A stretch of DNA of 64,000 bases, from NCBI GenBank assembly GCA_022823235.1, contig JAJDXO010000049.1:1-64000 (forward strand), given 5' to 3'. The position numbers and the translations under genes are program-made. The notes below the pieces were generated by a model that was given only the letters and a program-made list of their open reading frames with translations, did not search any database and was not told the origin of the DNA. Positions 1-64,000 of this stretch are shown here, in pieces (positions within the stretch are counted from its first letter, which is position 1; every line of letters starts with the position of its first letter). This DNA comes from Rhodospirillales bacterium (GTDB taxonomy: Bacteria; Pseudomonadota; Alphaproteobacteria; Rhodospirillales; UBA2165).

Positions 1-100
1 CCTCACCCAGCTGCGGCTACGGCGCGGCATTAGCCGCGCCAAGCCACCCCCACCCACTCCCACCCGGGGGGGGGGAAAGAAGCGAGGGAAGGCACGTCAA

Positions 101-240
101 ACCCCCTCCCCCTCGAAGGGGGAGGGTTGGGGTGGGGGTGAATCGACACTCCCCCTCACCCAGCTGCGGCTAAGGCTCGCAAGCTCGCCAAGCCTTCGCA
201 ACCCTCTCCCTCTGGGAGAGGGCCGGGGAGAGGGGATTTT
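101..240. repeat. GC-rich intergenic palindromic repeat (family R, copy 1)
   Basis: Pyrimidine-rich CCCTCCCCC arms pair with GGGGGAGGG arms, followed by the family's typical TTGGGGTGGGGGTGAA block and a CCCCCTCACCCAGCTGCGGCT block. The same modules recur near 2999, 10840, 20139, 31255 and 34078. The first 100 bases hold a degenerate fragment of the same kind. No gene is seen before valS ends at 245. Confidence 0.8.
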
Positions 241-244
241 GTGC

Positions 245-2887
245 CTAACCGCCGGACAGCCGCTCGAGGGCTTCGGCGATCTTGTCCCTGTTGAGGGCGG
301 TCTCCGCGCGGCGCTCTTTCTGCTCCTCGACCACTTCCGCCGGCGCCTTGGCGAGGAATCCTTCGTTGGCGAGCTTCCTGTCGAACTTGGCGACCTCGCC
401 GTCGAGCCTGGCGATCTCGCGCTCGAGCCGCGCCTTCTCGGCCCCGATGTCGATAATATCGGCGAGCGGCAGGACCAGCGTCGCCTCGTCGAGAACCATC
501 TGCACCGAACCGGGCGGGACATCGTCGTCCGAAAATCCGATCCCGGACAACCGGGCGAGACGGGTCACGAGCGCCCCGTGGGCGTCGACGCGGCGCCCGG
601 CCTGATCATCGCCGCCCCGGATCACCAGCGGGATTTCGGCCTTCGGCGGCACGTTCATTTCCGCGCGGACCGACCGGATCTGGGTAATGGCGCGCACCAC
701 CCAGTCCATATCCGCGTCGGCGTCCGCATCGGCCGGGCCGTCGAACCGGGGCCACGGACTCTCGATGAGCATGGACGGGCGCTCATCGCCGAGCCGGTCC
801 CAAAGCTCCTCGGTGATGAACGGCATGAAGGGGTGCAGGATATGGAGCAGCCGGTCCAGGGCCCAGGCCGCGGTCCTGCGGGTTTCCGCCGCCGCGTCGC
901 CCCCTTCCTGCAGGACCGGCTTGGCGAACTCCAGATACCAGTCGCAGAAGGTCCCCCAGGTGAAGGAATAGACGGCGCCCGCCGCCTCGTTGAATTTGTA
1001 CTCGTCGAGGCCGCGGGTGACGTCCCCGGCGGCCCGGGCCACCTTGCCGGCGATCCACCGGTTGACGGTTTGGGTGCATGAGGCGGGATCGAAATCGGGA
1101 TCGGGCCGGCATTCGTAGTGCTCGCAGAACCGGGCGGCGTTCCACAGTTTGGTGGCGAAGTTGCGGTAGCCCTCGACCCGTTCGGCGGACAGCTTGATGT
1201 CGCGGCCCTGGGCGGCGAAGGCGGCCAGCGTCATGCGCATGGCGTCGGCGCCGTACTCGCCGATCAGGTCCAGGGGATCGATCACGTTGCCCTTGGACTT
1301 GGACATCTTTTGGCCCTTTTCGTCGCGGACCAGCGCGTGAATGTAGACCGTGCGGAACGGCACCTCGCCCATGAAGTGGAGGCCCATCATCATCATCCGG
1401 GCGACCCAGAAGAAGATGATGTCGAAGCCGGTCACCAGGACATCGGTCGGGTAGTACTTTTCGAGTTCGGGCGTCTCGTCGGGCCAGCCCAGCGTCGAGA
1501 ACGGCCACAGGGCCGACGAGAACCAGGTGTCCAGGACATCCTCGTCCCGGGTGAGTTCGGCCGGCCTGCCGTAATGCGCCTCGGCGGCGGCGAGCGCCTC
1601 CTCTTCGGTCGGCTCGACGAAAATCTCGCCGTCGGGCCCGTACCACGCCGGAATCTGATGCCCCCACCAAAGCTGGCGGGAAACGCACCACGGCTGGATG
1701 TTCTCCAGCCATGAGAAATAGGTGTTCTCCCAATGTTGGGGCACGAATTTGGTGCGCCCGGACCGCACCGCCTCCATGGCCGGCTTGGCCAGCGCCGCCG
1801 CATCCACGAACCACTGGTCGGTGAGCCACGGCTCCACCACCGCGCCCGACCGGTCGCCGTAGGGCACGGTCATATCGTTGTCCTCGATCTTCTCGAGGAG
1901 GCCGAGACCCTCCATCTCGGCGACGATCTTGTCCCGCGCATCGAAGCGGTCCATCCCCCGGTAGGCCTCCGGCGCGTTTTCGTTCAGCCGCGCCTCCATG
2001 TCGAAGATGTTGATCATCGGCAAGCCGTGGCGCCTGCCGACCTCGAAGTCGTTGAAATCGTGCGCCGGCGTGATCTTCACCGCGCCGGACCCCTTCTCCG
2101 GATCGGAATATTCGTCCGCGATGACGGGGATCGGCCGCCCCGCGATGGGCAGGATGACGTTCCGGCCGACGAGGTCCCGATAGCGTTCATCGTCCGGGTG
2201 CACCGCCACCGCCGTATCGCCGAGCATGGTCTCGGGCCGGGTGGTCGCCACGGTCAAATGGCCGGAGCCGTCCTCCAGCGGATACCTGAAGTACCAGAGC
2301 TTGCCGGCGGTCTCCCGCTGCTCCACTTCCAGGTCCGAGATGGCGGTGTGGAACTTCGGGTCCCAGTTGACCAGACGCTTGTCGCGGTAGATCAGCCCCC
2401 GTTTGTAAAGCTCGACGAAAACCTTGAGCACCGCCCGGGACAGGCCCTCGTCCATGGTGAACCGCTCGCGGGACCAGTCGCAGGACGAGCCGAGCCGCTT
2501 GAGCTGATTAAGGATCAGGCCGCCGGACTGCTCCTTCCATCCCCATACGCGCTTGAGGAATTCCTCGCGGCCCAGCTCCCGGCGGTGGGTGCCGGACTCT
2601 TCAAGCTGGCGCTCGACCACCATCTGCGTGGCGATCCCCGCGTGATCGGTTCCGGGCTGCCACAGCGCGTCGCGGCCCAGCATCCGGTGGTGGCGGATGA
2701 GAATGTCCTGAAGGGTGTTGTTGAGGGCGTGGCCCATGTGGAGGCTGCCGGTGACGTTCGGCGGCGGAATGACGATGGTGTACGGATCGCCGTCCGGCGC
2801 CCGGCCGGCCGCGAACGCGCCCGCCTCTTCCCATTGGGCGTAGCGTTTGTCCTCGACGTCCTTCGGATCATAGGCCTTTTCCAGCAT
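245..2887 (-). CDS. valS: Valyl-tRNA synthetase
   Basis: Class I aminoacyl-tRNA synthetase that charges tRNA-Val in the cytoplasm. The nucleotide-binding HIGH motif appears as HMGH in PPNVTGSLHMGH near residue 50, and the KMSKS loop as GQKMSKSKGN near residue 540. A long CP1 editing domain lies between them, and the C-terminus ends in the coiled-coil arm typical of ValRS (rich in E, K and R, with LEREIARLDGEV). About 880 residues is the usual length. I start at MLEKAYDPKDVEDK, where family similarity begins; the upstream in-frame MMHTPRL extension looks non-native. The gene is downstream of the PopZ-like gene on the same strand, an arrangement common in Alphaproteobacteria. Confidence 0.97.
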   Translation of the reverse strand: MLEKAYDPKDVEDKRYAQWEEAGAFAAGRAPDGDPYTIVIPPPNVTGSLHMGHALNNTLQDILIRHHRMLGRDALWQPGTDHAGIATQMVVERQLEESGTHRRELGREEFLKRVWGWKEQSGGLILNQLKRLGSSCDWSRERFTMDEGLSRAVLKVFVELYKRGLIYRDKRLVNWDPKFHTAISDLEVEQRETAGKLWYFRYPLEDGSGHLTVATTRPETMLGDTAVAVHPDDERYRDLVGRNVILPIAGRPIPVIADEYSDPEKGSGAVKITPAHDFNDFEVGRRHGLPMINIFDMEARLNENAPEAYRGMDRFDARDKIVAEMEGLGLLEKIEDNDMTVPYGDRSGAVVEPWLTDQWFVDAAALAKPAMEAVRSGRTKFVPQHWENTYFSWLENIQPWCVSRQLWWGHQIPAWYGPDGEIFVEPTEEEALAAAEAHYGRPAELTRDEDVLDTWFSSALWPFSTLGWPDETPELEKYYPTDVLVTGFDIIFFWVARMMMMGLHFMGEVPFRTVYIHALVRDEKGQKMSKSKGNVIDPLDLIGEYGADAMRMTLAAFAAQGRDIKLSAERVEGYRNFATKLWNAARFCEHYECRPDPDFDPASCTQTVNRWIAGKVARAAGDVTRGLDEYKFNEAAGAVYSFTWGTFCDWYLEFAKPVLQEGGDAAAETRRTAAWALDRLLHILHPFMPFITEELWDRLGDERPSMLIESPWPRFDGPADADADADMDWVVRAITQIRSVRAEMNVPPKAEIPLVIRGGDDQAGRRVDAHGALVTRLARLSGIGFSDDDVPPGSVQMVLDEATLVLPLADIIDIGAEKARLEREIARLDGEVAKFDRKLANEGFLAKAPAEVVEEQKERRAETALNRDKIAEALERLSGG

Positions 2888-2998
2888 CCGCCGCGCGTCT
2901 CCCGAGCCTCGAAGACGAGGGGTATGCATCACCCCATCGGCCGATGCAATACCTTAGGAAAGCGCGGCGATGAGGCATAAAACGATTGCGTCATGGCC

Positions 2999-3190
2999 GG
3001 AAACTCCCTCCCCCTTGACGGGGGAGGGTTGGGGTGGGGGTGAAGGAGAGGATGCGGGTGATATGGAAATTCCCCCTCACCCAGCCCACCGGACCGGCTC
3101 CGCCGGCCGGAGGACAGGCATGGCTAGGCTCGCTTCGCTCACCAAGCCTCCGCAACCCTCTCCCGCCAGGGGAGAGGGGATTTTGGGGCA
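2999..3190. repeat. GC-rich intergenic palindromic repeat (family R, copy 2)
   Basis: A composite repeat fills the gap between valS and the PopZ-like gene. It has a CCCTCCCCCTTGACGGGGG arm, the TTGGGGTGGGGGTGAA block, a CCCACCGGACCGGCTCCGCC block, and a closing CCCTCTCCC/GGGAGAGGG hairpin ending in ATTTTG. Modules are near-identical to the copy at 10840-11023, including the CGGAGGACAGGCATGGCTAG segment. It could act as a bidirectional RNA hairpin, but no T-run follows. Confidence 0.8.
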
Positions 3191-3193
3191 AAC

Positions 3194-3628
3194 CTAATCG
3201 TCGGCCCGGTCGGCCGTGCGATTGATTTCCTCGTTCGCCAGCCGCTCGATCACGGCGGGCAGGTTCCGGTCCAGCCACTCGCGGAGCAGCGGGCGGAGGA
3301 TCTCGCGGATCAGCCCTTCGAGGGTGACGTCCCGGCCGCCGACGGCGATGTCGCGCTGGCTGAGCAGCACCCGCGCCAGGTCCTCCAGGGCATCGGCGGA
3401 CGCCCGCGCCGCCGGGCCGGAAACCGCCTGATCGTCGGCGATCATCTCCGGCGTCAGATCGAGCACGTCCTCCAGGCCCGGTTCGGACTCGGATTCCGGC
3501 TCGGGTTCCGCCTCCGGCGCCGCCGCGTCGGCCCCTTCTTCCCGTTCGCCTTCGGACAAATCCCGCCTTATGGAGGCGAGGATGTCCTCCATCGAAGGTG
3601 CTTGCTGTCGGTCGTTTTCGTCGGCCAT
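3194..3628 (-). CDS. DUF2497 / PopZ-like polar organizing protein
   Basis: 144 residues with the three-part layout of the PopZ family. A short N-terminal helix contains SMEDILASIRRDLSE (residues about 12-26). A long acidic linker rich in Pro, Glu and Ala covers about 28-75. A conserved C-terminal helical region contains LEGLIREILRPLLREWLDRN (about 104-123). In Caulobacter PopZ forms a pole-organising matrix that binds ParB; a similar role here is inferred from family membership. It sits between tolC and valS, which matches alphaproteobacterial gene order. The stop lies at the edge of a palindromic repeat. Shorter than Caulobacter PopZ (177 residues), with an intact conserved C-terminus. Confidence 0.85.
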   Translation of the reverse strand: MADENDRQQAPSMEDILASIRRDLSEGEREEGADAAAPEAEPEPESESEPGLEDVLDLTPEMIADDQAVSGPAARASADALEDLARVLLSQRDIAVGGRDVTLEGLIREILRPLLREWLDRNLPAVIERLANEEINRTADRADD

Positions 3629-3675
3629 CCATCGACCATCAAGTTGCCGCGTTCAAATCCTCAAATCCTTCCGGG

Positions 3676-5094
3676 TCATTCCGGCCCGGGGCGGAACTCC
3701 ACGTCGGCGCCGCCCGTCGAATCGCCGCCGTACCGCTTGTCCCTGACTTCGTTGTAATGCTTCAGCGGATCGTAGATGTCGACCGGCAGCTTGAGACCGG
3801 CCGCGGTCAGCGATCCGATGGCTTCCAGCAGCGAGTAGGAAGCGACCACCTCGTCCCGCTGGGCGCGGACGAGGCTGACCCGCGAATCGAGCAGTTCCTG
3901 CTCGGCGTCCAGGACGTCGAGCACCGTCCGAGACCCGACCTGGGCCTCGCGCTGCACGCCTTCGAGGGCCACTTCGTTGGCCTGAATCTGCGACCGGAAG
4001 GCCTGGATTCGCGCCTTGGCGGTCGCCAGCGTCTCCCAAGCATCGCGGAGCGACTCGGTGATGTCCCGGCGGGCATCCTCCAGGTCCAACCGGCGTTGGG
4101 CGGCATCCTGCTTGGCCTCGCGAAGCCTGGAATATACGGCCCCCCGCTGATAGAGGGGCACCGAGAGGCTCAACTGGATTTGACCGGTATCCTGGCGGTT
4201 GTCGTCTTCCGATGCCTCGAAGCGGCGCCGCGCGGTGCCGACCAGGTTCAGGCTCGGCAGCAGTTCACCGGCGACGCGGCGAACGTTTTCCCGCGCCGAA
4301 ATTTCATTGAACCGGGCGGCCATGATAGCGGGATGGTTCTTCAGCGCGACCCCGCCGGACTCGTCCAGGCTCGCGGGCAGACCGGAAAGCGCCGGCGGCG
4401 GCGTCAATTTGCCCGGCGCCTCGCCGACCACATTGGCGTAACTCGCCCGGGAGATTTCCAAAATGCCCTCGGCCCGGATGCGGTCGGCCGTCGCGCCGGC
4501 AAGCCGCGCCTCCGCCTGGCTCACGTCGGTCCGGGTAATCTCGCCAACCCGGAAGCGGTCCCGGGTCGCCTCCAATTGGCGGCGCAGCACCTGCTCGTTG
4601 CCGACGTTGAGATCGAGCACCGCCTGGTCGCGCACCACCGCCATGAAGGCGTTGACGGCGCGGAGCAGCGTATTCTGCTCTGCGGCGATCAACCGGGCGC
4701 GCCCGGCTTGCACGTTGCTCTCGGCCTCGCGGACCTGGGCCTCGGTGCGGTAGCCGCGAAACAACGGCTGAGTCACGCTGAGGGACGCGCCGCGGGGCGT
4801 GCGGGTTTTCTCCCGCTCCCCTCTGCGGTTGGTGAAATCGGTGTGCAGACGCGAAATGTCGGAACTCAGGGTCACATTCGGGCGCCAGTTGGACAGCGCC
4901 CGGGGCACGCCCTCGTCAACGGCGCGCAGTTCCGCGCGGGCCGCGAGCAGTCCCGGATTGTTGGCATAGGCCGCCGAAAGGGCCTGTTCCAGGGTCTGGG
5001 CCCCGGCGGTGGATCCGATGGTCAATATCGCGGCCGCGAGAACGCCGCCGGCGGCGGCTTTCATGAACGGCGGCTTCTTAATGTCTGTTGGCAT
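3676..5094 (-). CDS. tolC: TolC-family outer membrane efflux protein
   Basis: Outer membrane channel-tunnel of type I secretion and tripartite efflux systems. 472 residues from MPTDIKKPPFM; a signal peptide ends near AGAQTLEQAL. The two internal repeats of the OEP fold are visible: a first half starting LEQALSAAYANNPGLLAARA and a second half around SLDESGGVALKNHPAIMAAR. Long heptad-like helices (RREAQVGSRTVLDVLDAEQE) are characteristic of TolC. The open frame extends 22 codons upstream, but the signal peptide argues for the start used. It is downstream of pcm on the same strand, as in many Alphaproteobacteria. No periplasmic adaptor or inner membrane pump is adjacent, so partners must be encoded elsewhere. 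Confidence 0.93.
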   Translation of the reverse strand: MPTDIKKPPFMKAAAGGVLAAAILTIGSTAGAQTLEQALSAAYANNPGLLAARAELRAVDEGVPRALSNWRPNVTLSSDISRLHTDFTNRRGEREKTRTPRGASLSVTQPLFRGYRTEAQVREAESNVQAGRARLIAAEQNTLLRAVNAFMAVVRDQAVLDLNVGNEQVLRRQLEATRDRFRVGEITRTDVSQAEARLAGATADRIRAEGILEISRASYANVVGEAPGKLTPPPALSGLPASLDESGGVALKNHPAIMAARFNEISARENVRRVAGELLPSLNLVGTARRRFEASEDDNRQDTGQIQLSLSVPLYQRGAVYSRLREAKQDAAQRRLDLEDARRDITESLRDAWETLATAKARIQAFRSQIQANEVALEGVQREAQVGSRTVLDVLDAEQELLDSRVSLVRAQRDEVVASYSLLEAIGSLTAAGLKLPVDIYDPLKHYNEVRDKRYGGDSTGGADVEFRPGPE

Positions 5095-5216
5095 TAGCCT
5101 TCCTCTCCGGTCTGGTATGCCGCGGCTCCCGAAGCGCAGTATATTCCAATATCGTTGCACCTCATAGTGCGTCTCCCGGCGCTGGAAAAGCGCATTACCC
5201 GGCTACAATTGGCCGG

Positions 5217-5870
5217 CTACAATCGGAACGTCGGCACCGGCTCGAAGCCCGGCAGCAGCGGCGTCCCCGCATCGAAAATCTCCCGCTCGACGACCGAGGC
5301 GCCATGCCGGGTGACCAGCACGCCATGGCCCAAACCGGTCGACTTGGCGGCCACGGCCACCAGCCGGCCGCCGTCCGCCAGCTGGTCCATCAGAGGCCGG
5401 GGCACCTCGGATACGCCGCCGCCGAATAGGATCACGTCATAAGGCGCCTGTTTCGGGTAGCCGTCCGTCAACGGCGCTTCGATGACCGCCGCATTGTCGA
5501 TTCCAAGCGACGCCAATGTCTCGCTCGCCTGGTCCACCAGTTCCGCCGTGGCTTCGATCGCCACCACGGTGCCGGCGAGGCGCGCCAGAACGGCCGCCGA
5601 ATAACCCGAACCGCAGCCGATGACGAGCGCCAGATCCTCGGTTTGAATTTCCGCCGCCTGAAGCAGACGGGCCAGGACCATCGGCTCCATCAAATAGCGG
5701 CCGTTGCCGACCGCCAGCGCTTCGTCCACATAGGCGACGCCCGCGAGCCGCTCCGGCACGAAGGCTTCGCGCGGCATTTGGGACATGGCCTCGATGATCA
5801 GCGGGTCGGTCACCTCATTGGGCCGGATCTGGCTTTCGACCATATTGAGACGGGCGGCTTCGAAGTCCAT
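5217..5870 (-). CDS. pcm: Protein-L-isoaspartate O-methyltransferase family protein
   Basis: 217-residue SAM-dependent methyltransferase of the PCMT family, which repairs isoaspartyl residues in aged proteins. The early segment MVESQIRPNEVTDPLIIEAM, the substrate-side MPREAFVPERLAGVAYVDEA and the SAM-binding loop VIGCGSGYSAAVLARLAGTV (about 82-101) are all recognisable. The upstream position next to tolC is conserved in alphaproteobacteria, where this branch is often annotated only as PCMT-like. The canonical GxGSGY motif is present as GCGSGY, so catalysis is plausible. Whether the true substrate is isoaspartate cannot be told from sequence. Confidence 0.88.
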   Translation of the reverse strand: MDFEAARLNMVESQIRPNEVTDPLIIEAMSQMPREAFVPERLAGVAYVDEALAVGNGRYLMEPMVLARLLQAAEIQTEDLALVIGCGSGYSAAVLARLAGTVVAIEATAELVDQASETLASLGIDNAAVIEAPLTDGYPKQAPYDVILFGGGVSEVPRPLMDQLADGGRLVAVAAKSTGLGHGVLVTRHGASVVEREIFDAGTPLLPGFEPVPTFRL

Positions 5871-6082
5871 TCCAAGTCCTCTTTCCGGCCGAAACGCCGG
5901 CGTCGGGCGGCGGCGATCCGGATCACTGTCTTCAACGCATCACGCCCGGGAATCCGTCGCGGGCGCGGGCGGGGCGAGGTTGCACCGGGGGTGACAAGTG
6001 GGCTTTCCCGGCGGTCCAAGTCAAGTGAATTCTGGCCGAAAACCGGCGCCGCGGCGCGTGTAGAATTGGCCTCTCCCGCCGC
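5871..6082. other. Intergenic region between pcm and the tRNA genes
   Basis: A GC-rich, non-coding gap upstream of the divergently transcribed pcm and tRNA-Cys. No open frame here has coding character. On the minus strand a TTGACT hexamer near 6020 could serve pcm, but I see no convincing partner hexamer. Confidence 0.5.
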
Positions 6083-6111
6083 TTGACCGGGTGCGGGTCA
6101 GCGTCTAAGTT
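6083..6111 (+). promoter_or_regulatory. Sigma-70-type promoter for the tRNA genes
   Basis: TTGACC at 6083-6088 and TAAGTT at 6106-6111 are separated by exactly 17 nt, about 95 nt before tRNA-Cys. The spacing and the near-consensus -35 support a housekeeping promoter driving tRNA-Cys and perhaps tRNA-Asn. Confidence 0.6.
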
Positions 6112-6204
6112 CGGCCCCCTTCCGCGCCGCCGAGGCAGCATCTTCCGGGACGCTCCAATGCGGACCCAACGGCGCGATCTTCGCCGGCGCGGAATTCGAG
6201 AGGC

Positions 6205-6278
6205 GGCGCGGTGGCGGAGTGGCTACGCAGCGGCCTGCAAAGCCGTGTACACCGGTTCGATTCCGGTCCGCGCCTCCA
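6205..6278 (+). tRNA. tRNA-Cys (GCA)
   Basis: Full cloverleaf of 74 nt. The acceptor arm GGCGCGG pairs with CCGCGCC, the anticodon loop is CTGCAAA with anticodon GCA, and the T-loop is GGTTCGATTCC. The discriminator base is U73, the cysteine identity base, and CCA is encoded. It is preceded by a promoter and followed 34 nt later by tRNA-Asn. Confidence 0.96.
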
Positions 6279-6312
6279 ACTACCGCGCCCGTCATGTCCG
6301 ATGGGCATCCGA

Positions 6313-6387
6313 TCCGGTGTAGCTCAGCGGTAGAGCAAGCGGCTGTTAACCGCTAGGTCGGGGGTTCGAATCCCTCCGCCGGAGCCA
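6313..6387 (+). tRNA. tRNA-Asn (GTT)
   Basis: Full cloverleaf of 75 nt. The acceptor TCCGGTG pairs with CGCCGGA, the D-arm is AGCTCAGCGGTAGAGC, and the anticodon loop is CTGTTAA with anticodon GTT. The T-arm is GGGGGTTCGAATCCCTC, the discriminator is G73 and CCA is encoded. A rho-independent terminator follows 11 nt later. Confidence 0.97.
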
Positions 6388-6398
6388 ATTCCAAGACC

Positions 6399-6427
6399 GG
6401 GCCGGAGAGCGATCTCCGGCCCTTTTT
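6399..6427 (+). terminator. Rho-independent terminator of the tRNA operon
   Basis: GGGCCGGAGA pairs perfectly with TCTCCGGCCC around a GCGA tetraloop, followed immediately by TTTTT. It lies just past tRNA-Asn on the same strand. Confidence 0.92.
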
Positions 6428-6492
6428 CGCGGAAGGCCCGCCTGCTGGCGCCGATCTCCCTTAACGAATCTGGACCACTTTCAGGGGGTCGC

Positions 6493-6882
6493 TCAATGCC
6501 TTCGGCGTCTCGGCGTTTCATTTATGAACAAATCGCCATTGTGGAACGTGGTTCGTCCGAACCTCGAAGACGTTCCGCTCCGGGAACCGAAATTGTGAAA
6601 TGTCGTATTGCCGATTGTTGTGGATGTCCCACTACGATTTCCAAATACGTGGAATGTCGTATCTCCGAATTTAGTAGAAGTTCCGGTTCTTCCGCCAAAA
6701 TTGTGAACTGTCGTGTCTCCGACCTTGGTGGATGTTCCTGTTCGTCCGTTTCCGCAATCGTGAAATGTCGTGTTGCCGAATTGGGTCGAGATGCATTTGG
6801 CGTGCACGGACTGAGCGCCGGGAAGAGCCAATGCCGCCAAAGTCCCAACAAACGTACCAAATACTATTTGCAGCTTTTTCAT
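6493..6882 (-). CDS. Secreted protein with 18-residue repeats
   Basis: 129 residues. A signal peptide (MKKLQIVFGTFVGTLAALAL, cleavage near VHA-KC) is followed by four and a half tandem repeats of about 18 residues with consensus [KR]-[FV]-G-[DN]-T-T-[FV]-H-x-F-G-x-R-[ST]-G-T-S-T. The period and the alternating T-T-x-H and G-T-S-T strands suggest a beta-solenoid or stacked beta repeat. Two Cys flank the first repeat and the tail is basic (PRRRRH). I do not recognise a named family, though short exported proteins with similar GT/TTF repeats exist in Proteobacteria. It diverges from the channel gene at 7203. The repeat leaves long stop-free antisense frames that should not be called. Confidence 0.7.
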   Translation of the reverse strand: MKKLQIVFGTFVGTLAALALPGAQSVHAKCISTQFGNTTFHDCGNGRTGTSTKVGDTTVHNFGGRTGTSTKFGDTTFHVFGNRSGTSTTIGNTTFHNFGSRSGTSSRFGRTTFHNGDLFINETPRRRRH

Positions 6883-7202
6883 TTTGACGAACCCTCGCCG
6901 TCAATCAATTCACGTCAACGATATGTTGAAAGAGCGCGACGGGAAACAAAATTGTGGAGCCCGGCCCTCCAATGTACGGTTTCGCCGGCATTGGAGATGA
7001 CTACGTTTCAGCGCGCGACAATCCGGGAAGGCCGCTATCGGGGTCAAATACAAATTCATACCCGGATATCCCGGCGAAAGCATCCGGGCCCCGTAATTTT
7101 CATCGGCACCATCGAGACGCCGGACAAATTCAAGGCTGACAAACCGTTCTCCAGTGACTATTTGATCGGCGGTCCGCAACTTCAATACGGCGCGCCATCG
7201 AA
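6883..7202. other. Gap between repeat protein and ion channel; possible decayed ORF
   Basis: This 320-base stretch is less GC-rich than its surroundings. A 69-codon plus-strand frame from ATG 6997 ends TGA 7204-7206, overlapping the channel ATG as ATGA, which would suit translational coupling. Its start has no properly spaced Shine-Dalgarno sequence and I recognise no family in its end (PDKFKADKPFSSDYLIGG). It may be a gene remnant or chance. The region must also hold the divergent promoters of both neighbours. Confidence 0.3.
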
Positions 7203-8033
7203 ATGACCGACAATGCGAAACGGCCGGGCGTCATCGAGCGTCTAGGCGTCTTCGCCGCCGGGCCCAGGGCCCAGCGGTTCATCACCATCCTGATCGTGCT
7301 CAACGCCATCACCCTCGGCCTGGAGACCGATGCGGACATCATGGCGCAATGGGGCCCGGAGCTTTCGTTCTTCGACAATGCGGTCCTCGCGGTCTTTTGC
7401 GCCGAACTGCTGGCCAAACTCGCGCACCAGCGGCTGAGCTTCTTCAAGGACGGCTGGAACGTCTTCGACTTCATCGTCGTCGGCATTGCGCTGGCCCCCG
7501 CGACCGGACAGTTCTCGGTCCTGCGGGCGCTCCGCATTTTCCGGGCCATGCGCCTCCTGTCCGTGGTACCGTCCATGCGCCGGGTCACCCAGGCATTGTT
7601 CGCCGCCATTCCCGGCATCCTGTCCGTCGGCTCGATGATTTTGCTGATCTTCTATGTCGGCGCCGTATTGGCGACCAACTTCTTCGGCGCCGACTTCGAT
7701 GCATGGTTCGGCAGCGTCGGGCGATCCATGTTCACGCTCTTCCAGATCATGACCCTCGAAAGCTGGTCCATGGGGATCGTGCGGCCGGTCATGACGCAGT
7801 TCCCCCTGGCCTGGGCGTTCTTCGTGCCGTTCATCCTGGTGACCAGCTTCGCGGTGGTGAACCTGTTCATCGGCATCATCGTCGACGCCATGCAGAAACA
7901 GGGGCAGGCGGAGGCCCATGAGATGCATGAAGAGACCCACGAAATCATGCGGGAAACGGAAGCCATCCATGCCGAACTCCGCGCGCTGCGCGAAGACATC
8001 AAGGCGTTGACGGCGGCGCGGAAAGAGGATTGA
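7203..8033 (+). CDS. Bacterial voltage-gated sodium channel (NaChBac family)
   Basis: 276-residue single-domain six-helix cation channel; four subunits form the pore in the inner membrane. S1 lies at about 25-42 and S2 at about 55-72. S4 carries four arginines spaced every third residue (R108, R111, R114, R117 in VLRALRIFRAMRLL). The pore helix and selectivity filter read TLESWS at 184-189, matching the Na+-selective LESW filter of NaChBac/NavAb rather than a K+ TVGYG filter. S6 (about 205-230) runs into a C-terminal helix (EAHEMHEETHEIM and beyond) that probably forms the tetrameric coiled coil of the family. Sodium selectivity is inferred from the filter. Confidence 0.92.
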   Translation: MTDNAKRPGVIERLGVFAAGPRAQRFITILIVLNAITLGLETDADIMAQWGPELSFFDNAVLAVFCAELLAKLAHQRLSFFKDGWNVFDFIVVGIALAPATGQFSVLRALRIFRAMRLLSVVPSMRRVTQALFAAIPGILSVGSMILLIFYVGAVLATNFFGADFDAWFGSVGRSMFTLFQIMTLESWSMGIVRPVMTQFPLAWAFFVPFILVTSFAVVNLFIGIIVDAMQKQGQAEAHEMHEETHEIMRETEAIHAELRALREDIKALTAARKED

Positions 8034-8056
8034 ACCGGCGCGGAGTGGCGAATTTA

Positions 8057-8084
8057 TTCAGTTATAGTATTGACAAGGTATAAT
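8057..8084 (+). promoter_or_regulatory. Candidate brnTA promoter
   Basis: A perfect TATAAT at 8079-8084 lies 20 nt upstream of the brnT ATG. A weak TTCAGT at 8057-8062 is a possible -35 with a 16-nt spacer. A perfect TTGACA at 8070-8075 is only 3 nt from the TATAAT and cannot be its -35. brnTA operons are known to be autorepressed at their promoter; this AT-rich patch is the obvious place. Confidence 0.5.
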
Positions 8085-8103
8085 TTCCGCACCATATCGA
8101 TGC

Positions 8104-8370
8104 ATGAAATTTGAATTCGACCCGGCCAAGAGCGCATCCAACGGGATCAAGCACGGCATCGACTTCGACGAGGCCCAGGCGCTGTGGGGCGACCCCATGC
8201 TGCTTGAAGCCCCGGCCCGCACCGCCGATGAGCCGCGTTTCATCGTGATCGGCAAGATCGGGAGGCGCCATTGGACGGCGGTTTGCACGCATCGCGGCGA
8301 GCGGATCCGGATAATCTCCGTCCGCCGCGCCACCGCAAAGGAGGTGAAGCGCTATGATGAAAGCCCATGA
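8104..8370 (+). CDS. brnT: BrnT-family ribonuclease toxin
   Basis: 88 residues of the BrnT (DUF497) type II toxin family, a RelE-fold ribonuclease that blocks translation. Typical signatures are the opening FEFDPAKSASNGIKHGIDF, the central RFIVIGKIGRRHWTAVCTHR and the closing ERIRIISVRRATAKEVKRY. The usual arrangement of toxin first and antitoxin second is kept, with 17 nt of overlap with brnA. The conserved His of KHGIDF and the Arg of ISVRRA, implicated in catalysis in the family, are present, so the toxin appears intact. Confidence 0.92.
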   Translation: MKFEFDPAKSASNGIKHGIDFDEAQALWGDPMLLEAPARTADEPRFIVIGKIGRRHWTAVCTHRGERIRIISVRRATAKEVKRYDESP

Positions 8371-8632
8371 GTTCGACAAGGCGTTCGACGACGGAGAGGA
8401 TATCGACGCCCATGTGGATTGGCCGCAAGCCCGGCGCGTGAATGTCGAGACGAAGCGGGTCAATGTCGATTTCCCGGCATGGGTCGTCGCGGCCCTGGAC
8501 CGGCAGGCCCGTGCGCTGGGCGTCCCCCGGCAGTCGCTCATCAAGCTGTGGATCGCCGACCGGCTGAGGGAAACGCCGGACGTCCGCGCGCCGGGCCTCG
8601 CCGAACCGGCGGAGCCGTATACGGCGGAGTGA
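8354..8632 (+). CDS. brnA: BrnA-family antitoxin
   Basis: 92 residues, partner of the preceding toxin. An N-terminal acidic arm (MMKAHEFDKAFDDGEDIDAH) resembles the toxin-wrapping segment. A C-terminal ribbon-helix-helix region follows: VNVDFPAWVVAALDRQARAL then GVPRQSLIKLWIADRLRE. In this family the ribbon-helix-helix dimer represses the operon. The start is the first of two ATG codons inside the end of brnT, and a short Pro/Glu-rich tail follows the DNA-binding region. Its overlap with the toxin supports coupled translation. Confidence 0.9.
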   Translation: MMKAHEFDKAFDDGEDIDAHVDWPQARRVNVETKRVNVDFPAWVVAALDRQARALGVPRQSLIKLWIADRLRETPDVRAPGLAEPAEPYTAE

Positions 8633-8641
8633 ACCCGCGCG

Positions 8642-8953
8642 TCAGCGATGCCGGTTGCGCTGCCGGTAGAGCCAGCGGGTCAGCGCCCGCTGCGTGCCGG
8701 GGATATCCAATATCACCAGAAACAGGCCGAGGGGGAACATCCAGAAGCCGAGGATGGGGAGAAACCCTAAGACGCCGCCGGCCATCAAGCCGATGCCGGC
8801 GACGGTCCTCAGGCCGGGCCTCAGCCGGCGGCGGCCTACATAATGGGCGTGCCGCAGCATGCGGACGAGAAACCCGTCCCATTTGGCAAGAAGGCCGTTC
8901 CGTCCCGGCCGGGCGGCCGCGGCCGCGGAAGCCGGCCGCCTGTCGGCGGTCAC
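8642..8953 (-). CDS. Small membrane protein coupled to the SelW-like gene
   Basis: 103 residues starting at GTG 8953-8951, whose last two bases are shared with the TGA stop of the SelW-like gene (GTGA overlap). This implies translational coupling. The N-terminus is Ala/Arg-rich and cytoplasmic-looking. Two closely spaced hydrophobic segments, at about 50-66 (LRTVAGIGLMAGGVLGFLP) and 67-85 (ILGFWMFPLGLFLVILDIP), would form a hairpin in the inner membrane, and a basic tail ends RWLYRQRNRHR. The layout resembles small PGPGW-type transmembrane proteins, but the signature Pro-Gly-Pro-Gly-Trp is not present. Function unknown; coupling suggests a role tied to the redox protein. Confidence 0.7.
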   Translation of the reverse strand: MTADRRPASAAAAARPGRNGLLAKWDGFLVRMLRHAHYVGRRRLRPGLRTVAGIGLMAGGVLGFLPILGFWMFPLGLFLVILDIPGTQRALTRWLYRQRNRHR

Positions 8954-9186
8954 GCCTCAGGCGCTCCCCAGGCGCTCCCAAGACCGGCAATTTCGTCGTC
9001 GGTCGGAAAGCGGCCCAATTCCTTCTTGGAGAAAACCAGCCGGCCGTCGACGGAAATCTCAAACACGCCGCCGCCGCCCCGGACCAACTCGACATCGGCC
9101 CCGAACCGCTGCTTCAAATCGTCGCTCACACGGAGCGCCCGGGGTTCGTAGTTTCATTGAACGCAATATTCTATGGCGATTTTCAT
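8950..9186 (-). CDS. SelW-like (Rdx family) selenoprotein candidate with in-frame TGA
   Basis: Read through one TGA (9156-9154), the frame encodes 78 residues: MKIAIEYCVQ-U-NYEPRAL, then RVSDDLKQRFGADVELVRGG, VFEISVDGRLVFSKKELGRF and PTDDEIAGLGSAWGAPEA. This is the whole Rdx/SelT-SelW-SelH thioredoxin-like fold. The first strand ends in a CxxC/CxxU redox motif, and the later F-E-I...G-x-L-V-F-S-K-K segment is typical of the family. The TGA is exactly at the second redox position (Cys8, Sec11), followed by N-Y-x-P-R-A, usual in bacterial members. A good Shine-Dalgarno (AGAGGAAAG) lies upstream and the gene is coupled to the next by a GTGA overlap. Alternative: a Cys codon mutated to stop. Conventional ORF finding misses this gene. 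Confidence 0.8.
9123..9137 (-). promoter_or_regulatory. SECIS-like hairpin after the in-frame TGA
   Basis: Sixteen nt after the TGA the mRNA can form CGCTC-CGTGT-GAGCG, a 5-bp stem with a 5-nt loop whose second base is G. A further G-C pair is possible beyond a G-A mismatch. Distance and loop size fit the loose bacterial SECIS description, but the stem is short and sequence alone cannot prove SelB binding. Confidence 0.45.
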
Positions 9187-9263
9187 GCCGGAACTTTCCT
9201 CTGATCGCTTTGGAACGCTGGCCTATATATTCATCCGTCCCGGCTCGATCAATTCGCAAGCCG

Positions 9264-9695
9264 CTATCCGTGCTCGATGTACTCCCGAAGCATCGAGCTT
9301 TCGGATTCGAGCTCATCCAGGCGGAACTTGACCACGTCCCCGATACTGATGACGCCGCTGAGCTTCCCGTCATCCATGACGGGAAGATGGCGAATCCGGT
9401 GCGACGTCATATCGCGCATGAGTTGGTCTATTTCATCGCCGGGCGAGCAGGTGACCACGGCCTTGGTCATCAGTTCCTCGACCTTCCGGCCCATCAGGCC
9501 GACACCGGCCGAAGACAGGCCCCGGACAATGTCCCGCTCGGACAGGATACCGGCCAGTTCACCGTCGCTGGAGACCACCAGAACGGCACCGATTCTTTCT
9601 TGTACGAGCAACTTGACGGCATCCGAAACGCTGAGGTCGGGCTCGATGGTAATCATGCGATCGCCCTTGTCCCTTAAGATCGCCGATACATGCAT
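9264..9695 (-). CDS. CBS-pair domain protein
   Basis: 143 residues from MHVSAILRDKGDRMITIEPD, the usual start of stand-alone tandem-CBS proteins; the open frame runs 17 codons further upstream without family character. CBS1 spans about 8-60 (LSVSDAVKLLVQERIGAVLV, then GELAGILSERDIVRGL). CBS2 spans about 72-125 (VEELMTKAVVTCSPGDEIDQ, then RHLPVMDDGKLSGVISIGDV). A C-terminal helix (KFRLDELESESSMLREYIEH) is typical of this family. Such proteins bind adenine nucleotides or NADH and act as sensors; the partner is unknown. It lies 77 nt upstream of the SelW-like gene on the same strand, so co-transcription is possible. Confidence 0.9.
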   Translation of the reverse strand: MHVSAILRDKGDRMITIEPDLSVSDAVKLLVQERIGAVLVVSSDGELAGILSERDIVRGLSSAGVGLMGRKVEELMTKAVVTCSPGDEIDQLMRDMTSHRIRHLPVMDDGKLSGVISIGDVVKFRLDELESESSMLREYIEHG

Positions 9696-9766
9696 TGGTG
9701 CCTCCCGCGTCAGCCGCACTGTCAAACCGAGTGTAGGACAGGTCACCGTGAGATTCTAGCGGCTAC

Positions 9767-9793
9767 TCCCTCTCCCTCCCCGAGGGAGAGGGA
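9767..9793. repeat. Isolated 12-bp palindrome of repeat family R
   Basis: TCCCTCTCCCTC and GAGGGAGAGGGA form a perfect 12-bp hairpin around a short loop, just past the stop of the MBL gene. It has the sequence of the terminal hairpin of family R and may help end that transcript, though no T-run follows. Confidence 0.7.
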
Positions 9794-9799
9794 CCATGC

Positions 9800-10630
9800 T
9801 TAGCCGAGCTCGAACTCCATCAGCTCGCGAACCACGAAGGCATGCTCCCACTCGTTGCGGGCGTCTTCGGCCAGACGGTCCATAAAGTCGTCGTCGTGGT
9901 CCGGGTCATGGTGGAAGATGCCGAGCCGCTTCACGTTCGCCTCCCTGCACAGCGCGACGCCCTCGTTCCAGGTCGAATGGCCCCATCCGACGCGCGACGG
10001 GAACTCCTCTTCGGTGTAGGTGGAATCGTACATCACCAGATCGGCGCCATCGATGAGGCCGAGGACATTTTCGTCGTGCTGGCCGGGTACGTGCTCGGTG
10101 TCCGTAATCAGGCAGAACGACTTTCCTTCATATTCGATCCGGTACCCGGTCGCCTCGTTGGGGTGATTGAGCGGCGCCGTCCTGATCGTGACATCCGATC
10201 CGCTGCCCACCGTGAAGCTGTCGCCGGCCGCGAAATCGTCGAAGTTCAAATTCGCCCGCATGGCCTCCAGGGGAACCGGGAACACGGGGTTGTCCATCTG
10301 CGCCTGGAAGACGCTCTTGATGCCCCCGCGGTCGAAGAGGTGCCCGGCCTTGATGTCGAACGTCCGCGACGGATCGGACGCCGGCGCGAAAAACGGGAAG
10401 CCGTTGATGTGGTCCCAATGGGTGTGGGTGAGAAATATGTGGCAGTCCTTGAGCTCCGAGCGGAGCAGCTCCTTTCCGAGGGTGCGAATACCGGTCCCGC
10501 AATCCAAAAGAATTTTGGTGCCGCCCGCATCGACTTCGAGGCTGGTGGTATTGCCGCCGTAACGCATATGGGTCGGATGAGGGCACGCAATGCTGCCCCG
10601 GCAACCCCAGACCTTGACGCGCAGGCTCAT
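9800..10630 (-). CDS. MBL-fold metallo-hydrolase (cyclic-nucleotide phosphodiesterase-like)
   Basis: 276 residues of the metallo-beta-lactamase superfamily. The N-terminus MSLRVKVWGCRGSIACPHPT and GGNTTSLEVDAGGTKILLDC mark the branch often annotated as cAMP phosphodiesterase class II-like or PhnP-like. Metal ligands are visible in THTHWDH (about 70-76), in TAPLNHPNEATGYRIE, in the aspartate of LITDTEHVP, and in a late histidine (GIFHHDPDHDDD). The HxHxDH motif is intact, so binuclear metal hydrolysis is expected; the substrate is not evident. It is the first gene of a minus-strand run that includes the CBS and SelW-like genes. Confidence 0.88.
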   Translation of the reverse strand: MSLRVKVWGCRGSIACPHPTHMRYGGNTTSLEVDAGGTKILLDCGTGIRTLGKELLRSELKDCHIFLTHTHWDHINGFPFFAPASDPSRTFDIKAGHLFDRGGIKSVFQAQMDNPVFPVPLEAMRANLNFDDFAAGDSFTVGSGSDVTIRTAPLNHPNEATGYRIEYEGKSFCLITDTEHVPGQHDENVLGLIDGADLVMYDSTYTEEEFPSRVGWGHSTWNEGVALCREANVKRLGIFHHDPDHDDDFMDRLAEDARNEWEHAFVVRELMEFELG

Positions 10631-10839
10631 ACGGACAGGCCCCCCGCCGCTGCTTCCAACTCACCAAAAACGAGCGCCATTTCTCAGCCTCCAAACCCGC
10701 CGGGCGGAATTTGCGAATACGTTTCGGCGTGACCTACGTATCGCTTTTTGACCGTCAATTCAATTTCGCCGTTTTGCGGAGTTGGGTTTCAAGCGTTCCC
10801 CCACACCCTGCCCCCGGAGGAAAGCTAGGGAACGCACCT

Positions 10840-11023
10840 AAACTCCCTCCCCCTTGACGGGAGGGTTGGGGTGGGGGTGAAGATGAGGGTGGGGGTGAAT
10901 CGATACTCCCCCTCACCCAGCCCACCGGACCGGCTCCGCCGGCCGGAGGACAGGCATGGCTAGGCTCGCAAGCTCGCCAAGCCTCCGCGTCCCTCTCCCT
11001 CCGGGGGAGAGGGATTTTGTGCC
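10840..11023. repeat. GC-rich intergenic palindromic repeat (family R, copy 3)
   Basis: Same module order as the copy at 2999-3190: CTCCCTCCCCCTTGACGGGA, the TTGGGGTGGGGGTGAA block, CCCACCGGACCGGCTCCGCC, CGGAGGACAGGCATGGCTAG and a closing CCCTCTCCC/GGGAGAGGG hairpin ending ATTTTGTGCCGCG. The two copies differ in the inner GGTGAAGATGAGGGTGGGGG duplication. Confidence 0.82.
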
Positions 11024-11320
11024 GCGAAAAACCACATTTTGCCGGTGATTCACGCCGCCCGGCCGCCGCTGAACGGAGTGCGTGACGATTTCGAAACAAT
11101 ATCGTAATATCCGTGCGCTTATGGCCACCCGGCGCGGCACCCGATCGACCTTGCCGCACGTTCCGCCAGTTCCCGCGCCTGATAGCGAGCCGACCGGAAA
11201 TGGTCACGCCCGGCGGGGAGCGTTAGCCCAAATGGCTAGTGCTGGCTTGAACGACGCCCCACACCGCCAACGAGTTGGCAGGGACGCCGACTTTCGGCGA
11301 CCGGCGACGCCAAAAGCAGG

Positions 11321-11350
11321 TTGGCATATAACTGCCACTATTGTTATCAA
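11321..11350 (+). promoter_or_regulatory. Possible gltBD promoter
   Basis: TTGGCA at 11321-11326 and TATCAA at 11345-11350 are 18 nt apart and lie 55 nt upstream of the gltB start, in a locally AT-rich patch. The -10 matches only four of six consensus bases. No nitrogen-regulatory site is evident. Confidence 0.3.
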
Positions 11351-11404
11351 CACGGTCCCTAGACCGGAAATGACTGGATTTTGGGCAAAAAGAGGGTGTG
11401 AATT

Positions 11405-14400
11405 TTGACGCGGTTCGGGCCACCAGAGAGGCAGGGACTTTACGATCCGGCGAATGAACACGATGCGTGCGGCATCGGTTTCGTGGCCGATATCAAGAAT
11501 CGCAAGAGCCACGACATCGTCTCCTGGGGCCTGGATATCCTCGAAAACCTGAGCCATCGCGGCGCGGCCGGCGCGGATCCGCTGGTGGGCGACGGCGCCG
11601 GCATCCTGATTCAGCTTCCGCACCGGTTCCTGGCGGCCGAATGCGCCGAACTCGGCTTCACCCTGCCGGCCGAAGGCGACTACGGGGTCGGCATGGTCTA
11701 CCTGCCGCAGGACGAAAAGGCCAGGGTGGCCTGCGAGGCCGCCATCGGGAAAGTTGTCGAGGACGAGGGTCAGTCGGTTCTCGGCTGGCGCGATCTGCCG
11801 ACCGACAATAGCTGGCTGAGCGACAGCGTCCGCGAGATCGAGCCGTTCATCCGCCAGGTATTCATCACCCGCGGCGGCAACTGCGCCGACACGGATGCCT
11901 TCGAACGCAAGTTGTTCGTGATCCGCAAGCAGTGCCACATGGTCATTCGGGAACGACAGCTGGCCGGCGAGGAGTTTTACTACGTCCCGTCCATGTCGGC
12001 CCGGACCATCTGCTTCAAGGGCATGATGCTGGCCGGGCGGATCAAGAAGTATTTCACCGATTTGAGCGACGAGCGTCTGGAATCGGCGCTCGCGCTGGTC
12101 CACCAGCGTTTTTCGACCAACACCTTCCCGTCCTGGCAACTCGCTCACCCGTTCCGCTATCTCTGTCATAACGGCGAGATCAACACGCTCCGCGGCAACA
12201 TCAACTGGATGGCTGCCCGGCGGCACAACATGTCGTCCGATGTCCTGGGCGACGACCTCGACAAATTGTGGCCGTTGATCGGCGACGGCGCATCCGACTC
12301 CGCGACCTTCGACAATGCTCTCGAGCTCCTCGTGGCCGGTGGCTACAGCCTGGCCCACGCCATGATGCTGATGATCCCCGAAGCGTGGGCCGACAATCCG
12401 CTGATGGATGAAGAGCGCCGCGCCTTCTACGAGTATCATGCCGCGCTGATGGAGCCCTGGGACGGGCCCGCGGCGGTCGCCTTTACCGACGGCAAGCAGA
12501 TCGGCGCGACCCTGGACAGGAACGGCCTTCGGCCGGCCCGCTATGTGGTCACAGAGGACGACATCGTCGTCATGGCCTCCGAAGTCGGCGTCTTGCCCAT
12601 CCCGGAGGAAAAGATCGTCAAGAAATGGCGGCTCCAGCCGGGCAAGATGTTCCTCATCGACCTGGAGGAAGGCCGGATTATCGACGACGAGGAACTGAAG
12701 GCCGACCTCGCCAAGGCGCAGCCCTACCAGACGTGGCTGAACCAGACACAGATCGTGCTTGAGGATCTGCCGTCCGACGTAGAGGCGATGGCGCCCGATC
12801 AGCAGACCCTTCTGGACCGTCAGCAGGCCTTTGGCTACACCCAGGAGGACGTCAAGTTCTTCCTCGCTCCCATGTCCATCAGCGGCCAGGACCCCGTGGG
12901 CTCCATGGGCCGGGACATTCCCCACGCGGTGCTCTCCGACCGCCCGAAGATGCTCTACGACTACTTCAAGCAGAGCTTCGCCCAGGTGACCAACCCGCCC
13001 ATCGACCCGATCCGCGAGGAATTGGTGATGTCGCTGGTTTCGCTTATCGGGCCCCGGCCCAACCTGCTGGACCTGGATACGGGCGGGAAGCACATGCGCC
13101 TCGAGGTGCGTCAGCCGATCCTGACGAACGTCGATCTGGAAAAAATCCGCCATATCGAAAGTCAGAGCGAATCCCCCTTCCGCTCCATTACCCTCGACAT
13201 GTGTTTCCCGGCATCGGACGGCATCGGCGGAATGGCCGAGGCCATCGACGCGCTCTGCAAACGCGCCGCCGAAGTGGTGCTCGAGGGACACAATATACTT
13301 ATTCTTTCCGACCGCTCGGTCGATGCCGGGAACGTCGCCATTCCGGCGCTGCTCGCCACCGGCGCGGTGCACCATCACCTGATCCGCGAAGGGCTGCGGA
13401 CCGAATCGGGCCTGGTGATCGAAACCGGCGAGGCCCGCCAGGTTCACGATTTCTGCCTGCTCGCGGGATACGGCGCCGAGGCGGTCAATCCCTACCTGGC
13501 CTTCGACACCATCACCGATGCAAAGGACGATCTGCCGGACGATCTGAGCATCGCCGAGGCGCATACGCGCTACATCAAGGCGGTCGACAAGGGCATGCTG
13601 AAGGTGATGTCGAAAATGGGCATCTCCACCTACCAGTCCTATTGCGGGGCCCAGATTTTCGACGCGGTCGGCCTGGCCAGCGAGTTCGTCGACAAATATT
13701 TCGCCGGCACGGCGACCGCGATCGAGGGTGTCGGACTTGAGCAGATCGCCCAAGAGACGCTTCGGCGTCACCAGCTCGCCTTTGGCGATGCGCCGATCTA
13801 TCGCGATTCGCTGGATGTCGGCGGCGAGTTCGCCTACCGCATCCGGGGCGAAGACCATATGTGGTCGCCGGAAACCATCTCGCTTCTCCAGCACTCGGCG
13901 CGGGCCAACGCCCGGGACACTTATGACGAATATGCCCGGGTGATGAACGACCAGAGCCGCAAGCTCAAGAATTTGCGCGGGCTGATGGAGTTCAGGTTCG
14001 ACGAGAGCCGGGCGGTTCCCCTGGAGGAGGTCGAGCCGGCTTCGGAAATCGTCAAACGCTTCGTCACCGGCGCCATGTCGTTCGGCTCGATCTCGTTCGA
14101 AGCGCACACGAATCTCGCCATCGCCATGAATCGCATCGGCGGCAAATCCAACACGGGCGAAGGCGGCGAGCAGCCGGAGCGCTTCGTCCAGATGGCCAAC
14201 GGCGATTCCATGCGCTCGGCGATCAAGCAGGTGGCCTCGGGCCGGTTCGGCGTCACCACCGAGTATCTGCGGAATTCGGACGAAATTCAGATCAAAATGG
14301 CTCAAGGCGCCAAGCCCGGCGAGGGCGGCCAGCTCCCCGGGCACAAGGTCGACGAAACCATCGCCCAGGTACGGCACTCCACTCCGGGAGTCGGTCTGAT

Positions 14401-16057
14401 TTCACCGCCGCCGCACCACGATATCTATTCCATCGAAGACCTGGCGCAGCTCATCCATGATCTGAAAAACGTCAACCCGTCGGCGCGGATCAGCGTCAAA
14501 TTGGTCTCCATCGTCGGCGTGGGCACCATTGCCGCCGGCGTCTCGAAGGCCCACGCGGATCACGTTCTGATTTCCGGCTCGGACGGCGGCACCGGCGCCA
14601 GCCCGATTACGTCAATTCTCCATGCGGGCGCGCCGTGGGAGATCGGCCTCGCCGAGACCCACCAGACGCTGGTGCTGAACAAGCTCCGCGGCCGAATTTG
14701 CGTCCAGGTGGACGGCGGCATGCGGACCGGACGCGACGTGGCCATCGGGGCGCTGCTCGGCGCCGACGAATACGGCATCGCGACCGCGGCCTTGGTGGCG
14801 TCCGGCTGCATCATGATGCGCAAGTGCCATCTCAACACCTGCCCGGTCGGCATCGCGACGCAGGACCCCATACTGCGAAAACGGTTCAAGGGCCAACCGG
14901 AGCACGTGGTCAACTATCTGTTCCTGGTCGCCGAGGAAGTTCGCGGGATCATGGCGAGGCTCGGCTTCAGGACGATCAACGAAATGATCGGCCGGGTGGA
15001 CCTGCTGGACAGCCGGGAGGCCGTCGATCACTGGAAGGCCCAGGGCATCGATCTGAGCCGACTGCTCTACAAGCCGGAAATGGGTCCCGACGTCGCGGTC
15101 TACAATTGCGAAGACCAGGATCACGGGCTCGACAGGGCCCTCGACAACGAACTCATCGCCCAGGCGCGTCCGGCTCTCGATGAACGGAACCCGGTCAAGA
15201 TCGAAACCGATGTCCGGAACATCAACCGGACCGTCGGGGCCATGCTGTCCGGCCAAGTTGCCGAGCGCTACGGCCATGAAGGCCTCCCGGAAGATACGAT
15301 TTTCATCAAGGGCAAGGGCTCGGCCGGTCAGAGCTTCGGCGCCTTCCTCTCGAAGGGGGTGACAATCGAGCTCGAAGGCGATGCCAACGACTATACGGGC
15401 AAGGGGCTTTCCGGCGGGCGGCTGATCATCTATCCGCCGAAGGAATCGCGCATCGTCGCGGAAGAAAACATGATCATCGGCAATGTGGCGCTTTATGGCG
15501 CCATTGCCGGCGAATGCTTCTTCCGGGGCGTCGCCGGAGAGCGCTTCTGTGTCCGGAATTCCGGCGCGACCGCGGTTGTCGAAGGGGTCGGCGACCATGG
15601 ATGCGAATACATGACCGGCGGCGTGGTCGTGGTCATCGGCCAGACGGGCCGAAACTTCGCGGCCGGGATGAGCGGCGGCATCGCCTACGTGCTGGACGAG
15701 GCCGGCGACTTCGAACGCCGCTGCAATCTCGCCATGGTCGACCTGGAGCCGATCTCGGACGAAGACCGGATGCACGAAGATGTCGGCCACCAGCGAGGGG
15801 ATCTCGAGACCCACGGACTGGTCGACATCATGCATGACATGACCGGCTACGACGCGTTGAGGCTCCACAAGCTGATCGAGCAGCATATGCACCTGACCGA
15901 CAGCAGCCGGGCCCGCGAAATACTCGGGAATTGGGACGCCTACCTGCCGAAGTTCGTCAAGGTGATGCCGGTGGACTACCGCCGGGCGCTGCAGGAAATG
16001 CAGCAACGGGCCCGCGACGGCGATCGGGCCAATGTGGGCATGGCGGTCGGAGACTAG
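11405..16057 (+). CDS. gltB: Glutamate synthase (NADPH) large subunit
   Basis: 1550 residues, the alpha subunit of NADPH-GOGAT. It hydrolyses glutamine in the N-terminal Ntn domain and transfers ammonia to 2-oxoglutarate. The nucleophile Cys follows EHDA in the opening [14 protein letters not shown]. The central FMN domain contains [19 protein letters not shown] and the TGASP loop, and the 3Fe-4S cluster cysteines lie in [18 protein letters not shown]. The C-terminal GXGXG beta-helix includes [17 protein letters not shown]. The start is TTG 11405: an in-frame TGA lies just upstream, and AGAGGG at 11391-11396 is a well-placed Shine-Dalgarno. gltD follows after 2 nt. Confidence 0.98.
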
Positions 16058-16059
16058 TC

Positions 16060-17502
16060 TTGGGAAAAGTCACCGGCTTCATGGATTACGCGCCCCGCGA
16101 ACGCTCCTACGAGAAAGTCGAGGATCGTGTCGAGCACTACAGGGAATTCCTGATACCGCTTCCCGACGCCGAATTGTCGCGACAAGGCGCCCGATGCATG
16201 GATTGCGGCATCCCTTACTGTCACCAGGGATGCCCGGTCAACAACATCATTCCTGACTGGAACGATCTGGTCTATCGGCGAGAGTGGAAACGGGCGAGCG
16301 ACGTCCTCCACTCGACGAACAACTTCCCCGAATTTACCGGCCGCATCTGCCCGGCGCCCTGCGAGGCCGCCTGCACCCTGAATATCATCGACGAACCGGT
16401 GACCATCAAGACCATCGAGTGCGCCATCGTCGACCGCGCCTGGTCGGAAGGGTGGATCGAGCCGCAATGTCCCTCCCATAAGACCGGCAAGACGGTTGCG
16501 GTCATCGGATCGGGCCCGGCGGGCATGGCCTGCGCCCAGCAGCTGGCCCGGGCCGGCCACGACGTGACGCTGTTCGAGAAGAACCGGACCATCGGCGGTC
16601 TGCTGCGTTACGGAATCCCGGACTTCAAAATGGAGAAGCATCTGATCGACCGCCGGGCCGACCAGATGGCGGCCGAAGGCGTCACGTTCAAGACCGGGGT
16701 CCATGTCGGGGTCGACACGCCCATCAAGGAGATTTTCGACCGGTTCGACGCGGTCGCCTTGGCGGGCGGCGCCGAACAGCCCCGTGACCTGCCGGTCCCG
16801 GGACGCGAGCTTGACGGCATCCACTTCGCCATGGATTTCCTGACCCAGCAGAACCGCCGGGTCGCCGAAGAACCGTTCAGCACCAACAAGGAAATCTGGG
16901 CAACCGACAAGCACGTCATGGTCATCGGCGGCGGCGATACCGGCTCGGACTGCGTCGGCACATCGTTCCGCCACAAGGCGGCCAGCGTCACCCAGATTGA
17001 AATCATGCCGAAACCGCCGGAGCGGGAAAACAAGGAGCTGACCTGGCCCAATTGGCCGATGAAGCTCCGCACCTCAACCTCGCACGAGGAAGGGGCCAGC
17101 CGCGACTGGGCCTTGACCACCAAATCGTTCACGGGAGAGGACGGCAAGGTCACCGGCCTCGAAACCGTCCGGGTCGAATGGCAGCCGGACGATTCCGGCC
17201 GGATGCGGATGTCGGAGGTTTCCGGCTCGGAAGAAGTCATCAAGGCGGACCTCGTGTTGTTGGCCATGGGCTTCGTCCATCCTGTCCACGACGGAATGAT
17301 CGAAGACCTGAAAGTCGATCTCGACGGGCGCGGCAATGTCTCCGCCGACACCGAGAACTATCACACCTCCATCGCAGGCGTGTTTGCCGCCGGTGATATG
17401 CGGCGCGGCCAATCCCTGGTCGTGTGGGCAATCCGCGAAGGCCGGCAGTGCGCCCGCGCGATTGACGAATATTTGATGGGCCACTCCGAACTTCCCCGTT
17501 AA
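16060..17502 (+). CDS. gltD: Glutamate synthase (NADPH) small subunit
   Basis: 480-residue beta subunit that passes electrons from NADPH through FAD and Fe-S clusters to GltB. Cysteine clusters are visible near the N-terminus ([14 protein letters not shown] at about 42-55 and [12 protein letters not shown] at about 97-108). The FAD Rossmann loop is [15 protein letters not shown] and the NADPH loop [14 protein letters not shown]. The C-terminal [19 protein letters not shown] closes the FAD site. I start at TTG 16060, giving the family-typical [20 protein letters not shown] at 16048-16052 is its Shine-Dalgarno, inside the end of gltB. Two consecutive TTG starts imply matched, moderated translation of the pair. 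Confidence 0.97.
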
Positions 17503-18099
17503 GCGCCGGCTTATTCCAGAGCAGTTTCCAGACCGTCGCGGGAAGCGGCGAAAAGTAATCGCAAAGAATTCATGGGAAGGTTTTAGTAGAGCCGTTTTGG
17601 GAATATCCCAAGCGAACGTAAATCCGATCCAATATTCTCCCCGCGGACTTGCCGGCGATCCGCCACAGTTTTGTCACATTTCATCATCCGGTTCCGCCCC
17701 TTGGGAATACTCAAATTTTCGTCAAATCCGGTTCGAATACTGTTCCTGGAGTTGGAAGTTTTGCACACCGGTTAAATTGCTGAAATATCAATGGAAATTG
17801 CGCGGCGCGGAAGGGCGGGTTTTGAGCCGTTTAAATTTCGTTTTTAATTTCAGCAGCTTATGGCGTTCGCCTCAAAAGGGTAGTCAAGTCCCGGATTCTC
17901 CCGCCCGATCGGACCGCCTGCCCGCGCTCAATTATCGACAGGGTTATCCACAGCACCGGAGACTGGCCGGCCCATTGCACCGGCGCCAAAATTGTCCACT
18001 AAGTGACGGATATTCATCGACTTTTTGTCCGCCTTGACGGGTCGCGGCCGATTTGATGCAATCCGCCGCCCCGAGCCCGAGACGTTACGGCAGTCGCAA
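17503..18099. other. Non-coding AT-enriched region with DnaA-box-like sites
   Basis: Nearly 600 bases without a credible gene, locally AT-rich (especially 17700-17870) in an otherwise high-GC window. Three DnaA-box-like 9-mers lie within 70 bases: TTATCGACA (17932-17940), TTATCCACA, a perfect consensus (17944-17952), and TTGTCCACT (17992-18000). A TTAA-N9-TTAA pair lies near 17830. A plus-strand frame at 17597-18037 shows no coding character. This could be a replication-related or DnaA-regulated site, or the promoter region of the gene at 18100. Confidence 0.45.
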
Positions 18100-18804
18100 A
18101 TGAACAGTTCCGGCACAACCATCCAGATCCAAGCCGACGACGGGGGCGCTTTCGATGCCTACCTGGCGCCGCCGCCGGCGGAGCCCGGCCCGGCCCTGGT
18201 ACTGGTTCAAGAGATTTTCGGGATTACCGACTGGATCAAGGAGACCGCGGACATGTTCGCCGCCGAAGGCTATATGGTCGCGGCGCCAGATATGTTCTGG
18301 CGGCTGGAACCCAACTTCGTTGCCGACCACGACGCGCCCGAGCAGCGCCGACAGGGCCTCGCCTACCGGGGTGCAATCGATCACGGCAAGGGCGTTTCGG
18401 ATATCGGCGCGCTGCTCCGTCATCTATGCGGGCTGCCGGCCTGCAACGGCAGGACGGCGGTTACCGGCTTCTGCCTCGGCGGCACGTTTGCCTATCTCTC
18501 CTCGACCCGGCTGGAGATCGACAAGGCGGTTTCGTATTACGGCACCCAGATTCACGAGTTTCTCGACGAGGGCAAGAACATCGGCTGCCCCTTGATGATG
18601 CATATGGGCGAACACGACGACGCGTTTCCGGTCGAAGACCGGAACCGGATTCATGCCTCGCTCATCGGCATCCCGCATGTCAGCATCTACATGTACGATG
18701 CCGGACACGCTTTCTGTAACACCCATCGGCCATCTCACTACGTTGCCGAAGAAGCCCGGAAGGCCCACGAACGAACGCTTACGTTCTTCGGCTCGTTGAA
18801 ATAG
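18100..18804 (+). CDS. Dienelactone hydrolase family protein
   Basis: 234-residue alpha/beta hydrolase. The DLH signature is clear: PALVLVQEIFGITDWIKETA near the N-terminus, the nucleophile elbow GFCLGG with catalytic Cys (about 123-128), the Asp in MHMGEHDDAFPVED, and the His in YDAGHAFCNTHRP. The Cys-Asp-His triad is the hallmark of carboxymethylenebutenolidase-like enzymes that open lactones in aromatic degradation. The start at ATG 18100 is chosen because the 25-codon upstream extension has no family similarity. It precedes a CoA-transferase by 25 nt on the same strand, so the two may be co-expressed. The substrate is unknown. Confidence 0.9.
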   Translation: MNSSGTTIQIQADDGGAFDAYLAPPPAEPGPALVLVQEIFGITDWIKETADMFAAEGYMVAAPDMFWRLEPNFVADHDAPEQRRQGLAYRGAIDHGKGVSDIGALLRHLCGLPACNGRTAVTGFCLGGTFAYLSSTRLEIDKAVSYYGTQIHEFLDEGKNIGCPLMMHMGEHDDAFPVEDRNRIHASLIGIPHVSIYMYDAGHAFCNTHRPSHYVAEEARKAHERTLTFFGSLK

Positions 18805-18829
18805 CCACCACGCTGAGCGAGGAAATTTC

Positions 18830-20059
18830 ATGCCTGGATCCCCCTCCGGCCCGTTATCGGGATTGCGCGTCTTCGATTTGACGCGGATTCTTGCGGGCCC
18901 CACCTGTACGCAAATTCTGGGCGACCTCGGCGCCGACATCATCAAGATCGAGCGCCCGGGCACCGGGGACGATACCCGGAAGTGGGGGCCGCCGTTCATC
19001 CGGGACGGCGACGGCAACGAGACGAAGGAAGCGGCCTATTTCCAGGCCGCCAACCGCAACAAGCGGTCCGTCACACTGGATCTGACCGGCAGCGCCGGTC
19101 AGGAAATCGCCCGCTCGCTGATCGCCAAATCGGATGTGCTGGTGGAGAACTTCAAGAAGGGAGCGCTCGACAAATACGGACTCGGGTACCGCCAACTCAA
19201 GGATGACTTCCCGGGCCTCGTCTACTGCTCGGTTACCGGCTTCGGTCATACCGGGCCGGATGCCGACAAGCCCGGCTACGACTTCCTCGTCCAGGGACGG
19301 GGCGGTCTGATGAGCATCACCGGCGCCGCCGAGGGAGAACCGCTCAGGGTCGGCGTCCCGATCTCCGACGTGATGACCGGCATGTGGTCGGCGGTCTCGG
19401 TCTGCGCGGCGCTCCGCCACCGCGAGGTCACCGGCGAGGGCCAGCATATCGATGTCAGCCTGCTGGATGCGACCGTCGCCACGTTGACGAATCAGGGTCT
19501 CAACTATCTCGCCGGCCGCGAGGTGCCGGACAGGATCGGCAACTCACACCCCAATATCGTGCCCTATCAGGTCTTCGAGACCGCCGACGGCAATATCGTC
19601 GTCGCCGTCGGAAACGACCAGCAGTGGCTGCGCTTCTGCGAGTTCGCCGGCATTGCGGATCTCGCGACGGACGAACGATACGCCGCGAACGAAGGACGGG
19701 TCCGCAATCGGGAGGAATTGGTGCCGAAGCTCGCCGACGTATTCAAGGCGCAAACCTCGGCCTACTGGCTGGAGGGCCTCGATTCCATCAACATCAGCTG
19801 CGGCCCGATCAACCGCCTGGACGAGGTTTTCGAGGATCCGCAGGTTCGGGCCCGCGGCATGGAAATCGAAATGCCCCACCCCGGCGCCGGGTCGGCGCCC
19901 GTCCACCTGATCGGCAGTCCGATCAATATGTCGGAAAGTCCGGTCGATTACCGGCATGCGCCGCCGCTGCTGGGACAGCACACGGACGAAATCCTCGAAG
20001 AACTCCTGGATATGGACGAGGCCGAGCGGGCCCGCCTCCGCGACGAGGCGGTAATCTAG
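18830..20059 (+). CDS. CaiB/BaiF (family III) CoA-transferase
   Basis: 409 residues. The family III opening is textbook: LSGLRVFDLTRILAGPTCTQ, then ILGDLGADIIKIERPGTGDD. The catalytic aspartate lies in the conserved segment KPGYDFLVQGRGGLMSITG (about residue 149). Such enzymes move CoA between carboxylic acids, for example formyl-CoA:oxalate, carnitine or aromatic acids. The substrate cannot be assigned from sequence. It follows a dienelactone hydrolase and is followed, 3 nt after the stop, by the left end of a repeat-type element. Confidence 0.93.
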   Translation: MPGSPSGPLSGLRVFDLTRILAGPTCTQILGDLGADIIKIERPGTGDDTRKWGPPFIRDGDGNETKEAAYFQAANRNKRSVTLDLTGSAGQEIARSLIAKSDVLVENFKKGALDKYGLGYRQLKDDFPGLVYCSVTGFGHTGPDADKPGYDFLVQGRGGLMSITGAAEGEPLRVGVPISDVMTGMWSAVSVCAALRHREVTGEGQHIDVSLLDATVATLTNQGLNYLAGREVPDRIGNSHPNIVPYQVFETADGNIVVAVGNDQQWLRFCEFAGIADLATDERYAANEGRVRNREELVPKLADVFKAQTSAYWLEGLDSINISCGPINRLDEVFEDPQVRARGMEIEMPHPGAGSAPVHLIGSPINMSESPVDYRHAPPLLGQHTDEILEELLDMDEAERARLRDEAVI

Positions 20060-20369
20060 GGTCCGGACTCGATCAGGGGAGTCCCGTTCTTGCGCCCCTC
20101 TTCCCCTGATGGGGCGAATGGGGGAGTCTTTTTTTGACCCTCTCCCCCGGAGGGAGAGGGATGCGGAGGCTTGGCGAGCGAAGCGAGCCTAGCCGTAGCT
20201 GGGTGAGGGGGATTGCCGCATCACCCCCACCCCAACCCTCCCCCGTCAAGGGGGAGGGGGATTTTCCTTTAGCTCTCAACTCCCGGAAGGAGACGAGGGA
20301 CTTTGTGCCGCGCCTTCCCCACCGCCGCGACACTCGTATGGCGGCTCAATCGAGTCCGGAGTCCGGAGC
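20060..20369. mobile_element. MITE-like composite repeat with 12-bp terminal inverted repeats (family R, copy 4, inverted)
   Basis: TCCGGACTCGAT at 20062-20073 is exactly repeated in inverse orientation at 20349-20360, bounding a core of family R modules (20139-20266) in reversed order. No transposase is encoded. The left end starts just after the CoA-transferase stop and the right end abuts the DUF4340 gene stop. Related single ends occur after the EamA gene (31174-31185, 10 of 12) and the VOC gene (58869-58880, 11 of 12). Confidence 0.6.
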
Positions 20370-21428
20370 CTAGCTCTTTTTCTCTTCCTCGAGCACGTCC
20401 TTTACCCGGCGGCTCATATAGCGGTACTTGAACGCCGGAATCCGATAGACCCAGGGCGAGACGCGGGCGTTGATCCCGGCGGCTTCCTTCTCCGCTTTGG
20501 CCTTCATCTCGGGCGACGCGTCGTCGGCGGACCGCGCCTTATACCGCGCCCAGAAGAAGGTATCCTCGGATTCGAACGACTCGGCGCTGATGATCAGGCC
20601 GTCGGCGGTCCGGTACTCGGTCTTGACCAGCTTGTCCGCCGGGAATTCCACGTCCCCCGCTTTCTTGATGTCTTCGAGTTCCAGGTTTTCCAGAGCATCG
20701 GCGACATTGTCGACATCGGACGCGAACTTGACCTTGGCATTGGGGTCCAGCCCGACGATGCGGAACTTGCTGCCGGTCGGCGTAATCCGCTCAATCTCCA
20801 TCACGTCGCCGTCGGCGTGCCGGATGGTGGCGCCGGCAATGCGCTTGGCGTCCACATTCATGAACTCGGGGCTCACCCAATCCTTGACCGCCGCGGGCAC
20901 GGTGAGGCGGCCGCTCGCCAGCCAGGCGCGTTCCTCGCCCGGCTTGCGCACATAGACGCCGATCCCGGTTCCGCCGGCCACATCCTGGGTTTCACGGCCG
21001 ACGATGACCTCGGCAACCGTATCGCCGCCGCCGGTCTTCAGGGTCACCAGGCGCGAGCGCGCGTCCTTCTCGGTAATGTCCTCCACCGCGAGGCGGCTGT
21101 AGCGCTCCTTGACCTTGGTCTTGGGCTCGCCCAGGCGCAGTTCGGAAAGGCCGACCAGCATATTGCGCACCACTTCGGGATCGGCGAGGTAATTGTCGCG
21201 GTCGGTGATCGCCCAGTTGTCTCCGTCCCGTTTGACGGCGAGCGTGAGATCCTTGTCCTTGTAGTTTACCTCGGTGATCTCGTTGACCTGGGCGGTCAGC
21301 CCGGGGAACAGGCGCTCATCCGTCCCGGACGAACCGGCGTCGCCGTAGCGGGAGACGATGGAGAACGACGCCGCGACGACGATCACCGCCGTGATCAGCG
21401 TAAATCCAACGAACGATTTGGGGCTCAT
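20370..21428 (-). CDS. DUF4340 domain protein of the Gld-type ABC operon
   Basis: 352 residues. One N-terminal membrane anchor (FVGFTLITAVIVVAASFSIV) is followed by a large periplasmic part with the DUF4340 pattern: VNEITEVNYKDKDLTLAVKR, a WAITDRDNYLADPEVVRNML segment and a TGIGVYVRKPGEERAWLASG segment. The family is found next to GldG-like proteins and an ABC transporter, as here: it is the last of four minus-strand genes 24143-25087, 23386-24120, 21467-23389 and 20370-21428. Its precise role is not established; location suggests it works with the GldG-like subunit on the periplasmic face. Confidence 0.88.
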   Translation of the reverse strand: MSPKSFVGFTLITAVIVVAASFSIVSRYGDAGSSGTDERLFPGLTAQVNEITEVNYKDKDLTLAVKRDGDNWAITDRDNYLADPEVVRNMLVGLSELRLGEPKTKVKERYSRLAVEDITEKDARSRLVTLKTGGGDTVAEVIVGRETQDVAGGTGIGVYVRKPGEERAWLASGRLTVPAAVKDWVSPEFMNVDAKRIAGATIRHADGDVMEIERITPTGSKFRIVGLDPNAKVKFASDVDNVADALENLELEDIKKAGDVEFPADKLVKTEYRTADGLIISAESFESEDTFFWARYKARSADDASPEMKAKAEKEAAGINARVSPWVYRIPAFKYRYMSRRVKDVLEEEKKS

Positions 21429-21466
21429 GGTCGTTTCCTACACATTTAATTCGGACAACGTGAGGT

Positions 21467-23389
21467 TCAGGCCGCGCTCGCCTGCTTGTAGCGGCGCCGG
21501 CGGATCACCGCCAGCACGACCGCCACCAGGGCGATAATGATCGGCATCACCCAGATGTTGATGATCTTCAGCCGGGTATCCAGCGCCTCGATGTCGCTGC
21601 GCAGCGCATGCTGCACGTCGCGAAGCTGCTTCCGGACATCGAGCATCTCGGCGCGGAAATTGTCGAAAGAGCGCTGCTGTTCGGCGGTGAGGATGATCTT
21701 GTTGTCCTGACTCTCATCCACCTTGAGACCGCTGAGTTTTTCCTCCAGGTCCTTGAGTTTGGTGGTGAGCTGCCGTTCGGTCTGGCGGTACCGGTCCTCC
21801 GCCTGGTTCTGCAGCTCGACGATCTTGAAGAACGGACGGTTGGAGAGGCCTCGGCTGCGCAGCCCGATCAGCGCTTCGCTGCCGCTCAAATTCTCCGCCG
21901 CGTTGACCAGGAAATCGGCGTTGTTTGAGACCGGCACCGCCAGGCGCTGGCCGAAGAATTCCTGCTCGCGAAGCCAGAAACGGGTGCTCAGCAAATCAGT
22001 ATCGGCGAACACCACCAGATTGATGTCCCCCTCGGATTCCGCCACATGCGGACCCGGGCCCTTCTCCTCGTCTTCCTTCTTGGCCTCTTCGCCCTCCTTC
22101 TCCTCGGGCTTGGGCGGCCCGTCGGGGAAGGCGCTCTTGACCTTGCCGCGATACCGGGCGGCATAGGTGTAGACGTTGTTGTCGGGCTTGAAATCGCGAA
22201 GGATCGCCGCCGGATCGGGCTCGCCCTGGAGCTTGTCGACGCTCACCTTGGCGCTGATCGGCGTGCTTTGGATCAACGGCGTCATCTGCAGGCCGGCACC
22301 CTCGGCAACACCGATCGCGCCGGGGCTCGCCACCGACATGGCGGTCAGCTGGCCGGTCACGATGTCGTCCGCGGCGATATGGCGCTGATCGAGCAACTGC
22401 CAGGATACATAGTCGGAGATGACGTCCCTGCCCTGGACCTGGGCGCTCACCCGCACCGCCGTCGCCCGGTCGCCGACGAAGTTGTCGGGGTCGTATTCGA
22501 TGCCCCAGGCCTTGAACAGCTTTTCGAGATCCGACGTGCCGGCGCCCGGCGGCAATTGCGGCGACATGCGGGCGGTTTCGTTGTGGGGATCGACGAACAC
22601 CACCGCCTTGCCGCCCCGCATGATGAACTGGTCGATGGCGTAAAGCGTTTTTTCCTGGGTGATCTTCGGATGGATCATCAGCAGGACGTCGATGTCGTCA
22701 TCGATTTTGGAGACATCGCTGGCGACCGATTTGACCTGGAAGAACTGATTGATCTGATTGAGCAGCGGCCAGGGCTTGTATTGAAGCATCGGGTCCGCCT
22801 CAATCAGCAGCGAGGTCAGGAGGCCGACGGTCTTCTTTTTCGGCGCCGCCAGATCGAAAGCCATCCGGGTCAGATCATATTCCAGGAACCGTTCACGGGA
22901 CGGATCGAAGAACGCCACCATCTCCCGGTCATCGGTCGAATTGGTGGCGACCAGGCCGAAATAGCCGCGTTCGCCCGTCTGGTCCAATGGAATGCCCTGG
23001 AGGCCGAACCGGACCGCGTCGTCTTCCTCGACCGAGAACGGCTCGGGATTGATGATCTCGAGATCGATGTCACCCCCCGCGGCCTTGGCGTAGTTTTCCA
23101 GAAGCTCCCTCACCCGGGTCGCGTAAATGCCGTGCTGCGGGCTGATCTCGGCCAGTTTGCGCGAGAAGTAGAACCGCATCTTGATCGGTTCGTCGATCTG
23201 ATCGAGCACCTCGCGGGTGCCGTCCGACAAGGTGAACAGCTTATTCTGGGTCAAGTCGAGCCGGGAATCGGTCACCTCGGTGCTGACCAGAATGTTGAGG
23301 AAAAACAGAAACACCACCGCCACGGCAAGGCTGGCGACGGTCATTTTCTTTCGATCCATATTCGTCAGGAATTGCATGACCGGTCTCAC
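21467..23389 (-). CDS. GldG-like ABC exporter auxiliary protein
   Basis: 640 residues with an N-terminal transmembrane helix (MTVASLAVAVVFLFFLNILV) and a long extracytoplasmic ABC_transp_aux region (LDLTQNKLFTLSDGTREVLD; GGKAVVFVDPHNETARMSPQ). A coiled-coil stretch (about 545-605, RYRQTERQLTTKLKDLEEKL) and a second C-terminal helix (IINIWVMPIIIALVAVVLAV) followed by RRRRYK complete it. A charged insert rich in Glu and Lys lies near 425-445. The GTG start overlaps the permease stop (GTGA); an ATG four codons later is an alternative. In Bacteroidetes GldG belongs to a gliding-associated transporter, but in Proteobacteria the substrate is unknown. Confidence 0.88.
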   Translation of the reverse strand: MRPVMQFLTNMDRKKMTVASLAVAVVFLFFLNILVSTEVTDSRLDLTQNKLFTLSDGTREVLDQIDEPIKMRFYFSRKLAEISPQHGIYATRVRELLENYAKAAGGDIDLEIINPEPFSVEEDDAVRFGLQGIPLDQTGERGYFGLVATNSTDDREMVAFFDPSRERFLEYDLTRMAFDLAAPKKKTVGLLTSLLIEADPMLQYKPWPLLNQINQFFQVKSVASDVSKIDDDIDVLLMIHPKITQEKTLYAIDQFIMRGGKAVVFVDPHNETARMSPQLPPGAGTSDLEKLFKAWGIEYDPDNFVGDRATAVRVSAQVQGRDVISDYVSWQLLDQRHIAADDIVTGQLTAMSVASPGAIGVAEGAGLQMTPLIQSTPISAKVSVDKLQGEPDPAAILRDFKPDNNVYTYAARYRGKVKSAFPDGPPKPEEKEGEEAKKEDEEKGPGPHVAESEGDINLVVFADTDLLSTRFWLREQEFFGQRLAVPVSNNADFLVNAAENLSGSEALIGLRSRGLSNRPFFKIVELQNQAEDRYRQTERQLTTKLKDLEEKLSGLKVDESQDNKIILTAEQQRSFDNFRAEMLDVRKQLRDVQHALRSDIEALDTRLKIINIWVMPIIIALVAVVLAVIRRRRYKQASAA

Positions 23390-24120
23390 GAACCTCGGGT
23401 TAAGTCAACGATGGCCGCGTTGACGTACAGGAAGACGCCAATCACCGAGCCGAAGAACACCACGTCCCGGAGATCGATGACGCCCCGGATGATGTCATTG
23501 AAGTGGGTCAGGAAGCTCATCGACTTGATGGCTTCGGTGACGAACAGCGGCGCCCAGCCCTGGAAGAACGACTGCACCAGTTCGACGCCGCTCATCAGGA
23601 AGAGGAACGACACCACCGCCGCGACGATGAAGGCAATGACCTGGTTCTTGGTCGCCGCCGAAACGCAGGAGCCGATGGCGAGATAGCCGCCGGCCATGAT
23701 CAGGCTGCCGATATAGGCGGCGAGGATCACCCCGTTGTCGGGCTCGCCCAGCCAGTTGACGGTAATCCACAACGGAAAGGTCAGGATCAGGGCGATGGCG
23801 ATGAACGCCCAGGCGGCCAGGAACTTGCCGATGACCGCCGCCCAGGTGGGAACCGGCAGCGTCAACAGCAATTCGTTGGTGCCGCTTTTCCGTTCCTCGG
23901 CCCACAGCCGCATGGCGACGGCCGGGATCAGGAACAGATAGAGCCAGGGATGGAAACTGAAGAAGGATTGCAGGTCCGCCTGGCCGCGCTCGAAAAACGC
24001 ACCCATGAAGAAGGTCAGCGCGCCGCTCAGGCCCAAAAATATGACGATGAAGACGTAGGCCAGCGGCGTCGAGAAATAGGCCGCAAGCTCGCGCTTCGTG
24101 ATCACCCAAACACTGTGCAT
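23386..24120 (-). CDS. ABC-2 type permease (GldF-like)
   Basis: 244 residues with six predicted membrane helices, opening MHSVWVITKRELAAYFSTPL, typical of ABC-2 permeases of the GldF/NosY branch. The segment AEERKSGTNELLLTLPVPTW is the cytoplasmic coupling helix region of this family. It forms the membrane channel with the ATPase encoded 22 nt upstream and overlaps the GldG-like gene by 4 nt. Export rather than import is expected from the ABC-2 fold; the cargo is not evident. Confidence 0.92.
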   Translation of the reverse strand: MHSVWVITKRELAAYFSTPLAYVFIVIFLGLSGALTFFMGAFFERGQADLQSFFSFHPWLYLFLIPAVAMRLWAEERKSGTNELLLTLPVPTWAAVIGKFLAAWAFIAIALILTFPLWITVNWLGEPDNGVILAAYIGSLIMAGGYLAIGSCVSAATKNQVIAFIVAAVVSFLFLMSGVELVQSFFQGWAPLFVTEAIKSMSFLTHFNDIIRGVIDLRDVVFFGSVIGVFLYVNAAIVDLTRGS

Positions 24121-24142
24121 TTTTTCTTTCTCCCGGACCCGC

Positions 24143-25087
24143 TTATTCGGACAGCGTCAGCTGGCGGAAAACGTCGTCCAAATGGCCGCGCTCGACATAG
24201 AGCTCATCCACCTCCGCGCCGCGATCACGGACCAGTCCGCCGACCTGTTCGACAATGGACGCGCCGTTCCTGGGAATGACCATCAGGGTGGAAGCGCCAT
24301 CCGGCTGTTCGACCCGCTCGACGTCCGGCAGGCCGGCAAGCGCATCGCGGATGGCCGTGCCGTCGGCATTCGCGAGACGCACCGCAACCGCGTTGTGATG
24401 CGGCGCCTTGCTTTGAAGTTCATCCGGCGTGCCGTCGAACACGATCCTGCCGCGCGCGATGATGGTCGCGCGGGAACAAACGGCCGTCACCTCTTCCAGG
24501 ATGTGAGTGGAAATGATGATGGCCTTCTCCGCCGCCATCTCCTGAATGAGCTCACGCACCTGATGCTTCTGGTTGGGATCGAGACCGTCGGTGGGCTCGT
24601 CGAGGATCATCACATCCGGGTCGTGCAAAATGGCCTGCGCCAGGCCGACACGGCGCTTGTAGCCCTTGGAGAGCGTGTCGATGGGCTGATTGACCACGCT
24701 TTCGAGGGCCAGACGCTTTACCGCGTGGTCGACCCGGTCCGTCTTGTCGGCGCCCGTGAACCCGCGGGCCTCGGCGATAAAGCCAAGGAAGTTGCGGGTC
24801 GCCATGTCGCCGTAGAGCGGCGCGCCTTCGGGCAGGTACCCGACCCGCCGGCGGGCCTCCTGGGGCTGGTTGGCCACATCGAACCCGCATACGCCGGCGG
24901 CGCCGGAAGTGATGGGCAGGAACCCGGTGACCATGCGCATGGTGGTCGACTTGCCGGCGCCGTTGGGCCCGAGGAATCCCAGCACCTCGCCCTTGGAAAC
25001 GTTCAGGGAAATACCGTCGACCGCGGTAAAGGGACCAAACCGCTTGGTCAGGTTCTCCAACACTATCATCGGAGCTTGTTCAGACAT
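24143..25087 (-). CDS. ABC transporter ATPase (GldA-like)
   Basis: 314 residues from MSEQAPMIVLENLTKRFGPF. Walker A is GPNGAGKSTTMRM, the signature motif is the less common LSKGYKRR-type sequence (TLSKGYKRRVGLAQAIL), and Walker B is VMILDEPTDGLDPNQ with the H-loop in IIISTHILEEV. The ABC-2 exporter C-terminal extension (about 220-314) is present. It energises the permease immediately downstream. The open frame extends 47 codons upstream but that part is not family-like. A terminator for the minus-strand rpoH lies just upstream at 25192-25223, isolating this operon. Confidence 0.94.
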   Translation of the reverse strand: MSEQAPMIVLENLTKRFGPFTAVDGISLNVSKGEVLGFLGPNGAGKSTTMRMVTGFLPITSGAAGVCGFDVANQPQEARRRVGYLPEGAPLYGDMATRNFLGFIAEARGFTGADKTDRVDHAVKRLALESVVNQPIDTLSKGYKRRVGLAQAILHDPDVMILDEPTDGLDPNQKHQVRELIQEMAAEKAIIISTHILEEVTAVCSRATIIARGRIVFDGTPDELQSKAPHHNAVAVRLANADGTAIRDALAGLPDVERVEQPDGASTLMVIPRNGASIVEQVGGLVRDRGAEVDELYVERGHLDDVFRQLTLSE

Positions 25088-25191
25088 TTCTTTTGCCACC
25101 TCCCAAACGGCGTCGATCCGATTGGATCGGAGCGCAATCCCGGCCCAGGGACCGGTCGTTCGAATTGGTCTCTGTTCACGGACGCCGGTAC

Positions 25192-25223
25192 AAAAAACCG
25201 GCGCTCTCTCGCCGAGAGCGCCG
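25192..25223 (-). terminator. Rho-independent terminator downstream of rpoH
   Basis: CGGCGCTCTC and GAGAGCGCCG form a perfect 10-bp stem with a 5-nt loop (25199-25223). On the minus strand it is followed after GG by six T (25197-25192). It lies 75 nt past the rpoH stop and upstream of the ABC operon. Confidence 0.88.
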
Positions 25224-25298
25224 ATCATTTAGGTCAATGATTTCAGAGCGTCAAGTAGTGTGTCCGACTTTTTTCCCGAAGCGCCGCAGGCCGACCGC

Positions 25299-26171
25299 CT
25301 AGGCGGCGCGGGCGGACTGGATGACGGCCTTCTGAACCTTCTCGAACGCCCGCACTTCCAGCTGCCGGACGCGTTCGCGGCTGATGCCGTATACCTCGCC
25401 CAGTTGCTCGAGCGTCATCGGGTCATCCTTGAGCCGGCGCTCGATGAATATGTGCCGCTCCCGCTCGGGCAATTCGGCAAGAGCGGCCTGCAGCATTTCG
25501 TTGTGGATACCGGCCTCTTCGCGCTGCGCGACAATGGCTTCGGGCGACGGGCTCTCGTCGACCAGGGTATCCATGAACTCGACGCTGTCGCCGTCCTCGG
25601 AAACCGGTGCATTGAGGGAATAGTCCCGGGCCGACATGCGGCGGTTCATGTTGAGGATATCCTCGGCGGAGAGGCCGAACTGCTTGGACAGGGCTTCCGC
25701 CTGCTCGGGCTCGAGCTCTCCCGCATCAAGAATCTGAAGACGGGCCTTCGCCTTGCGCAGGCTGAAAAACAGCTTTTTCTGAGCCGCCATGGTGCCCATC
25801 TTGACCAATGACCATGAGCGCAGGACATGTTCGGTGACCGATGCCTTGATCCACCACATGGCGTAGGTCGACAGCCGGAAACCCCGTTCCGGTTCGAACT
25901 TCTTCACCGCCTTCATCAGGCCGATATTGCCTTCGGAAATAAGGTCCGAAACCGGCAATCCGTAGCCGCGATACTGCATGGCGATCTTGGCGACCAGGCG
26001 CAGGTGGCTGGTGACAAGCTGATGCGCCGCCTCGGTTTCGCCGTGCTCGCGAAACCGCTGGGCGAGCATGTATTCCTCGTCGGCCGTCAGCAACGGAAAC
26101 TTCTTGATTTCATTGAGGTACCGGGCAAGTCCAGGTCCCTCGGATACAACCGGTAAAGTAATTGCGCTCAT
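25299..26171 (-). CDS. rpoH: RNA polymerase sigma-32 factor (heat shock)
   Basis: 290 residues, group 3 sigma factor. Region 2 contains SDLISEGNIGLMKAVKKFEP and the -10 recognition helix GFRLSTYAMWWIKASVTEHV with the RpoH box region after it (LRSWSLVKMGTMAAQKKLFF). Region 4 ends LEQLGEVYGISRERVRQLEV, the -35 helix-turn-helix. The start MSAITLPVVSEGPGLARYLN fits alphaproteobacterial RpoH; the frame opens 8 codons earlier. The gene stands alone with its own terminator. A second RpoH paralogue is common in this class and may exist elsewhere. Confidence 0.97.
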   Translation of the reverse strand: MSAITLPVVSEGPGLARYLNEIKKFPLLTADEEYMLAQRFREHGETEAAHQLVTSHLRLVAKIAMQYRGYGLPVSDLISEGNIGLMKAVKKFEPERGFRLSTYAMWWIKASVTEHVLRSWSLVKMGTMAAQKKLFFSLRKAKARLQILDAGELEPEQAEALSKQFGLSAEDILNMNRRMSARDYSLNAPVSEDGDSVEFMDTLVDESPSPEAIVAQREEAGIHNEMLQAALAELPERERHIFIERRLKDDPMTLEQLGEVYGISRERVRQLEVRAFEKVQKAVIQSARAA

Positions 26172-26559
26172 TGTCGTTGTCCTTTCCCGCGTCACGTTCC
26201 GCGGAGTTTAATCCGCCGGTGGTGGTGGCTTCTGTCACCGAGTTCACACTCGGCGACAAAACGTCGTTTCCCGTTTTCTCGGGAAACCGGTGCCTATTCG
26301 GGACTGAGGTGACAAATTCGTCTCATGGGTCACATCCTCCATACGAAGCAACATGCCGTTTGGCCCACATGTCTTGTCGGGCCGCCGACGGCAAAGGGTC
26401 CCAAATGCGGCAACCCCAGCCGTTCGATGGTCATAGCATTACAAAAAAATGGTCAAAAATCAAGCAAAATCGGATTTTTGGCCCGAATTCCGGATAAACT
26501 TATGGTGAGAATTCAGCCGTTTACGCCGGCTTTTTTAATGATTCGGCTCTGGAAGCCGA
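26172..26559. other. Regulatory gap upstream of rpoH
   Basis: 388 bases without a gene. AT content rises towards 26440-26560 (runs such as ACAAAAAAATGG and GGCTTTTTTAATG). The part next to rpoH is likely its promoter and 5' leader. No confident hexamer pair was found. A short plus-strand frame crossing 26325-26750 is not coding. Confidence 0.5.
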
Positions 26560-27168
26560 TCAACCGCCGCCGAGGAGCCAGGCCGCCACGGCAATCACCA
26601 CGATGGCCCCGACCACCCAGACGGCCGGCGAAATCCCGGCCTTCGGCTTCCCGGCCGGAGCGGAAGCGGGTTCGGGCTCCGCCGGAGCCGCCTCGGCGGG
26701 CGCGGCGGGCGCCTCGGCCGTTTCTTCCCCGCCACCGACTATGTCGCTGAACTTGGAGAAGAAATCATCGGCGGTCTTCTTGGCGACGCCGAGGACCAGC
26801 CGGCTGCCGACGCTCGCCAGCTTTCCCCCAACCTCCGCATTGGCTTCGTAGTTCAGGACCGTCTCGTTGCCCTCGCCCGAAAGCCTGACCTCCGCGCCGC
26901 CCTTGGCGAATCCCGCGACGCCGCCCTGGCCCTCGCCGGAGATGGTATAGCCGTTGGGCGGATCGATATCCGAGAGATTGACCTTGCCGTTGAAGGTGGC
27001 CTTTACCGGTCCGACCTTCGCCGTCACCTTCGCCTGGAACTCGGTATCCGACGTCTGTTCGAGGCTTTGGCAGCCGTCGATGCACTGCTTGAGAACCTCC
27101 GGGTCGTTCAGCGCCTCCCATACCTTTTCGCGTGGCGCCGGGATGGTGTATTCGCCGCTCATCTCCAT
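26560..27168 (-). CDS. CoxG-like SRPBCC protein with membrane anchor
   Basis: 202 residues. Residues 1-145 are the CoxG/SRPBCC lipid-binding fold: MSGEYTIPAPREKVWEALND, PEVLKQCIDGCQSLE, AKVTAKVGPVKATFNGKVNL and GGKLASVGSRLVLGVAKKTA. A Pro/Ala/Glu linker (about 148-180) and a C-terminal hydrophobic anchor (SPAVWVVGAIVVIAVAAWLL) follow. In Oligotropha CoxG helps anchor CO dehydrogenase to the membrane, but no cox genes are in view, so a more general carrier role is equally likely. The domain order matches family members of about 200 residues. Confidence 0.88.
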   Translation of the reverse strand: MEMSGEYTIPAPREKVWEALNDPEVLKQCIDGCQSLEQTSDTEFQAKVTAKVGPVKATFNGKVNLSDIDPPNGYTISGEGQGGVAGFAKGGAEVRLSGEGNETVLNYEANAEVGGKLASVGSRLVLGVAKKTADDFFSKFSDIVGGGEETAEAPAAPAEAAPAEPEPASAPAGKPKAGISPAVWVVGAIVVIAVAAWLLGGG

Positions 27169-27310
27169 AATCGTATTCCCCTTCGTATTCCCTATGGTGT
27201 CTCGACGGCATTCGCCGCCTTCGCGCGGGCGCCCTTATAGTCAAGACGTCCCTATACTGCGAGCCAATTCGGCACGCCGACCGAAACTCGGACAGCTGCG
27301 TCCGCAACTT

Positions 27311-28207
27311 CTATTCCGCCGCCTTCCGCCCGGTCACGGTTTCCGCGTAGATGTCGAGGGTTTGCTGCAAGGTTCTCGATTTATCCAGCGTTTCGCGGGT
27401 CTCGGCCCCCAACGGCGACGAATCGAGCAGCCGGAAGACCTCCGCGGCGCCCTTGTGCAGATTGGGCGTGAGGCCGGCGGCGCCGAAGGTTTCGGAAATC
27501 TGATCCATTTCCCCGGACCAGCGGCCGGCATCGCAAGCGTAAAACGGCACCCGGGCGGTCATCATCTCCCAATCGGCCTTCTGGCTTTTCGAAATCTCCG
27601 CCTGCAATTCCCGGCCGACACCCAGCAACTCGGCGGCGAGCAGTACCGCGGTGTGGAGCGTCATTTTGCCCTTGGTCATTCCCGCGTAGCACATCTTGAT
27701 GGCGGCGGCCCGGGTGATCTCCGGTCCCATGTCGATGACGGAAACGGCCTCGCCGTCCATGAACGCGATTTCGCTTACCGACGCCCCGCCGGCATAGAAC
27801 CTTGTCTTGGGGCCGCGGCCGGGCGGCGGACCGATAATCCCCACCTTCACGAAATCCGCACCGGCGCCGCTCATGGCCTCGGCAATGGCCAGCGTCGTCG
27901 CCGGCGAAACGGCGTTGCAATCCACGAACAGCGGCCGGGCGCCCGTTGCCGACATCGCCGCCGCCGCATCGGCCGCGAACCCGAGGGCGTTTTCGGGCGG
28001 CATGATGGAGAGCACCATGGAAGCCTCCCGGACAAGGCTTCCGAGATCGCCGGCGTCCTCCATATTCGATCGCCCGGCGCGTTCCCTGGTGAGTTCGCTC
28101 CGGCCCGTCAGTACGGTCAGCACCCGATGCCCCTGGCCGCCGAGCATCCCGCCGACGACATGTCCCATGTCACCGGGGCTGATAACCCCGATCGTCCGTG
28201 TATCCAT
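27311..28207 (-). CDS. NAD(P)-dependent oxidoreductase with DUF1932 C-terminal domain
   Basis: 298 residues. An N-terminal Rossmann domain begins MDTRTIGVISPGDMGHVVGG, where the usual GxGxxG is varied to SPGDMG. The conserved MLSIMPPENALGFAADAA-like segment and SPATTLAIAEAMSGAGADFV follow. The C-terminal domain KMCYAGMTKGKMTLHTAVLL is the DUF1932 (6-phosphogluconate dehydrogenase C-like) region with the active Lys in KMCYAGMTKG. The substrate is probably a beta-hydroxy acid. The start at ATG 28207 is taken because the 79-codon upstream extension is compositionally unlike the gene. Confidence 0.85.
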   Translation of the reverse strand: MDTRTIGVISPGDMGHVVGGMLGGQGHRVLTVLTGRSELTRERAGRSNMEDAGDLGSLVREASMVLSIMPPENALGFAADAAAAMSATGARPLFVDCNAVSPATTLAIAEAMSGAGADFVKVGIIGPPPGRGPKTRFYAGGASVSEIAFMDGEAVSVIDMGPEITRAAAIKMCYAGMTKGKMTLHTAVLLAAELLGVGRELQAEISKSQKADWEMMTARVPFYACDAGRWSGEMDQISETFGAAGLTPNLHKGAAEVFRLLDSSPLGAETRETLDKSRTLQQTLDIYAETVTGRKAAE

Positions 28208-28355
28208 TAATGAGTCCCCCTCCTGGGCGGCCCGGCATCGATTGAGGTGCCGGCTCCGAAAGAAATTTTCGATGAATGGCGCCAGTATACCAATTCGAAC
28301 GCCGGGCCCAATCCCGGCAACGACATTTCTTTGTTGATGACGAGGGGCCGCCTTC

Positions 28356-30017
28356 CTATTGCGCCGCCGCCTTGAGAGCCGACATGCGGGAATAGGCCGC
28401 GAGATATTCGAGGCTGGTGGCGACCTCGACCAGAACCGGCCCATCGACGGCCATCGCCTTTTCGATCACCGGCGCCACGTCGTCCTCGGTTTCGATCTTG
28501 AACGCCGTCAGACCAAAAGCCGCACCCATGGCGGCGAAATCCGGATTGGGCAGATCGGTTGCGATGGTCCGGCCCGGGTAATCCTTCTCCTGATAGAGCC
28601 GGATAGTGCCCAGGCTGCCGTTGTTGGAGACGAAGATGCGGATCGGCAGATTGCGCTCCACGGCCACCGACATCTCGTTGCCCGTCATCTGAAATCCCCC
28701 GTCGCCGACCAGGCAGGCGACTTGCCGGTCCGGATGGCGAAGACCGGCCGCCACTGCCGCGGGCACCCCGAAGCCCATGGCCCCGGCGACGGCGCCCAGG
28801 AATTTGTGGGTGGGCTTGAACGGAAACAACCGGTGCAGCCAGGTCGAAAAATTGCCCGCGTCGTTGGCGATGACGGCGTCGTCGTTCAGCGCGCCGGCCA
28901 GCCCCTTGATGACGTTTCCGAACACCACCCCGTCGTCGGCGCGGGGGAAATCCCACGCCATCCGGCTCGCCGCCAGATCATGGGCCCTGGCGATCCAGGC
29001 CGGCCTCCCATCGGGCGCGGGCTTGGCGTTCATTTTCGCCAAGGCCTCCAAAACCGCCGTTCCGTCGGCGTTGATTTCCAGGTCGGTTTCATAAACCCGC
29101 CCGAGTTGCGCCGCATCGGGGTGAACGTGAATCAACGGCTGGTCCGGTTTGGGCGCCTTGGGAATGGCGTAGCCCTGCGTGGTTACGTCCCCCAGCCTGG
29201 AGCCGACGGCCATGACCAGATCCGCCTCGTTCAATGTCCGCTCGAACTCGGCCGGCATGTTGAAAGCCATGTGCGCGGCATAATTCGGGTGCGTGTTGTC
29301 GAACAGATCCTGATGGCGCCAGCCGGCGGCGACCGGGACCTGCCACGCCTCGCTGACCGCCCGCAAGGCGTCGCGCCCGCCGCCCTGGTCGATCTGACCG
29401 CCGGCGATCAGCAGCGGGCGCTCGGCGGCCGCGAGCCGCCGGGCGATCTCGGCGATCTGCCGGTCGTCGGGCACGGGAAGATCGCTGCCCGCGCGCGCCG
29501 CCGCCGGCGCGCTTATGTCGTCGAGCAGCATATCCTCGGGCAGCGAAACGACCACCGGACCGGGCGTCCCGCCTTCGGCGGCGGCGAACGCCTTCGCCGT
29601 CTCCTCGGGGAGCGCTTCGGCGTCCGTCACCTCGACCACATGCTTGGCCATGCCGCCGAAAAAGCGCCGGTAGTCGACTTCCTGGAACGCCATGCGGCCA
29701 AGGTCCGCGCGGGCCACTTGCCCGATGAACAGAACCAGAGGGACCGCATCCTGCTCGGCGACGTGAACGCCGATGGAGGCATTGGTCGCGCCGGGCCCCC
29801 GGCTGACCATGGCGACCCCGGCCCGTCCGGTCATCTTGCCGTCCGCGACGCCCATCAGGGTTGCCCCCGACTCGTGCCGGGTGGTCACGACGTCGATATG
29901 GGGGGCGTCGTACATGGCGTCGATAACCGCGAGATAGCTCTCGCCGGGAACGCAGAAGACCCGGTCGATCCCGTGCAATCCCATTGTCTCGACCAATATG
30001 TCGGCGGCGCGCGCCAT
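28356..30017 (-). CDS. Thiamine-pyrophosphate enzyme, acetolactate synthase-like
   Basis: 553 residues from MARAADILVETMGLHGIDRV. The PYR domain holds the activating Glu in TTRHESGATLMGVADGKMTG (about residue 47-66). A central FAD/transhydrogenase-like domain (ADLVMAVGSRLGDVTTQGYA) follows. The PP domain binds TPP through GDGGFQMTGNEMSVAVERNL and the later NN of VSNNGSLGTIRLYQ. The enzyme belongs to the broad acetolactate synthase/benzoylformate decarboxylase/sulfoacetaldehyde group; I see nothing that fixes the substrate, and no regulatory subunit gene is adjacent. It is divergent from the EamA transporter and 148 nt upstream of the dehydrogenase gene on the same strand, so the two may form one pathway. 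Confidence 0.9.
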   Translation of the reverse strand: MARAADILVETMGLHGIDRVFCVPGESYLAVIDAMYDAPHIDVVTTRHESGATLMGVADGKMTGRAGVAMVSRGPGATNASIGVHVAEQDAVPLVLFIGQVARADLGRMAFQEVDYRRFFGGMAKHVVEVTDAEALPEETAKAFAAAEGGTPGPVVVSLPEDMLLDDISAPAAARAGSDLPVPDDRQIAEIARRLAAAERPLLIAGGQIDQGGGRDALRAVSEAWQVPVAAGWRHQDLFDNTHPNYAAHMAFNMPAEFERTLNEADLVMAVGSRLGDVTTQGYAIPKAPKPDQPLIHVHPDAAQLGRVYETDLEINADGTAVLEALAKMNAKPAPDGRPAWIARAHDLAASRMAWDFPRADDGVVFGNVIKGLAGALNDDAVIANDAGNFSTWLHRLFPFKPTHKFLGAVAGAMGFGVPAAVAAGLRHPDRQVACLVGDGGFQMTGNEMSVAVERNLPIRIFVSNNGSLGTIRLYQEKDYPGRTIATDLPNPDFAAMGAAFGLTAFKIETEDDVAPVIEKAMAVDGPVLVEVATSLEYLAAYSRMSALKAAAQ

Positions 30018-30235
30018 GTGCTTCTCCCCGGCCCGAAATTCAACCCTCCCGGTGATATCGGTCTCCGCGCGGGTCTGCAAGACGCCAACCGCCGGGGCCG
30101 CCGCGGGCAAGAGCCGCGATTTCCGCCGATCCCTTCCGGCAATCCCCGGCGCCGTCGCCGGCGGGCCTTGCCTTTGAGCGGGGCGGACTGTCTTATGGCG
30201 ATGGGCGCCCAAACGCCCGAACGCCTGGAGCGCCC

Positions 30236-31171
30236 ATGTCCGATACCGTCCCGACGGTTGCGCCTGCCGGGACCCGGCAATCCTACCTGCTCGGGGCCGG
30301 CTTTACGCTGGCCGCGGTCTTTTTGTTTACCGCCTCCCACGGCATTGTCCGTCTGCTCAGCGGAGGCCTGCATCCGACCGAAATCGCCTTCTTCTCAAAC
30401 GTCTTCTCATTCCTGTTCTACGTTCCCTGGCTGATCCGAAACGGGATCGGCGCCATGAAGACGCCCAAGTTCCACATCCACTTCGTCCGGTCCTTTTTCA
30501 ACGCGGCGGCGGTGATGTGCTGGTACACCGCGCTATTCCTGACCCCGCTCGGAGACGCCGTCGCCCTGGCGCAGACGGGTCCGCTTTTCCTGACCTTGGC
30601 GGCAATCCTGTTCCTCGGCGAGCAAGTAGGGCCCCGGCGATGGGTGGCGATGGGTATCGGGGCCATCGGCGCGCTGGTCATTATCCGGCCGGGCTTCGAG
30701 GAATTCTCCCTCGGGTTCATCTTCGTGCTTGCCGGCGGGTGCTTCGGCGCCGGCACCAAGATCTTCGCCAAGTTTCTCACACGGTACGACAGCCCGGCGA
30801 CGTGCGGTGCGTATGTGGCGCTGTTGCAGATCCCGATCACCTTTGCTTTCGCCATCTGGTTCTGGCAGCAGCCGACGTTGGAACAGATACTGTGGCTCGC
30901 CGCCATTGGCCTTCTGGTTGGCGCCGCTCACCTGACGATGGTGCAGGCGTTCAGATACTCGGACGTCAGCGCCGTCGAACCGCTTCACTACACGCGCCTG
31001 GTCTGGGCGGCGGCCATTGGATATTTCTTTTTCGCCGAGTTCCCCGATCTGTGGACCTGGGTCGGCGGCGCAATCATCGTCGGCGCCACCACATACGTCG
31101 CGCGCCGCGAACGCGCTGCCGGAACGATCCGGAGGCGCACCTCCGCCGACAGCCCGGCACCCGGGCCGTAG
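30236..31171 (+). CDS. EamA/DMT-family transporter
   Basis: 311 residues, ten predicted membrane helices in two EamA repeats (FTLAAVFLFTASHGIVRLLS and FIFVLAGGCFGAGTKIFAKF). The conserved end of the first repeat (FLGEQVGPRRWVAMGIGAIG) and of the second (YFFFAEFPDLWTWVGGAIIV) are clear. The family exports amino acids, nucleosides or drugs, or carries nucleotide sugars; substrate unknown. The final residues (TIRRRTSADSPAPGP) are encoded by sequence repeated 344 bp downstream. It diverges from the TPP enzyme gene. Confidence 0.9.
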   Translation: MSDTVPTVAPAGTRQSYLLGAGFTLAAVFLFTASHGIVRLLSGGLHPTEIAFFSNVFSFLFYVPWLIRNGIGAMKTPKFHIHFVRSFFNAAAVMCWYTALFLTPLGDAVALAQTGPLFLTLAAILFLGEQVGPRRWVAMGIGAIGALVIIRPGFEEFSLGFIFVLAGGCFGAGTKIFAKFLTRYDSPATCGAYVALLQIPITFAFAIWFWQQPTLEQILWLAAIGLLVGAAHLTMVQAFRYSDVSAVEPLHYTRLVWAAAIGYFFFAEFPDLWTWVGGAIIVGATTYVARRERAAGTIRRRTSADSPAPGP

Positions 31172-31511
31172 GGTCTGTACTCGATTAGGGGATTCCCGTT
31201 TTTGCGGATTTGCGGTTCAAGCTTTGCCCCTGACGAGGCGAGGGCACCCAGCGAAACTCCCTCCCCCTTGGCCTACTCCGCCGAAGTAGCCTTCGGCTAC
31301 GAAGGCTGGAACGGGGGAGGGTTGGGGTGGGGGTGAAGATGAGGGTGGGGGTGGATCGACAATCCCCCTCACCCAGCTACGGCTAGGCTCGCTTCTCTCG
31401 CCAAGCCTTCGCATCCCTCTCCCTCCAGGGGAGAGGGACCTTGTGCCGCGCCGTCCTCATCGCCGGAATGATCCGGAGGCGCACCTCCGCCGACAGCCCG
31501 GCACCCGGGCC
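31118..31511. repeat. Duplicated EamA gene end flanking family R repeat (copy 5)
   Basis: A 50-bp segment at 31118-31167 (C-terminal codons of the EamA gene) recurs at 31462-31511 with a single mismatch. Between the copies are a left-end tag TCTGTACTCGAT (31174-31185) and a full family R repeat (about 31255-31450) that carries an extra TACTCCGCCGAAGTAGCCTT/GGCTACGAAGGC insertion. It looks like an insertion or repair event that copied the gene end. The remaining bases up to 31612 hold no gene. Confidence 0.75.
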
Positions 31512-31612
31512 CTAGCGCAGTTTCCGGCCAAATAGGGCTGGCCACTTGGTGCGGCGGAACGCTACTGTTTAGCCAAGACAAAACCAAGACCTGCGGGGAG
31601 CGGAATCTTCTG

Positions 31613-32635
31613 ATGGCGAACGGCATCGAAAAGGCCAACGGACACCGGCCAAGCGGACTGCTGCACCTGCTCGATCCTTCGCTGCGCCTCGCGCCGCACC
31701 CCGACCAATCCGACCTTCCCTTCGATCTCGACCAGACGCTGTCATCCGTCTTCCGGCTGACCTCGGAAGTTCCCGAGGAGGCCTTCTCGGCGCGGACGCT
31801 GGGGACCGAGCGGCAGGGCAATGCGATCGTCATCGGCGGCGGCGGGCTGATGCTGACCATCGGCTATCTGGTGGTCGACGCCGACGAGATCGTCCTTCAC
31901 GGCCGCGGCGGCCGGACCCTGGCAGCCGAGCTCCTGGGCTACAACCACGAGAGCGGCTTCGCGGTGATCCGAGCGCTCGAGGCGCCCGATGTCCCGCCCT
32001 TGCCGCGGGGCAGTTCGAAAACGCTTCGCGAAGGCGACCCGGCGATTATCGCGCCGTACGGCGGCGCCGACCACGCCATATCGGGCGCCGTCGTCTCGAG
32101 GCGCGAATTCGCCGGGTCCTGGGAGTACATGCTGGACCACGCCATCTTTACCGCGCCGATTCATCCAAACTGGTCCGGGGCGGCGTTGATCGACGGGTCC
32201 GGCCAATTGGTCGGCGTCGGCTCGTTGTGGGTGAACGACGCGGAGCCCGGGAGCAAGGACAGTCCCGGCAACATGTTCGTTCCGATCGATCTTCTCGAAC
32301 CGATCCTCGACGATCTGATCAACAAGGGGTTCGCCGATGTCGAGCCGCGGCCCTGGCTGGGCATGTACACGTCCGAGGCCATGCGCCGGCTGTTCGTGTC
32401 CGGGGTCATCCCCGAGGGCCCGGCCGATATCGCCGGTGTCGAGGCCGGCGATCTCGTCGCCGGGGTCGCCGATCAGCCGGTGACCCGGCTGAGCGAAATG
32501 TACCGGATGATATGGGGATTGGGCGGCGCCGGCACGGAGGTCCTGCTGAACCTGCGCCGCAACGGCGAAGACATGGATGTCACGATTACGTCGGACAGCC
32601 GCTATCGCTTCATGCAGCAGCGGCGTCCGCACTGA
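31613..32635 (+). CDS. HtrA-like PDZ protein lacking catalytic His and Asp (pseudoprotease)
   Basis: 340 residues with a trypsin-like region (about 60-235) and a C-terminal PDZ domain (about 245-330, WLGMYTSEAMRRLFVSGVIP, then GPADIAGVEAGDLVAGVADQ). Aligned to DegP, the catalytic His position is Tyr85 (LTIGYLVVDADEIVL), the Asp position is Gly115 (NHESGFAVI), and the Ser188 equivalent remains in HPNWSGAAL. Proteolysis is therefore unlikely. There is no signal peptide, so it is probably cytoplasmic. A Shine-Dalgarno (GGGGAGCGG) precedes ATG 31613. The gene runs directly into a polytopic membrane protein. A scaffold or peptide-binding role is inference. Confidence 0.8.
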   Translation: MANGIEKANGHRPSGLLHLLDPSLRLAPHPDQSDLPFDLDQTLSSVFRLTSEVPEEAFSARTLGTERQGNAIVIGGGGLMLTIGYLVVDADEIVLHGRGGRTLAAELLGYNHESGFAVIRALEAPDVPPLPRGSSKTLREGDPAIIAPYGGADHAISGAVVSRREFAGSWEYMLDHAIFTAPIHPNWSGAALIDGSGQLVGVGSLWVNDAEPGSKDSPGNMFVPIDLLEPILDDLINKGFADVEPRPWLGMYTSEAMRRLFVSGVIPEGPADIAGVEAGDLVAGVADQPVTRLSEMYRMIWGLGGAGTEVLLNLRRNGEDMDVTITSDSRYRFMQQRRPH

Positions 32636-32687
32636 TCAACCGGCGAAGTCAAGCTCCGCCGGCGTCTCCCACACCGCGTTTCCCGAC

Positions 32688-34046
32688 TTGCCCCAAACCG
32701 CCATCCCCGTTGCCGCCTGGTTGTTCAGCGCCATCGCCGTGATCACGATCATCGGCGCCTTCGCCGGCGGACATGTCCTCCCCTCGCTCGCGGCGCTTTG
32801 CATCGTTCTCTATCTTGCTCTTGAATTCCGCCGCATCCCGAGGCCTCAGCAGATTTCGGGCATGGTGCTCGCGGGCCTGGGCATCGCGGCTCTGGCGGCG
32901 GCCGGGGATTGGCAGTCCGGACTGCTGGAGGGCATCAGCCGGTCGCGCGTCTTCCTGGTTCTGTTCTTCGCGGTGACCTGGATGCAGTGGCCGGTTGCCC
33001 GGAGCCCGGCCCTTCGGGCAACCCGGGCAACCATCGTCTCGCAGCCCCCCGGACGCCGCTTCGCCTATTTGACCGGCGGCGTTCACCTGTTGGGGTCGGT
33101 GCTGAATTTGGCCGGCCTCGGATTGCTCACCACCATCGTCGAAAAGCCCGGCACCGATCCGGCGCTCCGCAAGCGGCTGACCCTGGCCCTCATGCAGGGA
33201 TTCACCAGCGCGTCATGCTGGTCGCCGTTCTACATCGGAACAATCGTGGTCCTCGTCGCCCTCCCCGCGCTTACCTGGGGGGACCTCGCGCCCTGGGGCG
33301 CCGGAATGGCCGTCGTGCTGATGATCGGGTCGTGGGGCCTGGCGCGATTTTCGGCAAACCGCTCCGGCGCGCGGGCCGAAGCGGCCGAGGCCATTCCGCT
33401 GCGGGCGGGTCAGGGCTTGCGCACCCTTGCCCTGCTGGCATCGCTGATCGGAATCGTGATGGTTCTCGTGGAGGTTCTCGACGCCCCGATTCCGGTGATT
33501 CTCGGCATCGTCGCGCCGCCCTTCGCGTTGATCTGGTTCGCCTCCCATAAATCCGGCGCCCACCCGTTCAGGGAACTTGCGTTGAGGGCGATGACGGCGA
33601 TGCCCGGCTTACGGAACGAAACCCTCATCTTCGTCGCCGCCAACATTTTCGGGATCGGCGTCGGCGCGCTGCTTCCGGCCGCCGCGGTCGCCGAATTCGT
33701 CCACACGGCCATCCCCTTCCCCGATCTCAGGATCGTCGCCTTGATCCTCGTCTTCGTCGCCACCAGCGCCGCCGGCCTGCACGCGGTCATCGTGGTGGTC
33801 TCGCTGAGCGCCATCCTTCCCCCGTCGGCGCTGGGGCTGCCGGACCTGATCGTCGGGCTCACCTATATGGGATGCTGGGGCATGAGCACCATGATTTCGC
33901 CGTTCTCGGGAACCACGTTGTTCATGTCGCGGGCCACCGCCGTACCTGCCCATGTCATCGGCTGGCGCTGGTCGCCGCCGCTGGTCGGCGTCAGCAGTGT
34001 GCTTATCGCAGCGACGGTGATCGGATTGCGGCACCTCCTCTATTGA
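32688..34046 (+). CDS. Polytopic inner membrane protein of unknown function
   Basis: About 450 residues with roughly eleven hydrophobic helices. The frame is open from 32577 but overlaps the previous gene; I take TTG 32688 (LPQTAIPVAAWLFSAIAVIT) as the earliest start that removes the overlap, with low certainty. Conserved-looking loops are RATIVSQPPGRRFAYLTGG, FTSASCWSPFYIGTIVVLVA and GCWGMSTMISPFSGTTLFMS. Two inverted halves, each ending in a Ser/Thr/Gly-rich re-entrant-like segment, recall ion-transporter-superfamily permeases (SLC13/DctM-like), but I cannot assign a family. It follows the pseudo-HtrA gene at 52 nt and is likely co-transcribed. Confidence 0.65.
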   Translation: MPQTAIPVAAWLFSAIAVITIIGAFAGGHVLPSLAALCIVLYLALEFRRIPRPQQISGMVLAGLGIAALAAAGDWQSGLLEGISRSRVFLVLFFAVTWMQWPVARSPALRATRATIVSQPPGRRFAYLTGGVHLLGSVLNLAGLGLLTTIVEKPGTDPALRKRLTLALMQGFTSASCWSPFYIGTIVVLVALPALTWGDLAPWGAGMAVVLMIGSWGLARFSANRSGARAEAAEAIPLRAGQGLRTLALLASLIGIVMVLVEVLDAPIPVILGIVAPPFALIWFASHKSGAHPFRELALRAMTAMPGLRNETLIFVAANIFGIGVGALLPAAAVAEFVHTAIPFPDLRIVALILVFVATSAAGLHAVIVVVSLSAILPPSALGLPDLIVGLTYMGCWGMSTMISPFSGTTLFMSRATAVPAHVIGWRWSPPLVGVSSVLIAATVIGLRHLLY

Positions 34047-34077
34047 CACGCCGCCGTCGCGCGGCGCTAAAGCGCCA

Positions 34078-34160
34078 CCCTCTCCCCCTTCTTCTTCAGG
34101 GGGAGAGGGGATTTGACTCCCTCTCCCTCTGGGAGAGGGTTGGGGTGAGGGTGAACCGAC
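34078..34160. repeat. Family R repeat, short copy
   Basis: An 11-bp hairpin CCCTCTCCCCC/GGGGGAGAGGG (34078-34088 with 34099-34109) is followed by ATTTGACTCCCTCTCCCTCT and the GGTTGGGGTGAGGGTGAACC block. It directly precedes another repeat element. Confidence 0.75.
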
Positions 34161-34163
34161 AAG

Positions 34164-34272
34164 TCGTCATGCCCGGGCCGGGGGCGGCGCTCCATATCAA
34201 ACCAGGCCGTCATCACCGGGCGCAGACCCGGTGATCCACGTGGATGCCCGGATCAAGTCCGGGCATGACGAC
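34164..34272. repeat. Inverted-repeat element (family S, copy 1)
   Basis: A 109-bp unit bounded by GTCGTCATGCCCGG and its exact reverse complement CCGGGCATGACGAC. Inside are CGTCATCACCGGG/CCCGGTGAT arms and the CCACGTGGATGCCCGGATCA segment. Similar modules, in degenerate form, are at 58926-59032. Short elements of this type are common in alphaproteobacterial intergenic DNA. Confidence 0.7.
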
Positions 34273-34445
34273 AACATAACGATAATCGCGTTTTGTTCCC
34301 TCGCCCCCTTGCCCCGGCGTCCGTCCGGGCTAAATGAGTAGACGAGTGCCGCTCCATTACCGGGGCGGCGTTCTGCGTATTTGGAGGCCAGCCATGCAAT
34401 TTTGTACGAACTATTCGGGGGGTACCTCCCAAACGGGTGTCATCA

Positions 34446-34475
34446 AATGTCCATGAATGTCCATGAATGTCCATT
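34446..34475 (+). repeat. Three tandem copies of a 10-bp unit
   Basis: ATGTCCATGA is repeated three times in direct orientation (third copy ATGTCCATTC), with a period of one helical turn, about 120 nt upstream of the amidohydrolase gene. The rest of the 549-base gap 34047-34595 beyond the two repeat elements holds nothing I can call as a gene. Confidence 0.6.
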
Positions 34476-34595
34476 CCGCCGAAAACGCAGCTATGCGCCC
34501 CGCGCATGGCGGCGCTCCTCACCGTCTCCGTGGTTCAATTCGGCCGGCAACTGCTCTAATCTCGTTACGACGAACAGTAGTGTGGGGAGGTAAAC

Positions 34596-35585
34596 GTGGC
34601 GAAAAAGCCGGCTGTTACAATCGACTGCCATGCGCACATCGTGGTGCCGGAGGTCTTCGAAATCACCTCGAAGCACGGTCTTCACGCGCGCATCGGACTG
34701 AAGGGCCGGACCAGCCTGGGGGCGGCCAGGGAGTCGCAGCGCACCATGACACGCATGGTGGGCACCAGGGAGCGGCTCCGGGACATGGACCGCATGGGCG
34801 TCGACATGCAGGTGATCTCGCCCAGCATCGTTCATCAATCCACCTATTGGGCCCCGGCGGCGCGGGCGCACAAAATCGACCGGATGACCAACGATGCAAC
34901 CGCGGAGATGGTCGCCGAACACCCCGACCGGCTGATCGGTATCGGTCTGGTTCCCCTCCACGATCCCAAGCGGGCGGTCCGGGAGATGACCCGCTGCGTG
35001 ACCGACCTCGGGCTCCGGGGGGTTGAGATTTCCACCGTCGTCAACGACCTGGAAATCGGCGATCCGAAATTCCTCCCGTTCTGGAAGGCGGCGGAGAAGT
35101 TGGACTGCCCGATCTTCATCCATCCGGCCGGCAACTCCGATCCGCGGCTTCGAAAATTCGGCCTAGCGTTCAATTTGGGGCAGCCCTACGAAGAGGCGTT
35201 GGCCATGTCGTCCCTGGTCTATGAGGGGATCATGGACAAGTTCCCGAAACTGAAAGTCCTCATTGTCCATGGCGGCGGCTTTTTGCCCTACTACGCCGGA
35301 CGTCAGGATTCTGCTTCCCGGACCGGACGGGACGGCGCCGGGCTGAAGGGCGAATTCTCCAGCTATATCCGGAAATTCTATTTCGACACGGTGCTGTTCA
35401 ACCCGGACATGCTGACGTTTCTCGCCACCAAGGCGCCGGCAAGCCACATCCTCATGGGCACCGACTATCCCTTCGGCGAGAAGGACCCGGTCGGCTTCAT
35501 CAAGCGCAACCGGAAGATACCGGCGGCGGCGCGGGACGGCCTGCTGGGGAAAAACGCGGCGCGGCTGTTCAAAATCCTCGTGTGA
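34596..35585 (+). CDS. ACMSD-type amidohydrolase family protein
   Basis: 329 residues of the amidohydrolase-2 (aminocarboxymuconate-semialdehyde decarboxylase-like) family. Metal ligands appear in [12 protein letters not shown] (H12, H14), in IFIHPAGN, in [14 protein letters not shown] and the Asp of [11 protein letters not shown]. These TIM-barrel enzymes decarboxylate or hydrate aromatic or muconate-type acids. The stop TGA overlaps the ATG of the next gene (TGATG), and the following flavin monooxygenase and HIT gene are also overlapped, indicating a tight operon. GGGGAGG at 34584-34590 is the Shine-Dalgarno. The substrate is unknown. Confidence 0.9.
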
Positions 35586-36781
35586 TGGCCGCCAAGCCGA
35601 AAATCCTCATCGCCGGGGCCGGCATGGGCGGACTGACCGCCGGCGCCGCCCTGCTTCAGGCGGGGTACGATGTCGAGATATACGAGCAGGCCCCCGAGCT
35701 CGGCGAGGTCGGCGCCGGATTTCAGGTGAGCGCCAACGCCACCCGCGTCCTCTGCGCCCTTGGCCTCGGCGACGGCCTGGAGCGGATCGCCGCCATTCCC
35801 GACGGCAAAGTCATCCGCATCTGGAGCACCGGCGACACCTGGCCCCTGTTCGACTTCGATCAGGCCTTCGTCGAGCGCTATGGCTATCCCTACTACACCT
35901 TCCACCGCGCCGATCTGCACGAATTGCTGGTCGACGCCGTCCGCCGCGAAAAGCCGGATGCGATTTATCTCGGCCATGCCTGTACCGGGTTCGAACAGGA
36001 CGGCGGCGGCGTGATCCTGAAATTCGACAACGGAAACGAGGCGCGCGGCGACGCCCTCATCGGCGCCGACGGCGTGCATTCGACCATCCGCGCCGCCCTG
36101 GGTCACCAGGACAATCCCGTATTCACCGGCTCCATGGCGTGGCGCGGCGTCCTGCCCGCCGACGATCTGCCGGAGGACCGGTTTCCACCGGTCGGCACCA
36201 ACTGGGTGGGTCCCGGCGGGCACTGCATCACCTACCACCTCCGCCGGGGCGAAATATTCAACTTCGTCGGCGTCCGCGAGAAGGACTGGCAGGTGGAGTC
36301 GTGGACGGCACGGGGCTCCAAGGAAGAATTCTTCGCCGATTTCGAGGGCTGGCACGAGGACATCCACTATCTGATCGAGCGGATCGAGGAACCCTTCAAG
36401 TGGGCATTCATGGTCCGCGAGCCGCTGGAGAGTTGGACCAGCGGCCGGGTGACGCTGATGGGCGATGCCTGTCATGCCATGGTGCCGATGCTGGCTCAGG
36501 GCGCCTGCGCGGCCATCGAGGACGGCTACGTGCTCATGCGGGCGTTCGAGGCGGCGGGCGGCGCCGTCGAGGAGGCGCTCGGGCGCTATGAAAGCGCCCG
36601 CCACGAACGCACATCCAGGATGGTGCTGGGCTCGGCCGACAACGCCCGCCGGTTTCACGACCACACCCTCGCCGATCCCTCGGAGGCCAAGGAATACGTG
36701 GACCGTGAATGGCAGCCGGACAGGATATTCGAGCGCTACGACTGGTTGTTCGCCTACGACGCGACGACGGCAACCGTATGA
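35585..36781 (+). CDS. FAD-dependent monooxygenase, salicylate hydroxylase-like
   Basis: 398 residues. The N-terminal Rossmann loop is [20 protein letters not shown] with the FAD-ribose Glu in [19 protein letters not shown]. The DG motif segment is [17 protein letters not shown], and the second FAD motif is [20 protein letters not shown]. The usual GD motif and the Pro of the salicylate-hydroxylase group are present. Such enzymes hydroxylate, or oxidatively decarboxylate, phenolic acids. ATG 35585 overlaps the amidohydrolase stop, and its own stop overlaps the HIT gene start, so the three are coupled. Together they suggest an aromatic-acid catabolic step. Confidence 0.9.
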
Positions 36782-37209
36782 GACGAACCGGCTTCGTCAT
36801 GGACGAGCGTCTTGCAAGGCGCCCCGTGATTGCGGAATGGGCGTTATCGACGGTTCTGTTCGTCGACGATTCCCGTTTTCCCTGGGTAATACTGGTTCCC
36901 CGGGTTCCGGATGTGACGGAGATTTACGAATTGGCCGTCGATGACCAGGCGACGCTCATGAGCGAAACCGTCCGAGCCTCCCGGGCCATCAAGGCGGCCT
37001 TCAGCCCCGACAAGATAAATGTCGGCGCTCTCGGCCACCACGTGCCCCAACTCCACGTCCACGTGATCGGCCGCAACAGAAGCGATCCTGTCTGGCCCGA
37101 TCCGGTGTGGGGTCCGGGGGAGCGGGAGCCTCACGCGCCCGTCCCCTACGGCGATCCCGAGTTCGAGGAGGCACTGGAAAAACTGCGCGCCGCCCTCGAG
37201 GAGGCTTAG
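36778..37209 (+). CDS. HIT-family (histidine triad) protein
   Basis: 143 residues. The HIT hydrolase signature is [12 protein letters not shown] (about 85-96), preceded by the nucleotide-binding ALGHH. Such proteins hydrolyse AMP-type phosphoramidates or diadenosine polyphosphates. Start at ATG 36778, whose last bases are the TGA of the monooxygenase gene (ATGA). The [14 protein letters not shown] segment after the triad is typical of the alphaproteobacterial subgroup. Its end overlaps the convergent GYD-domain gene by 4 bases. Functional connection to the two preceding enzymes is unclear. Confidence 0.9.
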
Positions 37210-37484
37210 GCTTTGGCCACCGCGGCGCTCAGTTCGTCGGGACTGAAAGCCGGGTGAGTGTCAAATTTGCCGTAGCCCTGCGACGAATACCATACCGAGA
37301 AGGCCAGCATCGCCTCTGAAGACGGCGCATCGACGACATCGACGAAGTCGAACGCTCCTTGAACGTAGTAGACCGATTCAAGCGTAATCCCGAGTTCGGC
37401 GAGCTTCGCCTTTGCGGCATCGGTGCGCTCTTGTTGTTTAGCCGCCCATTCGGCGCCCAATGTTCCGATAAGCACGTATTTCAT
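37206..37484 (-). CDS. GYD-domain protein
   Basis: 92 residues beginning MKYVLIGTLGAEWAAKQQER. It shows the GYD family pattern (dimeric ferredoxin-like fold) with LAELGITLESVYYVQGAFDF and VDVVDAPSSEAMLAFSVWYS. The start is chosen at ATG 37484 with an AGAGAAAA purine stretch upstream, because the 77-codon extension is unrelated. GYD proteins are of unknown function and often sit near oxygenases. It is convergent with the HIT gene. Confidence 0.82.
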   Translation of the reverse strand: MKYVLIGTLGAEWAAKQQERTDAAKAKLAELGITLESVYYVQGAFDFVDVVDAPSSEAMLAFSVWYSSQGYGKFDTHPAFSPDELSAAVAKA

Positions 37485-37574
37485 GAATTTTCTCTCCAGT
37501 GGAATTGATGGGACAAGTATAACGCAATCAGCCCGGAATTTGGGTTCCGCGCGCAGTTCCGCTAAAATTTGTTT

Positions 37575-37871
37575 ATGCGAATTCTGGCGGCGCTCATGGC
37601 AATCGGACTGGGGGTTGGCCTTGGCGCTCCCGCCGAGGCGGGGGCGCCGTGCTCGTGCCGGTACAAGGGTCAGGATGTGCCGGTCGGCGGGCAGGTTTGT
37701 CTGAAGACGCCGCACGGCATGCGGATCGCCACCTGCGGGTTCGAACTCAACAACACGAGCTGGAAATTCTCCAAGCGGTCCTGCGGCCAGGTGGCCGGGC
37801 GCACCCCGCCGACCGGTCAGGCCGTGGCATTCGTCGAATCCCGCGAGATTAATCTCCCGGCATCGAAATAA
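37575..37871 (+). CDS. Small secreted cysteine-containing protein
   Basis: 98 residues: signal peptide MRILAALMAIGLGVGLGAP, cleavage near AEA-GAP. The mature part has five Cys (PCSCRYKGQDVPVGGQVCLK, ATCGF, KRSCGQ) that could pair, and a central HGMRIATCGFELNNTSWKFS. It has the look of an exported protein of unknown function found in Alphaproteobacteria. ATG 37575 is preferred over TTG two codons earlier. Its end overlaps the convergent gene at 37849 by 23 bases. Confidence 0.7.
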   Translation: MRILAALMAIGLGVGLGAPAEAGAPCSCRYKGQDVPVGGQVCLKTPHGMRIATCGFELNNTSWKFSKRSCGQVAGRTPPTGQAVAFVESREINLPASK

Positions 37872-38508
37872 CCTTCTCGTAGAGCGCCGGCGCGCGAGGC
37901 CAGACCTCGCAGGCGCTCCAAGCCGGATCCTCCCGCAAGGACCGCCACTCCGCTGATTTCAGAACCGCGGCGTCGGCGAACTGATGGATGATCAGGTGTT
38001 TCGGGCTGCCTTCCATGGCCATGTAGCGGCGAGTCCGGACGATCCCGTCCATGCCGGCCAATCCCGACAGATAGACGGTCTCGTACCAGATGTTGAAGGC
38101 CTGGATTTTATCGTCCGCCAGATCAAACCGGTCGATCCACAGAAGACCGGCAAGCTTTCCGGGATCGGAATCCAGGTCCGTTCCGGCCAGCGCGCAGGTA
38201 TAGCGGTCCGGGTTCCGGAATAGCCGGTGGAACAGGGCATCCCGGGGCGCCCGGTCCTTGCGGAGATCCTGATACGGCGCGCCGTACAGATCGCTGACGC
38301 TCGGAGTTTCGTAAAGCGTGACGAACCGCTGGGCGCTCCCGGCGCCCTGCCCATCCACCCGGTCGAAGCTCCCGCCGGGTCCGAAGCCGATGGCCGCGCG
38401 GGGCGGAAACATATCTTCGGCCAGGAACTCCCGGAATTCGGACCGGTGCTCCGGCTCCAGATCGACAAAGACGGCGAGCAGTCCGGCGGTGGTCGTCGTG
38501 GTCGTCAT
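37849..38508 (-). CDS. EthD/DUF4286-like dimeric alpha-beta barrel protein
   Basis: 219 residues after a run of Thr (MTTTTTTAG). Two ferredoxin-like halves are visible: LLAVFVDLEPEHRSEFREFL and LLWIDRFDLADDKIQAFNIW. The motif IQAFNIWYETVYLSGLAG resembles the substrate-binding segment of DUF4286/EthD-type stress-response barrels. The reaction is unknown. Its closest context is a TypA gene divergently encoded 65 bases away and a convergent exported protein. Length is typical of a two-domain member. Confidence 0.7.
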   Translation of the reverse strand: MTTTTTTAGLLAVFVDLEPEHRSEFREFLAEDMFPPRAAIGFGPGGSFDRVDGQGAGSAQRFVTLYETPSVSDLYGAPYQDLRKDRAPRDALFHRLFRNPDRYTCALAGTDLDSDPGKLAGLLWIDRFDLADDKIQAFNIWYETVYLSGLAGMDGIVRTRRYMAMEGSPKHLIIHQFADAAVLKSAEWRSLREDPAWSACEVWPRAPALYEKVISMPGD

Positions 38509-38573
38509 ACCGTCATGTTATCCGCCCGATCCGGCGCTTGCTACCGCCCCGCCCATAGGCTATCCCCCGCGCC

Positions 38574-40393
<1,820 letters not shown>

Positions 40394-40394
<1 letters not shown>

Positions 40395-40822
40395 TGGAGG
40401 CGCGGGTCAAATGGGTGGAGCAGCGGACGTTCCTGGGCGAGAGCGGCTCCGGCCACTCCGTGGTGATGGACGGCGCGCCGGACGCCGGCGGGCGCGACCT
40501 GGGCGTGCGCCCCATGGAGATGCTGCTGCTCGGCATGGGCGGCTGCACGGCATTCGACGTCGTCGAAATTCTTCAGAAAGGCCGGGAACCGGTGGAAGAC
40601 GTGGTGATCGAACTTTCAGGGGAACGATCCGAGGAGATTCCCAAGGTATTCACCAGGATCGACGTCAAATACATCATCACCGGCAAGGGGTTGAACCCGG
40701 ACAAGGTCGAGCGGGCGGTCCATCTGTCAGCCGGCAAATATTGTTCGGCGACCATCATGATGGGCGCCACCGCCGAGATCACCCACACCATCGAGATCGT
40801 CGAGAGCGAGCGCTCTCGCTAA
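40394..40822 (+). CDS. OsmC-family protein
   Basis: 142 residues of the OsmC/Ohr superfamily. The conserved MEMLLLGMGGCTAFDVVEIL and YCSATIMMGATAEITHTIEI hold the two redox cysteines (Cys40 and Cys117) that reduce organic hydroperoxides. This branch is the YhfA-like group. It starts within the stop of typA and ends exactly where the convergent TPR gene stops, so there is no space between them. Confidence 0.88.
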
Positions 40823-41679
40823 TCACGGTGTGGCCTGATTTTCAGCCTCTTGAGACCGGCTATAGGCTTCTTGCGCCTCCTCGGTGCGACTCAAAATAGC
40901 CAGAGCGTCTCCCCGCAATCGATGGATCTTGGCGGCGCTCTCCGTGGGGTTCAGCCGTAGAGTCATATCGAAATCGAATAGCGCGTCCTCGGCGCGATTG
41001 AGTGCCAGAAGGACCTCCCCCCGGCAAGCCAGACATCTCTGTTGGCAGGATCATTTGTCACGATCAGGTTGAACTCCCGGAGCGCCCTCCTACGATGGCC
41101 CATGGAATTGAAGACTAAACCCCGGATATATCTGGCACTCAAATAACCTGGATGGCTCTGAGGAACTCGGGCGGTGGCGGCAAGCGCCTCCTCATATCTG
41201 CGCAGAGCCATTAGTGCCGCCGCCCGTACAAACGAAATTGATCCGACGAGGTCTCGGTCTCCCAGGCTGAGAGCCTTGTCGGAATCGGCAAGGGCTTTTT
41301 CCCATTCCTTCAGAGACAGATGGTTCATCCCACGCGCGGCATGGGTCGCCGCTATGCTCGGATCAATTCCGATGGCTTCCGTCAAATCGTCGACGGCTCC
41401 CCGATAATCACCATTATTTTCCCGAATCTCCGCCCGGGTAACATAAGCGTCATGCCGTTCGCCGGGAGTGGCCCCACTCTCGATCACCGCCGTCGCGTCG
41501 GCGGAAATCTCGGCCTGTGATCTGTCGTCACTGAGCCAGACATGGACCGCGGCGAGACCAATGACAAACGCTAACGTTAGGACAAACAGGCCGGTGCCGA
41601 TTAGCGCGCAGCCCCATGGCCCGATCTGGAACCCGGGCTTCTTCTCCGGTGCTTCGGTACCTGCGCCGTTATCCGCCAC
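40823..41679 (-). pseudogene. Membrane-anchored TPR protein with a frameshift
   Basis: The frame from 41679 gives an N-terminal helix (GPWGCALIGTGLFVLTLAFV, about 21-40) and TPR units (ADATAVIESGATPGERHDAY; YRGAVDDLTEAIGIDPSIAA; YEEALAATARVPQSHPG). After NRDVWLAGG it degenerates. Shifting frame at the C6 run on the plus strand (41017-41022) restores the TPR pattern EVLLALNRAEDALFDFDMTL, RLNPTESAAKIHRLRGDALA and ILSRTEEAQEAYSRSQ, ending at TGA 40825-40823. One G seems missing, giving 857 nt instead of 858. Real mutation or homopolymer sequencing error cannot be told apart. It overlaps the chorismate mutase gene by 11 nt. Confidence 0.8.
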
Positions 41680-41962
41680 TCTTGATCTTTTCGTGGTCGC
41701 GGATCACTTCGGCGATGATGAATTCGAGAATTTTCTCCGAGAAGTCGGGATCCAGATTTGCCGCCTTGGCGAGATCGCGGAGCCGCGCGATTTGCTCCGC
41801 CTCGCGCTCCCTGTCGGCGGCCGGATAGTCTCGCTCCGCCTTCAACTCGCCCACTTTCTTGGTGACCTTGAACCGCTCGGACAGCAGATAAATCAGCGCC
41901 GCATCGATGTTGTCGATGCTGTCCCGGAATTCCTGAAGCTGGGGATCGTTGGTTTCGGCCAT
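41669..41962 (-). CDS. Chorismate mutase, AroQ type
   Basis: 97 residues: MAETNDPQLQEFRDSIDNID followed by AALIYLLSERFKVTKKVGEL, the all-helical AroQ core. Active-site residues of the family are visible as Arg in LSERFKVTKKVGELK, the lysine of KKVGELK and the downstream RLRDLAKAANLDPDFSEKIL. It converts chorismate to prephenate for Phe and Tyr. The start at 41962 leaves the normal family length. It overlaps the TPR gene start by 11 nt, so the two form an operon. Confidence 0.88.
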   Translation of the reverse strand: MAETNDPQLQEFRDSIDNIDAALIYLLSERFKVTKKVGELKAERDYPAADREREAEQIARLRDLAKAANLDPDFSEKILEFIIAEVIRDHEKIKSGG

Positions 41963-42066
41963 GTCGCGGTCCAGTCTCGTCAATTGCGCCGACATCATAG
42001 GGAGGACACACCCATTCGTCACGGGTAGCCGTTTGCTCGGCCCGGCTTTGGCGCTATACCGGTTGC

Positions 42067-42531
42067 ATGGCCGAGAAAGACAATCCCGGGGTCGTCCTGC
42101 CGCCGGCGCTGATCTGGGCGCTGTTCGTTGCTGCGGGCGTGGGGCTGAACCTCGCCTGGCCCCTGCCCTTCCTGCCGGCGGCATGGCTCAACCCCCTCTT
42201 CTGGACGTTGATCGCGATCGCCGCCGCGCTCGGGTGGTGGGGGAGAATCTCCTTGCGCCGGCACGGCACGGCCGTCATACCCTATCGGCCCTCCACCATG
42301 ATCGTGGAGACGGGCCCCTACCGATTTACCCGAAATCCCATGTATACGGGGCAGGCTCTCGCCGTCCTGGCGATCGCCGCCCGGTTCGACAATTTGTGGC
42401 TCGTGATCCTGCTCGCCGCCTGGTTTCCGGTGATGCATTACGGCGTTATCGCCCGCGAGGAGCGCTATCTGGAAGCCAAGTTCGGTGAGGTCTACACCGG
42501 ATACAAGGCCCGGGTCCGCCGCTGGATTTAG
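42067..42531 (+). CDS. Isoprenylcysteine carboxyl methyltransferase-like membrane protein
   Basis: 154 residues with three or four membrane helices (ALIWALFVAAGVGLNLAWPL; PLFWTLIAIAAALGWWG). The ICMT/PEMT signature is RFTRNPMYTGQALAVLAIAA with ARE-E-RYLEAKFGEVYTGYK near the C-terminus, the SAM-binding part of the family. Such bacterial proteins methylate unknown lipids or thiols. The start is ATG 42067. It is on the opposite strand to the chorismate mutase operon. Substrate not assignable. Confidence 0.87.
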   Translation: MAEKDNPGVVLPPALIWALFVAAGVGLNLAWPLPFLPAAWLNPLFWTLIAIAAALGWWGRISLRRHGTAVIPYRPSTMIVETGPYRFTRNPMYTGQALAVLAIAARFDNLWLVILLAAWFPVMHYGVIAREERYLEAKFGEVYTGYKARVRRWI

Positions 42532-42534
42532 AAC

Positions 42535-42783
42535 TCAGGCCGCGAACAGTTCCCGAATGATCGGGACCGCCTCGGCGCCGTATTCCTCGAGCGCTCCTCC
42601 GATTTCGGCCAGCAGCTTGTCCATCGCTTTGACGGCGGCCCTGAATGGTTCCGAGTGCACGCCCTTTTCGTGAACCTGCCGCTGGCGTTCGGCGACGGTG
42701 TCCACAAGGACATGCCGAAAAGCCTCGCCAAGGACCTGCTCTTCGGCAGCAGAATCAGTCCCGATATCGGGACTGAAATAACC
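42535..42783 (-). pseudogene. Truncated small ORF before the tetR palindromes
   Basis: An 83-codon open frame ends TGA 42537-42535 and begins after a TAG inside the palindrome at 42782. Its core (EEQVLGEAFRHVLVDTVAER, then KAMDKLLAEIGGALEEYGAE) has coding-like composition and amphipathic helices, but no ATG is present before a late one. GTG 42705-42703 is a possible start for a 56-residue product. I recognise no family. It is convergent with the ICMT-like gene. A 5'-truncated gene is my preferred reading. Confidence 0.4.
42755..42776. promoter_or_regulatory. Perfect 22-bp palindrome, candidate TetR operator
   Basis: TCAGTCCCGAT is followed directly by its exact reverse complement ATCGGGACTGA with no spacer. 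It lies six bases from the larger inverted repeat and about 60 nt upstream of the tetR ATG. TetR family operators are usually palindromes of this size. Confidence 0.6.
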
Positions 42784-42829
42784 CTACCATAAAAAAAATC
42801 ATTTATGAATGATTTTTTTTATGGTAGGG
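42782..42829. promoter_or_regulatory. 48-bp inverted repeat with 22-bp perfect arms next to the tetR start
   Basis: CCCTACCATAAAAAAAATCA-TT (42782-42803) and its exact reverse complement (42808-42829) are separated by TATG. The arm core AATCATT/AATGATT is AT-rich and the outer part GC-rich. The right arm ends 7 nt before the tetR ATG, so a protein bound here, or an RNA hairpin, would block tetR translation or transcription. It may also be a strong promoter-operator for both sides. Confidence 0.7.
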
Positions 42830-42836
42830 TGAACGG

Positions 42837-43481
42837 ATGTCGACTTTGAGATCAGCTGAGACTCTGATCGACAACGAGACCAGCCGGCAGGCCCAAAAGA
42901 GCGCCGCCACCCGCCAAAAGCTGATTGATGCCGCGGTGGATCTCGTTGTCGAGAATGGGTTCGCAACCATCACGACGGCCCAGGTTGCGGAACGCGCCGG
43001 CTTATCCAGGGGCGCGATGCAGTATCATTTTTCGACCCGATCCGACATGTTGCTCGCGGTTATCGACGAGGTGTGGACCCGCACGAATATATCGTTTGGC
43101 GCCCAATATCCTGAAAGTTCCTCGTTCGAAGAGCGCGTGGACCTGATTGTCGACCGATACCGGGTCTCATTTAACGACCACCTCTTCTCCGCGGTTTTGG
43201 AAGTTTTTCATGGCTCGCGCGAGGACCCGGTTCTGTTTGAACGCGTTAGCCGGAGACTCCTTGAAATTCTCGGTGAACGTGCCCAGAGGTGGGAGAATTT
43301 ATTTGCCGATCTCGATTTGCCGGCAGACCGGGTCCGGCTGGCTCACGACATTCTTCGTTCGACAATTCGCGGGCTGGCGCTCCGCCGCATTTTTGGAGAA
43401 CCAGGTCATTCGGCCATCACCCAAGACGAAGCCGACACGGTCGGGAAGATGGTCAAAGCAATTCTGAAGGATGAGTTGTAG
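42837..43481 (+). CDS. TetR-family transcriptional regulator
   Basis: 214 residues. The N-terminal HTH is classic: ATRQKLIDAAVDLVVENGFA, then TITTAQVAERAGLSRGAMQY, then HFSTRSDMLLAVIDEVWTRT (about 21-80). The C-terminal ligand-binding part is predicted all helical. The start is ATG 42837, 7 nt after the end of a large palindrome. It precedes the PhyH/MetE-like/FAD-monooxygenase genes on the same strand and probably controls them. The palindromes at 42755 and 42782 are the likely binding sites. Confidence 0.9.
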   Translation: MSTLRSAETLIDNETSRQAQKSAATRQKLIDAAVDLVVENGFATITTAQVAERAGLSRGAMQYHFSTRSDMLLAVIDEVWTRTNISFGAQYPESSSFEERVDLIVDRYRVSFNDHLFSAVLEVFHGSREDPVLFERVSRRLLEILGERAQRWENLFADLDLPADRVRLAHDILRSTIRGLALRRIFGEPGHSAITQDEADTVGKMVKAILKDEL

Positions 43482-43528
43482 CCGTCAGCGCTCACTAATT
43501 TTGCTGTTGCAAGAAGGAAGAGGACGAT

Positions 43529-43642
43529 TTGAGCGACAAACCGCTGCTGGTGGGGAACATCCCCCTCGATACGCTTGAAGAGGTTTTGAGAATCGAAATT
43601 AATGGATTGCGGAATACTGGACTGAGGAGGAAAGCCCGATGA
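43529..43642 (+). pseudogene. Remnant of a MetE-like gene start (37 codons)
   Basis: TTG 43529 begins MSDKPLLVGNIPLDTLEEVL, closely matching the start of the gene at 44611 (MTDKLLLVGSIPLDTPEEVF), including the DNA-level GGTGGGGA-CATCCCCCTCGATACG stretch. It then diverges (RIEINGLRNTGLRRKAR) and stops at TGA 43640-43642, overlapping the PhyH ATG (ATGA). The rest of the gene has been lost. It could now serve as a translated leader for PhyH. Confidence 0.75.
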
Positions 43643-44487
43643 ACGAAGATCTTTTGTCACCCATCACCGACGAACAGCGCGCCGACTATGAGCGAGACGG
43701 CGTTGTCTGTATTCGCAACCAGTTCGACGGCGAATGGATCGACCGGATGAGGATTGCCTGCGAGCACGATATGGCGGCGTCGGAAGGCCGCGTAACCGAG
43801 GTCGTAAATGAGGACGGCGACGCAACTTTTTATTCCAAAGTGTTCATGTGGCGCGATGACGACGATTTTAAGGACTACGTCTTCAACTCGCCGGCGGCGC
43901 GCATCGCCGCCGAGCTGATGGGCATCGACGCGGTCCGGTTCTACTATGATCAATTGTTCATCAAGACACCCGGCGCCTCGGCGCCGACTCCCTGGCATCA
44001 CGATTTGCCCTACTGGCCGTTTCGCGGCAACCACATAGCCTCCGTATGGCTGGCACTGACCCCCGTAACCCAGGAATCCAGCGGCGTGGTATACCTCGCA
44101 GGTTCCCATAAATGGGGCAAATTCTACCGCGCCACGACGATAGACGAGGACCCCCGGCTCACCGACCCCGATTTGGAAGTCTGCCCGGACTTCCATCGGG
44201 AATTCGACAATCCCGACTACACGTTCCTGAGCTGGGATATGGAGCCCGGCGACGTGCTGGTTCACCATCCGCTCACCGTCCACGGCTCCGGCGCCAATCG
44301 ATCATCCACTCAGGGCCGTATCGGTCTGTCGGTCCGGTATATGGGCGGCGATGCCGTCTGGGATCCGCGCCAATACGTGATGATCGTCGAAGGCAGCGAA
44401 CACCTGGAAGCCGGGAAGTTCCCGGCAGACGATACCGTTTTCCCCCCGGCCTGGAGCCGGACGATGAACGAAGAAGGCCGAATATGA
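43639..44487 (+). CDS. PhyH-family Fe(II)/2-oxoglutarate dioxygenase
   Basis: 282 residues of the phytanoyl-CoA dioxygenase family. The Fe-binding triad is visible: His and Asp in TPWHHDLPYWPF (about 116-122) and the distal His in HHPLTVHGSGANRSS (about 213-227), with the 2-oxoglutarate Arg nearby (RSSTQGRIGLSVRYMGGD). It hydroxylates an aliphatic or acyl substrate, unidentified. Preceded by AGGAGGAAAG as Shine-Dalgarno. It is the first intact structural gene of the TetR cluster, followed by a MetE-like and an FAD-monooxygenase gene; together they suggest an oxidative route for an O- or S-substituted compound. Confidence 0.9.
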   Translation: MNEDLLSPITDEQRADYERDGVVCIRNQFDGEWIDRMRIACEHDMAASEGRVTEVVNEDGDATFYSKVFMWRDDDDFKDYVFNSPAARIAAELMGIDAVRFYYDQLFIKTPGASAPTPWHHDLPYWPFRGNHIASVWLALTPVTQESSGVVYLAGSHKWGKFYRATTIDEDPRLTDPDLEVCPDFHREFDNPDYTFLSWDMEPGDVLVHHPLTVHGSGANRSSTQGRIGLSVRYMGGDAVWDPRQYVMIVEGSEHLEAGKFPADDTVFPPAWSRTMNEEGRI

Positions 44488-44540
44488 GTATTTCACGCAC
44501 TGTATTGCTTGCCGGCGGCAACGGCGCCGCTCGAACATGA
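44484..44540 (+). pseudogene. 18-codon remnant overlapping the PhyH stop
   Basis: ATG 44484, sharing ATGA with the PhyH stop, encodes MSISRTVLLAGGNGAART and stops at 44538-44540. The hydrophobic, glycine-rich start resembles the beginning of a nucleotide-binding fold (VLLAGGNG) cut short. It may be chance or a lost gene, similar to the other two truncated starts in this cluster. Confidence 0.35.
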
Positions 44541-44610
44541 GGCAAGCAAGGCAACCAACAATTCAAGGACGCCCGGTTAAACTAGGCCCGATTAAACTAG
44601 GAAGGACGAT

Positions 44611-45732
44611 ATGACCGACAAACTGCTGCTGGTGGGGAGCATCCCCCTCGATACGCCGGAAGAGGTGTTTCGCACTTTCGGCCCGACCATCGGCGATTCG
44701 CTCGCCTATATGCCCGACGGCGAGGTCGGCGAGCGCCGGTATTGGATCAACTTCCTGGCCAAGAACGTCCTGAACGGTCATCCGCAACTGGAAACGGTGC
44801 AACGGCCGGAGCCGGACGAACACGGGCCCGACACATGGCGCCCTGTGGGCACCCATGACCATTTCAAGTTCAGGGTGGCGGCCGGCGTCGATCGCGTGCA
44901 ATTCGGCGATCCCGGCTGGCGGCTTGGCTATGCGCGGGACGCCATCAACTCGTATTTCGTATTCAAACAAATGAAAAAAGATCAGGTGATTCCGGATGAC
45001 GTCCGGTTCCAGGTCTGCGTGCCCCTGACCTACAGCGCGCTCGGCCTCTTTTTCTCAGATGACGACGATCTATTGAGGGTAGCGCCCGGCATCACCACAG
45101 CGCTGAAGGACGAGATGGCGAACATCGCCGCTCATATTCCCGCCGACGACCTCGCCGTTCAATGGGATCTGGCCGTCGAAAACCGGCGGATTCAGATGCA
45201 CCTGGACGCGGGAGACGTGGACGCGGCGCGGAACGAGGCAGCCATCGTTGCGGACCCCCTGGCGGAGGCGTGTTCCGGTTTGCCCGAGACTGTCCATGTC
45301 GGCTTGCATTCCTGTTACGGCACCGTCGACGGGTGGCCGGGCCGCCAGCCCGCCGATATCACCGGCACCGTCCTGTTGCTGAACGCGATGACCCGGGCCG
45401 CGGGACGGCGCATCGAATTTCTGCATTTTCCGACCATTGCCGCAGCGGACGATAGCTTTTTCGGTCCCCTGGACACATTGGAGGTAGACGGCGCGCGGGT
45501 CTATGTCGGCGCCATCCATCATATGCACGGGACCGATGGCCTGAGGACGCAACTCGAGACGGTGAAAAGGTACCTCCCCGAATTCGGGCTGGCGGCGCCC
45601 TGCGGCTTCGGCCGCGTGCCCGAACGGCCGGGGCGCATGTTGACCGAAGAAGGCGATACCGCCCCGCCCGACTACATGCGGATCATCCTCGACGACCACC
45701 AAAATGCGGTCGAGTTGTTGGACAGCCTCTGA
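44611..45732 (+). CDS. MetE/UROD-superfamily-like protein
   Basis: 373 residues. The start (MTDKLLLVGSIPLDTPEEVF) and LAYMPDGEVGERRYWINFLA belong to a family distantly related to cobalamin-independent methionine synthase. The putative zinc site follows the MetE pattern: H233-S-C235 (VHVGLHSCYG) and a C-terminal C331 in LAAPCGFGRVPE; VQWDLAVE resembles the MetE strand IQxDEP. I infer a methyl- or alkyl-transfer role; the substrate is unknown. Shine-Dalgarno AGGAAGGA precedes ATG. Two truncated copies of its start flank the cluster, at 43529 and 47389. Its end overlaps the open frame of the monooxygenase but not its likely GTG start. Confidence 0.75.
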   Translation: MTDKLLLVGSIPLDTPEEVFRTFGPTIGDSLAYMPDGEVGERRYWINFLAKNVLNGHPQLETVQRPEPDEHGPDTWRPVGTHDHFKFRVAAGVDRVQFGDPGWRLGYARDAINSYFVFKQMKKDQVIPDDVRFQVCVPLTYSALGLFFSDDDDLLRVAPGITTALKDEMANIAAHIPADDLAVQWDLAVENRRIQMHLDAGDVDAARNEAAIVADPLAEACSGLPETVHVGLHSCYGTVDGWPGRQPADITGTVLLLNAMTRAAGRRIEFLHFPTIAAADDSFFGPLDTLEVDGARVYVGAIHHMHGTDGLRTQLETVKRYLPEFGLAAPCGFGRVPERPGRMLTEEGDTAPPDYMRIILDDHQNAVELLDSL

Positions 45733-45757
45733 GCGGACCAATCGACGGAGCGAACAA

Positions 45758-47368
45758 GTGGATACATCGGTCCTGATCGCCGGCGGCGGGCCGGTGGGCC
45801 TCACCCTGGCCCTCACCTTCGCCCGGTTCGGCATCGGCTGCATGGTGGTCGAGCGCGCCGCGGACACCACCCGGCATCCCAAGATGGACATCACCAACGG
45901 CCGCTCCATGGAGATCTTCCGCATGCTCGGCGTGGCGGACGCCATCTACGCCGCCGCGGTTCCGGACGACATCTGCCACGATGTAAGTTGGGTAAGCTCC
46001 CTCGTGGGCCATGAGATTTACCGCTTCGAATATCCGGGCCCCCGCGAGGCTCGTGACATCTACCGGCGCACCAATGACGGCACCCAGGCTATGGAGCCCG
46101 ACGTCCGTATCTCTCAGATCCTGGTCGAGCCTCTGCTCCGGGATGCGGCCATGGCGTCGCCTCACGTGGCCATCCGATATGGCTGCGAGTTCCTGGAATT
46201 CGAACAGGACGACCAAGGGGTCACCGGCCGGGTCAAGAACGCGGACACAGGTGAAACAGAGGAAATCCGGGCGCGATACCTGGCCGGATGCGACGGCGGC
46301 AACAGCCGGGTGCGGGATCAAATGGGTATCGGACTCTCCGGCGATGCCAACATCCGGACCCGTTACTCCATCCACTTCGTTTCCGAGGATAGAGCCACGT
46401 TCGAGCCCTGGGGGCCGGCCTGGCACTACCAGTCACCGATCCACGGCACCCTGGTCGCCCAGGACGGCATCGAGCGCTACACCCTGCATTCCTACCTGGA
46501 CGACGGGGAGAGCCCGGAGACGGTCGATCCCTACGACAAAGTGAGAGCATTCGTCGGCACGGATTTCCGTTTCGAGCTTTTGCGGGCGCTCAACTGGCAG
46601 AACAATTTACTGCTTGCCGATGGCTACCGGGACGGGCGCGTGCTGCTCGCCGGCGACGCCGTCCATCAATACATCCCGACCGGCGGCTACGGCATGAATA
46701 CGGGCGTCGGGGACGCCTTCGATTTGGGCTGGAAGCTCTCCGCCGTTATCCAGGGCTGGGGCGGCGCGCGGCTCCTGGACAGCGTCCGGGAAGAACGCCA
46801 GCCCGTTGCCCGGCGCAACCGGGAAGGCTCCAAGCGCCACGCCGAAGCGCGGATCGCCATCGGCCAGGTCTGGCCCGATAATCTCGACGATGAGGGTCGC
46901 GGCGGTGATGCGGCCCGCGCGGAACTCGCGAAGAAGATCGAGCAGATCGGCAACGCCGAAAACGAAAGCCGGGGTATCGAGCTCGGCTACGGCTACGCCG
47001 GCTCGTCCATCGTCTGCAACGAAGCGGGTGACGAAACCCAGGACGATCCTCTGCGCTACGTCCCGACGACTACACCCGGCTACCGGCCACCGGCACTCTA
47101 TCTGGAGGATGGCACGCCTATCTTCGACAGGTTCGGCGCCGGGTTCACGCTTCTCGATTTTGGCGAAAAAGGTAGTGATGCATTCCAGGCCGAAGCCGCA
47201 ACCCAGGGCATCCCGCTGCAAACTGCCAGCATCCAGGACGATCACCACGCCCGCGCCCTTTACGGCCGCGGCCTGGTGCTTGTCCGTCCCGACCAACATG
47301 TGGCCTGGCGGGGCGACGCGCCTCCGGACGACCCCGGAGCCATCCTGCGGCGGGTCTCGGGGAATTGA
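45758..47368 (+). CDS. FAD-dependent monooxygenase, PheA/TfdB type
   Basis: 536 residues from GTG 45758, giving the Rossmann start VDTSVLIAGGGPVGLTLALT, with FAD-binding Glu in GCMVVERAAD. The second FAD motif is GRVLLAGDAVHQYIPTGGYG with the GD and a C-terminal thioredoxin-like domain (about 440-536, ending PDDPGAILRRVSGN). These enzymes hydroxylate phenols and other aromatics with NADPH. ACGGAGCG upstream is a plausible Shine-Dalgarno; the frame opens 18 codons earlier inside the preceding gene. It is the last intact enzyme of the TetR cluster, followed by a truncated MetE-like start. Confidence 0.88.
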   Translation: MDTSVLIAGGGPVGLTLALTFARFGIGCMVVERAADTTRHPKMDITNGRSMEIFRMLGVADAIYAAAVPDDICHDVSWVSSLVGHEIYRFEYPGPREARDIYRRTNDGTQAMEPDVRISQILVEPLLRDAAMASPHVAIRYGCEFLEFEQDDQGVTGRVKNADTGETEEIRARYLAGCDGGNSRVRDQMGIGLSGDANIRTRYSIHFVSEDRATFEPWGPAWHYQSPIHGTLVAQDGIERYTLHSYLDDGESPETVDPYDKVRAFVGTDFRFELLRALNWQNNLLLADGYRDGRVLLAGDAVHQYIPTGGYGMNTGVGDAFDLGWKLSAVIQGWGGARLLDSVREERQPVARRNREGSKRHAEARIAIGQVWPDNLDDEGRGGDAARAELAKKIEQIGNAENESRGIELGYGYAGSSIVCNEAGDETQDDPLRYVPTTTPGYRPPALYLEDGTPIFDRFGAGFTLLDFGEKGSDAFQAEAATQGIPLQTASIQDDHHARALYGRGLVLVRPDQHVAWRGDAPPDDPGAILRRVSGN

Positions 47369-47388
47369 CTAGGTAAGGGGAGGGAGAC

Positions 47389-47481
47389 ATGTCCGATCCT
47401 CGCAATATCCACTTTGTCGGCAGCCTTGGCATGGCCGGCGTCGAGACCGCTTTTCGGACCTTGGCCGAACAGGCCGACTGA
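47389..47481 (+). pseudogene. Second remnant of a MetE-like gene start (30 codons)
   Basis: ATG 47389, with the Shine-Dalgarno GGGGAGGGAG, encodes MSDPRNIHFVGSLGMAGVET and AFRTLAEQAD, then stops. VGS-x(5)-ETAFRTL parallels VGSIPLDTPEEVFRTF of the intact gene at 44611, though DNA similarity is weaker than for the copy at 43529. The perfect ribosome-binding site suggests a once-functional gene whose body was deleted. Confidence 0.55.
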
Positions 47482-47627
47482 AAACCCTGATACAGCTCGA
47501 TCATCCCCCCCCTCCCAAAAACCGGGCAGGCTCACTTTGACCGCAGCCCGCCCCCCGTCATCAAATCACCGCTGGCAATACGGCGCAGGTGTGATATCAC
47601 CCGCGCCCCATCCCGAGGGCATTGGTC

Positions 47628-49004
47628 ATGGAGCAGACGGCGGCGCGGCCGGAACGGCTGGACGACCCGCCCCGCAGCTTGCGGGCGCGGGTTCGAGAGA
47701 TGGTGCGCCTGGCCCTGCCGCAGATCGCATCGCGATCCGGCATGCTGATCATGGCGGTGGTCGATACGGCCATGGTCGGCCGGTTCGCCGCCCACGAGCT
47801 GGCCTACCAGTCCCTCGGCAACGCGGTGACCATTCCCCTGTTCGTGACGGCCATCGGACTTCTCCTCGGCACCCTGGTGATGACCGCCAGGACCCTCGGC
47901 AGCGGCCGGACCGACAGGCTTGGCGCGGTCTGGCGCCGGGCGACGGTCTATGCGGTTGGGCTCGGCGCCATCTGCATGGTCATCGCGTTCACAGGCGAGT
48001 GGGTGCTGGTGGTCACCGGCCAATCGGCGGACCTGGTGCGGGGCGGCGGCGAAGTGGTCCGCGTGCTGGCCCTGGGCCTGCCGTTCATGATGATCTATCT
48101 CGCCAGCGCCTACTTTCTCGAAGGGCTGAAGCGGCCGGTCGCGCCGATGGTGTTCATGATCATCGCCAATCTGTTCAACGTGCTGTTCAACTGGATGTGG
48201 GTCTATGGAAATCTCGGGTTCGACGCCATGGGCGCTGTCGGGTCGGCGTGGGCGACGACCGGCATCCGCATCCTGCTGGCCGCCGTCACCGTCGCCTATG
48301 TGTGGAACCTGCATGACCGCGACGCGCTCGGCATCCGCAGGAAGGCGGGGGGCGGCTGGCGGGACTGGGCACTCCAGCGCCGCATCGGCTATTCGGCCGG
48401 CGGCAGCCACCTCATCGAATCCACCGCCTTCGCCGCCCAGTCCTTCATCGCCGGGCTGTTGGGGGCGTTGGCGCTCGCCGCCTACTCCATCGCCTTTCAG
48501 GTGTTGGGGCTGATCTTCATGACCGCCATCGGCATCGGTGCGGCGAGCGCGGTGATGGTCGGGCACGCCTGGGGACGAGGCGACACCGCCGAGATGTCCC
48601 GGGCGGGCTGGACGGGCCTCGGGCTCAACACCATCGCCATGGGCTTCTTCGGGGTGCTGGTAGTCGCGTTCTCGCCTTATTTGGCGCAAGGGTTCGCCAA
48701 GGACCCGGCGTTGATCGAACTCGCCACGCCGCTGATCGCCTTCATCCCGTTGCTGCTGATCTTCGACGGCGGCCAGGCGGTTCTCGGCCACGTTCTGCGG
48801 GGCCGGGGCGAAACCTGGTTTCCGGTAGCCGCCCACACAATCTCCTACGGCGCGATCCTGCTGCCGCTCGCCATCGTCCTGGCGCTGCCGATGGGCCGCG
48901 GCGTCATGGGAATCCTGGAAGCGATCCTCATCGCATCGGTGATTTCGCTCTGCCTCCTCGCCTGGCGGTTTCACCGGCTCGCCAAGCGGGATCAACGCGG
49001 CTGA
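47628..49004 (+). CDS. MATE-family efflux transporter
   Basis: 458 residues with twelve predicted helices in two bundles. MATE features are visible: RALPQIASRSG-type opening (REMVRLALPQIASRSGMLIM), VDTAMVGRFAAHELAYQSLG, and the second-half counterpart LAAYSIAFQVLGLIFMTAIG with IGAASAVMVGHAWGRGD. Antiporters of this family export cationic drugs or metabolites using Na+ or H+. ATG 47628 is preferred to TTG 47622. It sits just after the oxygenase cluster on the same strand and could export a product or substrate analogue. Confidence 0.92.
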   Translation: MEQTAARPERLDDPPRSLRARVREMVRLALPQIASRSGMLIMAVVDTAMVGRFAAHELAYQSLGNAVTIPLFVTAIGLLLGTLVMTARTLGSGRTDRLGAVWRRATVYAVGLGAICMVIAFTGEWVLVVTGQSADLVRGGGEVVRVLALGLPFMMIYLASAYFLEGLKRPVAPMVFMIIANLFNVLFNWMWVYGNLGFDAMGAVGSAWATTGIRILLAAVTVAYVWNLHDRDALGIRRKAGGGWRDWALQRRIGYSAGGSHLIESTAFAAQSFIAGLLGALALAAYSIAFQVLGLIFMTAIGIGAASAVMVGHAWGRGDTAEMSRAGWTGLGLNTIAMGFFGVLVVAFSPYLAQGFAKDPALIELATPLIAFIPLLLIFDGGQAVLGHVLRGRGETWFPVAAHTISYGAILLPLAIVLALPMGRGVMGILEAILIASVISLCLLAWRFHRLAKRDQRG

Positions 49005-49165
49005 AATCCACGGAAACCGGAGCTACAAATCATCAAGAAGACCGCCGACGATCTAAACGCGACATAAAATCGGTCCAATTTCTAAAGCTGGTTGCGAGAT
49101 TGCCAGCGTTTGCGGACAATAGCTATCCCGTAACTCCGCGCAGATGAGACATTGGAGTTCTACCG

Positions 49166-50377
49166 ATGGGTGTCGAAGGCTTCATTCTATTTACTGCCGT
49201 GTTCGTGGCGGCAGGATTCGTCATGTGGATCTTCCAACTCTACAACGAAGCACGAAAGTACCGAGAACTAAGGCCTGAGCTGGACACTGTCCGCAACAGA
49301 ACTGCGGAACTCGATCAGAAAACGATCACACTGGAGAAGGACAGAGATGAGTTCAAAAAAAATGTGGATGCCCACTGGCAAGGAATGGAAGCGATAGCAG
49401 CGGAGAAAACGATTGGTTTTCCATGGCTCGCCGGCGCGTATGCGGACTATTTTGAGTTGTTGGACAGAAAGGAAGCACGGTACCTAGAACAGAAGAAGCA
49501 TCCGGCAAAAAAAGCAGCCGAGCATGTTCGTGAGGCAGCCGCCCGTCGCAGAAAGGCCGAACATCGCGCCAAAACAAATGAGTACATCGTCAGCTACTAT
49601 GAATCACTTTTTCCCTGGCTATCCGAATTCCGGGAGGAAGAATCTGACGAGCTAATCGAATCCAACGTTTCTTCGGATGCGGGCGCGGATGATGCAGCAA
49701 GGCAATTCTTGACTGCGTCCGAATACGAAAAACTCTCCAACACGGAAAAATACCAACTTGCCCTAGATCGCTACAGTTCACGGAGAAAATCGAAATGGGC
49801 GATTGGTAGGGATTACGAACGCTACGTTGGGTACCTCTACGAATCACGGGGGTACGATGTCGAATACAAGGGCATCCTAGACTCTTTTGAAGACATGGGC
49901 CGCGACATAGTTGCCAGACGGTCTGACGACACACTCATCGTTCAATGCAAATGTTGGTCGAGATCCAAGATTATTCACGAGAAGCACATATTCCAACTAT
50001 TCGGGACGACGATCGAGTTTTGTCACGATCACCAGCTGCCCTCCGATCTTCCACAACAGCCCAATCTTTTGGATTGGAGGTCGGCCTGGAACAATGTTCG
50101 GCCGATTTTTATCACCACGACCGAATTGTCAGATAAGGCAAGGCGGATCGCCCAAACCTTGAATGTCGAGGTAATCGAGAACGAACCGTTTGAAGAATGG
50201 CCGATGATCAAATGCAATTTATCCTCAACAGGTGAGAGGATTTACCACTTGCCCTTCGATCAACAATATGACCGAGTGATGATTGAAGCTCTTAAACAGG
50301 AGTTTTTTGCTTGGACAATCGCCGAAGCCGAAGCTGCCGGCTACAGAAGGGCCTTCAGGTGGCGCGACAAAACCTAA
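49166..50377 (+). CDS. Membrane-anchored Mrr-like restriction endonuclease-fold protein
   Basis: 403 residues. An N-terminal helix (GFILFTAVFVAAGFVMWIFQ, about 5-24) is followed by a long charged coiled coil (about 28-75, RTAELDQKTITLEKDRDEFK). The C-terminal half holds an Mrr-type fold: YERYVGYLYESRGYDVEYKG, then DMGRDIVARRSDDTLIVQCK-CW, where D and the QCK lysine form the D-x(n)-QxK catalytic signature. Base composition is clearly lower in GC than its neighbours, with A/T-rich codons, which suggests transfer. Similar anchored nucleases are suspected defence proteins. No methyltransferase or other partner is adjacent. Confidence 0.82.
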   Translation: MGVEGFILFTAVFVAAGFVMWIFQLYNEARKYRELRPELDTVRNRTAELDQKTITLEKDRDEFKKNVDAHWQGMEAIAAEKTIGFPWLAGAYADYFELLDRKEARYLEQKKHPAKKAAEHVREAAARRRKAEHRAKTNEYIVSYYESLFPWLSEFREEESDELIESNVSSDAGADDAARQFLTASEYEKLSNTEKYQLALDRYSSRRKSKWAIGRDYERYVGYLYESRGYDVEYKGILDSFEDMGRDIVARRSDDTLIVQCKCWSRSKIIHEKHIFQLFGTTIEFCHDHQLPSDLPQQPNLLDWRSAWNNVRPIFITTTELSDKARRIAQTLNVEVIENEPFEEWPMIKCNLSSTGERIYHLPFDQQYDRVMIEALKQEFFAWTIAEAEAAGYRRAFRWRDKT

Positions 50378-50413
50378 GCCCCGCCAATACAACCAAACCC
50401 TAGCTTTGGTCGC

Positions 50414-50761
50414 TTACCCCGACGCGCAGTCGACGCACAGCGGCACGGCGGGATCGCCGGCCAGGCGTTTCTCTTCGATGTCCTCGCCGCAGGCAACGCA
50501 GTAGCCGTATTCGCCCTCGTCGATGCGCTTGAGGGCGGCGTCGATGCGCTGGATTTCGATCTCGCGCCGGCGTTCCTGTTCGAGGGCCATCTCGTGTACC
50601 TGCAGCGCGTCCATCCGGGACAACCGGCCCTGGGTCTGTTGATCCAGCTCGACGGGCTTGCGGTCGTCCACGGTGATCTCTTCCAGATGCTCGATTTCGG
50701 CCCGGGCATCCAGAAGCTGCTTCCTGACCTTTTTCAGGTCCGCTGCTTTGAGTGCGGGCAT
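50414..50761 (-). CDS. DksA/TraR-type zinc-finger protein
   Basis: 115 residues. A long N-terminal helix pair (LKKVRKQLLDARAEIEHLEE; QGRLSRMDALQVHEMALEQE) ends in a zinc finger C88-x2-C91...C109-x2-C112 (YCVACGED, CVDCASG). DksA-type proteins enter the RNA polymerase secondary channel with ppGpp. This is the short, YbiI/TraR-like class; the DxxDxA tip motif of DksA is not obvious, so its activity may differ. It is convergent with the nuclease gene. The true start is ATG 50761. Confidence 0.88.
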   Translation of the reverse strand: MPALKAADLKKVRKQLLDARAEIEHLEEITVDDRKPVELDQQTQGRLSRMDALQVHEMALEQERRREIEIQRIDAALKRIDEGEYGYCVACGEDIEEKRLAGDPAVPLCVDCASG

Positions 50762-50892
50762 AACGGTTCGATTCTAGAGCAGTTTTTACCATCTTGCCAA
50801 ATCCTGACACATAAATGACGGGAATTGCCAATCACATGGCCGGCGAGATAGGGTATAACCTATTGTAAAATATATATTTTAGGGAAACGATC

Positions 50893-52137
50893 ATGACGGC
50901 GGGCGCGGACAATCGGGGGACCCCCCGGAGGACTCCCCAGAGGATTCCCAAGGCGGGCAACCCGCTCGAAGTCTTCCTGATCTTTTTGCGTCTCGGCCTG
51001 ACGTCATTCGGCGGACCGGTGGCTCATCTCGGCTATTTCCGCACCGAATTCGTCGAGAGGCAAAAGTGGCTCAGCGACGCGGCCTACGCCGATCTGGTGG
51101 CGCTGTGCCAGTTCCTCCCCGGCCCCGCCTCCAGCCAGGTGGGGATCGGCATCGGTCTGTCGCGGGCCGGGCTCCCGGGCAGCCTCGCCGCCTGGCTCGG
51201 CTTCACCACCCCATCGGCCCTCGCCATGGCGGCCATCGGATTGGGCGCGGTGGCGTTCCAGGACAATCTCACCCAGGATATCCTGAAGATGCTGATGCTG
51301 GTGGCCGTCGCCGTGGTCGCCAACGCGGTGTGGGGCATGGCGCGCATGCTGTGCACCGACGGCACCCGGGCGGCCATCGCCGTCGCCGCCACCGTGGTGC
51401 TGCTCATGGTCCCTTCCACATCCATCCAATTGGCGGTCATCGCGGGCGGCGCGGTGCTGGGGCTCGTCCTGGTCAAGGCGCGGGAATCCGAAGAGGAGGA
51501 TGCCTTCGAGATCCCGGTGGGACGCGGGATTGCCGTCTTCTGCCTGATCGCGTTCTTCGTGCTGCTCGCCGGCCTGCCGGTGGCGGCAATCCGGTTCCCG
51601 GACCAGGCGCTGATCCTGTTCGACAGCTTCTACCGCTCGGGCTCGCTGGTGTTCGGCGGCGGCCATGTGGTCCTGCCGTTGCTGCAGGAAGAAGTGGTGC
51701 CGCCCGGCTGGGTCGCCCCGGATGCGTTCCTCGCCGGTTACGGCGCGGCGCAGGCCATGCCGGGCCCGCTGTTCACATTTGCCTCGTACCTGGGCGCGGT
51801 GAGCCAGGTGCCGCCGACCGCCTGGACGGGCGCGCTGATCGCCACCATCGCCATATTCGTTCCGTCGTTCCTGCTGGTGATCGGGACGCTGCCGTTCTGG
51901 GACGGCCTGCGCCGGGTCGGAAGCGTCCGCCGGGCCCTCGCCGGGGTGAACGCCGCGGTGGTCGGACTGCTGCTCGCCGCGCTTTACGATCCGGTCATCA
52001 CCAGCGCGGTGGCGAACAATGCCGATGTCGCGGCGGCGCTGGTGTTGTTTTTGCTCATCGCCGTCTGGAAGGTGCCGCCGTGGCTGGTGGTGGCCGGCGC
52101 GGCGGTCTACGGCGCCGGGCTCGGCTTTGTGCTCTAG
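50893..52137 (+). CDS. chrA: Chromate transporter ChrA
   Basis: 414 residues with two homologous CHR halves, about twelve membrane helices. The first half starts EVFLIFLRLGLTSFGGPVAH and includes FLPGPASSQVGIGIGLSRAG. The second includes FYRSGSLVFGGGHVVLPLLQ and GYGAAQAMPGPLFTFASYLG. The long form exports chromate by proton exchange. The N-terminus is rich in Arg, Thr and Pro (GTPRRTPQRIPKAGNPLE). ATG 50893 follows AGGGAAACG. No regulator is adjacent; the upstream 130 bases include an AT-rich patch (AATATATATTTT) probably holding its promoter. Confidence 0.95.
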   Translation: MTAGADNRGTPRRTPQRIPKAGNPLEVFLIFLRLGLTSFGGPVAHLGYFRTEFVERQKWLSDAAYADLVALCQFLPGPASSQVGIGIGLSRAGLPGSLAAWLGFTTPSALAMAAIGLGAVAFQDNLTQDILKMLMLVAVAVVANAVWGMARMLCTDGTRAAIAVAATVVLLMVPSTSIQLAVIAGGAVLGLVLVKARESEEEDAFEIPVGRGIAVFCLIAFFVLLAGLPVAAIRFPDQALILFDSFYRSGSLVFGGGHVVLPLLQEEVVPPGWVAPDAFLAGYGAAQAMPGPLFTFASYLGAVSQVPPTAWTGALIATIAIFVPSFLLVIGTLPFWDGLRRVGSVRRALAGVNAAVVGLLLAALYDPVITSAVANNADVAAALVLFLLIAVWKVPPWLVVAGAAVYGAGLGFVL

Positions 52138-52138
52138 T

Positions 52139-52663
52139 TCACGGCGCCGGATCGGCGTCGATCAGCACGAAGGCGATCCGGCACGGCTCGTCATAGCGGT
52201 TGGCCCACGCGTGGTTGGTGCCCCGCTGAACCACCACGTCGCCGGCCTGCACGGTCATGTCCTCATCGTCCAACAGCAGATCGACCTTTCCCGACATGAT
52301 CACCGCATAGTCGATGCTGTCGGTCTTGTGCATGCCGGGATGACGCGCATCGGCCGGGGTCGTGGCGCCCTTGCCGGCGAGAAGCTCCGTCTCGGCACTA
52401 ACGTCCGCGTCGGGGCCGCTCTCCGGCGGGAACTCGACGATGCGAAACACCGAGCCGCCGGCCGGCGGCGGAATCGGCATTTTGTCTCCCGCCGTCTCCC
52501 GATCGCCGGAATTATCCGCCGGCGTCCGGTCGGTGGCCCAAAGTTCGGCGAGCCGGATTCCGCCTTTTTCGGCGACATTGACCGGCGGCGCGCCATCGGA
52601 GACGGCGATTGCCCGTCCACCTGAATCGTGGCCGGTGACGATCCGGCGAATGTCCATTGTCAT
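52139..52663 (-). CDS. Cupin-domain protein
   Basis: 174 residues, single cupin barrel in the C-terminal half. The first cupin motif is degenerate (MHKTDSIDYAVIMSGKVDLL), with G(x)5HxH reduced to a His-rich start; the second is GDVVVQRGTNHAWANRYDEP with one clear His. The N-terminal region (about 1-100) resembles the DUF-like extension of small cupins near aromatic catabolism genes. It may be a metal enzyme or a storage-type fold. ATG 52663 overlaps the PEP-mutase gene stop, so both are co-translated. Confidence 0.83.
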   Translation of the reverse strand: MTMDIRRIVTGHDSGGRAIAVSDGAPPVNVAEKGGIRLAELWATDRTPADNSGDRETAGDKMPIPPPAGGSVFRIVEFPPESGPDADVSAETELLAGKGATTPADARHPGMHKTDSIDYAVIMSGKVDLLLDDEDMTVQAGDVVVQRGTNHAWANRYDEPCRIAFVLIDADPAP

Positions 52664-53505
52664 GACTTGTCCCCTCTGTTCATTGCATAGAGCCGGTTGA
52701 GTTCCGGGTGCGGAATGGCGCCGTCGAGGAAGCCGAAGGTCCCGTCGTCCCTGAGTTCGGCCAGCACCCGGCGCAGGTAGCCGAAAGCCCCGCGGGTGAG
52801 GCCGCCCGCGACCGATACGCGGGCGACGCCGAGGGCCGCCAGACCGGCCACATCGAGACCGCCCGCGCCGGCCGGCACGTTGAGCGGCCCGTCGATGGCC
52901 TTGGCGAGGCCGCCGATGGCGTCCGCATCCGTCACCCCGATCACATAGGCGCAGTCGGCCCCGGCGGCGAGATAGGCGTTGGCACGCTCGACGGCGATGT
53001 CGAATTTCTCGCCGGGCTCCCGGATATTGCCGAAATAGATATCGGTCCGCGCGTTGATCACCATGGGGATTCCGGTCTCGTCGGCGGCCGCCCGGGCGGC
53101 GGCAATCCGGTCCACCGCGAGGCCCTTCTCCAGGATTTCACCCGAATGTTCGATGCCGTCCTCCAGATTGAGTCCAACCGCGCCGGCGTCGGCGGTCAGC
53201 CTCACGGTGTCGGCGACAATTCCGGGCGCCTCGCCGTAGCCGGTTTCCATATCCGCGGTAACCGGAATGTCGACCGCCGAGGCGCAGGCCCTGACGGCGT
53301 TCAGCATGTCGTCGCGGGAAATCACTTCGCCGTCCGGCAGACCGTGGGCCCAGGCGACCCCGGCGCTGGTGGTGGCGATGGCCTCGAACCCGGCCTCGGC
53401 CGCCAGCACCGACGTCCCCGCATCCCAGATGTTGGGCAGCACCAGCGGCGCGTCGCCGCCATGCCGGGCCCGCAGCGCCTGGGCCTTGGATACCTGATCC
53501 CTCAT
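52660..53505 (-). CDS. Isocitrate lyase/PEP mutase family protein
   Basis: 281 residues from MRDQVSKAQALRARHGGDAP. The barrel signatures are PLVLPNIWDAGTSVLAAEAG, VDIPVTADMETGYGEAPGIV and AVGLNLEDGIEHSGEILEKG, where acidic residues bind Mg2+ and the substrate. There is no KKCGH lyase motif, so it is of the PEP mutase/oxaloacetase-like type rather than isocitrate lyase. Its stop overlaps the cupin ATG. The function may be cleavage of a 2-oxo or phosphono acid; unproven. Confidence 0.88.
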   Translation of the reverse strand: MRDQVSKAQALRARHGGDAPLVLPNIWDAGTSVLAAEAGFEAIATTSAGVAWAHGLPDGEVISRDDMLNAVRACASAVDIPVTADMETGYGEAPGIVADTVRLTADAGAVGLNLEDGIEHSGEILEKGLAVDRIAAARAAADETGIPMVINARTDIYFGNIREPGEKFDIAVERANAYLAAGADCAYVIGVTDADAIGGLAKAIDGPLNVPAGAGGLDVAGLAALGVARVSVAGGLTRGAFGYLRRVLAELRDDGTFGFLDGAIPHPELNRLYAMNRGDKS

Positions 53506-53602
53506 ATCGTCCTCCCTGGATCGCACCTGAGCTTAGCCCCGGAACGATGGTGGGGAAAAGCTTGGGAATCGCGTAGCGGGCGAATCGTGCTATAGGCGGC
53601 GC

Positions 53603-54295
53603 ATGAAGGAAACCGAGCTTTATCCGCCCATCAAGGCGTTTCTCGAGGCCCAGGGCTACGAGGTCAAGGCCGAGGTCGGCGATTGCGACGTGCTGGCGGT
53701 GCGGGGCGGCGAAGAGCCGGTGGTGGTCGAGCTCAAGACCGGATTCACCCTGCCGCTGGTGTTCCAGGGCATCCGCCGCCAGACCGTCTCGGAGACCGTC
53801 TACCTCGCCGTTCCCGCCCAAACCGGGAGCGGCAAGTCGGTCTGGCGGGGACGCTATCGGGACATCACGAAGCTCTGCCGGATGCTGGGGCTCGGGTTGC
53901 TGACGGTCGCGTTCAGGAAGTCCGGCGCCGTGGTCGAGGTGCACCTGGATCCCGCCCCCTATGCGCCTAAGAAATACAAGCCCCGTCAATCCCGGCTGCT
54001 GAAGGAACATGCGCGGCGGGTCGGCGATCCCAATTCGGGCGGCAGCACCGGCACGCCCATCATCACCGCCTACCGGCAGGATGCGTTGAGATGCGCCCGG
54101 TACCTCCTGGATCACGGCCCGGCGAAGGCCTATGTCATCCATCAGGCGACCGGCGTCGCGCGCGCCCGGCGCATCCTCTACAGCGACCATTACGGCTGGT
54201 TCGAGCGCGTGGACCGGGGGATTTACCGGCTGACGCCCGCGGGCGAGCATGCCCTCGAACGGTTCGCCGGACAATTCGCCGAAGCCGCCGAATAA
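53603..54295 (+). CDS. DUF2161 PD-(D/E)xK-like phosphodiesterase-type protein
   Basis: 230 residues. The N-terminal half is a nuclease-like fold: LYPPIKAFLEAQGYEVKAEV, GDCDVLAVRGGEEPVVVELK, where CDV and ELK form a D...ExK site. The C-terminal half (SGGSTGTPIITAYRQDALRC onwards) resembles a winged-helix module (GWFERVDRGIYRLTPAGEHA). DUF2161 is annotated as putative PD-(D/E)XK phosphodiesterase; the biological role is unknown. It is diverged from the PEP mutase gene by about 100 nt. Confidence 0.85.
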   Translation: MKETELYPPIKAFLEAQGYEVKAEVGDCDVLAVRGGEEPVVVELKTGFTLPLVFQGIRRQTVSETVYLAVPAQTGSGKSVWRGRYRDITKLCRMLGLGLLTVAFRKSGAVVEVHLDPAPYAPKKYKPRQSRLLKEHARRVGDPNSGGSTGTPIITAYRQDALRCARYLLDHGPAKAYVIHQATGVARARRILYSDHYGWFERVDRGIYRLTPAGEHALERFAGQFAEAAE

Positions 54296-54371
54296 TCGGT
54301 TTTGACCATCGGGGCGCGCCCGCCTATGAAGACGGCAGCCCAGCCGCATCACCAATACCAGGGGAATATCG

Positions 54372-54674
54372 ATGGCCAATCTGATCAATCTCGTCACCAT
54401 GTCCTACGATGAGGACATCCTCGATGAAGCGCTGCGTCTGCTGATGATCAATGCGCGGGCGGCGCGCGAAGAGGAAGGCTGCCTGCAGTTCGACGTGGTC
54501 CGACAGCAGGGCACCGGGACCGAGTTCATTTTGTACGAGGTCTACAAGGACGAGGCGGCCCTCGACATCCACAAGACCTACGATCACTTCAAGAACTATT
54601 TCGAGTTCATCTTGAGCCAGGGCGACAAGGTCCGGCGGAAGGCTGTACTCTACGACCCGTACGAGGGCGAGTAG
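54372..54674 (+). CDS. Antibiotic biosynthesis monooxygenase (ABM) domain protein
   Basis: 100 residues. The ABM ferredoxin-like fold is marked by MANLINLVTMSYDEDILDEA, AREEEGCLQFDVVRQQGTGT and EFILYEVYKDEAALDIHKTY. Family members oxidise quinols or degrade haem, or act in quorum-signal turnover. It is followed after 25 nt by a RidA-family gene, so the two are likely co-transcribed. No haem-specific residues are seen. Confidence 0.88.
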   Translation: MANLINLVTMSYDEDILDEALRLLMINARAAREEEGCLQFDVVRQQGTGTEFILYEVYKDEAALDIHKTYDHFKNYFEFILSQGDKVRRKAVLYDPYEGE

Positions 54675-54699
54675 GCGCCCGGCATCCAGGGAGAAAATC

Positions 54700-55107
54700 A
54701 TGTCAGGAAACGCAACGCTCGGCCGCCCGGCACTGGAGGGCATGAGACAACCGCCCCATTTCTCAAATGTGGTGGTCAGCGAGGGCGGCAAGCTGGCTCA
54801 TATTTCGGGCCAGATGGGAACCGACGGCGGCCGGTTGGCCGGCGAAGGGGATCTCGCCGCCCAGTTCGCGCAAACCTTCGCCAATTTGCGGAAAATCCTC
54901 GACGGGCTTGGCGCCACCCCCGACGACGTCGTCCGACAGCGGATCTTCGTCGTCGATCTCGAGCCGGCCCACCGGGATATCGTCGTCGCGGCGATGAACG
55001 ATTTCTATGGCGAGGGCAAGCCGGCGAGCACCCTGATCGGCTGTCAGGGCCTGATCATCCCCGGCGCCCTGGTGGAAATCGACCTCACGGCGGCCATCGA
55101 CGGATAA
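54700..55107 (+). CDS. RidA-family (YjgF/YER057c) deaminase-like protein
   Basis: 135 residues. Opening similarity to Rid proteins is PHFSNVVVSEGGKLAHISGQ, with QFAQTFANLRKILDGLGATP and GKPASTLIGCQGLIIPGALV-EIDLTA near the end. The arginine that marks true RidA imine deaminases appears shifted: the C-terminal stretch reads CQGLIIPGALVEID rather than R-x-x-V. It may therefore belong to a Rid subgroup without canonical activity. It is downstream of an ABM gene. Confidence 0.85.
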   Translation: MSGNATLGRPALEGMRQPPHFSNVVVSEGGKLAHISGQMGTDGGRLAGEGDLAAQFAQTFANLRKILDGLGATPDDVVRQRIFVVDLEPAHRDIVVAAMNDFYGEGKPASTLIGCQGLIIPGALVEIDLTAAIDG

Positions 55108-55110
55108 TCC

Positions 55111-56133
55111 TCAAATCAACTCGTGCTTCTTGAGCCGGTTGCGGAGCTGGTGATAGCCGAGCCCCAGGTGCTCGGCCGTCTCCTTCTGGCTGTGCCGGTT
55201 GGCGGCCAAAGCCTCGACCAACAGCCGCTTCTCGAACCCGTCCACCGCTTCGCGGATATCGATGGGGGTGACCGCCGTAATCTGTGGTGGGGCCGCCTCC
55301 GGAGCCGAAACCGCCTCTTGCCGCTCCTCGGACCGCTCCGGCCGCGGGCGGAAGGGCGAGGCGAAGGGGTCGATGACCACGTCGGCGATCGGCCGCTCCT
55401 CGTCGCCGTGCCGGTAGACCGAGCGCTCAACCACGTTCTTGAGCTCGCGGACGTTTCCCGGCCAGCCGTAGCTTTCCAGGATAGTCAGCGCATCCCGCGT
55501 GAACCCGGGATAGCCGGTCCACTCCATCTCGCGCGCCATGGCGCGGCCGAAATGAGCCGCCAACAGAGGCACGTCGCCCGGCCGGTTGCGGAGCTGCGGC
55601 ACGGTCAGCACATCGAACGACAGACGGTCGAGCAGATCGGGACGAAACCGGCCGGCCGCCGCCTCGCCCGGCAAATCCCGGTTGGTCGCCCCGATGACCC
55701 GCACGTCGACGCTGAGGGTGTCGTTGCCCCCCACCCGCTCGAAGGCGCCGTATTCGATGACCCGGAGGACCTTTTCCTGGACGCTCAACGGCGCGTTGCC
55801 GATTTCGTCCAGGAACAGCGTGCCGCCGTCGGCGAGCTCGAAACGGCCGATGCGCCGCCGGCCGGCGCCGGTGAACGCGCCCGCCTCGTGGCCGAACAAT
55901 TCGGTCTCCAGCAGGGTCTCGGGCAGCGCGGCGCAATTGAGCTCGACGAAACTTCCCTGCCAGCGCCTGGACAGGTGATGCAACCGGTTGGCGATCAACT
56001 CCTTGCCGGTGCCCCGCTCGCCGATCACCAGCACGGGCCGGTCCTGGGGCGCGGCCAGCGATACCTGTTCCAGCAGGGCCAGGAACGACGGCGCATCCCC
56101 GACCATCGCCGGCAAATTCGGAGCCAAAGCCAT
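55111..56133 (-). CDS. pspF: Phage shock operon activator, sigma-54-dependent
   Basis: 340 residues, lacking an N-terminal receiver domain, as in PspF. Walker A is GERGTGKELIANRL, the sigma-54 contact loop is GAFTGAG (about 86-92), and Walker B is GGTLFLDEIG. The C-terminal Fis-type HTH is RHSQKETAEHLGLGYHQLRN. It is divergent from pspA with a sigma-54 promoter in between. PspA probably inhibits it through direct binding. Length and layout match the family. Confidence 0.94.
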   Translation of the reverse strand: MALAPNLPAMVGDAPSFLALLEQVSLAAPQDRPVLVIGERGTGKELIANRLHHLSRRWQGSFVELNCAALPETLLETELFGHEAGAFTGAGRRRIGRFELADGGTLFLDEIGNAPLSVQEKVLRVIEYGAFERVGGNDTLSVDVRVIGATNRDLPGEAAAGRFRPDLLDRLSFDVLTVPQLRNRPGDVPLLAAHFGRAMAREMEWTGYPGFTRDALTILESYGWPGNVRELKNVVERSVYRHGDEERPIADVVIDPFASPFRPRPERSEERQEAVSAPEAAPPQITAVTPIDIREAVDGFEKRLLVEALAANRHSQKETAEHLGLGYHQLRNRLKKHELI

Positions 56134-56268
56134 GATATCGTTTTATACTATATTTTATTATATTTCACTATTTTATTGAATATTACTTTAAGCCGCCTTT
56201 CTCATACTTTCCACCGGATGATCGATTTTCATATTAAATATCAACAGGTTGGCTGACCCTGGCACGGG

Positions 56269-56284
56269 TTGGCACGGTGTGTGC
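56269..56284 (+). promoter_or_regulatory. Sigma-54 promoter of pspABC
   Basis: TTGGCACG-GTGT-GTGC matches YTGGCACG-N4-TTGC with the GG and GC elements at the correct spacing, 84 nt upstream of pspA. A second TGGCAC five bases before has one-base-short spacing and is less likely. The AT-rich stretch at 56130-56190 could hold the PspF enhancer and an IHF site. Confidence 0.85.
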
Positions 56285-56367
56285 GATAGGAAAGGCGCTA
56301 GTCCCTGTTGAACCCGCTCCCCGGACGCCGAAAACGGCGCCGGGGAGCCCGAAAGGAGGAACCCGAA

Positions 56368-57063
56368 GTGGGCATTTTTTCGAGACTGTCGGACATCATC
56401 AACTCCAACCTGACCTCGATCCTGGACAAGGCCGAGGATCCGGAGAAGATGATCCGGCTGATGATCCATGAAATGGAAGACACCCTTGTCGAAGTCCGCT
56501 CCGACGCGGCGCGCATCATCGCCGACCGCAAGGAAGCCCAGCGCACCCTCGGCCGCCTGGAAGAGGCATGCGCCGAATGGCAGCGCAAGGCCGAACTGGC
56601 GATCACCAAGGACCGGGAGGACCTGGCGAAGGGCGCGCTGCTGGAGAAGGCCAAGCTCGAGGAAACCGCGACCCTGCTCGCCGAGGATGTCGGCGCGTTG
56701 AACGCCGCGCTCGAAAAGCATGAGGCGGATATCGTCAAGCTGGAAAGCAAGCTGCGCGAAGCCAAGGCCAAGCAGAAGAGCGTCCAGGCGCGCAGCGACA
56801 CCGCCCAGTCGCAGATCAAGGTGCGCAAGACGGTCAACGACCGGCGCATCGACGATGCCTTCGCCCGCTACGAAAAGATGGAGCGGCGCATGGACGGCCT
56901 CGAGGGCGAGGTGGAAGCGTTCGATCTCGGCAAGGGCAAGACCCTGTCCGAGGAAATCGCCGAGCTCGAAGCCGAGAGCGGCATCGAAGACGAGCTGGCG
57001 GCGCTGAAGGCCCGCATGAGCGGGCGCAAAACCGAAACGTCAAAGGAACGGGAGGACGGCTGA
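56368..57063 (+). CDS. pspA: Phage shock protein A
   Basis: 231 residues, nearly all coiled coil, with the ESCRT-III-like layout of PspA. It starts MGIFSRLSDIINSNLTSILD at GTG 56368, with AAAGGAGGA as Shine-Dalgarno. The amphipathic N-terminal helix binds stressed membrane; helices VRKTVNDRRIDDAFARYEKM and RMDGLEGEVEAFDLGKGKTL correspond to the later helices. It protects inner-membrane integrity and restrains PspF. Upstream in-frame codons are unrelated. Confidence 0.95.
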   Translation: MGIFSRLSDIINSNLTSILDKAEDPEKMIRLMIHEMEDTLVEVRSDAARIIADRKEAQRTLGRLEEACAEWQRKAELAITKDREDLAKGALLEKAKLEETATLLAEDVGALNAALEKHEADIVKLESKLREAKAKQKSVQARSDTAQSQIKVRKTVNDRRIDDAFARYEKMERRMDGLEGEVEAFDLGKGKTLSEEIAELEAESGIEDELAALKARMSGRKTETSKEREDG

Positions 57064-57108
57064 GGCCGTCCTGCCCACCCGGACCCGTAGGAGAGAGAGT
57101 ACCTGGAA

Positions 57109-57339
57109 ATGGGCGGATTTTTCTTAGTCCCCATCGCCGTCGTCTTCATGGTCATAGTCCTGCCCATCTGGATCATTGCCCATTACGCGACCCGCTGGCG
57201 GACCAGCAAGACCATGACGTCGGGCGACGAACAGCTGCTGACGGAGCTGTGGGAGAGCCTCGGCAAGATGGAAGACCGCGTGAGAAACCTGGAGCGCATC
57301 CTCGATGAGGAAGCGCCCGAATGGAGGAGCCGGATATGA
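57109..57339 (+). CDS. pspB: Phage shock protein B
   Basis: 76 residues. One N-terminal membrane helix (GGFFLVPIAVVFMVIVLPIW) is followed by a charged coiled tail with YATRWRTSKTMTSGDEQLLT and LWESLGKMEDRVRNLERILD, typical of PspB. It helps relieve PspF from PspA on membrane stress. It overlaps pspC by 4 nt (ATGA), indicating coupled synthesis. Confidence 0.93.
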   Translation: MGGFFLVPIAVVFMVIVLPIWIIAHYATRWRTSKTMTSGDEQLLTELWESLGKMEDRVRNLERILDEEAPEWRSRI

Positions 57340-57776
57340 GCGGCGAAAACCACGGCAACGGCACCCGGCACGGCAAGCGCCGCCACGCGAATATCGACTG
57401 GCAGCAGTTCAGCCCCACCCGGTTCTACCGCGATCCGAAGAACGGCATAATCCGCGGCGTTTGCGCCGGCATCGCCGACTATTTCGGCATCCCGGTGGTC
57501 CCGGTCCGGATCGCCATGATCGTCGCCTTTTTCCTGTTTTCGGTGCCGGTGGCGCTCGCCTACCTCATCCTCGGCTTCGTCCTCAATCCGAAACCGGACG
57601 GCCTCTACCGGTCGGAGGACGAAGAGCGGTTCTGGCGGCGGACCCGGGTCGATCCCCATCGCACGGTCTCCGAGTTTCAGCAGAAATTCCGCTCGGTGGA
57701 GAAGCGCATCCGCGACGCGGAAGCATACGTCACCTCGTCCGAGTTCAAACTGAACCGGGACTTCAGGAACCTGTAG
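57336..57776 (+). CDS. pspC: Phage shock protein C
   Basis: 146 residues. The PspC domain contains FYRDPKNGIIRGVCAGIADY, FGIPVVPVRIAMIVAFFLFS and VPVALAYLILGFVLNPKPDG, covering one or two membrane passes. The C-terminal part (TVSEFQQKFRSVEKRIRDAE) is a cytoplasmic coiled region that extends beyond the minimal domain. ATG 57336 lies inside the end of pspB. Senses membrane stress with PspB. Confidence 0.93.
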   Translation: MSGENHGNGTRHGKRRHANIDWQQFSPTRFYRDPKNGIIRGVCAGIADYFGIPVVPVRIAMIVAFFLFSVPVALAYLILGFVLNPKPDGLYRSEDEERFWRRTRVDPHRTVSEFQQKFRSVEKRIRDAEAYVTSSEFKLNRDFRNL

Positions 57777-57902
57777 GCGGACAATTTCCGCGCGCCCCTG
57801 GACCCCCCGAACCTCCCTGCCCTATGCTGGACCCGGCAAGCTGCTCAATGGACCGCTCAACCGGCGGCCAAGGGTACAGCAAGGCGGCAGGGAGAATATT
57901 TC

Positions 57903-58859
57903 ATGATCAACGTCACCGACATCGCCTACGGGCGGTTGAGCGCCCCGGACCTCGATTTGATGGAAGCGTTCCTGACCGACTTCGGCATGGTCCGGGCCGA
58001 GCGCACCAAGACGGCATTGTTCATGCGGGGCACCGATGCGGAACATCACCTTCATGTCACGGAATTGGGCGATCCCGGCTTCATCGGGGTCGCGTTCCAT
58101 GCCGCGTCGGAAGAAGACCTGCACACCCTGGCCGAAGCCGAGGGGGCGACGCCGGTGGAAGACCTGGATGAGCCGGGCGGCGGCAAGCGGGTCCGCCTCA
58201 CCGATCCGGACGGCCGCCAAATAGAGGTGGTCTGGGGCCAGGAGATGCTGGAGCCGCTGCCGGTGCGGGACGTGGTGATCAATACGGGCAAGGAGCGCCT
58301 GAACCGGGCCGGCGACCTGCAGCGCGTCCCCAACCGGCCGGCGCACGTCAAACGCAGCGCCCATGCGGTGGTCACCACCGCCCAGGTGAAGGCCTCCAAC
58401 GACTGGTACCAGGCGCATCTCGGCCTCAAGACCACCGACGAGATCTGGATGGAAACGGAAGACAACATCTTCGCGGTGTTCAATCACATCGACGCGCCCG
58501 CCGGCAGCTATGTGGACCACCACGTCTTCCTCAACATTCAGGCGGAAAAGGCCGGGTTCAATCACCTGTCCTTCGAGGTCGCCGACTTCGACGACGTTCA
58601 GATCGGCCATTACTATCTCAAGGAAAAAGGCAAATACAGGCATGCCTGGGGCATCGGCCGGCACACCCTCGGCAGCCAGATTTTCGACTACTGGCGGGAC
58701 CCGTGGGGCCGCATTCACGAGCACTGGACCGACAGCGACATGGTCAACAACGACCACCCGGCGGGATTCCACGCGCCCGAGGAGGGCCTGGCCAATCAGT
58801 GGGGCCCGGAATTTCCGATGGAATTCCTCGACGATCCGGAGAAGCACGCCATCGTGTGA
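57903..58859 (+). CDS. VOC-superfamily extradiol dioxygenase-like protein
   Basis: 318 residues, two vicinal-oxygen-chelate modules, as in catechol 2,3-dioxygenases. The second module has the metal set: His in KRSAHAVVTTAQVKASNDWY, His in FNHLSFEVADFDDVQIGHYY and Glu in WGRIHEHWTDSD. Partner motifs GIGRHTLGSQIFDYWRDPWG are conserved in the family. The substrate is probably a catechol; enzyme families with HHE at this arrangement cleave ortho-diols. A family R/S repeat tag begins 10 nt after the stop. Confidence 0.88.
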   Translation: MINVTDIAYGRLSAPDLDLMEAFLTDFGMVRAERTKTALFMRGTDAEHHLHVTELGDPGFIGVAFHAASEEDLHTLAEAEGATPVEDLDEPGGGKRVRLTDPDGRQIEVVWGQEMLEPLPVRDVVINTGKERLNRAGDLQRVPNRPAHVKRSAHAVVTTAQVKASNDWYQAHLGLKTTDEIWMETEDNIFAVFNHIDAPAGSYVDHHVFLNIQAEKAGFNHLSFEVADFDDVQIGHYYLKEKGKYRHAWGIGRHTLGSQIFDYWRDPWGRIHEHWTDSDMVNNDHPAGFHAPEEGLANQWGPEFPMEFLDDPEKHAIV

Positions 58860-58868
58860 AATCCGGGG

Positions 58869-59032
58869 TCCGGACTCGACTGAGCACCATATGAGTGTTG
58901 TGGCGGCTGAGGATTAAAATGACTGCGTCATGGCCGGGCCAGGACCCGGCCATCCACGTGAATCACCGGCCGCCAAGCCCGGTGATGACGACTTATGCCC
59001 TGGATGCCCCGCACGGAGGCGGGGCATGACGG
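58869..59032. repeat. Family R end tag and family S repeat, copy 2
   Basis: TCCGGACTCGAC (58869-58880) matches the terminal sequence of the element at 20062 in 11 of 12 positions. From 58926 a degenerate family S element follows: GCGTCATGGCCGGGCC, CGGCCATCCACGTGAATCAC, CGGTGATGACGACTTATG and GGGGCATGACGGG. No gene is seen up to 59135. Confidence 0.6.
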
Positions 59033-59135
59033 GTTGGTCAATTCGGACGAATTGACCGACCCTGTGATGACGGCGTGCGGGTGCGTGAGGTTCAGGGTTT
59101 CCGCCCGGCGGCACGCGCCGGGATCAGTAGATCTT

Positions 59136-59534
59136 TCACCCGATGGGCATCTTGTTGCCGAGCAGCAGCCGGGCGACGTTCGTCGTGCGGCTGTCCGGTA
59201 CTTTCCAGGAGACCTGGCTGCCCGAGACCGTGGGCTTGAAGCACATCTCGGCCTGGGCGCCCTCCCGGTCCTTCAGGCACACCTCGCCGGTGTCGCTCAC
59301 CTTGAAGCTGCCGTCGGTGAAGGTGCACGGCACGTACCGGTCGAAATTGCCGAAACGGCCGAAGTAGATGGTCGTCTCGAGCCCGGAGACTTCGTCGGTG
59401 TAGATGATCGAATTGTTGGTCAGCAGCTTCTCGATGGAACGCTCATCGCCGGGCCCATCGGCCATTGCGGACCCGGCGCCGGCTACGAGGACGATCGCAG
59501 CCGACACCGCAATTCCAACCAATTTCCGGACCAT
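59136..59534 (-). CDS. Secreted protein of unknown function
   Basis: 132 residues: signal peptide MVRKLVGIAVSAAIVLVAGA, cleavage near SAMA-DGP. The mature part includes NSIIYTDEVSGLETTIYFGR, YVPCTFTDGSFKVSDTGEVC and AEMCFKPTVSGSQVSWKVPD, with three Cys. It has a beta-rich look, like other small exported proteins with DUF995-type Y-x-x-GRFGNF patterns; I do not assign a family with certainty. Start chosen at 59534 because a signal peptide begins there. It lies just downstream of malate synthase G. Confidence 0.72.
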   Translation of the reverse strand: MVRKLVGIAVSAAIVLVAGAGSAMADGPGDERSIEKLLTNNSIIYTDEVSGLETTIYFGRFGNFDRYVPCTFTDGSFKVSDTGEVCLKDREGAQAEMCFKPTVSGSQVSWKVPDSRTTNVARLLLGNKMPIG

Positions 59535-59635
59535 GCGCGCTCCTCCCGAAGAGAGCTTAACCTGGATGGGTTCGGATGAAAACGACGCCATCGGCATCGA
59601 CTATCCGGAAAACCTGATCCGCCACGAAGCCGGCC

Positions 59636-61792
59636 TTACATTCCCTTCGCCTTCGCCTCCCGGCGGCGTTCGTGGAGGATGTACTCCGTATAGCCGTTGG
59701 GCTGCTCGCGGCCCTTGAAGATCAAATCGCACGCCGCCTGATAGCCGACCGAGCCGTCGAAGTTCCCGGACATGGGCCGGTAGGCCGGGTCGCCCCCGTT
59801 CTGGCGGTCGACGACGGCGGCCATCTTCTCCAGCGACGCCCGGACCTGGTCCCCGGTGCACACGCCGTGATGCAGCCAGTTGGCCAGATGCTGTGACGAA
59901 ATTCTGAGGGTCGCCCGGTCTTCCATCAGGCCCACATCCTTGATGTCCGGCACCTTGGAACAGCCGACGCCCTGCTCCACCCAGCGAACGACATAGCCGA
60001 GGATACCCTGGCAGTTGTTGTCGAGTTCCTCCCGCACCTCTTCGTCGGACAGGTTCCGCCCGCCGAGCAGCGGCACGGTCAGGATGTCGTCGAGGCCGGC
60101 CCGGCCCCGGTTCGCCAGTTCGTCCTGCCGGGCGGCGACGCCGACCTTGTGGTAGTGAATGGCGTGCAGGGTGGCGGCCGTCGGGGACGGGACCCAGGCC
60201 GTGTTGGCGCCGGCCGTCGGATGGCCGATCTTGGCGTCCATCATCGCCGCCATCTCGTCCGGCATGGCCCACATGCCCTTGCCGATCTGGGCCGAGCCCT
60301 TGAAACCGGTCTCGAGACCGATGTCCACGTTCCAGTCCTCGTAGGCCGCGATCCACGGTTCGCCCCGGATGTCGTTCTTCTTGAGGAACGGCCCGGCCTC
60401 CATGGAGGTGTGGATTTCGTCGCCCGTGCGGTCGAGGAAACCGGTATTGATGAACACCACCCGGTCCATGGCCTCGCGAATGCATTCCTTGAGGTTGATG
60501 GTGGTGCGCCGCTCCTCGTCCATGATGCCCACCTTCATGGCGTTGGCATCGAGTCCGAGGGCCTGCTCGACCCGTCCGAACAGCTCGCAAGTGAAGGCGA
60601 CCTCTTCGGGCCCATGCATCTTCGGCTTCACGATATAGAGCGAGCCGGTACGGCTGTTCCGCACGCTGCTGGTCTGCTTGAGATCGTGAACGCCGATCAG
60701 GCCGGTGACCATGGCATCGACGATGCCCTCGGGCACCTCTTCGCCGCCGGCGGTCACGGCGTCCGTGTACATGTGGTGCCCGACGTTGCGGAACAGCAGC
60801 AGCGAACGCCCGGGCAGCGTCACCTCGCCGCCATCGGGTCCGGTGTAGGTGCGGTCCGGCTCCAGCCGCCGGGTCACGGCCTTGCCGCCCTTGTCGAAAG
60901 TGTCCTCCAGGTCGCCTTTCATCAGGCCCAACAAATTGCCGTAGGCCAGCGCCTTGTCCTCGGCATCCACGGCCGAAATGGAGTCTTCCAGATCCTGGAT
61001 CGTGGTGATGGCGGCTTCGAGCACCACGTCCCTGGTGCCGGCCGGGTGATCCCTGCCGATGGCGTTGTCCCGGTCGATCCGGACCTCGATGTGCAGTCCG
61101 TTGTTCTTGAGCAGCACGGCGCCGGGATTCGCCGCATCGCCCCGGTAGCCGGCGAACTGCGACGGATCCCTGAGCGCGGACCCGCCGACGCTGAGGGCGC
61201 CGTCGGCGACTTCGTAGCCGGACGCCGTCAGGTGGCTGCCGCTCTCCAGCGGCACGGCCTCGTCGAGGAAGGCGCCGGCATAGGCGATGACCTTCTCGCC
61301 GCGCACGGGATTGTAGCCGGAACCTCTCTCCGCGCCGCCGTCCTCGGGGATGACGTCGGTGCCGTAAAGGGCGTCATAGAGGCTGCCCCAGCGCGCGTTC
61401 GCGGCGTTCAGGGCATAGCGGGCGATGGTCACCGGGACCACGAGCTGCGGGCCCGCCACTTCGGCGATTTCCGGATCGACATTGGACGTCGCGATCTCGA
61501 AATCGCCGCCCTCCGGCAGCAGATAGCCGATTTCCTTCAGGAAGGCGGTGTATTCGCCCGGGTCGATGTCCCGGCCCTTGCGCGCCGAATGCCACTCGTC
61601 GATCCTGGCCTGCATGTCGTCCCGCTTATCCAAGAGCGCCCGGTTCCTGGGCGCGAGGTCGGCAATGAGCGTTTCCAGCGCCGCCCAGAAATCCGCCGGG
61701 TCGATTCCGGTGCCGGGCGCAATCCGCGTTTCCACCAGGTCATGCAAAACTCGGGCGATGCCGAGCCCGCCCGTCTCTACTCTGTCGCTCAT
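59636..61792 (-). CDS. glcB: Malate synthase G
   Basis: 718 residues. It condenses acetyl-CoA and glyoxylate to malate in the glyoxylate bypass. Signatures are [40 protein letters not shown] and the late [20 protein letters not shown], where the Mg2+-binding acidic residues and the active Arg belong. Length is that of the G isoform (about 720), not of the shorter A form. The start [20 protein letters not shown] is typical. No isocitrate lyase gene is adjacent (the PEP-mutase homologue at 52660 is not one). Confidence 0.97.
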
Positions 61793-61898
61793 TTTCGGCC
61801 TCGAAGGTCTGGAAATTTCATCCGGTTGCCATGATCTGCTCTAGGGCCGCTCTTCTCGGGTTTCCGTCCGTCGGCGGCTTCGCGGGCGCGGCAGTTAA

Positions 61899-61928
61899 GC
61901 ATTTCGCCCGGGCCAAGAAAAGGCCGGG
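61899..61928 (+). repeat. 30-bp direct repeat, copy 1
   Basis: GCATTTCGCCCGGGCCAAGA continuing to AAAGGCCGGG is repeated at 63059-63088 with one mismatch. The two copies flank the alpha/beta hydrolase gene. Each can form a small CCGGGCC/GGCCGG hairpin. Confidence 0.8.
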
Positions 61929-61934
61929 GGTGCG

Positions 61935-62972
61935 CTACTTGGCGGCGCCGGTCAGCCAGCCGGCGATGAGTTCGAGGACCGCTGGGGAGATCGTCTCCAA
62001 GATTGTCGCGTACTCCCGGGGATCACCGGTTTTCGAGATTTGGAACAGGTGGTTGGCGTCCGGCACGACCTCCACGCGAGCCGCGGGATTGGCTGAAAAC
62101 GCCGCGCGCGCGGCGGCCGCATTCGGCTCCGCCAGGACCTGCAGGTCGGTCCCGCCAAACAAGGCCAGCACCGGCAGACGGAGCCGCGACAGGATCGGTC
62201 GTGGATCGAATGCCAGGAAATGACGCACCCACCCGGAAGAAAAAAATGCGGCCTGCACCTCCGCCCACCGTTGGTTCTCTCCCTCGCGCGCCCTGATATC
62301 CTCGACGGCGTCCGTCAGAGCGGTTTGATCGAAGGGATCGGCCGTTGCCAGGGCAATCAACCGTTCTACATCGCGGTCGTTTCGCGCAATATGAGCGGCG
62401 TCTTTGCCGATCACCTCCAGTTGGGCGCCTATCTGCTGCCGAAGAACCCGATCGCCGGGGAGCGCCATGCCCGCGAGCATTACGAGGAACGCGAGATCCC
62501 CGTGCCGGGCGGCGACGATCGCTGCGATCGTCGCCCCTTCGCTGTGGCCCAATATGCCGACGCGAGACGGGTCGACATCCGGACGCCGGCGCAGATAGTC
62601 AATCGCCGCTCGGGCGTCGCCGGCGAAATCCAAGGTTGTGCCGCGATGTTCCCCAGTGGATTGCCCGACTCCCCGATCGTCGTAGCGGAGCACGAGGTAG
62701 CCCCGGTCCGATAGAAATTCCGCGATCACCTTGAACGGCTTGTGTCCGAATATGGTTTCGTCCCGGTCCTGCGGTCCCGAACCCGTGACCAGAAGAACAG
62801 CGGGAAACGGGCCTCCGCTATCGGGCTTGGTGATTGTACCGGCCAGGACGAGCTTGGCGCTCTCATTCCTGATGGAAACGAATTCCTCTGCCAACGCGTT
62901 TGCTCTGACGGATTGCGACTGAGAAAAGATCAGAACCGCGAACATCGCGGGAAGGATGGCGGTGAGTTTCAT
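61935..62972 (-). CDS. Secreted alpha/beta hydrolase
   Basis: 345 residues from MKLTAILPAMFAVLIFSQSQ, a signal peptide (an in-frame ATG seven codons earlier is an alternative). The hydrolase core shows VLLVTGSGPQDRDETIFGHK (oxyanion region), the elbow GILGHSEGATIAA with nucleophile Ser, an Asp in LALFGGTDLQVLAE and the His in VVPDANHLFQISKTGD. It is most like bacterial secreted lipase/peptidase-like hydrolases of the S9/BAAT-type set; substrate unknown. It is bounded by 30-bp direct repeats, which may mark an insertion. Confidence 0.87.
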   Translation of the reverse strand: MKLTAILPAMFAVLIFSQSQSVRANALAEEFVSIRNESAKLVLAGTITKPDSGGPFPAVLLVTGSGPQDRDETIFGHKPFKVIAEFLSDRGYLVLRYDDRGVGQSTGEHRGTTLDFAGDARAAIDYLRRRPDVDPSRVGILGHSEGATIAAIVAARHGDLAFLVMLAGMALPGDRVLRQQIGAQLEVIGKDAAHIARNDRDVERLIALATADPFDQTALTDAVEDIRAREGENQRWAEVQAAFFSSGWVRHFLAFDPRPILSRLRLPVLALFGGTDLQVLAEPNAAAARAAFSANPAARVEVVPDANHLFQISKTGDPREYATILETISPAVLELIAGWLTGAAK

Positions 62973-63058
62973 TAACCGGTCATCTGAAATCATTCGCCCT
63001 TGGTTCTCAGGAATGCCTACTCCCGGTAGCCCGGCGGCCCGTTGGGCGGCGCATATTG

Positions 63059-63088
63059 GCATTTCGCCCGGGCCAGGAAAAGGCCGGG
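63059..63088 (+). repeat. 30-bp direct repeat, copy 2
   Basis: Near-identical to 61899-61928 (one A-to-G difference). It lies between the hydrolase start and the TSUP gene. Confidence 0.8.
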
Positions 63089-63150
63089 CTTGCCACGGCG
63101 GGTGCCGCCCTATAGCCCTAAAACGCGATAATTCGGGAGCCGGAAAACAC

Positions 63151-63894
63151 GTGGACGATTTCACCTTCATCGCCCTGATTTTGCTGGTGTTCCTCATCGC
63201 CGGCGGCGTGAAGGGAGTGGTCGGACTCGGCCTTCCCACGGTGTCGCTGGCCATCCTCGCCACCTTCGTCAGCGTCACGGAAGCCATCGTTCTGATGCTG
63301 GTACCGTCGCTTGTCGCCAATGTCTGGCAGGCGCTGGTCGGCGGCGAACTCGTCAATATCCTCAAGCGCACATGGACCCTGCTGGCCGCCGCCGCAGCGG
63401 CAACCTTCGTCGGCGCCGACATCCTGGCCGATGCCGACGCCGTGGTGCCGCGCACCATGCTGGGCGTGCTTCTGGTGATCTATGCCGTCTACGGCCTGAC
63501 GGCGCCTCAAATCCCCGAGCCGGGCCGCCACGAAGGGTGGTTGTCGCCGGTGATGGGCGCCTTCGCCGGGCTGTTCACCGGCTTGACCGGCACATTCGTC
63601 ATTCCGGGTGTGCTTTACCTTCAAGCGCTGCGCCTGCCGCGGGACACACTGATCCAGGCCATGGGCTTGGCCTTCACCCTGGCAACCGTATCGCTGGCCG
63701 CCGCACTGGGCGTTCAGGGCCTGGTGCCCGCGGACCTGGGGTGGATTTCGGCCGCGGCAGTCGTCCCCGCGCTCATCGGCATGGTGATCGGTCAATGGGT
63801 CCGCCGGCGCATCCCCGAGGAAACCTTCCGCCAGGTGTTTTTCGCCGCCTTGGGCCTGGTGGGGGTGTTCCTCGCCGCTCGCGCGTGGATTTAG
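63151..63894 (+). CDS. TSUP/TauE-family membrane permease
   Basis: 247 residues, about seven or eight membrane helices. GTG 63151 starts MDDFTFIALILLVFLIAGGV, with an GGGAGCCGG Shine-Dalgarno upstream. Family motifs include KGVVGLGLPTVSLAILATFV and the second-repeat GAFAGLFTGLTGTFVIPGVL-Y. TSUP proteins export sulfite, sulfoacetate or related organosulfur anions; substrate here is unknown. Its stop overlaps the convergent gene at 63891 by 4 bases. Confidence 0.88.
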   Translation: MDDFTFIALILLVFLIAGGVKGVVGLGLPTVSLAILATFVSVTEAIVLMLVPSLVANVWQALVGGELVNILKRTWTLLAAAAAATFVGADILADADAVVPRTMLGVLLVIYAVYGLTAPQIPEPGRHEGWLSPVMGAFAGLFTGLTGTFVIPGVLYLQALRLPRDTLIQAMGLAFTLATVSLAAALGVQGLVPADLGWISAAAVVPALIGMVIGQWVRRRIPEETFRQVFFAALGLVGVFLAARAWI

Positions 63895-64000
63895 TCCCGG
63901 TAGCCCGGCGCCACTTCGTCCAACAGCCTGAGCATCGCCGGCCAGTCGTCCTGGCCGCGGCCCTTCTGGTGGGCCTCTTCCTGCTTCGCGGTCTTGCGGG
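63891..64000 (-). CDS. C-terminal part of a gene leaving the window
   Basis: A partial frame reads through the window edge and ends RKTAKQEEAHQKGRGQDDWP, then AMLRLLDEVAPGYRD, TAA at 63893-63891. The end resembles NAD-binding dehydrogenase C-terminal tails, but 35 residues are not enough to name it. It is convergent with the TSUP gene. Confidence 0.6.
   Translation of the reverse strand, partial: RKTAKQEEAHQKGRGQDDWPAMLRLLDEVAPGYRD

Follow-up and report, generated by a model that had tools for sequence, protein, structure and literature searches.

A SelW-like selenoprotein gene with an in-frame TGA codon at the Rdx-family redox motif of a Rhodospirillales bacterium

The DNA analysed here is a stretch of 64,000 nucleotides from a Rhodospirillales bacterium (contig JAJDXO010000049.1), referred to below as the window. 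On its minus strand lies a small gene of the Rdx family whose reading frame contains an internal TGA, flanked by a CBS-domain gene upstream and a gene for a small protein downstream. The features of this locus are as follows.

8642–8953, minus strand: next gene, 103 residues, with a hydrophobic stretch and no family found; its GTG start overlaps the selenoprotein stop
8950–9186, minus strand: selenoprotein gene of the SelW-like type (Rdx family), encoding 78 residues, with residue 11 being selenocysteine (translated with TGA as U; Pfam Rdx and NCBIfam SelT/SelW/SelH matches above cut-off)
9123–9137, minus strand: predicted bacterial SECIS hairpin with a 5-bp stem (CGCUC/GAGCG), loop CGUGU and the loop G at 9131 (covariation and synonymous codon uniformity)
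9154–9156, minus strand: in-frame TGA, read as selenocysteine, at the final position of CVQU (TGA in 59/59 Sec-type loci, counted as described below; TGC or TGT in L060–L065)
9163–9165, minus strand: codon for Cys8, which opens the CxxU redox motif (Cys in every homologue listed)
9197–9202, minus strand: Shine-Dalgarno-like AGAGGA, purine-rich, 10 nt 5' of the ATG (read from the sequence; L009 and L010 have a comparable purine run at this position)
9264–9746, minus strand: upstream gene with two CBS domains, a neighbour outside the selenoprotein (Pfam CBS; found beside the selenoprotein gene in each of the genus's three species)

The frame starts with ATG at 9186–9184, ten codons precede the internal TGA (9156–9154, codon 11), and the frame is then open to a terminal TGA at 8952–8950. 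These positions, with the end at 8950 and the length of 78 residues, are exactly those given in a preliminary description of this DNA. When the TGA is translated as selenocysteine, the product (MKIAIEYCVQUNYEPRALRVSDDLKQRFGADVELVRGGGGVFEISVDGRLVFSKKELGRFPTDDEIAGLGSAWGAPEA) has CVQU as residues 8–11, near the N-terminus and at the position of the CxxC of homologues. The read-through protein matched Pfam PF10262 Rdx over residues 2–66 (E 2.6e-20; 72.8 bits, cut-off 22.6), NCBIfam NF041051 (SelT/SelW/SelH; 98.7 bits against a cut-off of 88) and NCBIfam TIGR02174 (CXXU_selWTH; 63.1 bits against a cut-off of 34.2). All three matches span the TGA, demonstrating homology on both of its sides, in agreement with the earlier proposal of an Rdx-family protein that continues across a TGA at the second redox position. 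The Shine-Dalgarno sequence proposed upstream of the ATG corresponds to the purine-rich AGAGGA at 9202–9197. A gene caller that treats TGA as a stop only would cut this gene to ten codons.

Translational coupling to the next gene had also been proposed. The selenoprotein stop and the next-gene start do overlap in the sequence GTGA in the window; however, the genus has three species, and only that of the window and one congener share the overlap, so coupling is plausible and is not a conserved feature. The other congener (G012; L010/L082) has TGA in place of a TGG close to the C-terminus, along with a short repeated insertion; its selenoprotein therefore probably stops some residues sooner and no longer overlaps the next gene. 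Eight genomes of the host family have the 103-residue gene beside the selenoprotein gene, and no Pfam match was obtained for the 103-residue protein even at E 10. Beyond it, on the plus strand at 8104–8632, a BrnT-type toxin gene is followed by a partner that is weakly similar to CopG antitoxins; the pair is probably a type II toxin-antitoxin system.

The genome (3.78 Mb in 60 contigs, 98.8% complete) contains all four of the components whose presence the preliminary description proposed to check. A tRNA-Sec was found on contig C46 (78.4 bits) and was called by ARAGORN as tRNA-SeC with anticodon tca. The selA (596.1 bits) and selB (459.9 bits) genes are neighbours on C60. The selD gene on C58 (409.5 bits) carries its own in-frame TGA, within GGGUGCK, the usual place of selenocysteine in SelD. 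Two weaker tRNA-Sec matches in the genome proved to be other tRNAs, one a tRNA-Ser on C30 and the other a tRNA-Cys located in the window, and the matches to formate dehydrogenase alpha in the genome contained no in-frame TGA. The host very probably uses selenocysteine.

The TGA followed by an intact downstream frame was found at 59 loci, a count that includes the window's own locus and two genomes picked up by two tools; both other species of the genus are among them. This form ranges across Alphaproteobacteria, Desulfobacterota and Poribacteria. Dozens of genomes repeat this frame with its TGA and the sequence that follows, which excludes chance. Cys (TGC or TGT) occupies the selenocysteine position in six distant homologues (L060–L065; Microbulbifer, Pantoea and Rhodobacteraceae). 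Close relatives hold TGA and not Cys, and the frame beyond it is intact in them. Neither an absence of sel genes nor relatives with Cys or a stop together with a lost frame, the two observations named earlier as contrary to the selenoprotein reading, was encountered. Since the window species has diverged little from its two congeners, selection on those pairs is weak evidence, and the pairwise synonymous and non-synonymous counts contain too few changes to inform.

Co-occurrence with selA was examined in 36 genomes reached via the homologues. A selA gene above cut-off was present in 29 of the 31 genomes with the TGA form (no clear selA in the other 2) and in none of the 5 Cys-form genomes (Fisher p = 6e-5, uncorrected for kinship). 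The association is weak within the host family, where 12 of 24 genomes have the TGA form and selA was found in 9/12 of those and 7/12 of the rest. In three genomes of this family with a TGA-type Rdx, G007 (L090), G008 (L088) and G023 (L089), neither selA nor a selB above cut-off was found. Their assemblies reach 89%, 66% and 88% completeness, respectively, and G007 has a strong tRNA-Sec. Incomplete assembly is the likely reason for the missing genes, but two of the three are species of one genus and have this gap in common.

Closely 3' of the TGA, starting 16 nt after it, a shared hairpin was identified in an ungapped alignment (A1) of 23 diverse sequences read from the TGA. Columns 20–24 pair with columns 30–34 (9137–9123 in the window), and G26 in the small apical loop is invariant across the alignment. 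Pairing was observed in 91% of cells, compared with at most 51% in slid controls. Compensatory changes altered both sides in 13 cells, in three of the five pairs, a count as high in 0/500 shuffles; columns 21/33, for example, form G-C in the window and C-G in most relatives. The covariation score was 0.403; shuffles gave 0.163 ± 0.032, with 0/500 reaching the observed score, and slid controls gave no more than 0.122. The shuffle figure is not a strict probability, because some of the aligned sequences are related and the structure was picked from them by visual inspection. The synonymous codons of residues 18–21, inside the hairpin, were 2.6–3.7 times more uniform than expected, a level that almost no other position in the gene attains. 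When single 45-nt stretches were folded by minimum free energy, the results differed between sequences; they were not taken as evidence, and the covariation count was used instead. An Rfam search of 8500–9800 at a permissive threshold gave matches at chance level only and no SECIS family. We conclude from the comparative pattern that the hairpin is a predicted bacterial SECIS.

Other readings of the internal TGA have to be weighed against these observations. The codon is one base away from both TGC and TGT and distant homologues carry Cys there, as would fit a pseudogene or a sequencing error in which a Cys codon became TGA. However, the TGA is shared by both congeners and more than 50 other loci, with downstream frames intact, and the hairpin has been kept with compensatory changes, which leaves a chance close to nil for this explanation. 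The open frame beyond the TGA would also be expected if TGA were generally reassigned or leaky and Trp, for example, were inserted instead of selenocysteine. Against this, the distant homologues have Cys and not Trp, TGA terminates both the SelW-like gene and the next gene (8642–8953), and the genome holds the complete selenocysteine machinery; we consider such reassignment or leakiness extremely improbable. An in-frame GTG at residue 20 could in principle start a separate product behind a short leader that ends at the TGA. This GTG, however, is part of the SECIS-like hairpin, 10 aligned sequences have GCG instead, and a start there would part the redox Cys from the rest of a domain that the family model spans as one; the likelihood of a second start is minute.

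We conclude that the gene almost certainly encodes a SelW-like Rdx selenoprotein, a probable redox protein, with the UGA at codon 11 decoded as selenocysteine under the guidance of the hairpin. The claim of selenocysteine at this TGA, made in the preliminary description, is supported by the sel genes, the conserved TGA and the SECIS-like hairpin. SelB and tRNA-Sec would decode the UGA, with the hairpin 16 nt beyond it directing the insertion. The product would be small, and a thioredoxin-like fold is probable from its sequence relatives with solved structures, which include Selenoprotein W (PDB 2npb), Agrobacterium Atu0228 (2fa8) and C17orf37 (2ljk). Cys8 and Sec11 could form a reversible selenenylsulfide, and the protein would probably work as a thiol/glutathione-linked redox protein. 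The frame, the family membership, the conserved TGA, the selenocysteine machinery and the conservation of the hairpin are shown by the sequence analysis; knowledge of the Rdx/SelW family suggests selenocysteine insertion, the fold and the redox role.

Peroxiredoxin and CMD searches of the genome (G000) returned nine more matches, each with one in-frame TGA.

C19:29256-29636, C38:84519-84956, C47:41543-41869 and C9:4451-4897: four AhpC-TSA-type candidates (L122–L125; TPGU, UPYC, UPPC, UPPY)
C52:30310-31199 (two, close together), C56:148619-148798, C14:5040-5285 and C38:34739-34912: five AhpD/CMD-like candidates (L126–L129; CxxU motifs CNHU, CAYU, CKYU in two, CNYU)

The UPPY candidate reads SYTUPPY...IYIREAHADDGW and perhaps resembles deiodinase-like proteins. 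In all nine the TGA sits within a plausible selenocysteine motif, and all are probable further selenoproteins. Bacterial selenoproteins are known among peroxiredoxins (TxxU and UxxC), AhpD-like proteins (CxxU) and deiodinase-like proteins (PMC2398784, PMC1088965). Together with Rdx and SelD, the total is about eleven selenoprotein candidates. On balance we lean towards an alphaproteobacterial lineage with an unusually large selenoprotein set, comprising Rdx, SelD, four peroxiredoxin/thioredoxin/deiodinase-like and five AhpD/CMD-like candidates. If so, this selenium-rich group would lie outside the Deltaproteobacteria and Clostridia, the classic cases.

The SelW-like selenoprotein family was already described by 2005, and the reading of the gene given here is correct but ordinary. 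SelW-like proteins were reported to be the most abundant selenoprotein family in the Sargasso Sea (48 genes, CXXU; PMC1088965), lead the table for Global Ocean Sampling with 427 genes (PMC2398784) and are listed among several bacterial selenoproteomes (PMC1794560). Their function is probably redox though unclear, and an interaction with glutathione has been reported (PMC1088965). No paper was found when the literature was searched for alphaproteobacterial Rdx selenoproteins. With this gene the known family gains one species, and the understanding of selenium biology is unchanged. The gene shares with the described bacterial SelW-like selenoprotein the CxxU motif, the selenocysteine position and a SECIS just 3' of the UGA; nothing essential differs, and the species alone is new (PMC1088965, PMC2398784). 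Similarly, no difference was found from the PF10262, TIGR02174 and NF041051 families, all three cut-offs of which the protein exceeds. The Cys-type Rdx proteins (for example L060–L065; Atu0228, PDB 2fa8) belong to the same family, with Cys in place of selenocysteine; L060–L065 have CxxC where the window protein has CxxU. Eukaryotic selenoprotein W (PDB 2npb) is by sequence also of the same family, but its SECIS lies in the 3' UTR (PMC1088965), whereas the predicted element of the window gene lies inside the coding region.

What the first reader, a model, noticed from the sequence alone, without database searches (positions are those of the whole stretch)
43529..47481. TetR-PhyH-MetE-like-FAD monooxygenase cluster with truncated gene starts
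The same MetE-like gene start occurs three times (43529, 44611, 47389), but only one is followed by a full gene. The two others are cut to 37 and 30 codons and keep ribosome-binding sites; a further 18-codon remnant sits after phyH. This looks like repeated duplication and loss inside an operon, or leader peptides that set translation of the next genes.
Basis: partly seen in the sequence, partly recalled or inferred. Interest (0 to 1): 0.58.

Follow-up and report, generated by a model that had tools for sequence, protein, structure and literature searches.

The report
Decaying gene-start relics in acquired islet
Two very short gene beginnings in this bacterial gene cluster are most likely worn-down leftovers of methionine-synthase-like genes in a small stretch of DNA that a close relative lacks; they are real but ordinary, and nothing points to a regulatory job.

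Summary
The frames at 43529 (37 codons, TTG) and 47389 (30 codons) exist, and 43521-43587 repeats the start of the full MetE-like gene (44603-44669) at 90% over 67 bp. The 47389 piece is not the same start: it comes from another MetE-like subfamily (closest own-genome gene 78% over 23 aa). The 18-codon frame after phyH has no detectable relative outside its own locus. Same-genus genomes decide most of the rest. In G002 the 43529 piece is frameshifted and 13% diverged, more than third codon positions nearby (5-9%), and all but about four codons of the 47389 piece are deleted. In G001 the whole 5.5-kb stretch 42045-47541 is absent, its neighbours joined directly. Neither fragment region folds better than shuffles. 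Best reading: relics of gene duplication, loss and truncation inside a genus-limited islet; leader peptides are unlikely. The full gene is a core-MetE-like protein by fold (Z 22.1 to 3RPD, a MesD) though no Pfam family matches it meaningfully. Ordinary finding; low interest.

The parts
42045..47541 (.). About 5.5-kb stretch absent from same-genus G001 (islet)
   Evidence: G001:C53 joins window 42044 to 47542 with a 9-bp overlap in one contig; present, in two contigs with a 12-kb inversion, in G002
42067..42531 (+). Small membrane methyltransferase-like ORF (154 aa; label recalled), left edge of the stretch
   Evidence: the ORF listing; 87% identical in G002
42781..42830 (.). Perfect inverted repeat, 23-nt arms, before tetR; candidate operator or hairpin
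42837..43481 (+). TetR-family regulator
   Evidence: TetR_N E 5.5e-11; 97% in G002
43521..43587 (+). Relic: copy of the MetE-like gene start (8 nt upstream plus about 20 codons)
   Evidence: 67-nt repeat, 90%; frameshifted in G002, 9 of 67 positions differ
43529..43642 (+). 37-codon frame carrying that relic, stop overlapping the phyH start
   Evidence: frame not conserved in G002
43639..44487 (+). PhyH-family dioxygenase gene
   Evidence: PhyH E 1.7e-35
44484..44540 (+). 18-codon frame, origin unknown
   Evidence: 1 change in 57 nt in G002; no other relatives
44611..45732 (+). Intact MetE-like (core methionine-synthase fold) gene, 373 aa
   Evidence: model pLDDT 87.7; VIA-align Z 22.1 to 3RPD
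45758..47368 (+). FAD-dependent monooxygenase gene (GTG start chosen by eye; the listed ORF starts at 45704)
   Evidence: FAD_binding_3 E 5.3e-77, Rng_hyd_C E 1.9e-12; NCBIfam PRK06126 E 7.1e-167
47389..47481 (+). Relic: 30-codon start of a MetE-like gene of another subfamily
   Evidence: 78% over 23 aa to G000:C45; all but about 4 codons deleted in G002

Best explanation
The cluster lies in a roughly 5.5-kb stretch held by this genome and G002 but not by G001, probably acquired by the genus (or lost in G001). Within it two MetE-like gene starts are non-functional relics. The 43529 piece is a partial copy of the neighbouring MetE-like gene's start, left by deletion of a tandem copy or by a partial duplication; which of the two is not shown. 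The 47389 piece is the cut-off start of a different MetE-like gene that once followed the FAD monooxygenase, about 60 bp inside the right edge of the stretch. Neither appears to work: both are decaying. The intact genes (regulator, PhyH, MetE-like, FAD monooxygenase) are under purifying selection where tested and probably form one oxidative or methyl-transfer operon. Shown: repeat, decay, empty site. Inferred: direction of gain or loss, mechanism of truncation, operon function.
For: 67-nt repeat at 90%. Between G000 and G002 the first relic differs at 9 of 67 positions (13.4%, one a deletion) and shifts frame, against third-position divergence of 5.0-8.8% in the four genes, and dS 0.077-0.119 with dN 0.012-0.014 for TetR, PhyH and MetE residues 1-263. 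The third fragment is lost in G002: homology breaks at 47399 and resumes at 47552. Empty site in G001: 41700-42044 followed by 47542-48998 on one contig. The own genome holds 10 MetE-like matches without internal stops, the window's included, and neighbouring pairs exist, for example G000:C23 28831 and 29871 and L154, where a 72% relative is followed by a second MetE-like gene and then by FAD-monooxygenase and PhyH genes. Short N-terminal-only matches are rare: 4 of 85 rows at E up to 0.01 in 24 family genomes have an open frame under 100 aa.
Against: Only one genome (G002) shares the locus, so the decay rests on one comparison of 67 bp; 243 of 4,313 overlapping windows in the cluster differ at least as much (this includes windows overlapping the relic and a divergent patch in the FAD gene). 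In both genomes the first frame still ends within about 16 nt of the phyH start, so termination-reinitiation is not excluded. No genome with a full MetE-like gene at either relic position was found: 10 of 10 other phyH relatives at 50% identity or more lie on contigs with no MetE-like match (searches compared). No intact parent of the third fragment turned up among 385 class genomes beyond the G000:C45-like genes.
Confidence: 0.85

Rival explanations
1. The 43529 frame is a leader peptide, or a coupling frame whose peptide does not matter, that delivers ribosomes to phyH.
For: Start codon TTG, a purine-rich upstream stretch and a stop overlapping the phyH ATG in G000; in G002 the shifted frame still ends at a TGA next to the phyH ribosome-binding site.
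Against: Peptide and frame are not conserved; no RNA fold beyond shuffles (z 0.62 in G000 and -0.88 in G002); phyH has its own AGGAGG; the ATGA overlap depends on one frame in three and is gone in G002.
Confidence: 0.08
2. The 67-bp repeat came from insertion of the phyH segment into an older tetR-metE-like operon, duplicating the gene start, not from loss of a tandem copy. This is a variant of the best explanation (still a relic), differing only in mechanism, so its confidence overlaps with it.
For: The two copies flank exactly the phyH unit, spacing 1082; the closest relatives of the MetE-like protein (L154-L156) and of PhyH lie in other neighbourhoods.
Against: No genome with the pre-insertion order was found; neighbouring MetE-like pairs elsewhere suit tandem loss equally well.
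Confidence: 0.35
3. Assembly or sequencing errors split full genes.
For: The genomes compared are drafts in many contigs.
Against: A separate assembly, G002, shows the same first relic with no room for a full gene; the sequence right after the relic is the phyH leader, shared by both.
Confidence: 0.02

Closest known systems
Gene remnants (truncated paralogues) within acquired genomic islets
   Same: Short, decaying pieces of paralogous genes; site empty in a close relative
   Different: Nothing essential; two start fragments of one superfamily in one cluster is a modest curiosity
Leader-peptide or translationally coupled small upstream frames
   Same: Short frame with ribosome-binding-like site and stop overlapping the next start
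   Different: Frame and peptide not conserved, no structured leader, third fragment not ahead of a co-regulated gene
Core methionine synthases (MesA-MesD, PMC7857596; start of abstract and passages seen)
   Same: Single catalytic MetE-type fold without the folate domain; top structural match 3RPD, named as MesD in that paper; H-x-C and a later C invariant
   Different: No meaningful Pfam or NCBIfam match; an invariant His (H272) and a D/E (position 269) lie where a third zinc ligand could be, against the Glu/Asp of HCEC/HCDC; no gene of the DUF1852 (MesX) family among the cluster's proteins scanned with Pfam

Membership tests
Gene relic / pseudogene fragment | Significant similarity to a functional paralogue | tested here: met
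   First piece 90% over 67 nt; third piece 78% over 23 aa
Gene relic / pseudogene fragment | Loss of coding constraint | tested here: met
   Frameshift and 13.4% divergence of the first; deletion of most of the third in G002. One genome pair only
Leader peptide / coupled upstream frame | Conserved open frame ahead of the regulated gene | tested here: not met
   First frame shifted, third mostly deleted in G002
Leader peptide / coupled upstream frame | Structured RNA leader (needed for attenuation only) | tested here: not met
   z 0.62, -0.88, -0.65
Leader peptide / coupled upstream frame | Translation of the short frame affects the next gene | not testable with these tools
   Needs an experiment
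Core methionine synthase (MesA-D-like), for the intact gene | MetE C-terminal-domain fold | tested here: met
   VIA-align Z 22.1 to 3RPD, rmsd 3.5 over 290 residues; Foldseek E 2.5e-6 to 1u1h
Core methionine synthase (MesA-D-like), for the intact gene | Zinc ligands HCEC or HCDC | tested here: inconclusive
   H233, C235 and C331 in 22 of 22; position 269 is D in 18 and E in 4, position 272 is H in 22; no residue-level structural mapping was made
Core methionine synthase (MesA-D-like), for the intact gene | Makes methionine from homocysteine | not testable with these tools
   Needs an experiment

The most novel reading that the evidence does not exclude
Solitary starts of about 20-28 codons from MetE-like genes are kept or generated recurrently (43529, 47389, and an unconnected 31-codon piece in another genus, G015:C129) because the ribosome-site-plus-start segment is useful, for example as a ready-made translation initiator that couples to the next gene whatever the peptide.
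Probability: 0.05. Interest if true: 0.45.

Novelty: new member of a known kind. Interest (0 to 1): 0.18.

Why it matters
Mostly as a clean small example of an islet with a sequenced empty site and decaying paralogue fragments, and as a caution against reading short frames with ribosome-binding-like sites as leader peptides. The side observation, a multi-copy MetE-fold family (1-11 matches per genome in 24 of 24 family genomes, none in 36 other genomes of the order) that Pfam does not cover, may be worth more than the finding itself.

Tried and rejected
Tried: search for 3' ends of MetE-like genes in the intergenic stretches by permissive tblastn and blastn against held loci: only the start matches and chance-level rows. 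Tried: intact parent of the third fragment in 24 family genomes and 385 class genomes: only G000:C45-type and more distant genes, plus the lone truncated piece G015:C129:14872-14952 (63% aa, 82% over 72 nt). Its breakpoint differs: the third fragment's similarity to C45 runs about 10 nt beyond where the G015 similarity ends, and the first relic stops near codon 20, so the idea of one common truncation point was dropped. Tried: the 18-codon frame as the start of a dehydrogenase-like gene (recalled resemblance): no relative. Rfam on 41500-48500: one chance-level miRNA row on the palindrome (E 0.65). PDB sequence search with A3: none at E up to 1. Two literature searches (listings seen) gave one paper used here (PMC7857596: start of abstract and passages seen); no claim is made about absence from print.

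Rows dropped: L021 was left out of alignment A2 because my coordinates gave stops (then 27). A4 holds the window and 21 of the 25 loci (L164, L171, L177, L178 left out). The gene caller resolved overlaps by length, so antisense frames hid some MetE-like genes (for example in L041-L044); absence of MetE-like neighbours near phyH relatives is therefore taken from contig names, not. A FAD dN/dS was not computed (skips it).

Full report
What is there. Between 42045 and 47541 lie a small membrane-methyltransferase-like ORF (42067-42531; label recalled), a TetR regulator (42837-43481), a PhyH dioxygenase (43639-44487), a MetE-like gene (44611-45732) and an FAD monooxygenase (45758-47368). The short frames of the finding are real: 37 codons at 43529, 18 at 44484 and 30 at 47389. 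43521-43587 repeats 44603-44669 at 90% over 67 nt. In the own genome, searched with 43482-43660, that second place scores E 3.6e-19, so the repeat is not chance.

The three starts are not the same. The 47389 piece is no member of that repeat. Its nearest own-genome relative is the start of a full gene of another MetE-like subfamily, G000:C45 (78% over 23 aa, E 1e-6). The 18-codon frame finds only itself, its copy in G002 and a chance-level row in 24 family genomes; it may be nothing.

Decay, seen in a same-genus genome. G002 carries the locus on two contigs at about 95% identity. There the first relic has lost one base, so its frame ends after 31 codons at a different stop; 9 of 67 positions differ (13.4%), against 2.6-5.2% in TetR, PhyH, MetE residues 1-263 and FAD, and 5.0-8.8% at their third codon positions. 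dN/dS of TetR, PhyH and MetE residues 1-263 is 0.11-0.16, so those genes are constrained while the relic is not visibly so. Against this: the comparison is one pair and 67 bp, and 243 of 4,313 overlapping windows across the cluster differ at least as much, including windows that overlap the relic and a divergent patch in the FAD gene. The third fragment is gone in G002 beyond its first four codons: homology stops at 47399 and resumes at 47552. G002's MetE-like gene is broken by a contig gap between residues 263 and 293, so its completeness there is not shown.

Empty site. In G001, also the same genus, one contig runs from window 40811-42044 straight into 47542-48998, with 9 bp of overlap (GC-rich microhomology), and then into 50410-58868. 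The whole 5,497-bp stretch is thus absent, as is the 1.4-kb stretch 48999-50409 that holds a Mrr_cat nuclease gene (GC 0.495). The FAD monooxygenase of G001 (80% identity) sits elsewhere, followed by a GNAT gene. Gain in the G000/G002 lineage or loss in G001 cannot be told apart with three genomes; the stretch's GC is 0.613 against 0.637 (38525-42044), 0.677 (47542-48998) and 0.648 (50410-58868) around it, and lowest in TetR, 0.561. G002 also has the segment 42024-54074 inverted relative to the window, so the neighbourhood is fluid.

Origin of the relics. The own genome has 10 MetE-like matches, the window's included. Each of 24 genomes of the family, own included, has 1 to 11 matches to the full protein (some of them contig-end pieces or broken copies), and none of 36 genomes from other families of the order has one. 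Neighbouring pairs occur: G000:C23, G001:C36, G002:C118, G013:C1, and in L154 a 72% relative is followed by a second MetE-like gene, an FAD monooxygenase and, further on, a PhyH gene at 35%. Loss of a member of such an array would leave what is seen, but no intermediate was found: 10 of 10 other PhyH relatives at 50% identity or more lie on contigs without a MetE-like match (searches compared by contig name). Insertion of the phyH segment with duplication of the 67 bp is an equally simple path. In the N-terminal survey 4 of 85 rows at E up to 0.01 have an open frame under 100 aa, namely the first relic, G004:C12, G007:C56 and G021:C92, and G015:C129 has a lone 31-codon start resembling the third fragment. 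The breakpoints differ, so I do not read this as one recurring truncation point.

Leader peptides. The stop of the first frame overlaps the phyH start in G000 (ATGA), but in G002 the frame ends earlier, next to the phyH ribosome-binding site. Folding of the surrounding RNA is unremarkable (z 0.62 and -0.88; -0.65 at the third fragment). Peptide-independent coupling to phyH remains possible (about 8%).

The intact MetE-like gene. Pfam gives no meaningful match to any of 10 members scanned in A3 or 4 further paralogues, and NCBIfam at best E 0.075 to a methionine synthase among 22 members. The AlphaFold model (pLDDT 87.7, pTM 0.88) matches MetE C-terminal domains and, first in the VIA-align list, 3RPD (Z 22.1, rmsd 3.5, 290 aligned; tied within 1 Z with several MetE entries). 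PMC7857596 names 3RPD as MesD and gives the zinc ligands as H-C-E/D-C (passages). Here H233, C235 and C331 are invariant in 22 of 22; H272 is also invariant, and position 269 is D in 18 and E in 4. Which of these would be the third ligand was not mapped. The 'MetE-like' label therefore holds by fold; methionine synthesis is untested. A plausible job, by inference only, is methyl or sulfur chemistry linked to the two neighbouring oxygen-using enzymes.

Verdict. Real but ordinary: decaying gene-start relics inside a genus-limited islet. The named same-genus records that could be matched are metagenome-assembled Rhodospirillales genomes (record titles).

Noticed in passing
42781-42830: Perfect inverted repeat (23-nt arms, 4-nt loop) just before the tetR start. 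G002 keeps it with A8/T8 shortened to A7/T7 on both arms; hairpin z -8.95 in G000 and -4.49 in G002. An arm pattern, up to 2 mismatches, matched exactly only this site in G002 among 24 family genomes (the G000 site itself was not hit, its A-run being one longer). Candidate TetR operator or hairpin; symmetry could also be kept by template switching.
   Followed up: partly
42755-42776: Second palindrome, TCAGTCCCGATATCGGGACTGA, between the left ORF and the hairpin (read by eye; self-match).
   Followed up: no
48999-50409: Low-GC (0.495) stretch with a Mrr_cat nuclease gene (49166-50377), absent at this place from both same-genus genomes G001 and G002.
   Followed up: partly
44611-45732 and 9 further matches in the genome: A MetE-fold family with no meaningful Pfam match, 1-11 matches per genome in 24 of 24 family genomes, with invariant HxC, FxHxP and C in 22 of 22 aligned members; possibly an unnamed group of core methionine-synthase-like enzymes with a different third zinc ligand.
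   Followed up: partly
46163-46280: Patch of the FAD monooxygenase gene with up to 27 differences in 67 bp between G000 and G002, against about 5% overall; possible recombination, compensating frameshifts or alignment error.
   Followed up: no
42024-54074: About 12-kb segment inverted in G002 relative to the window and to G001.
   Followed up: partly
L134 5873-5953 (G015:C129, minus strand): Lone 31-codon MetE-like gene start after an arylsulfotransferase-like gene in another genus.
   Followed up: partly
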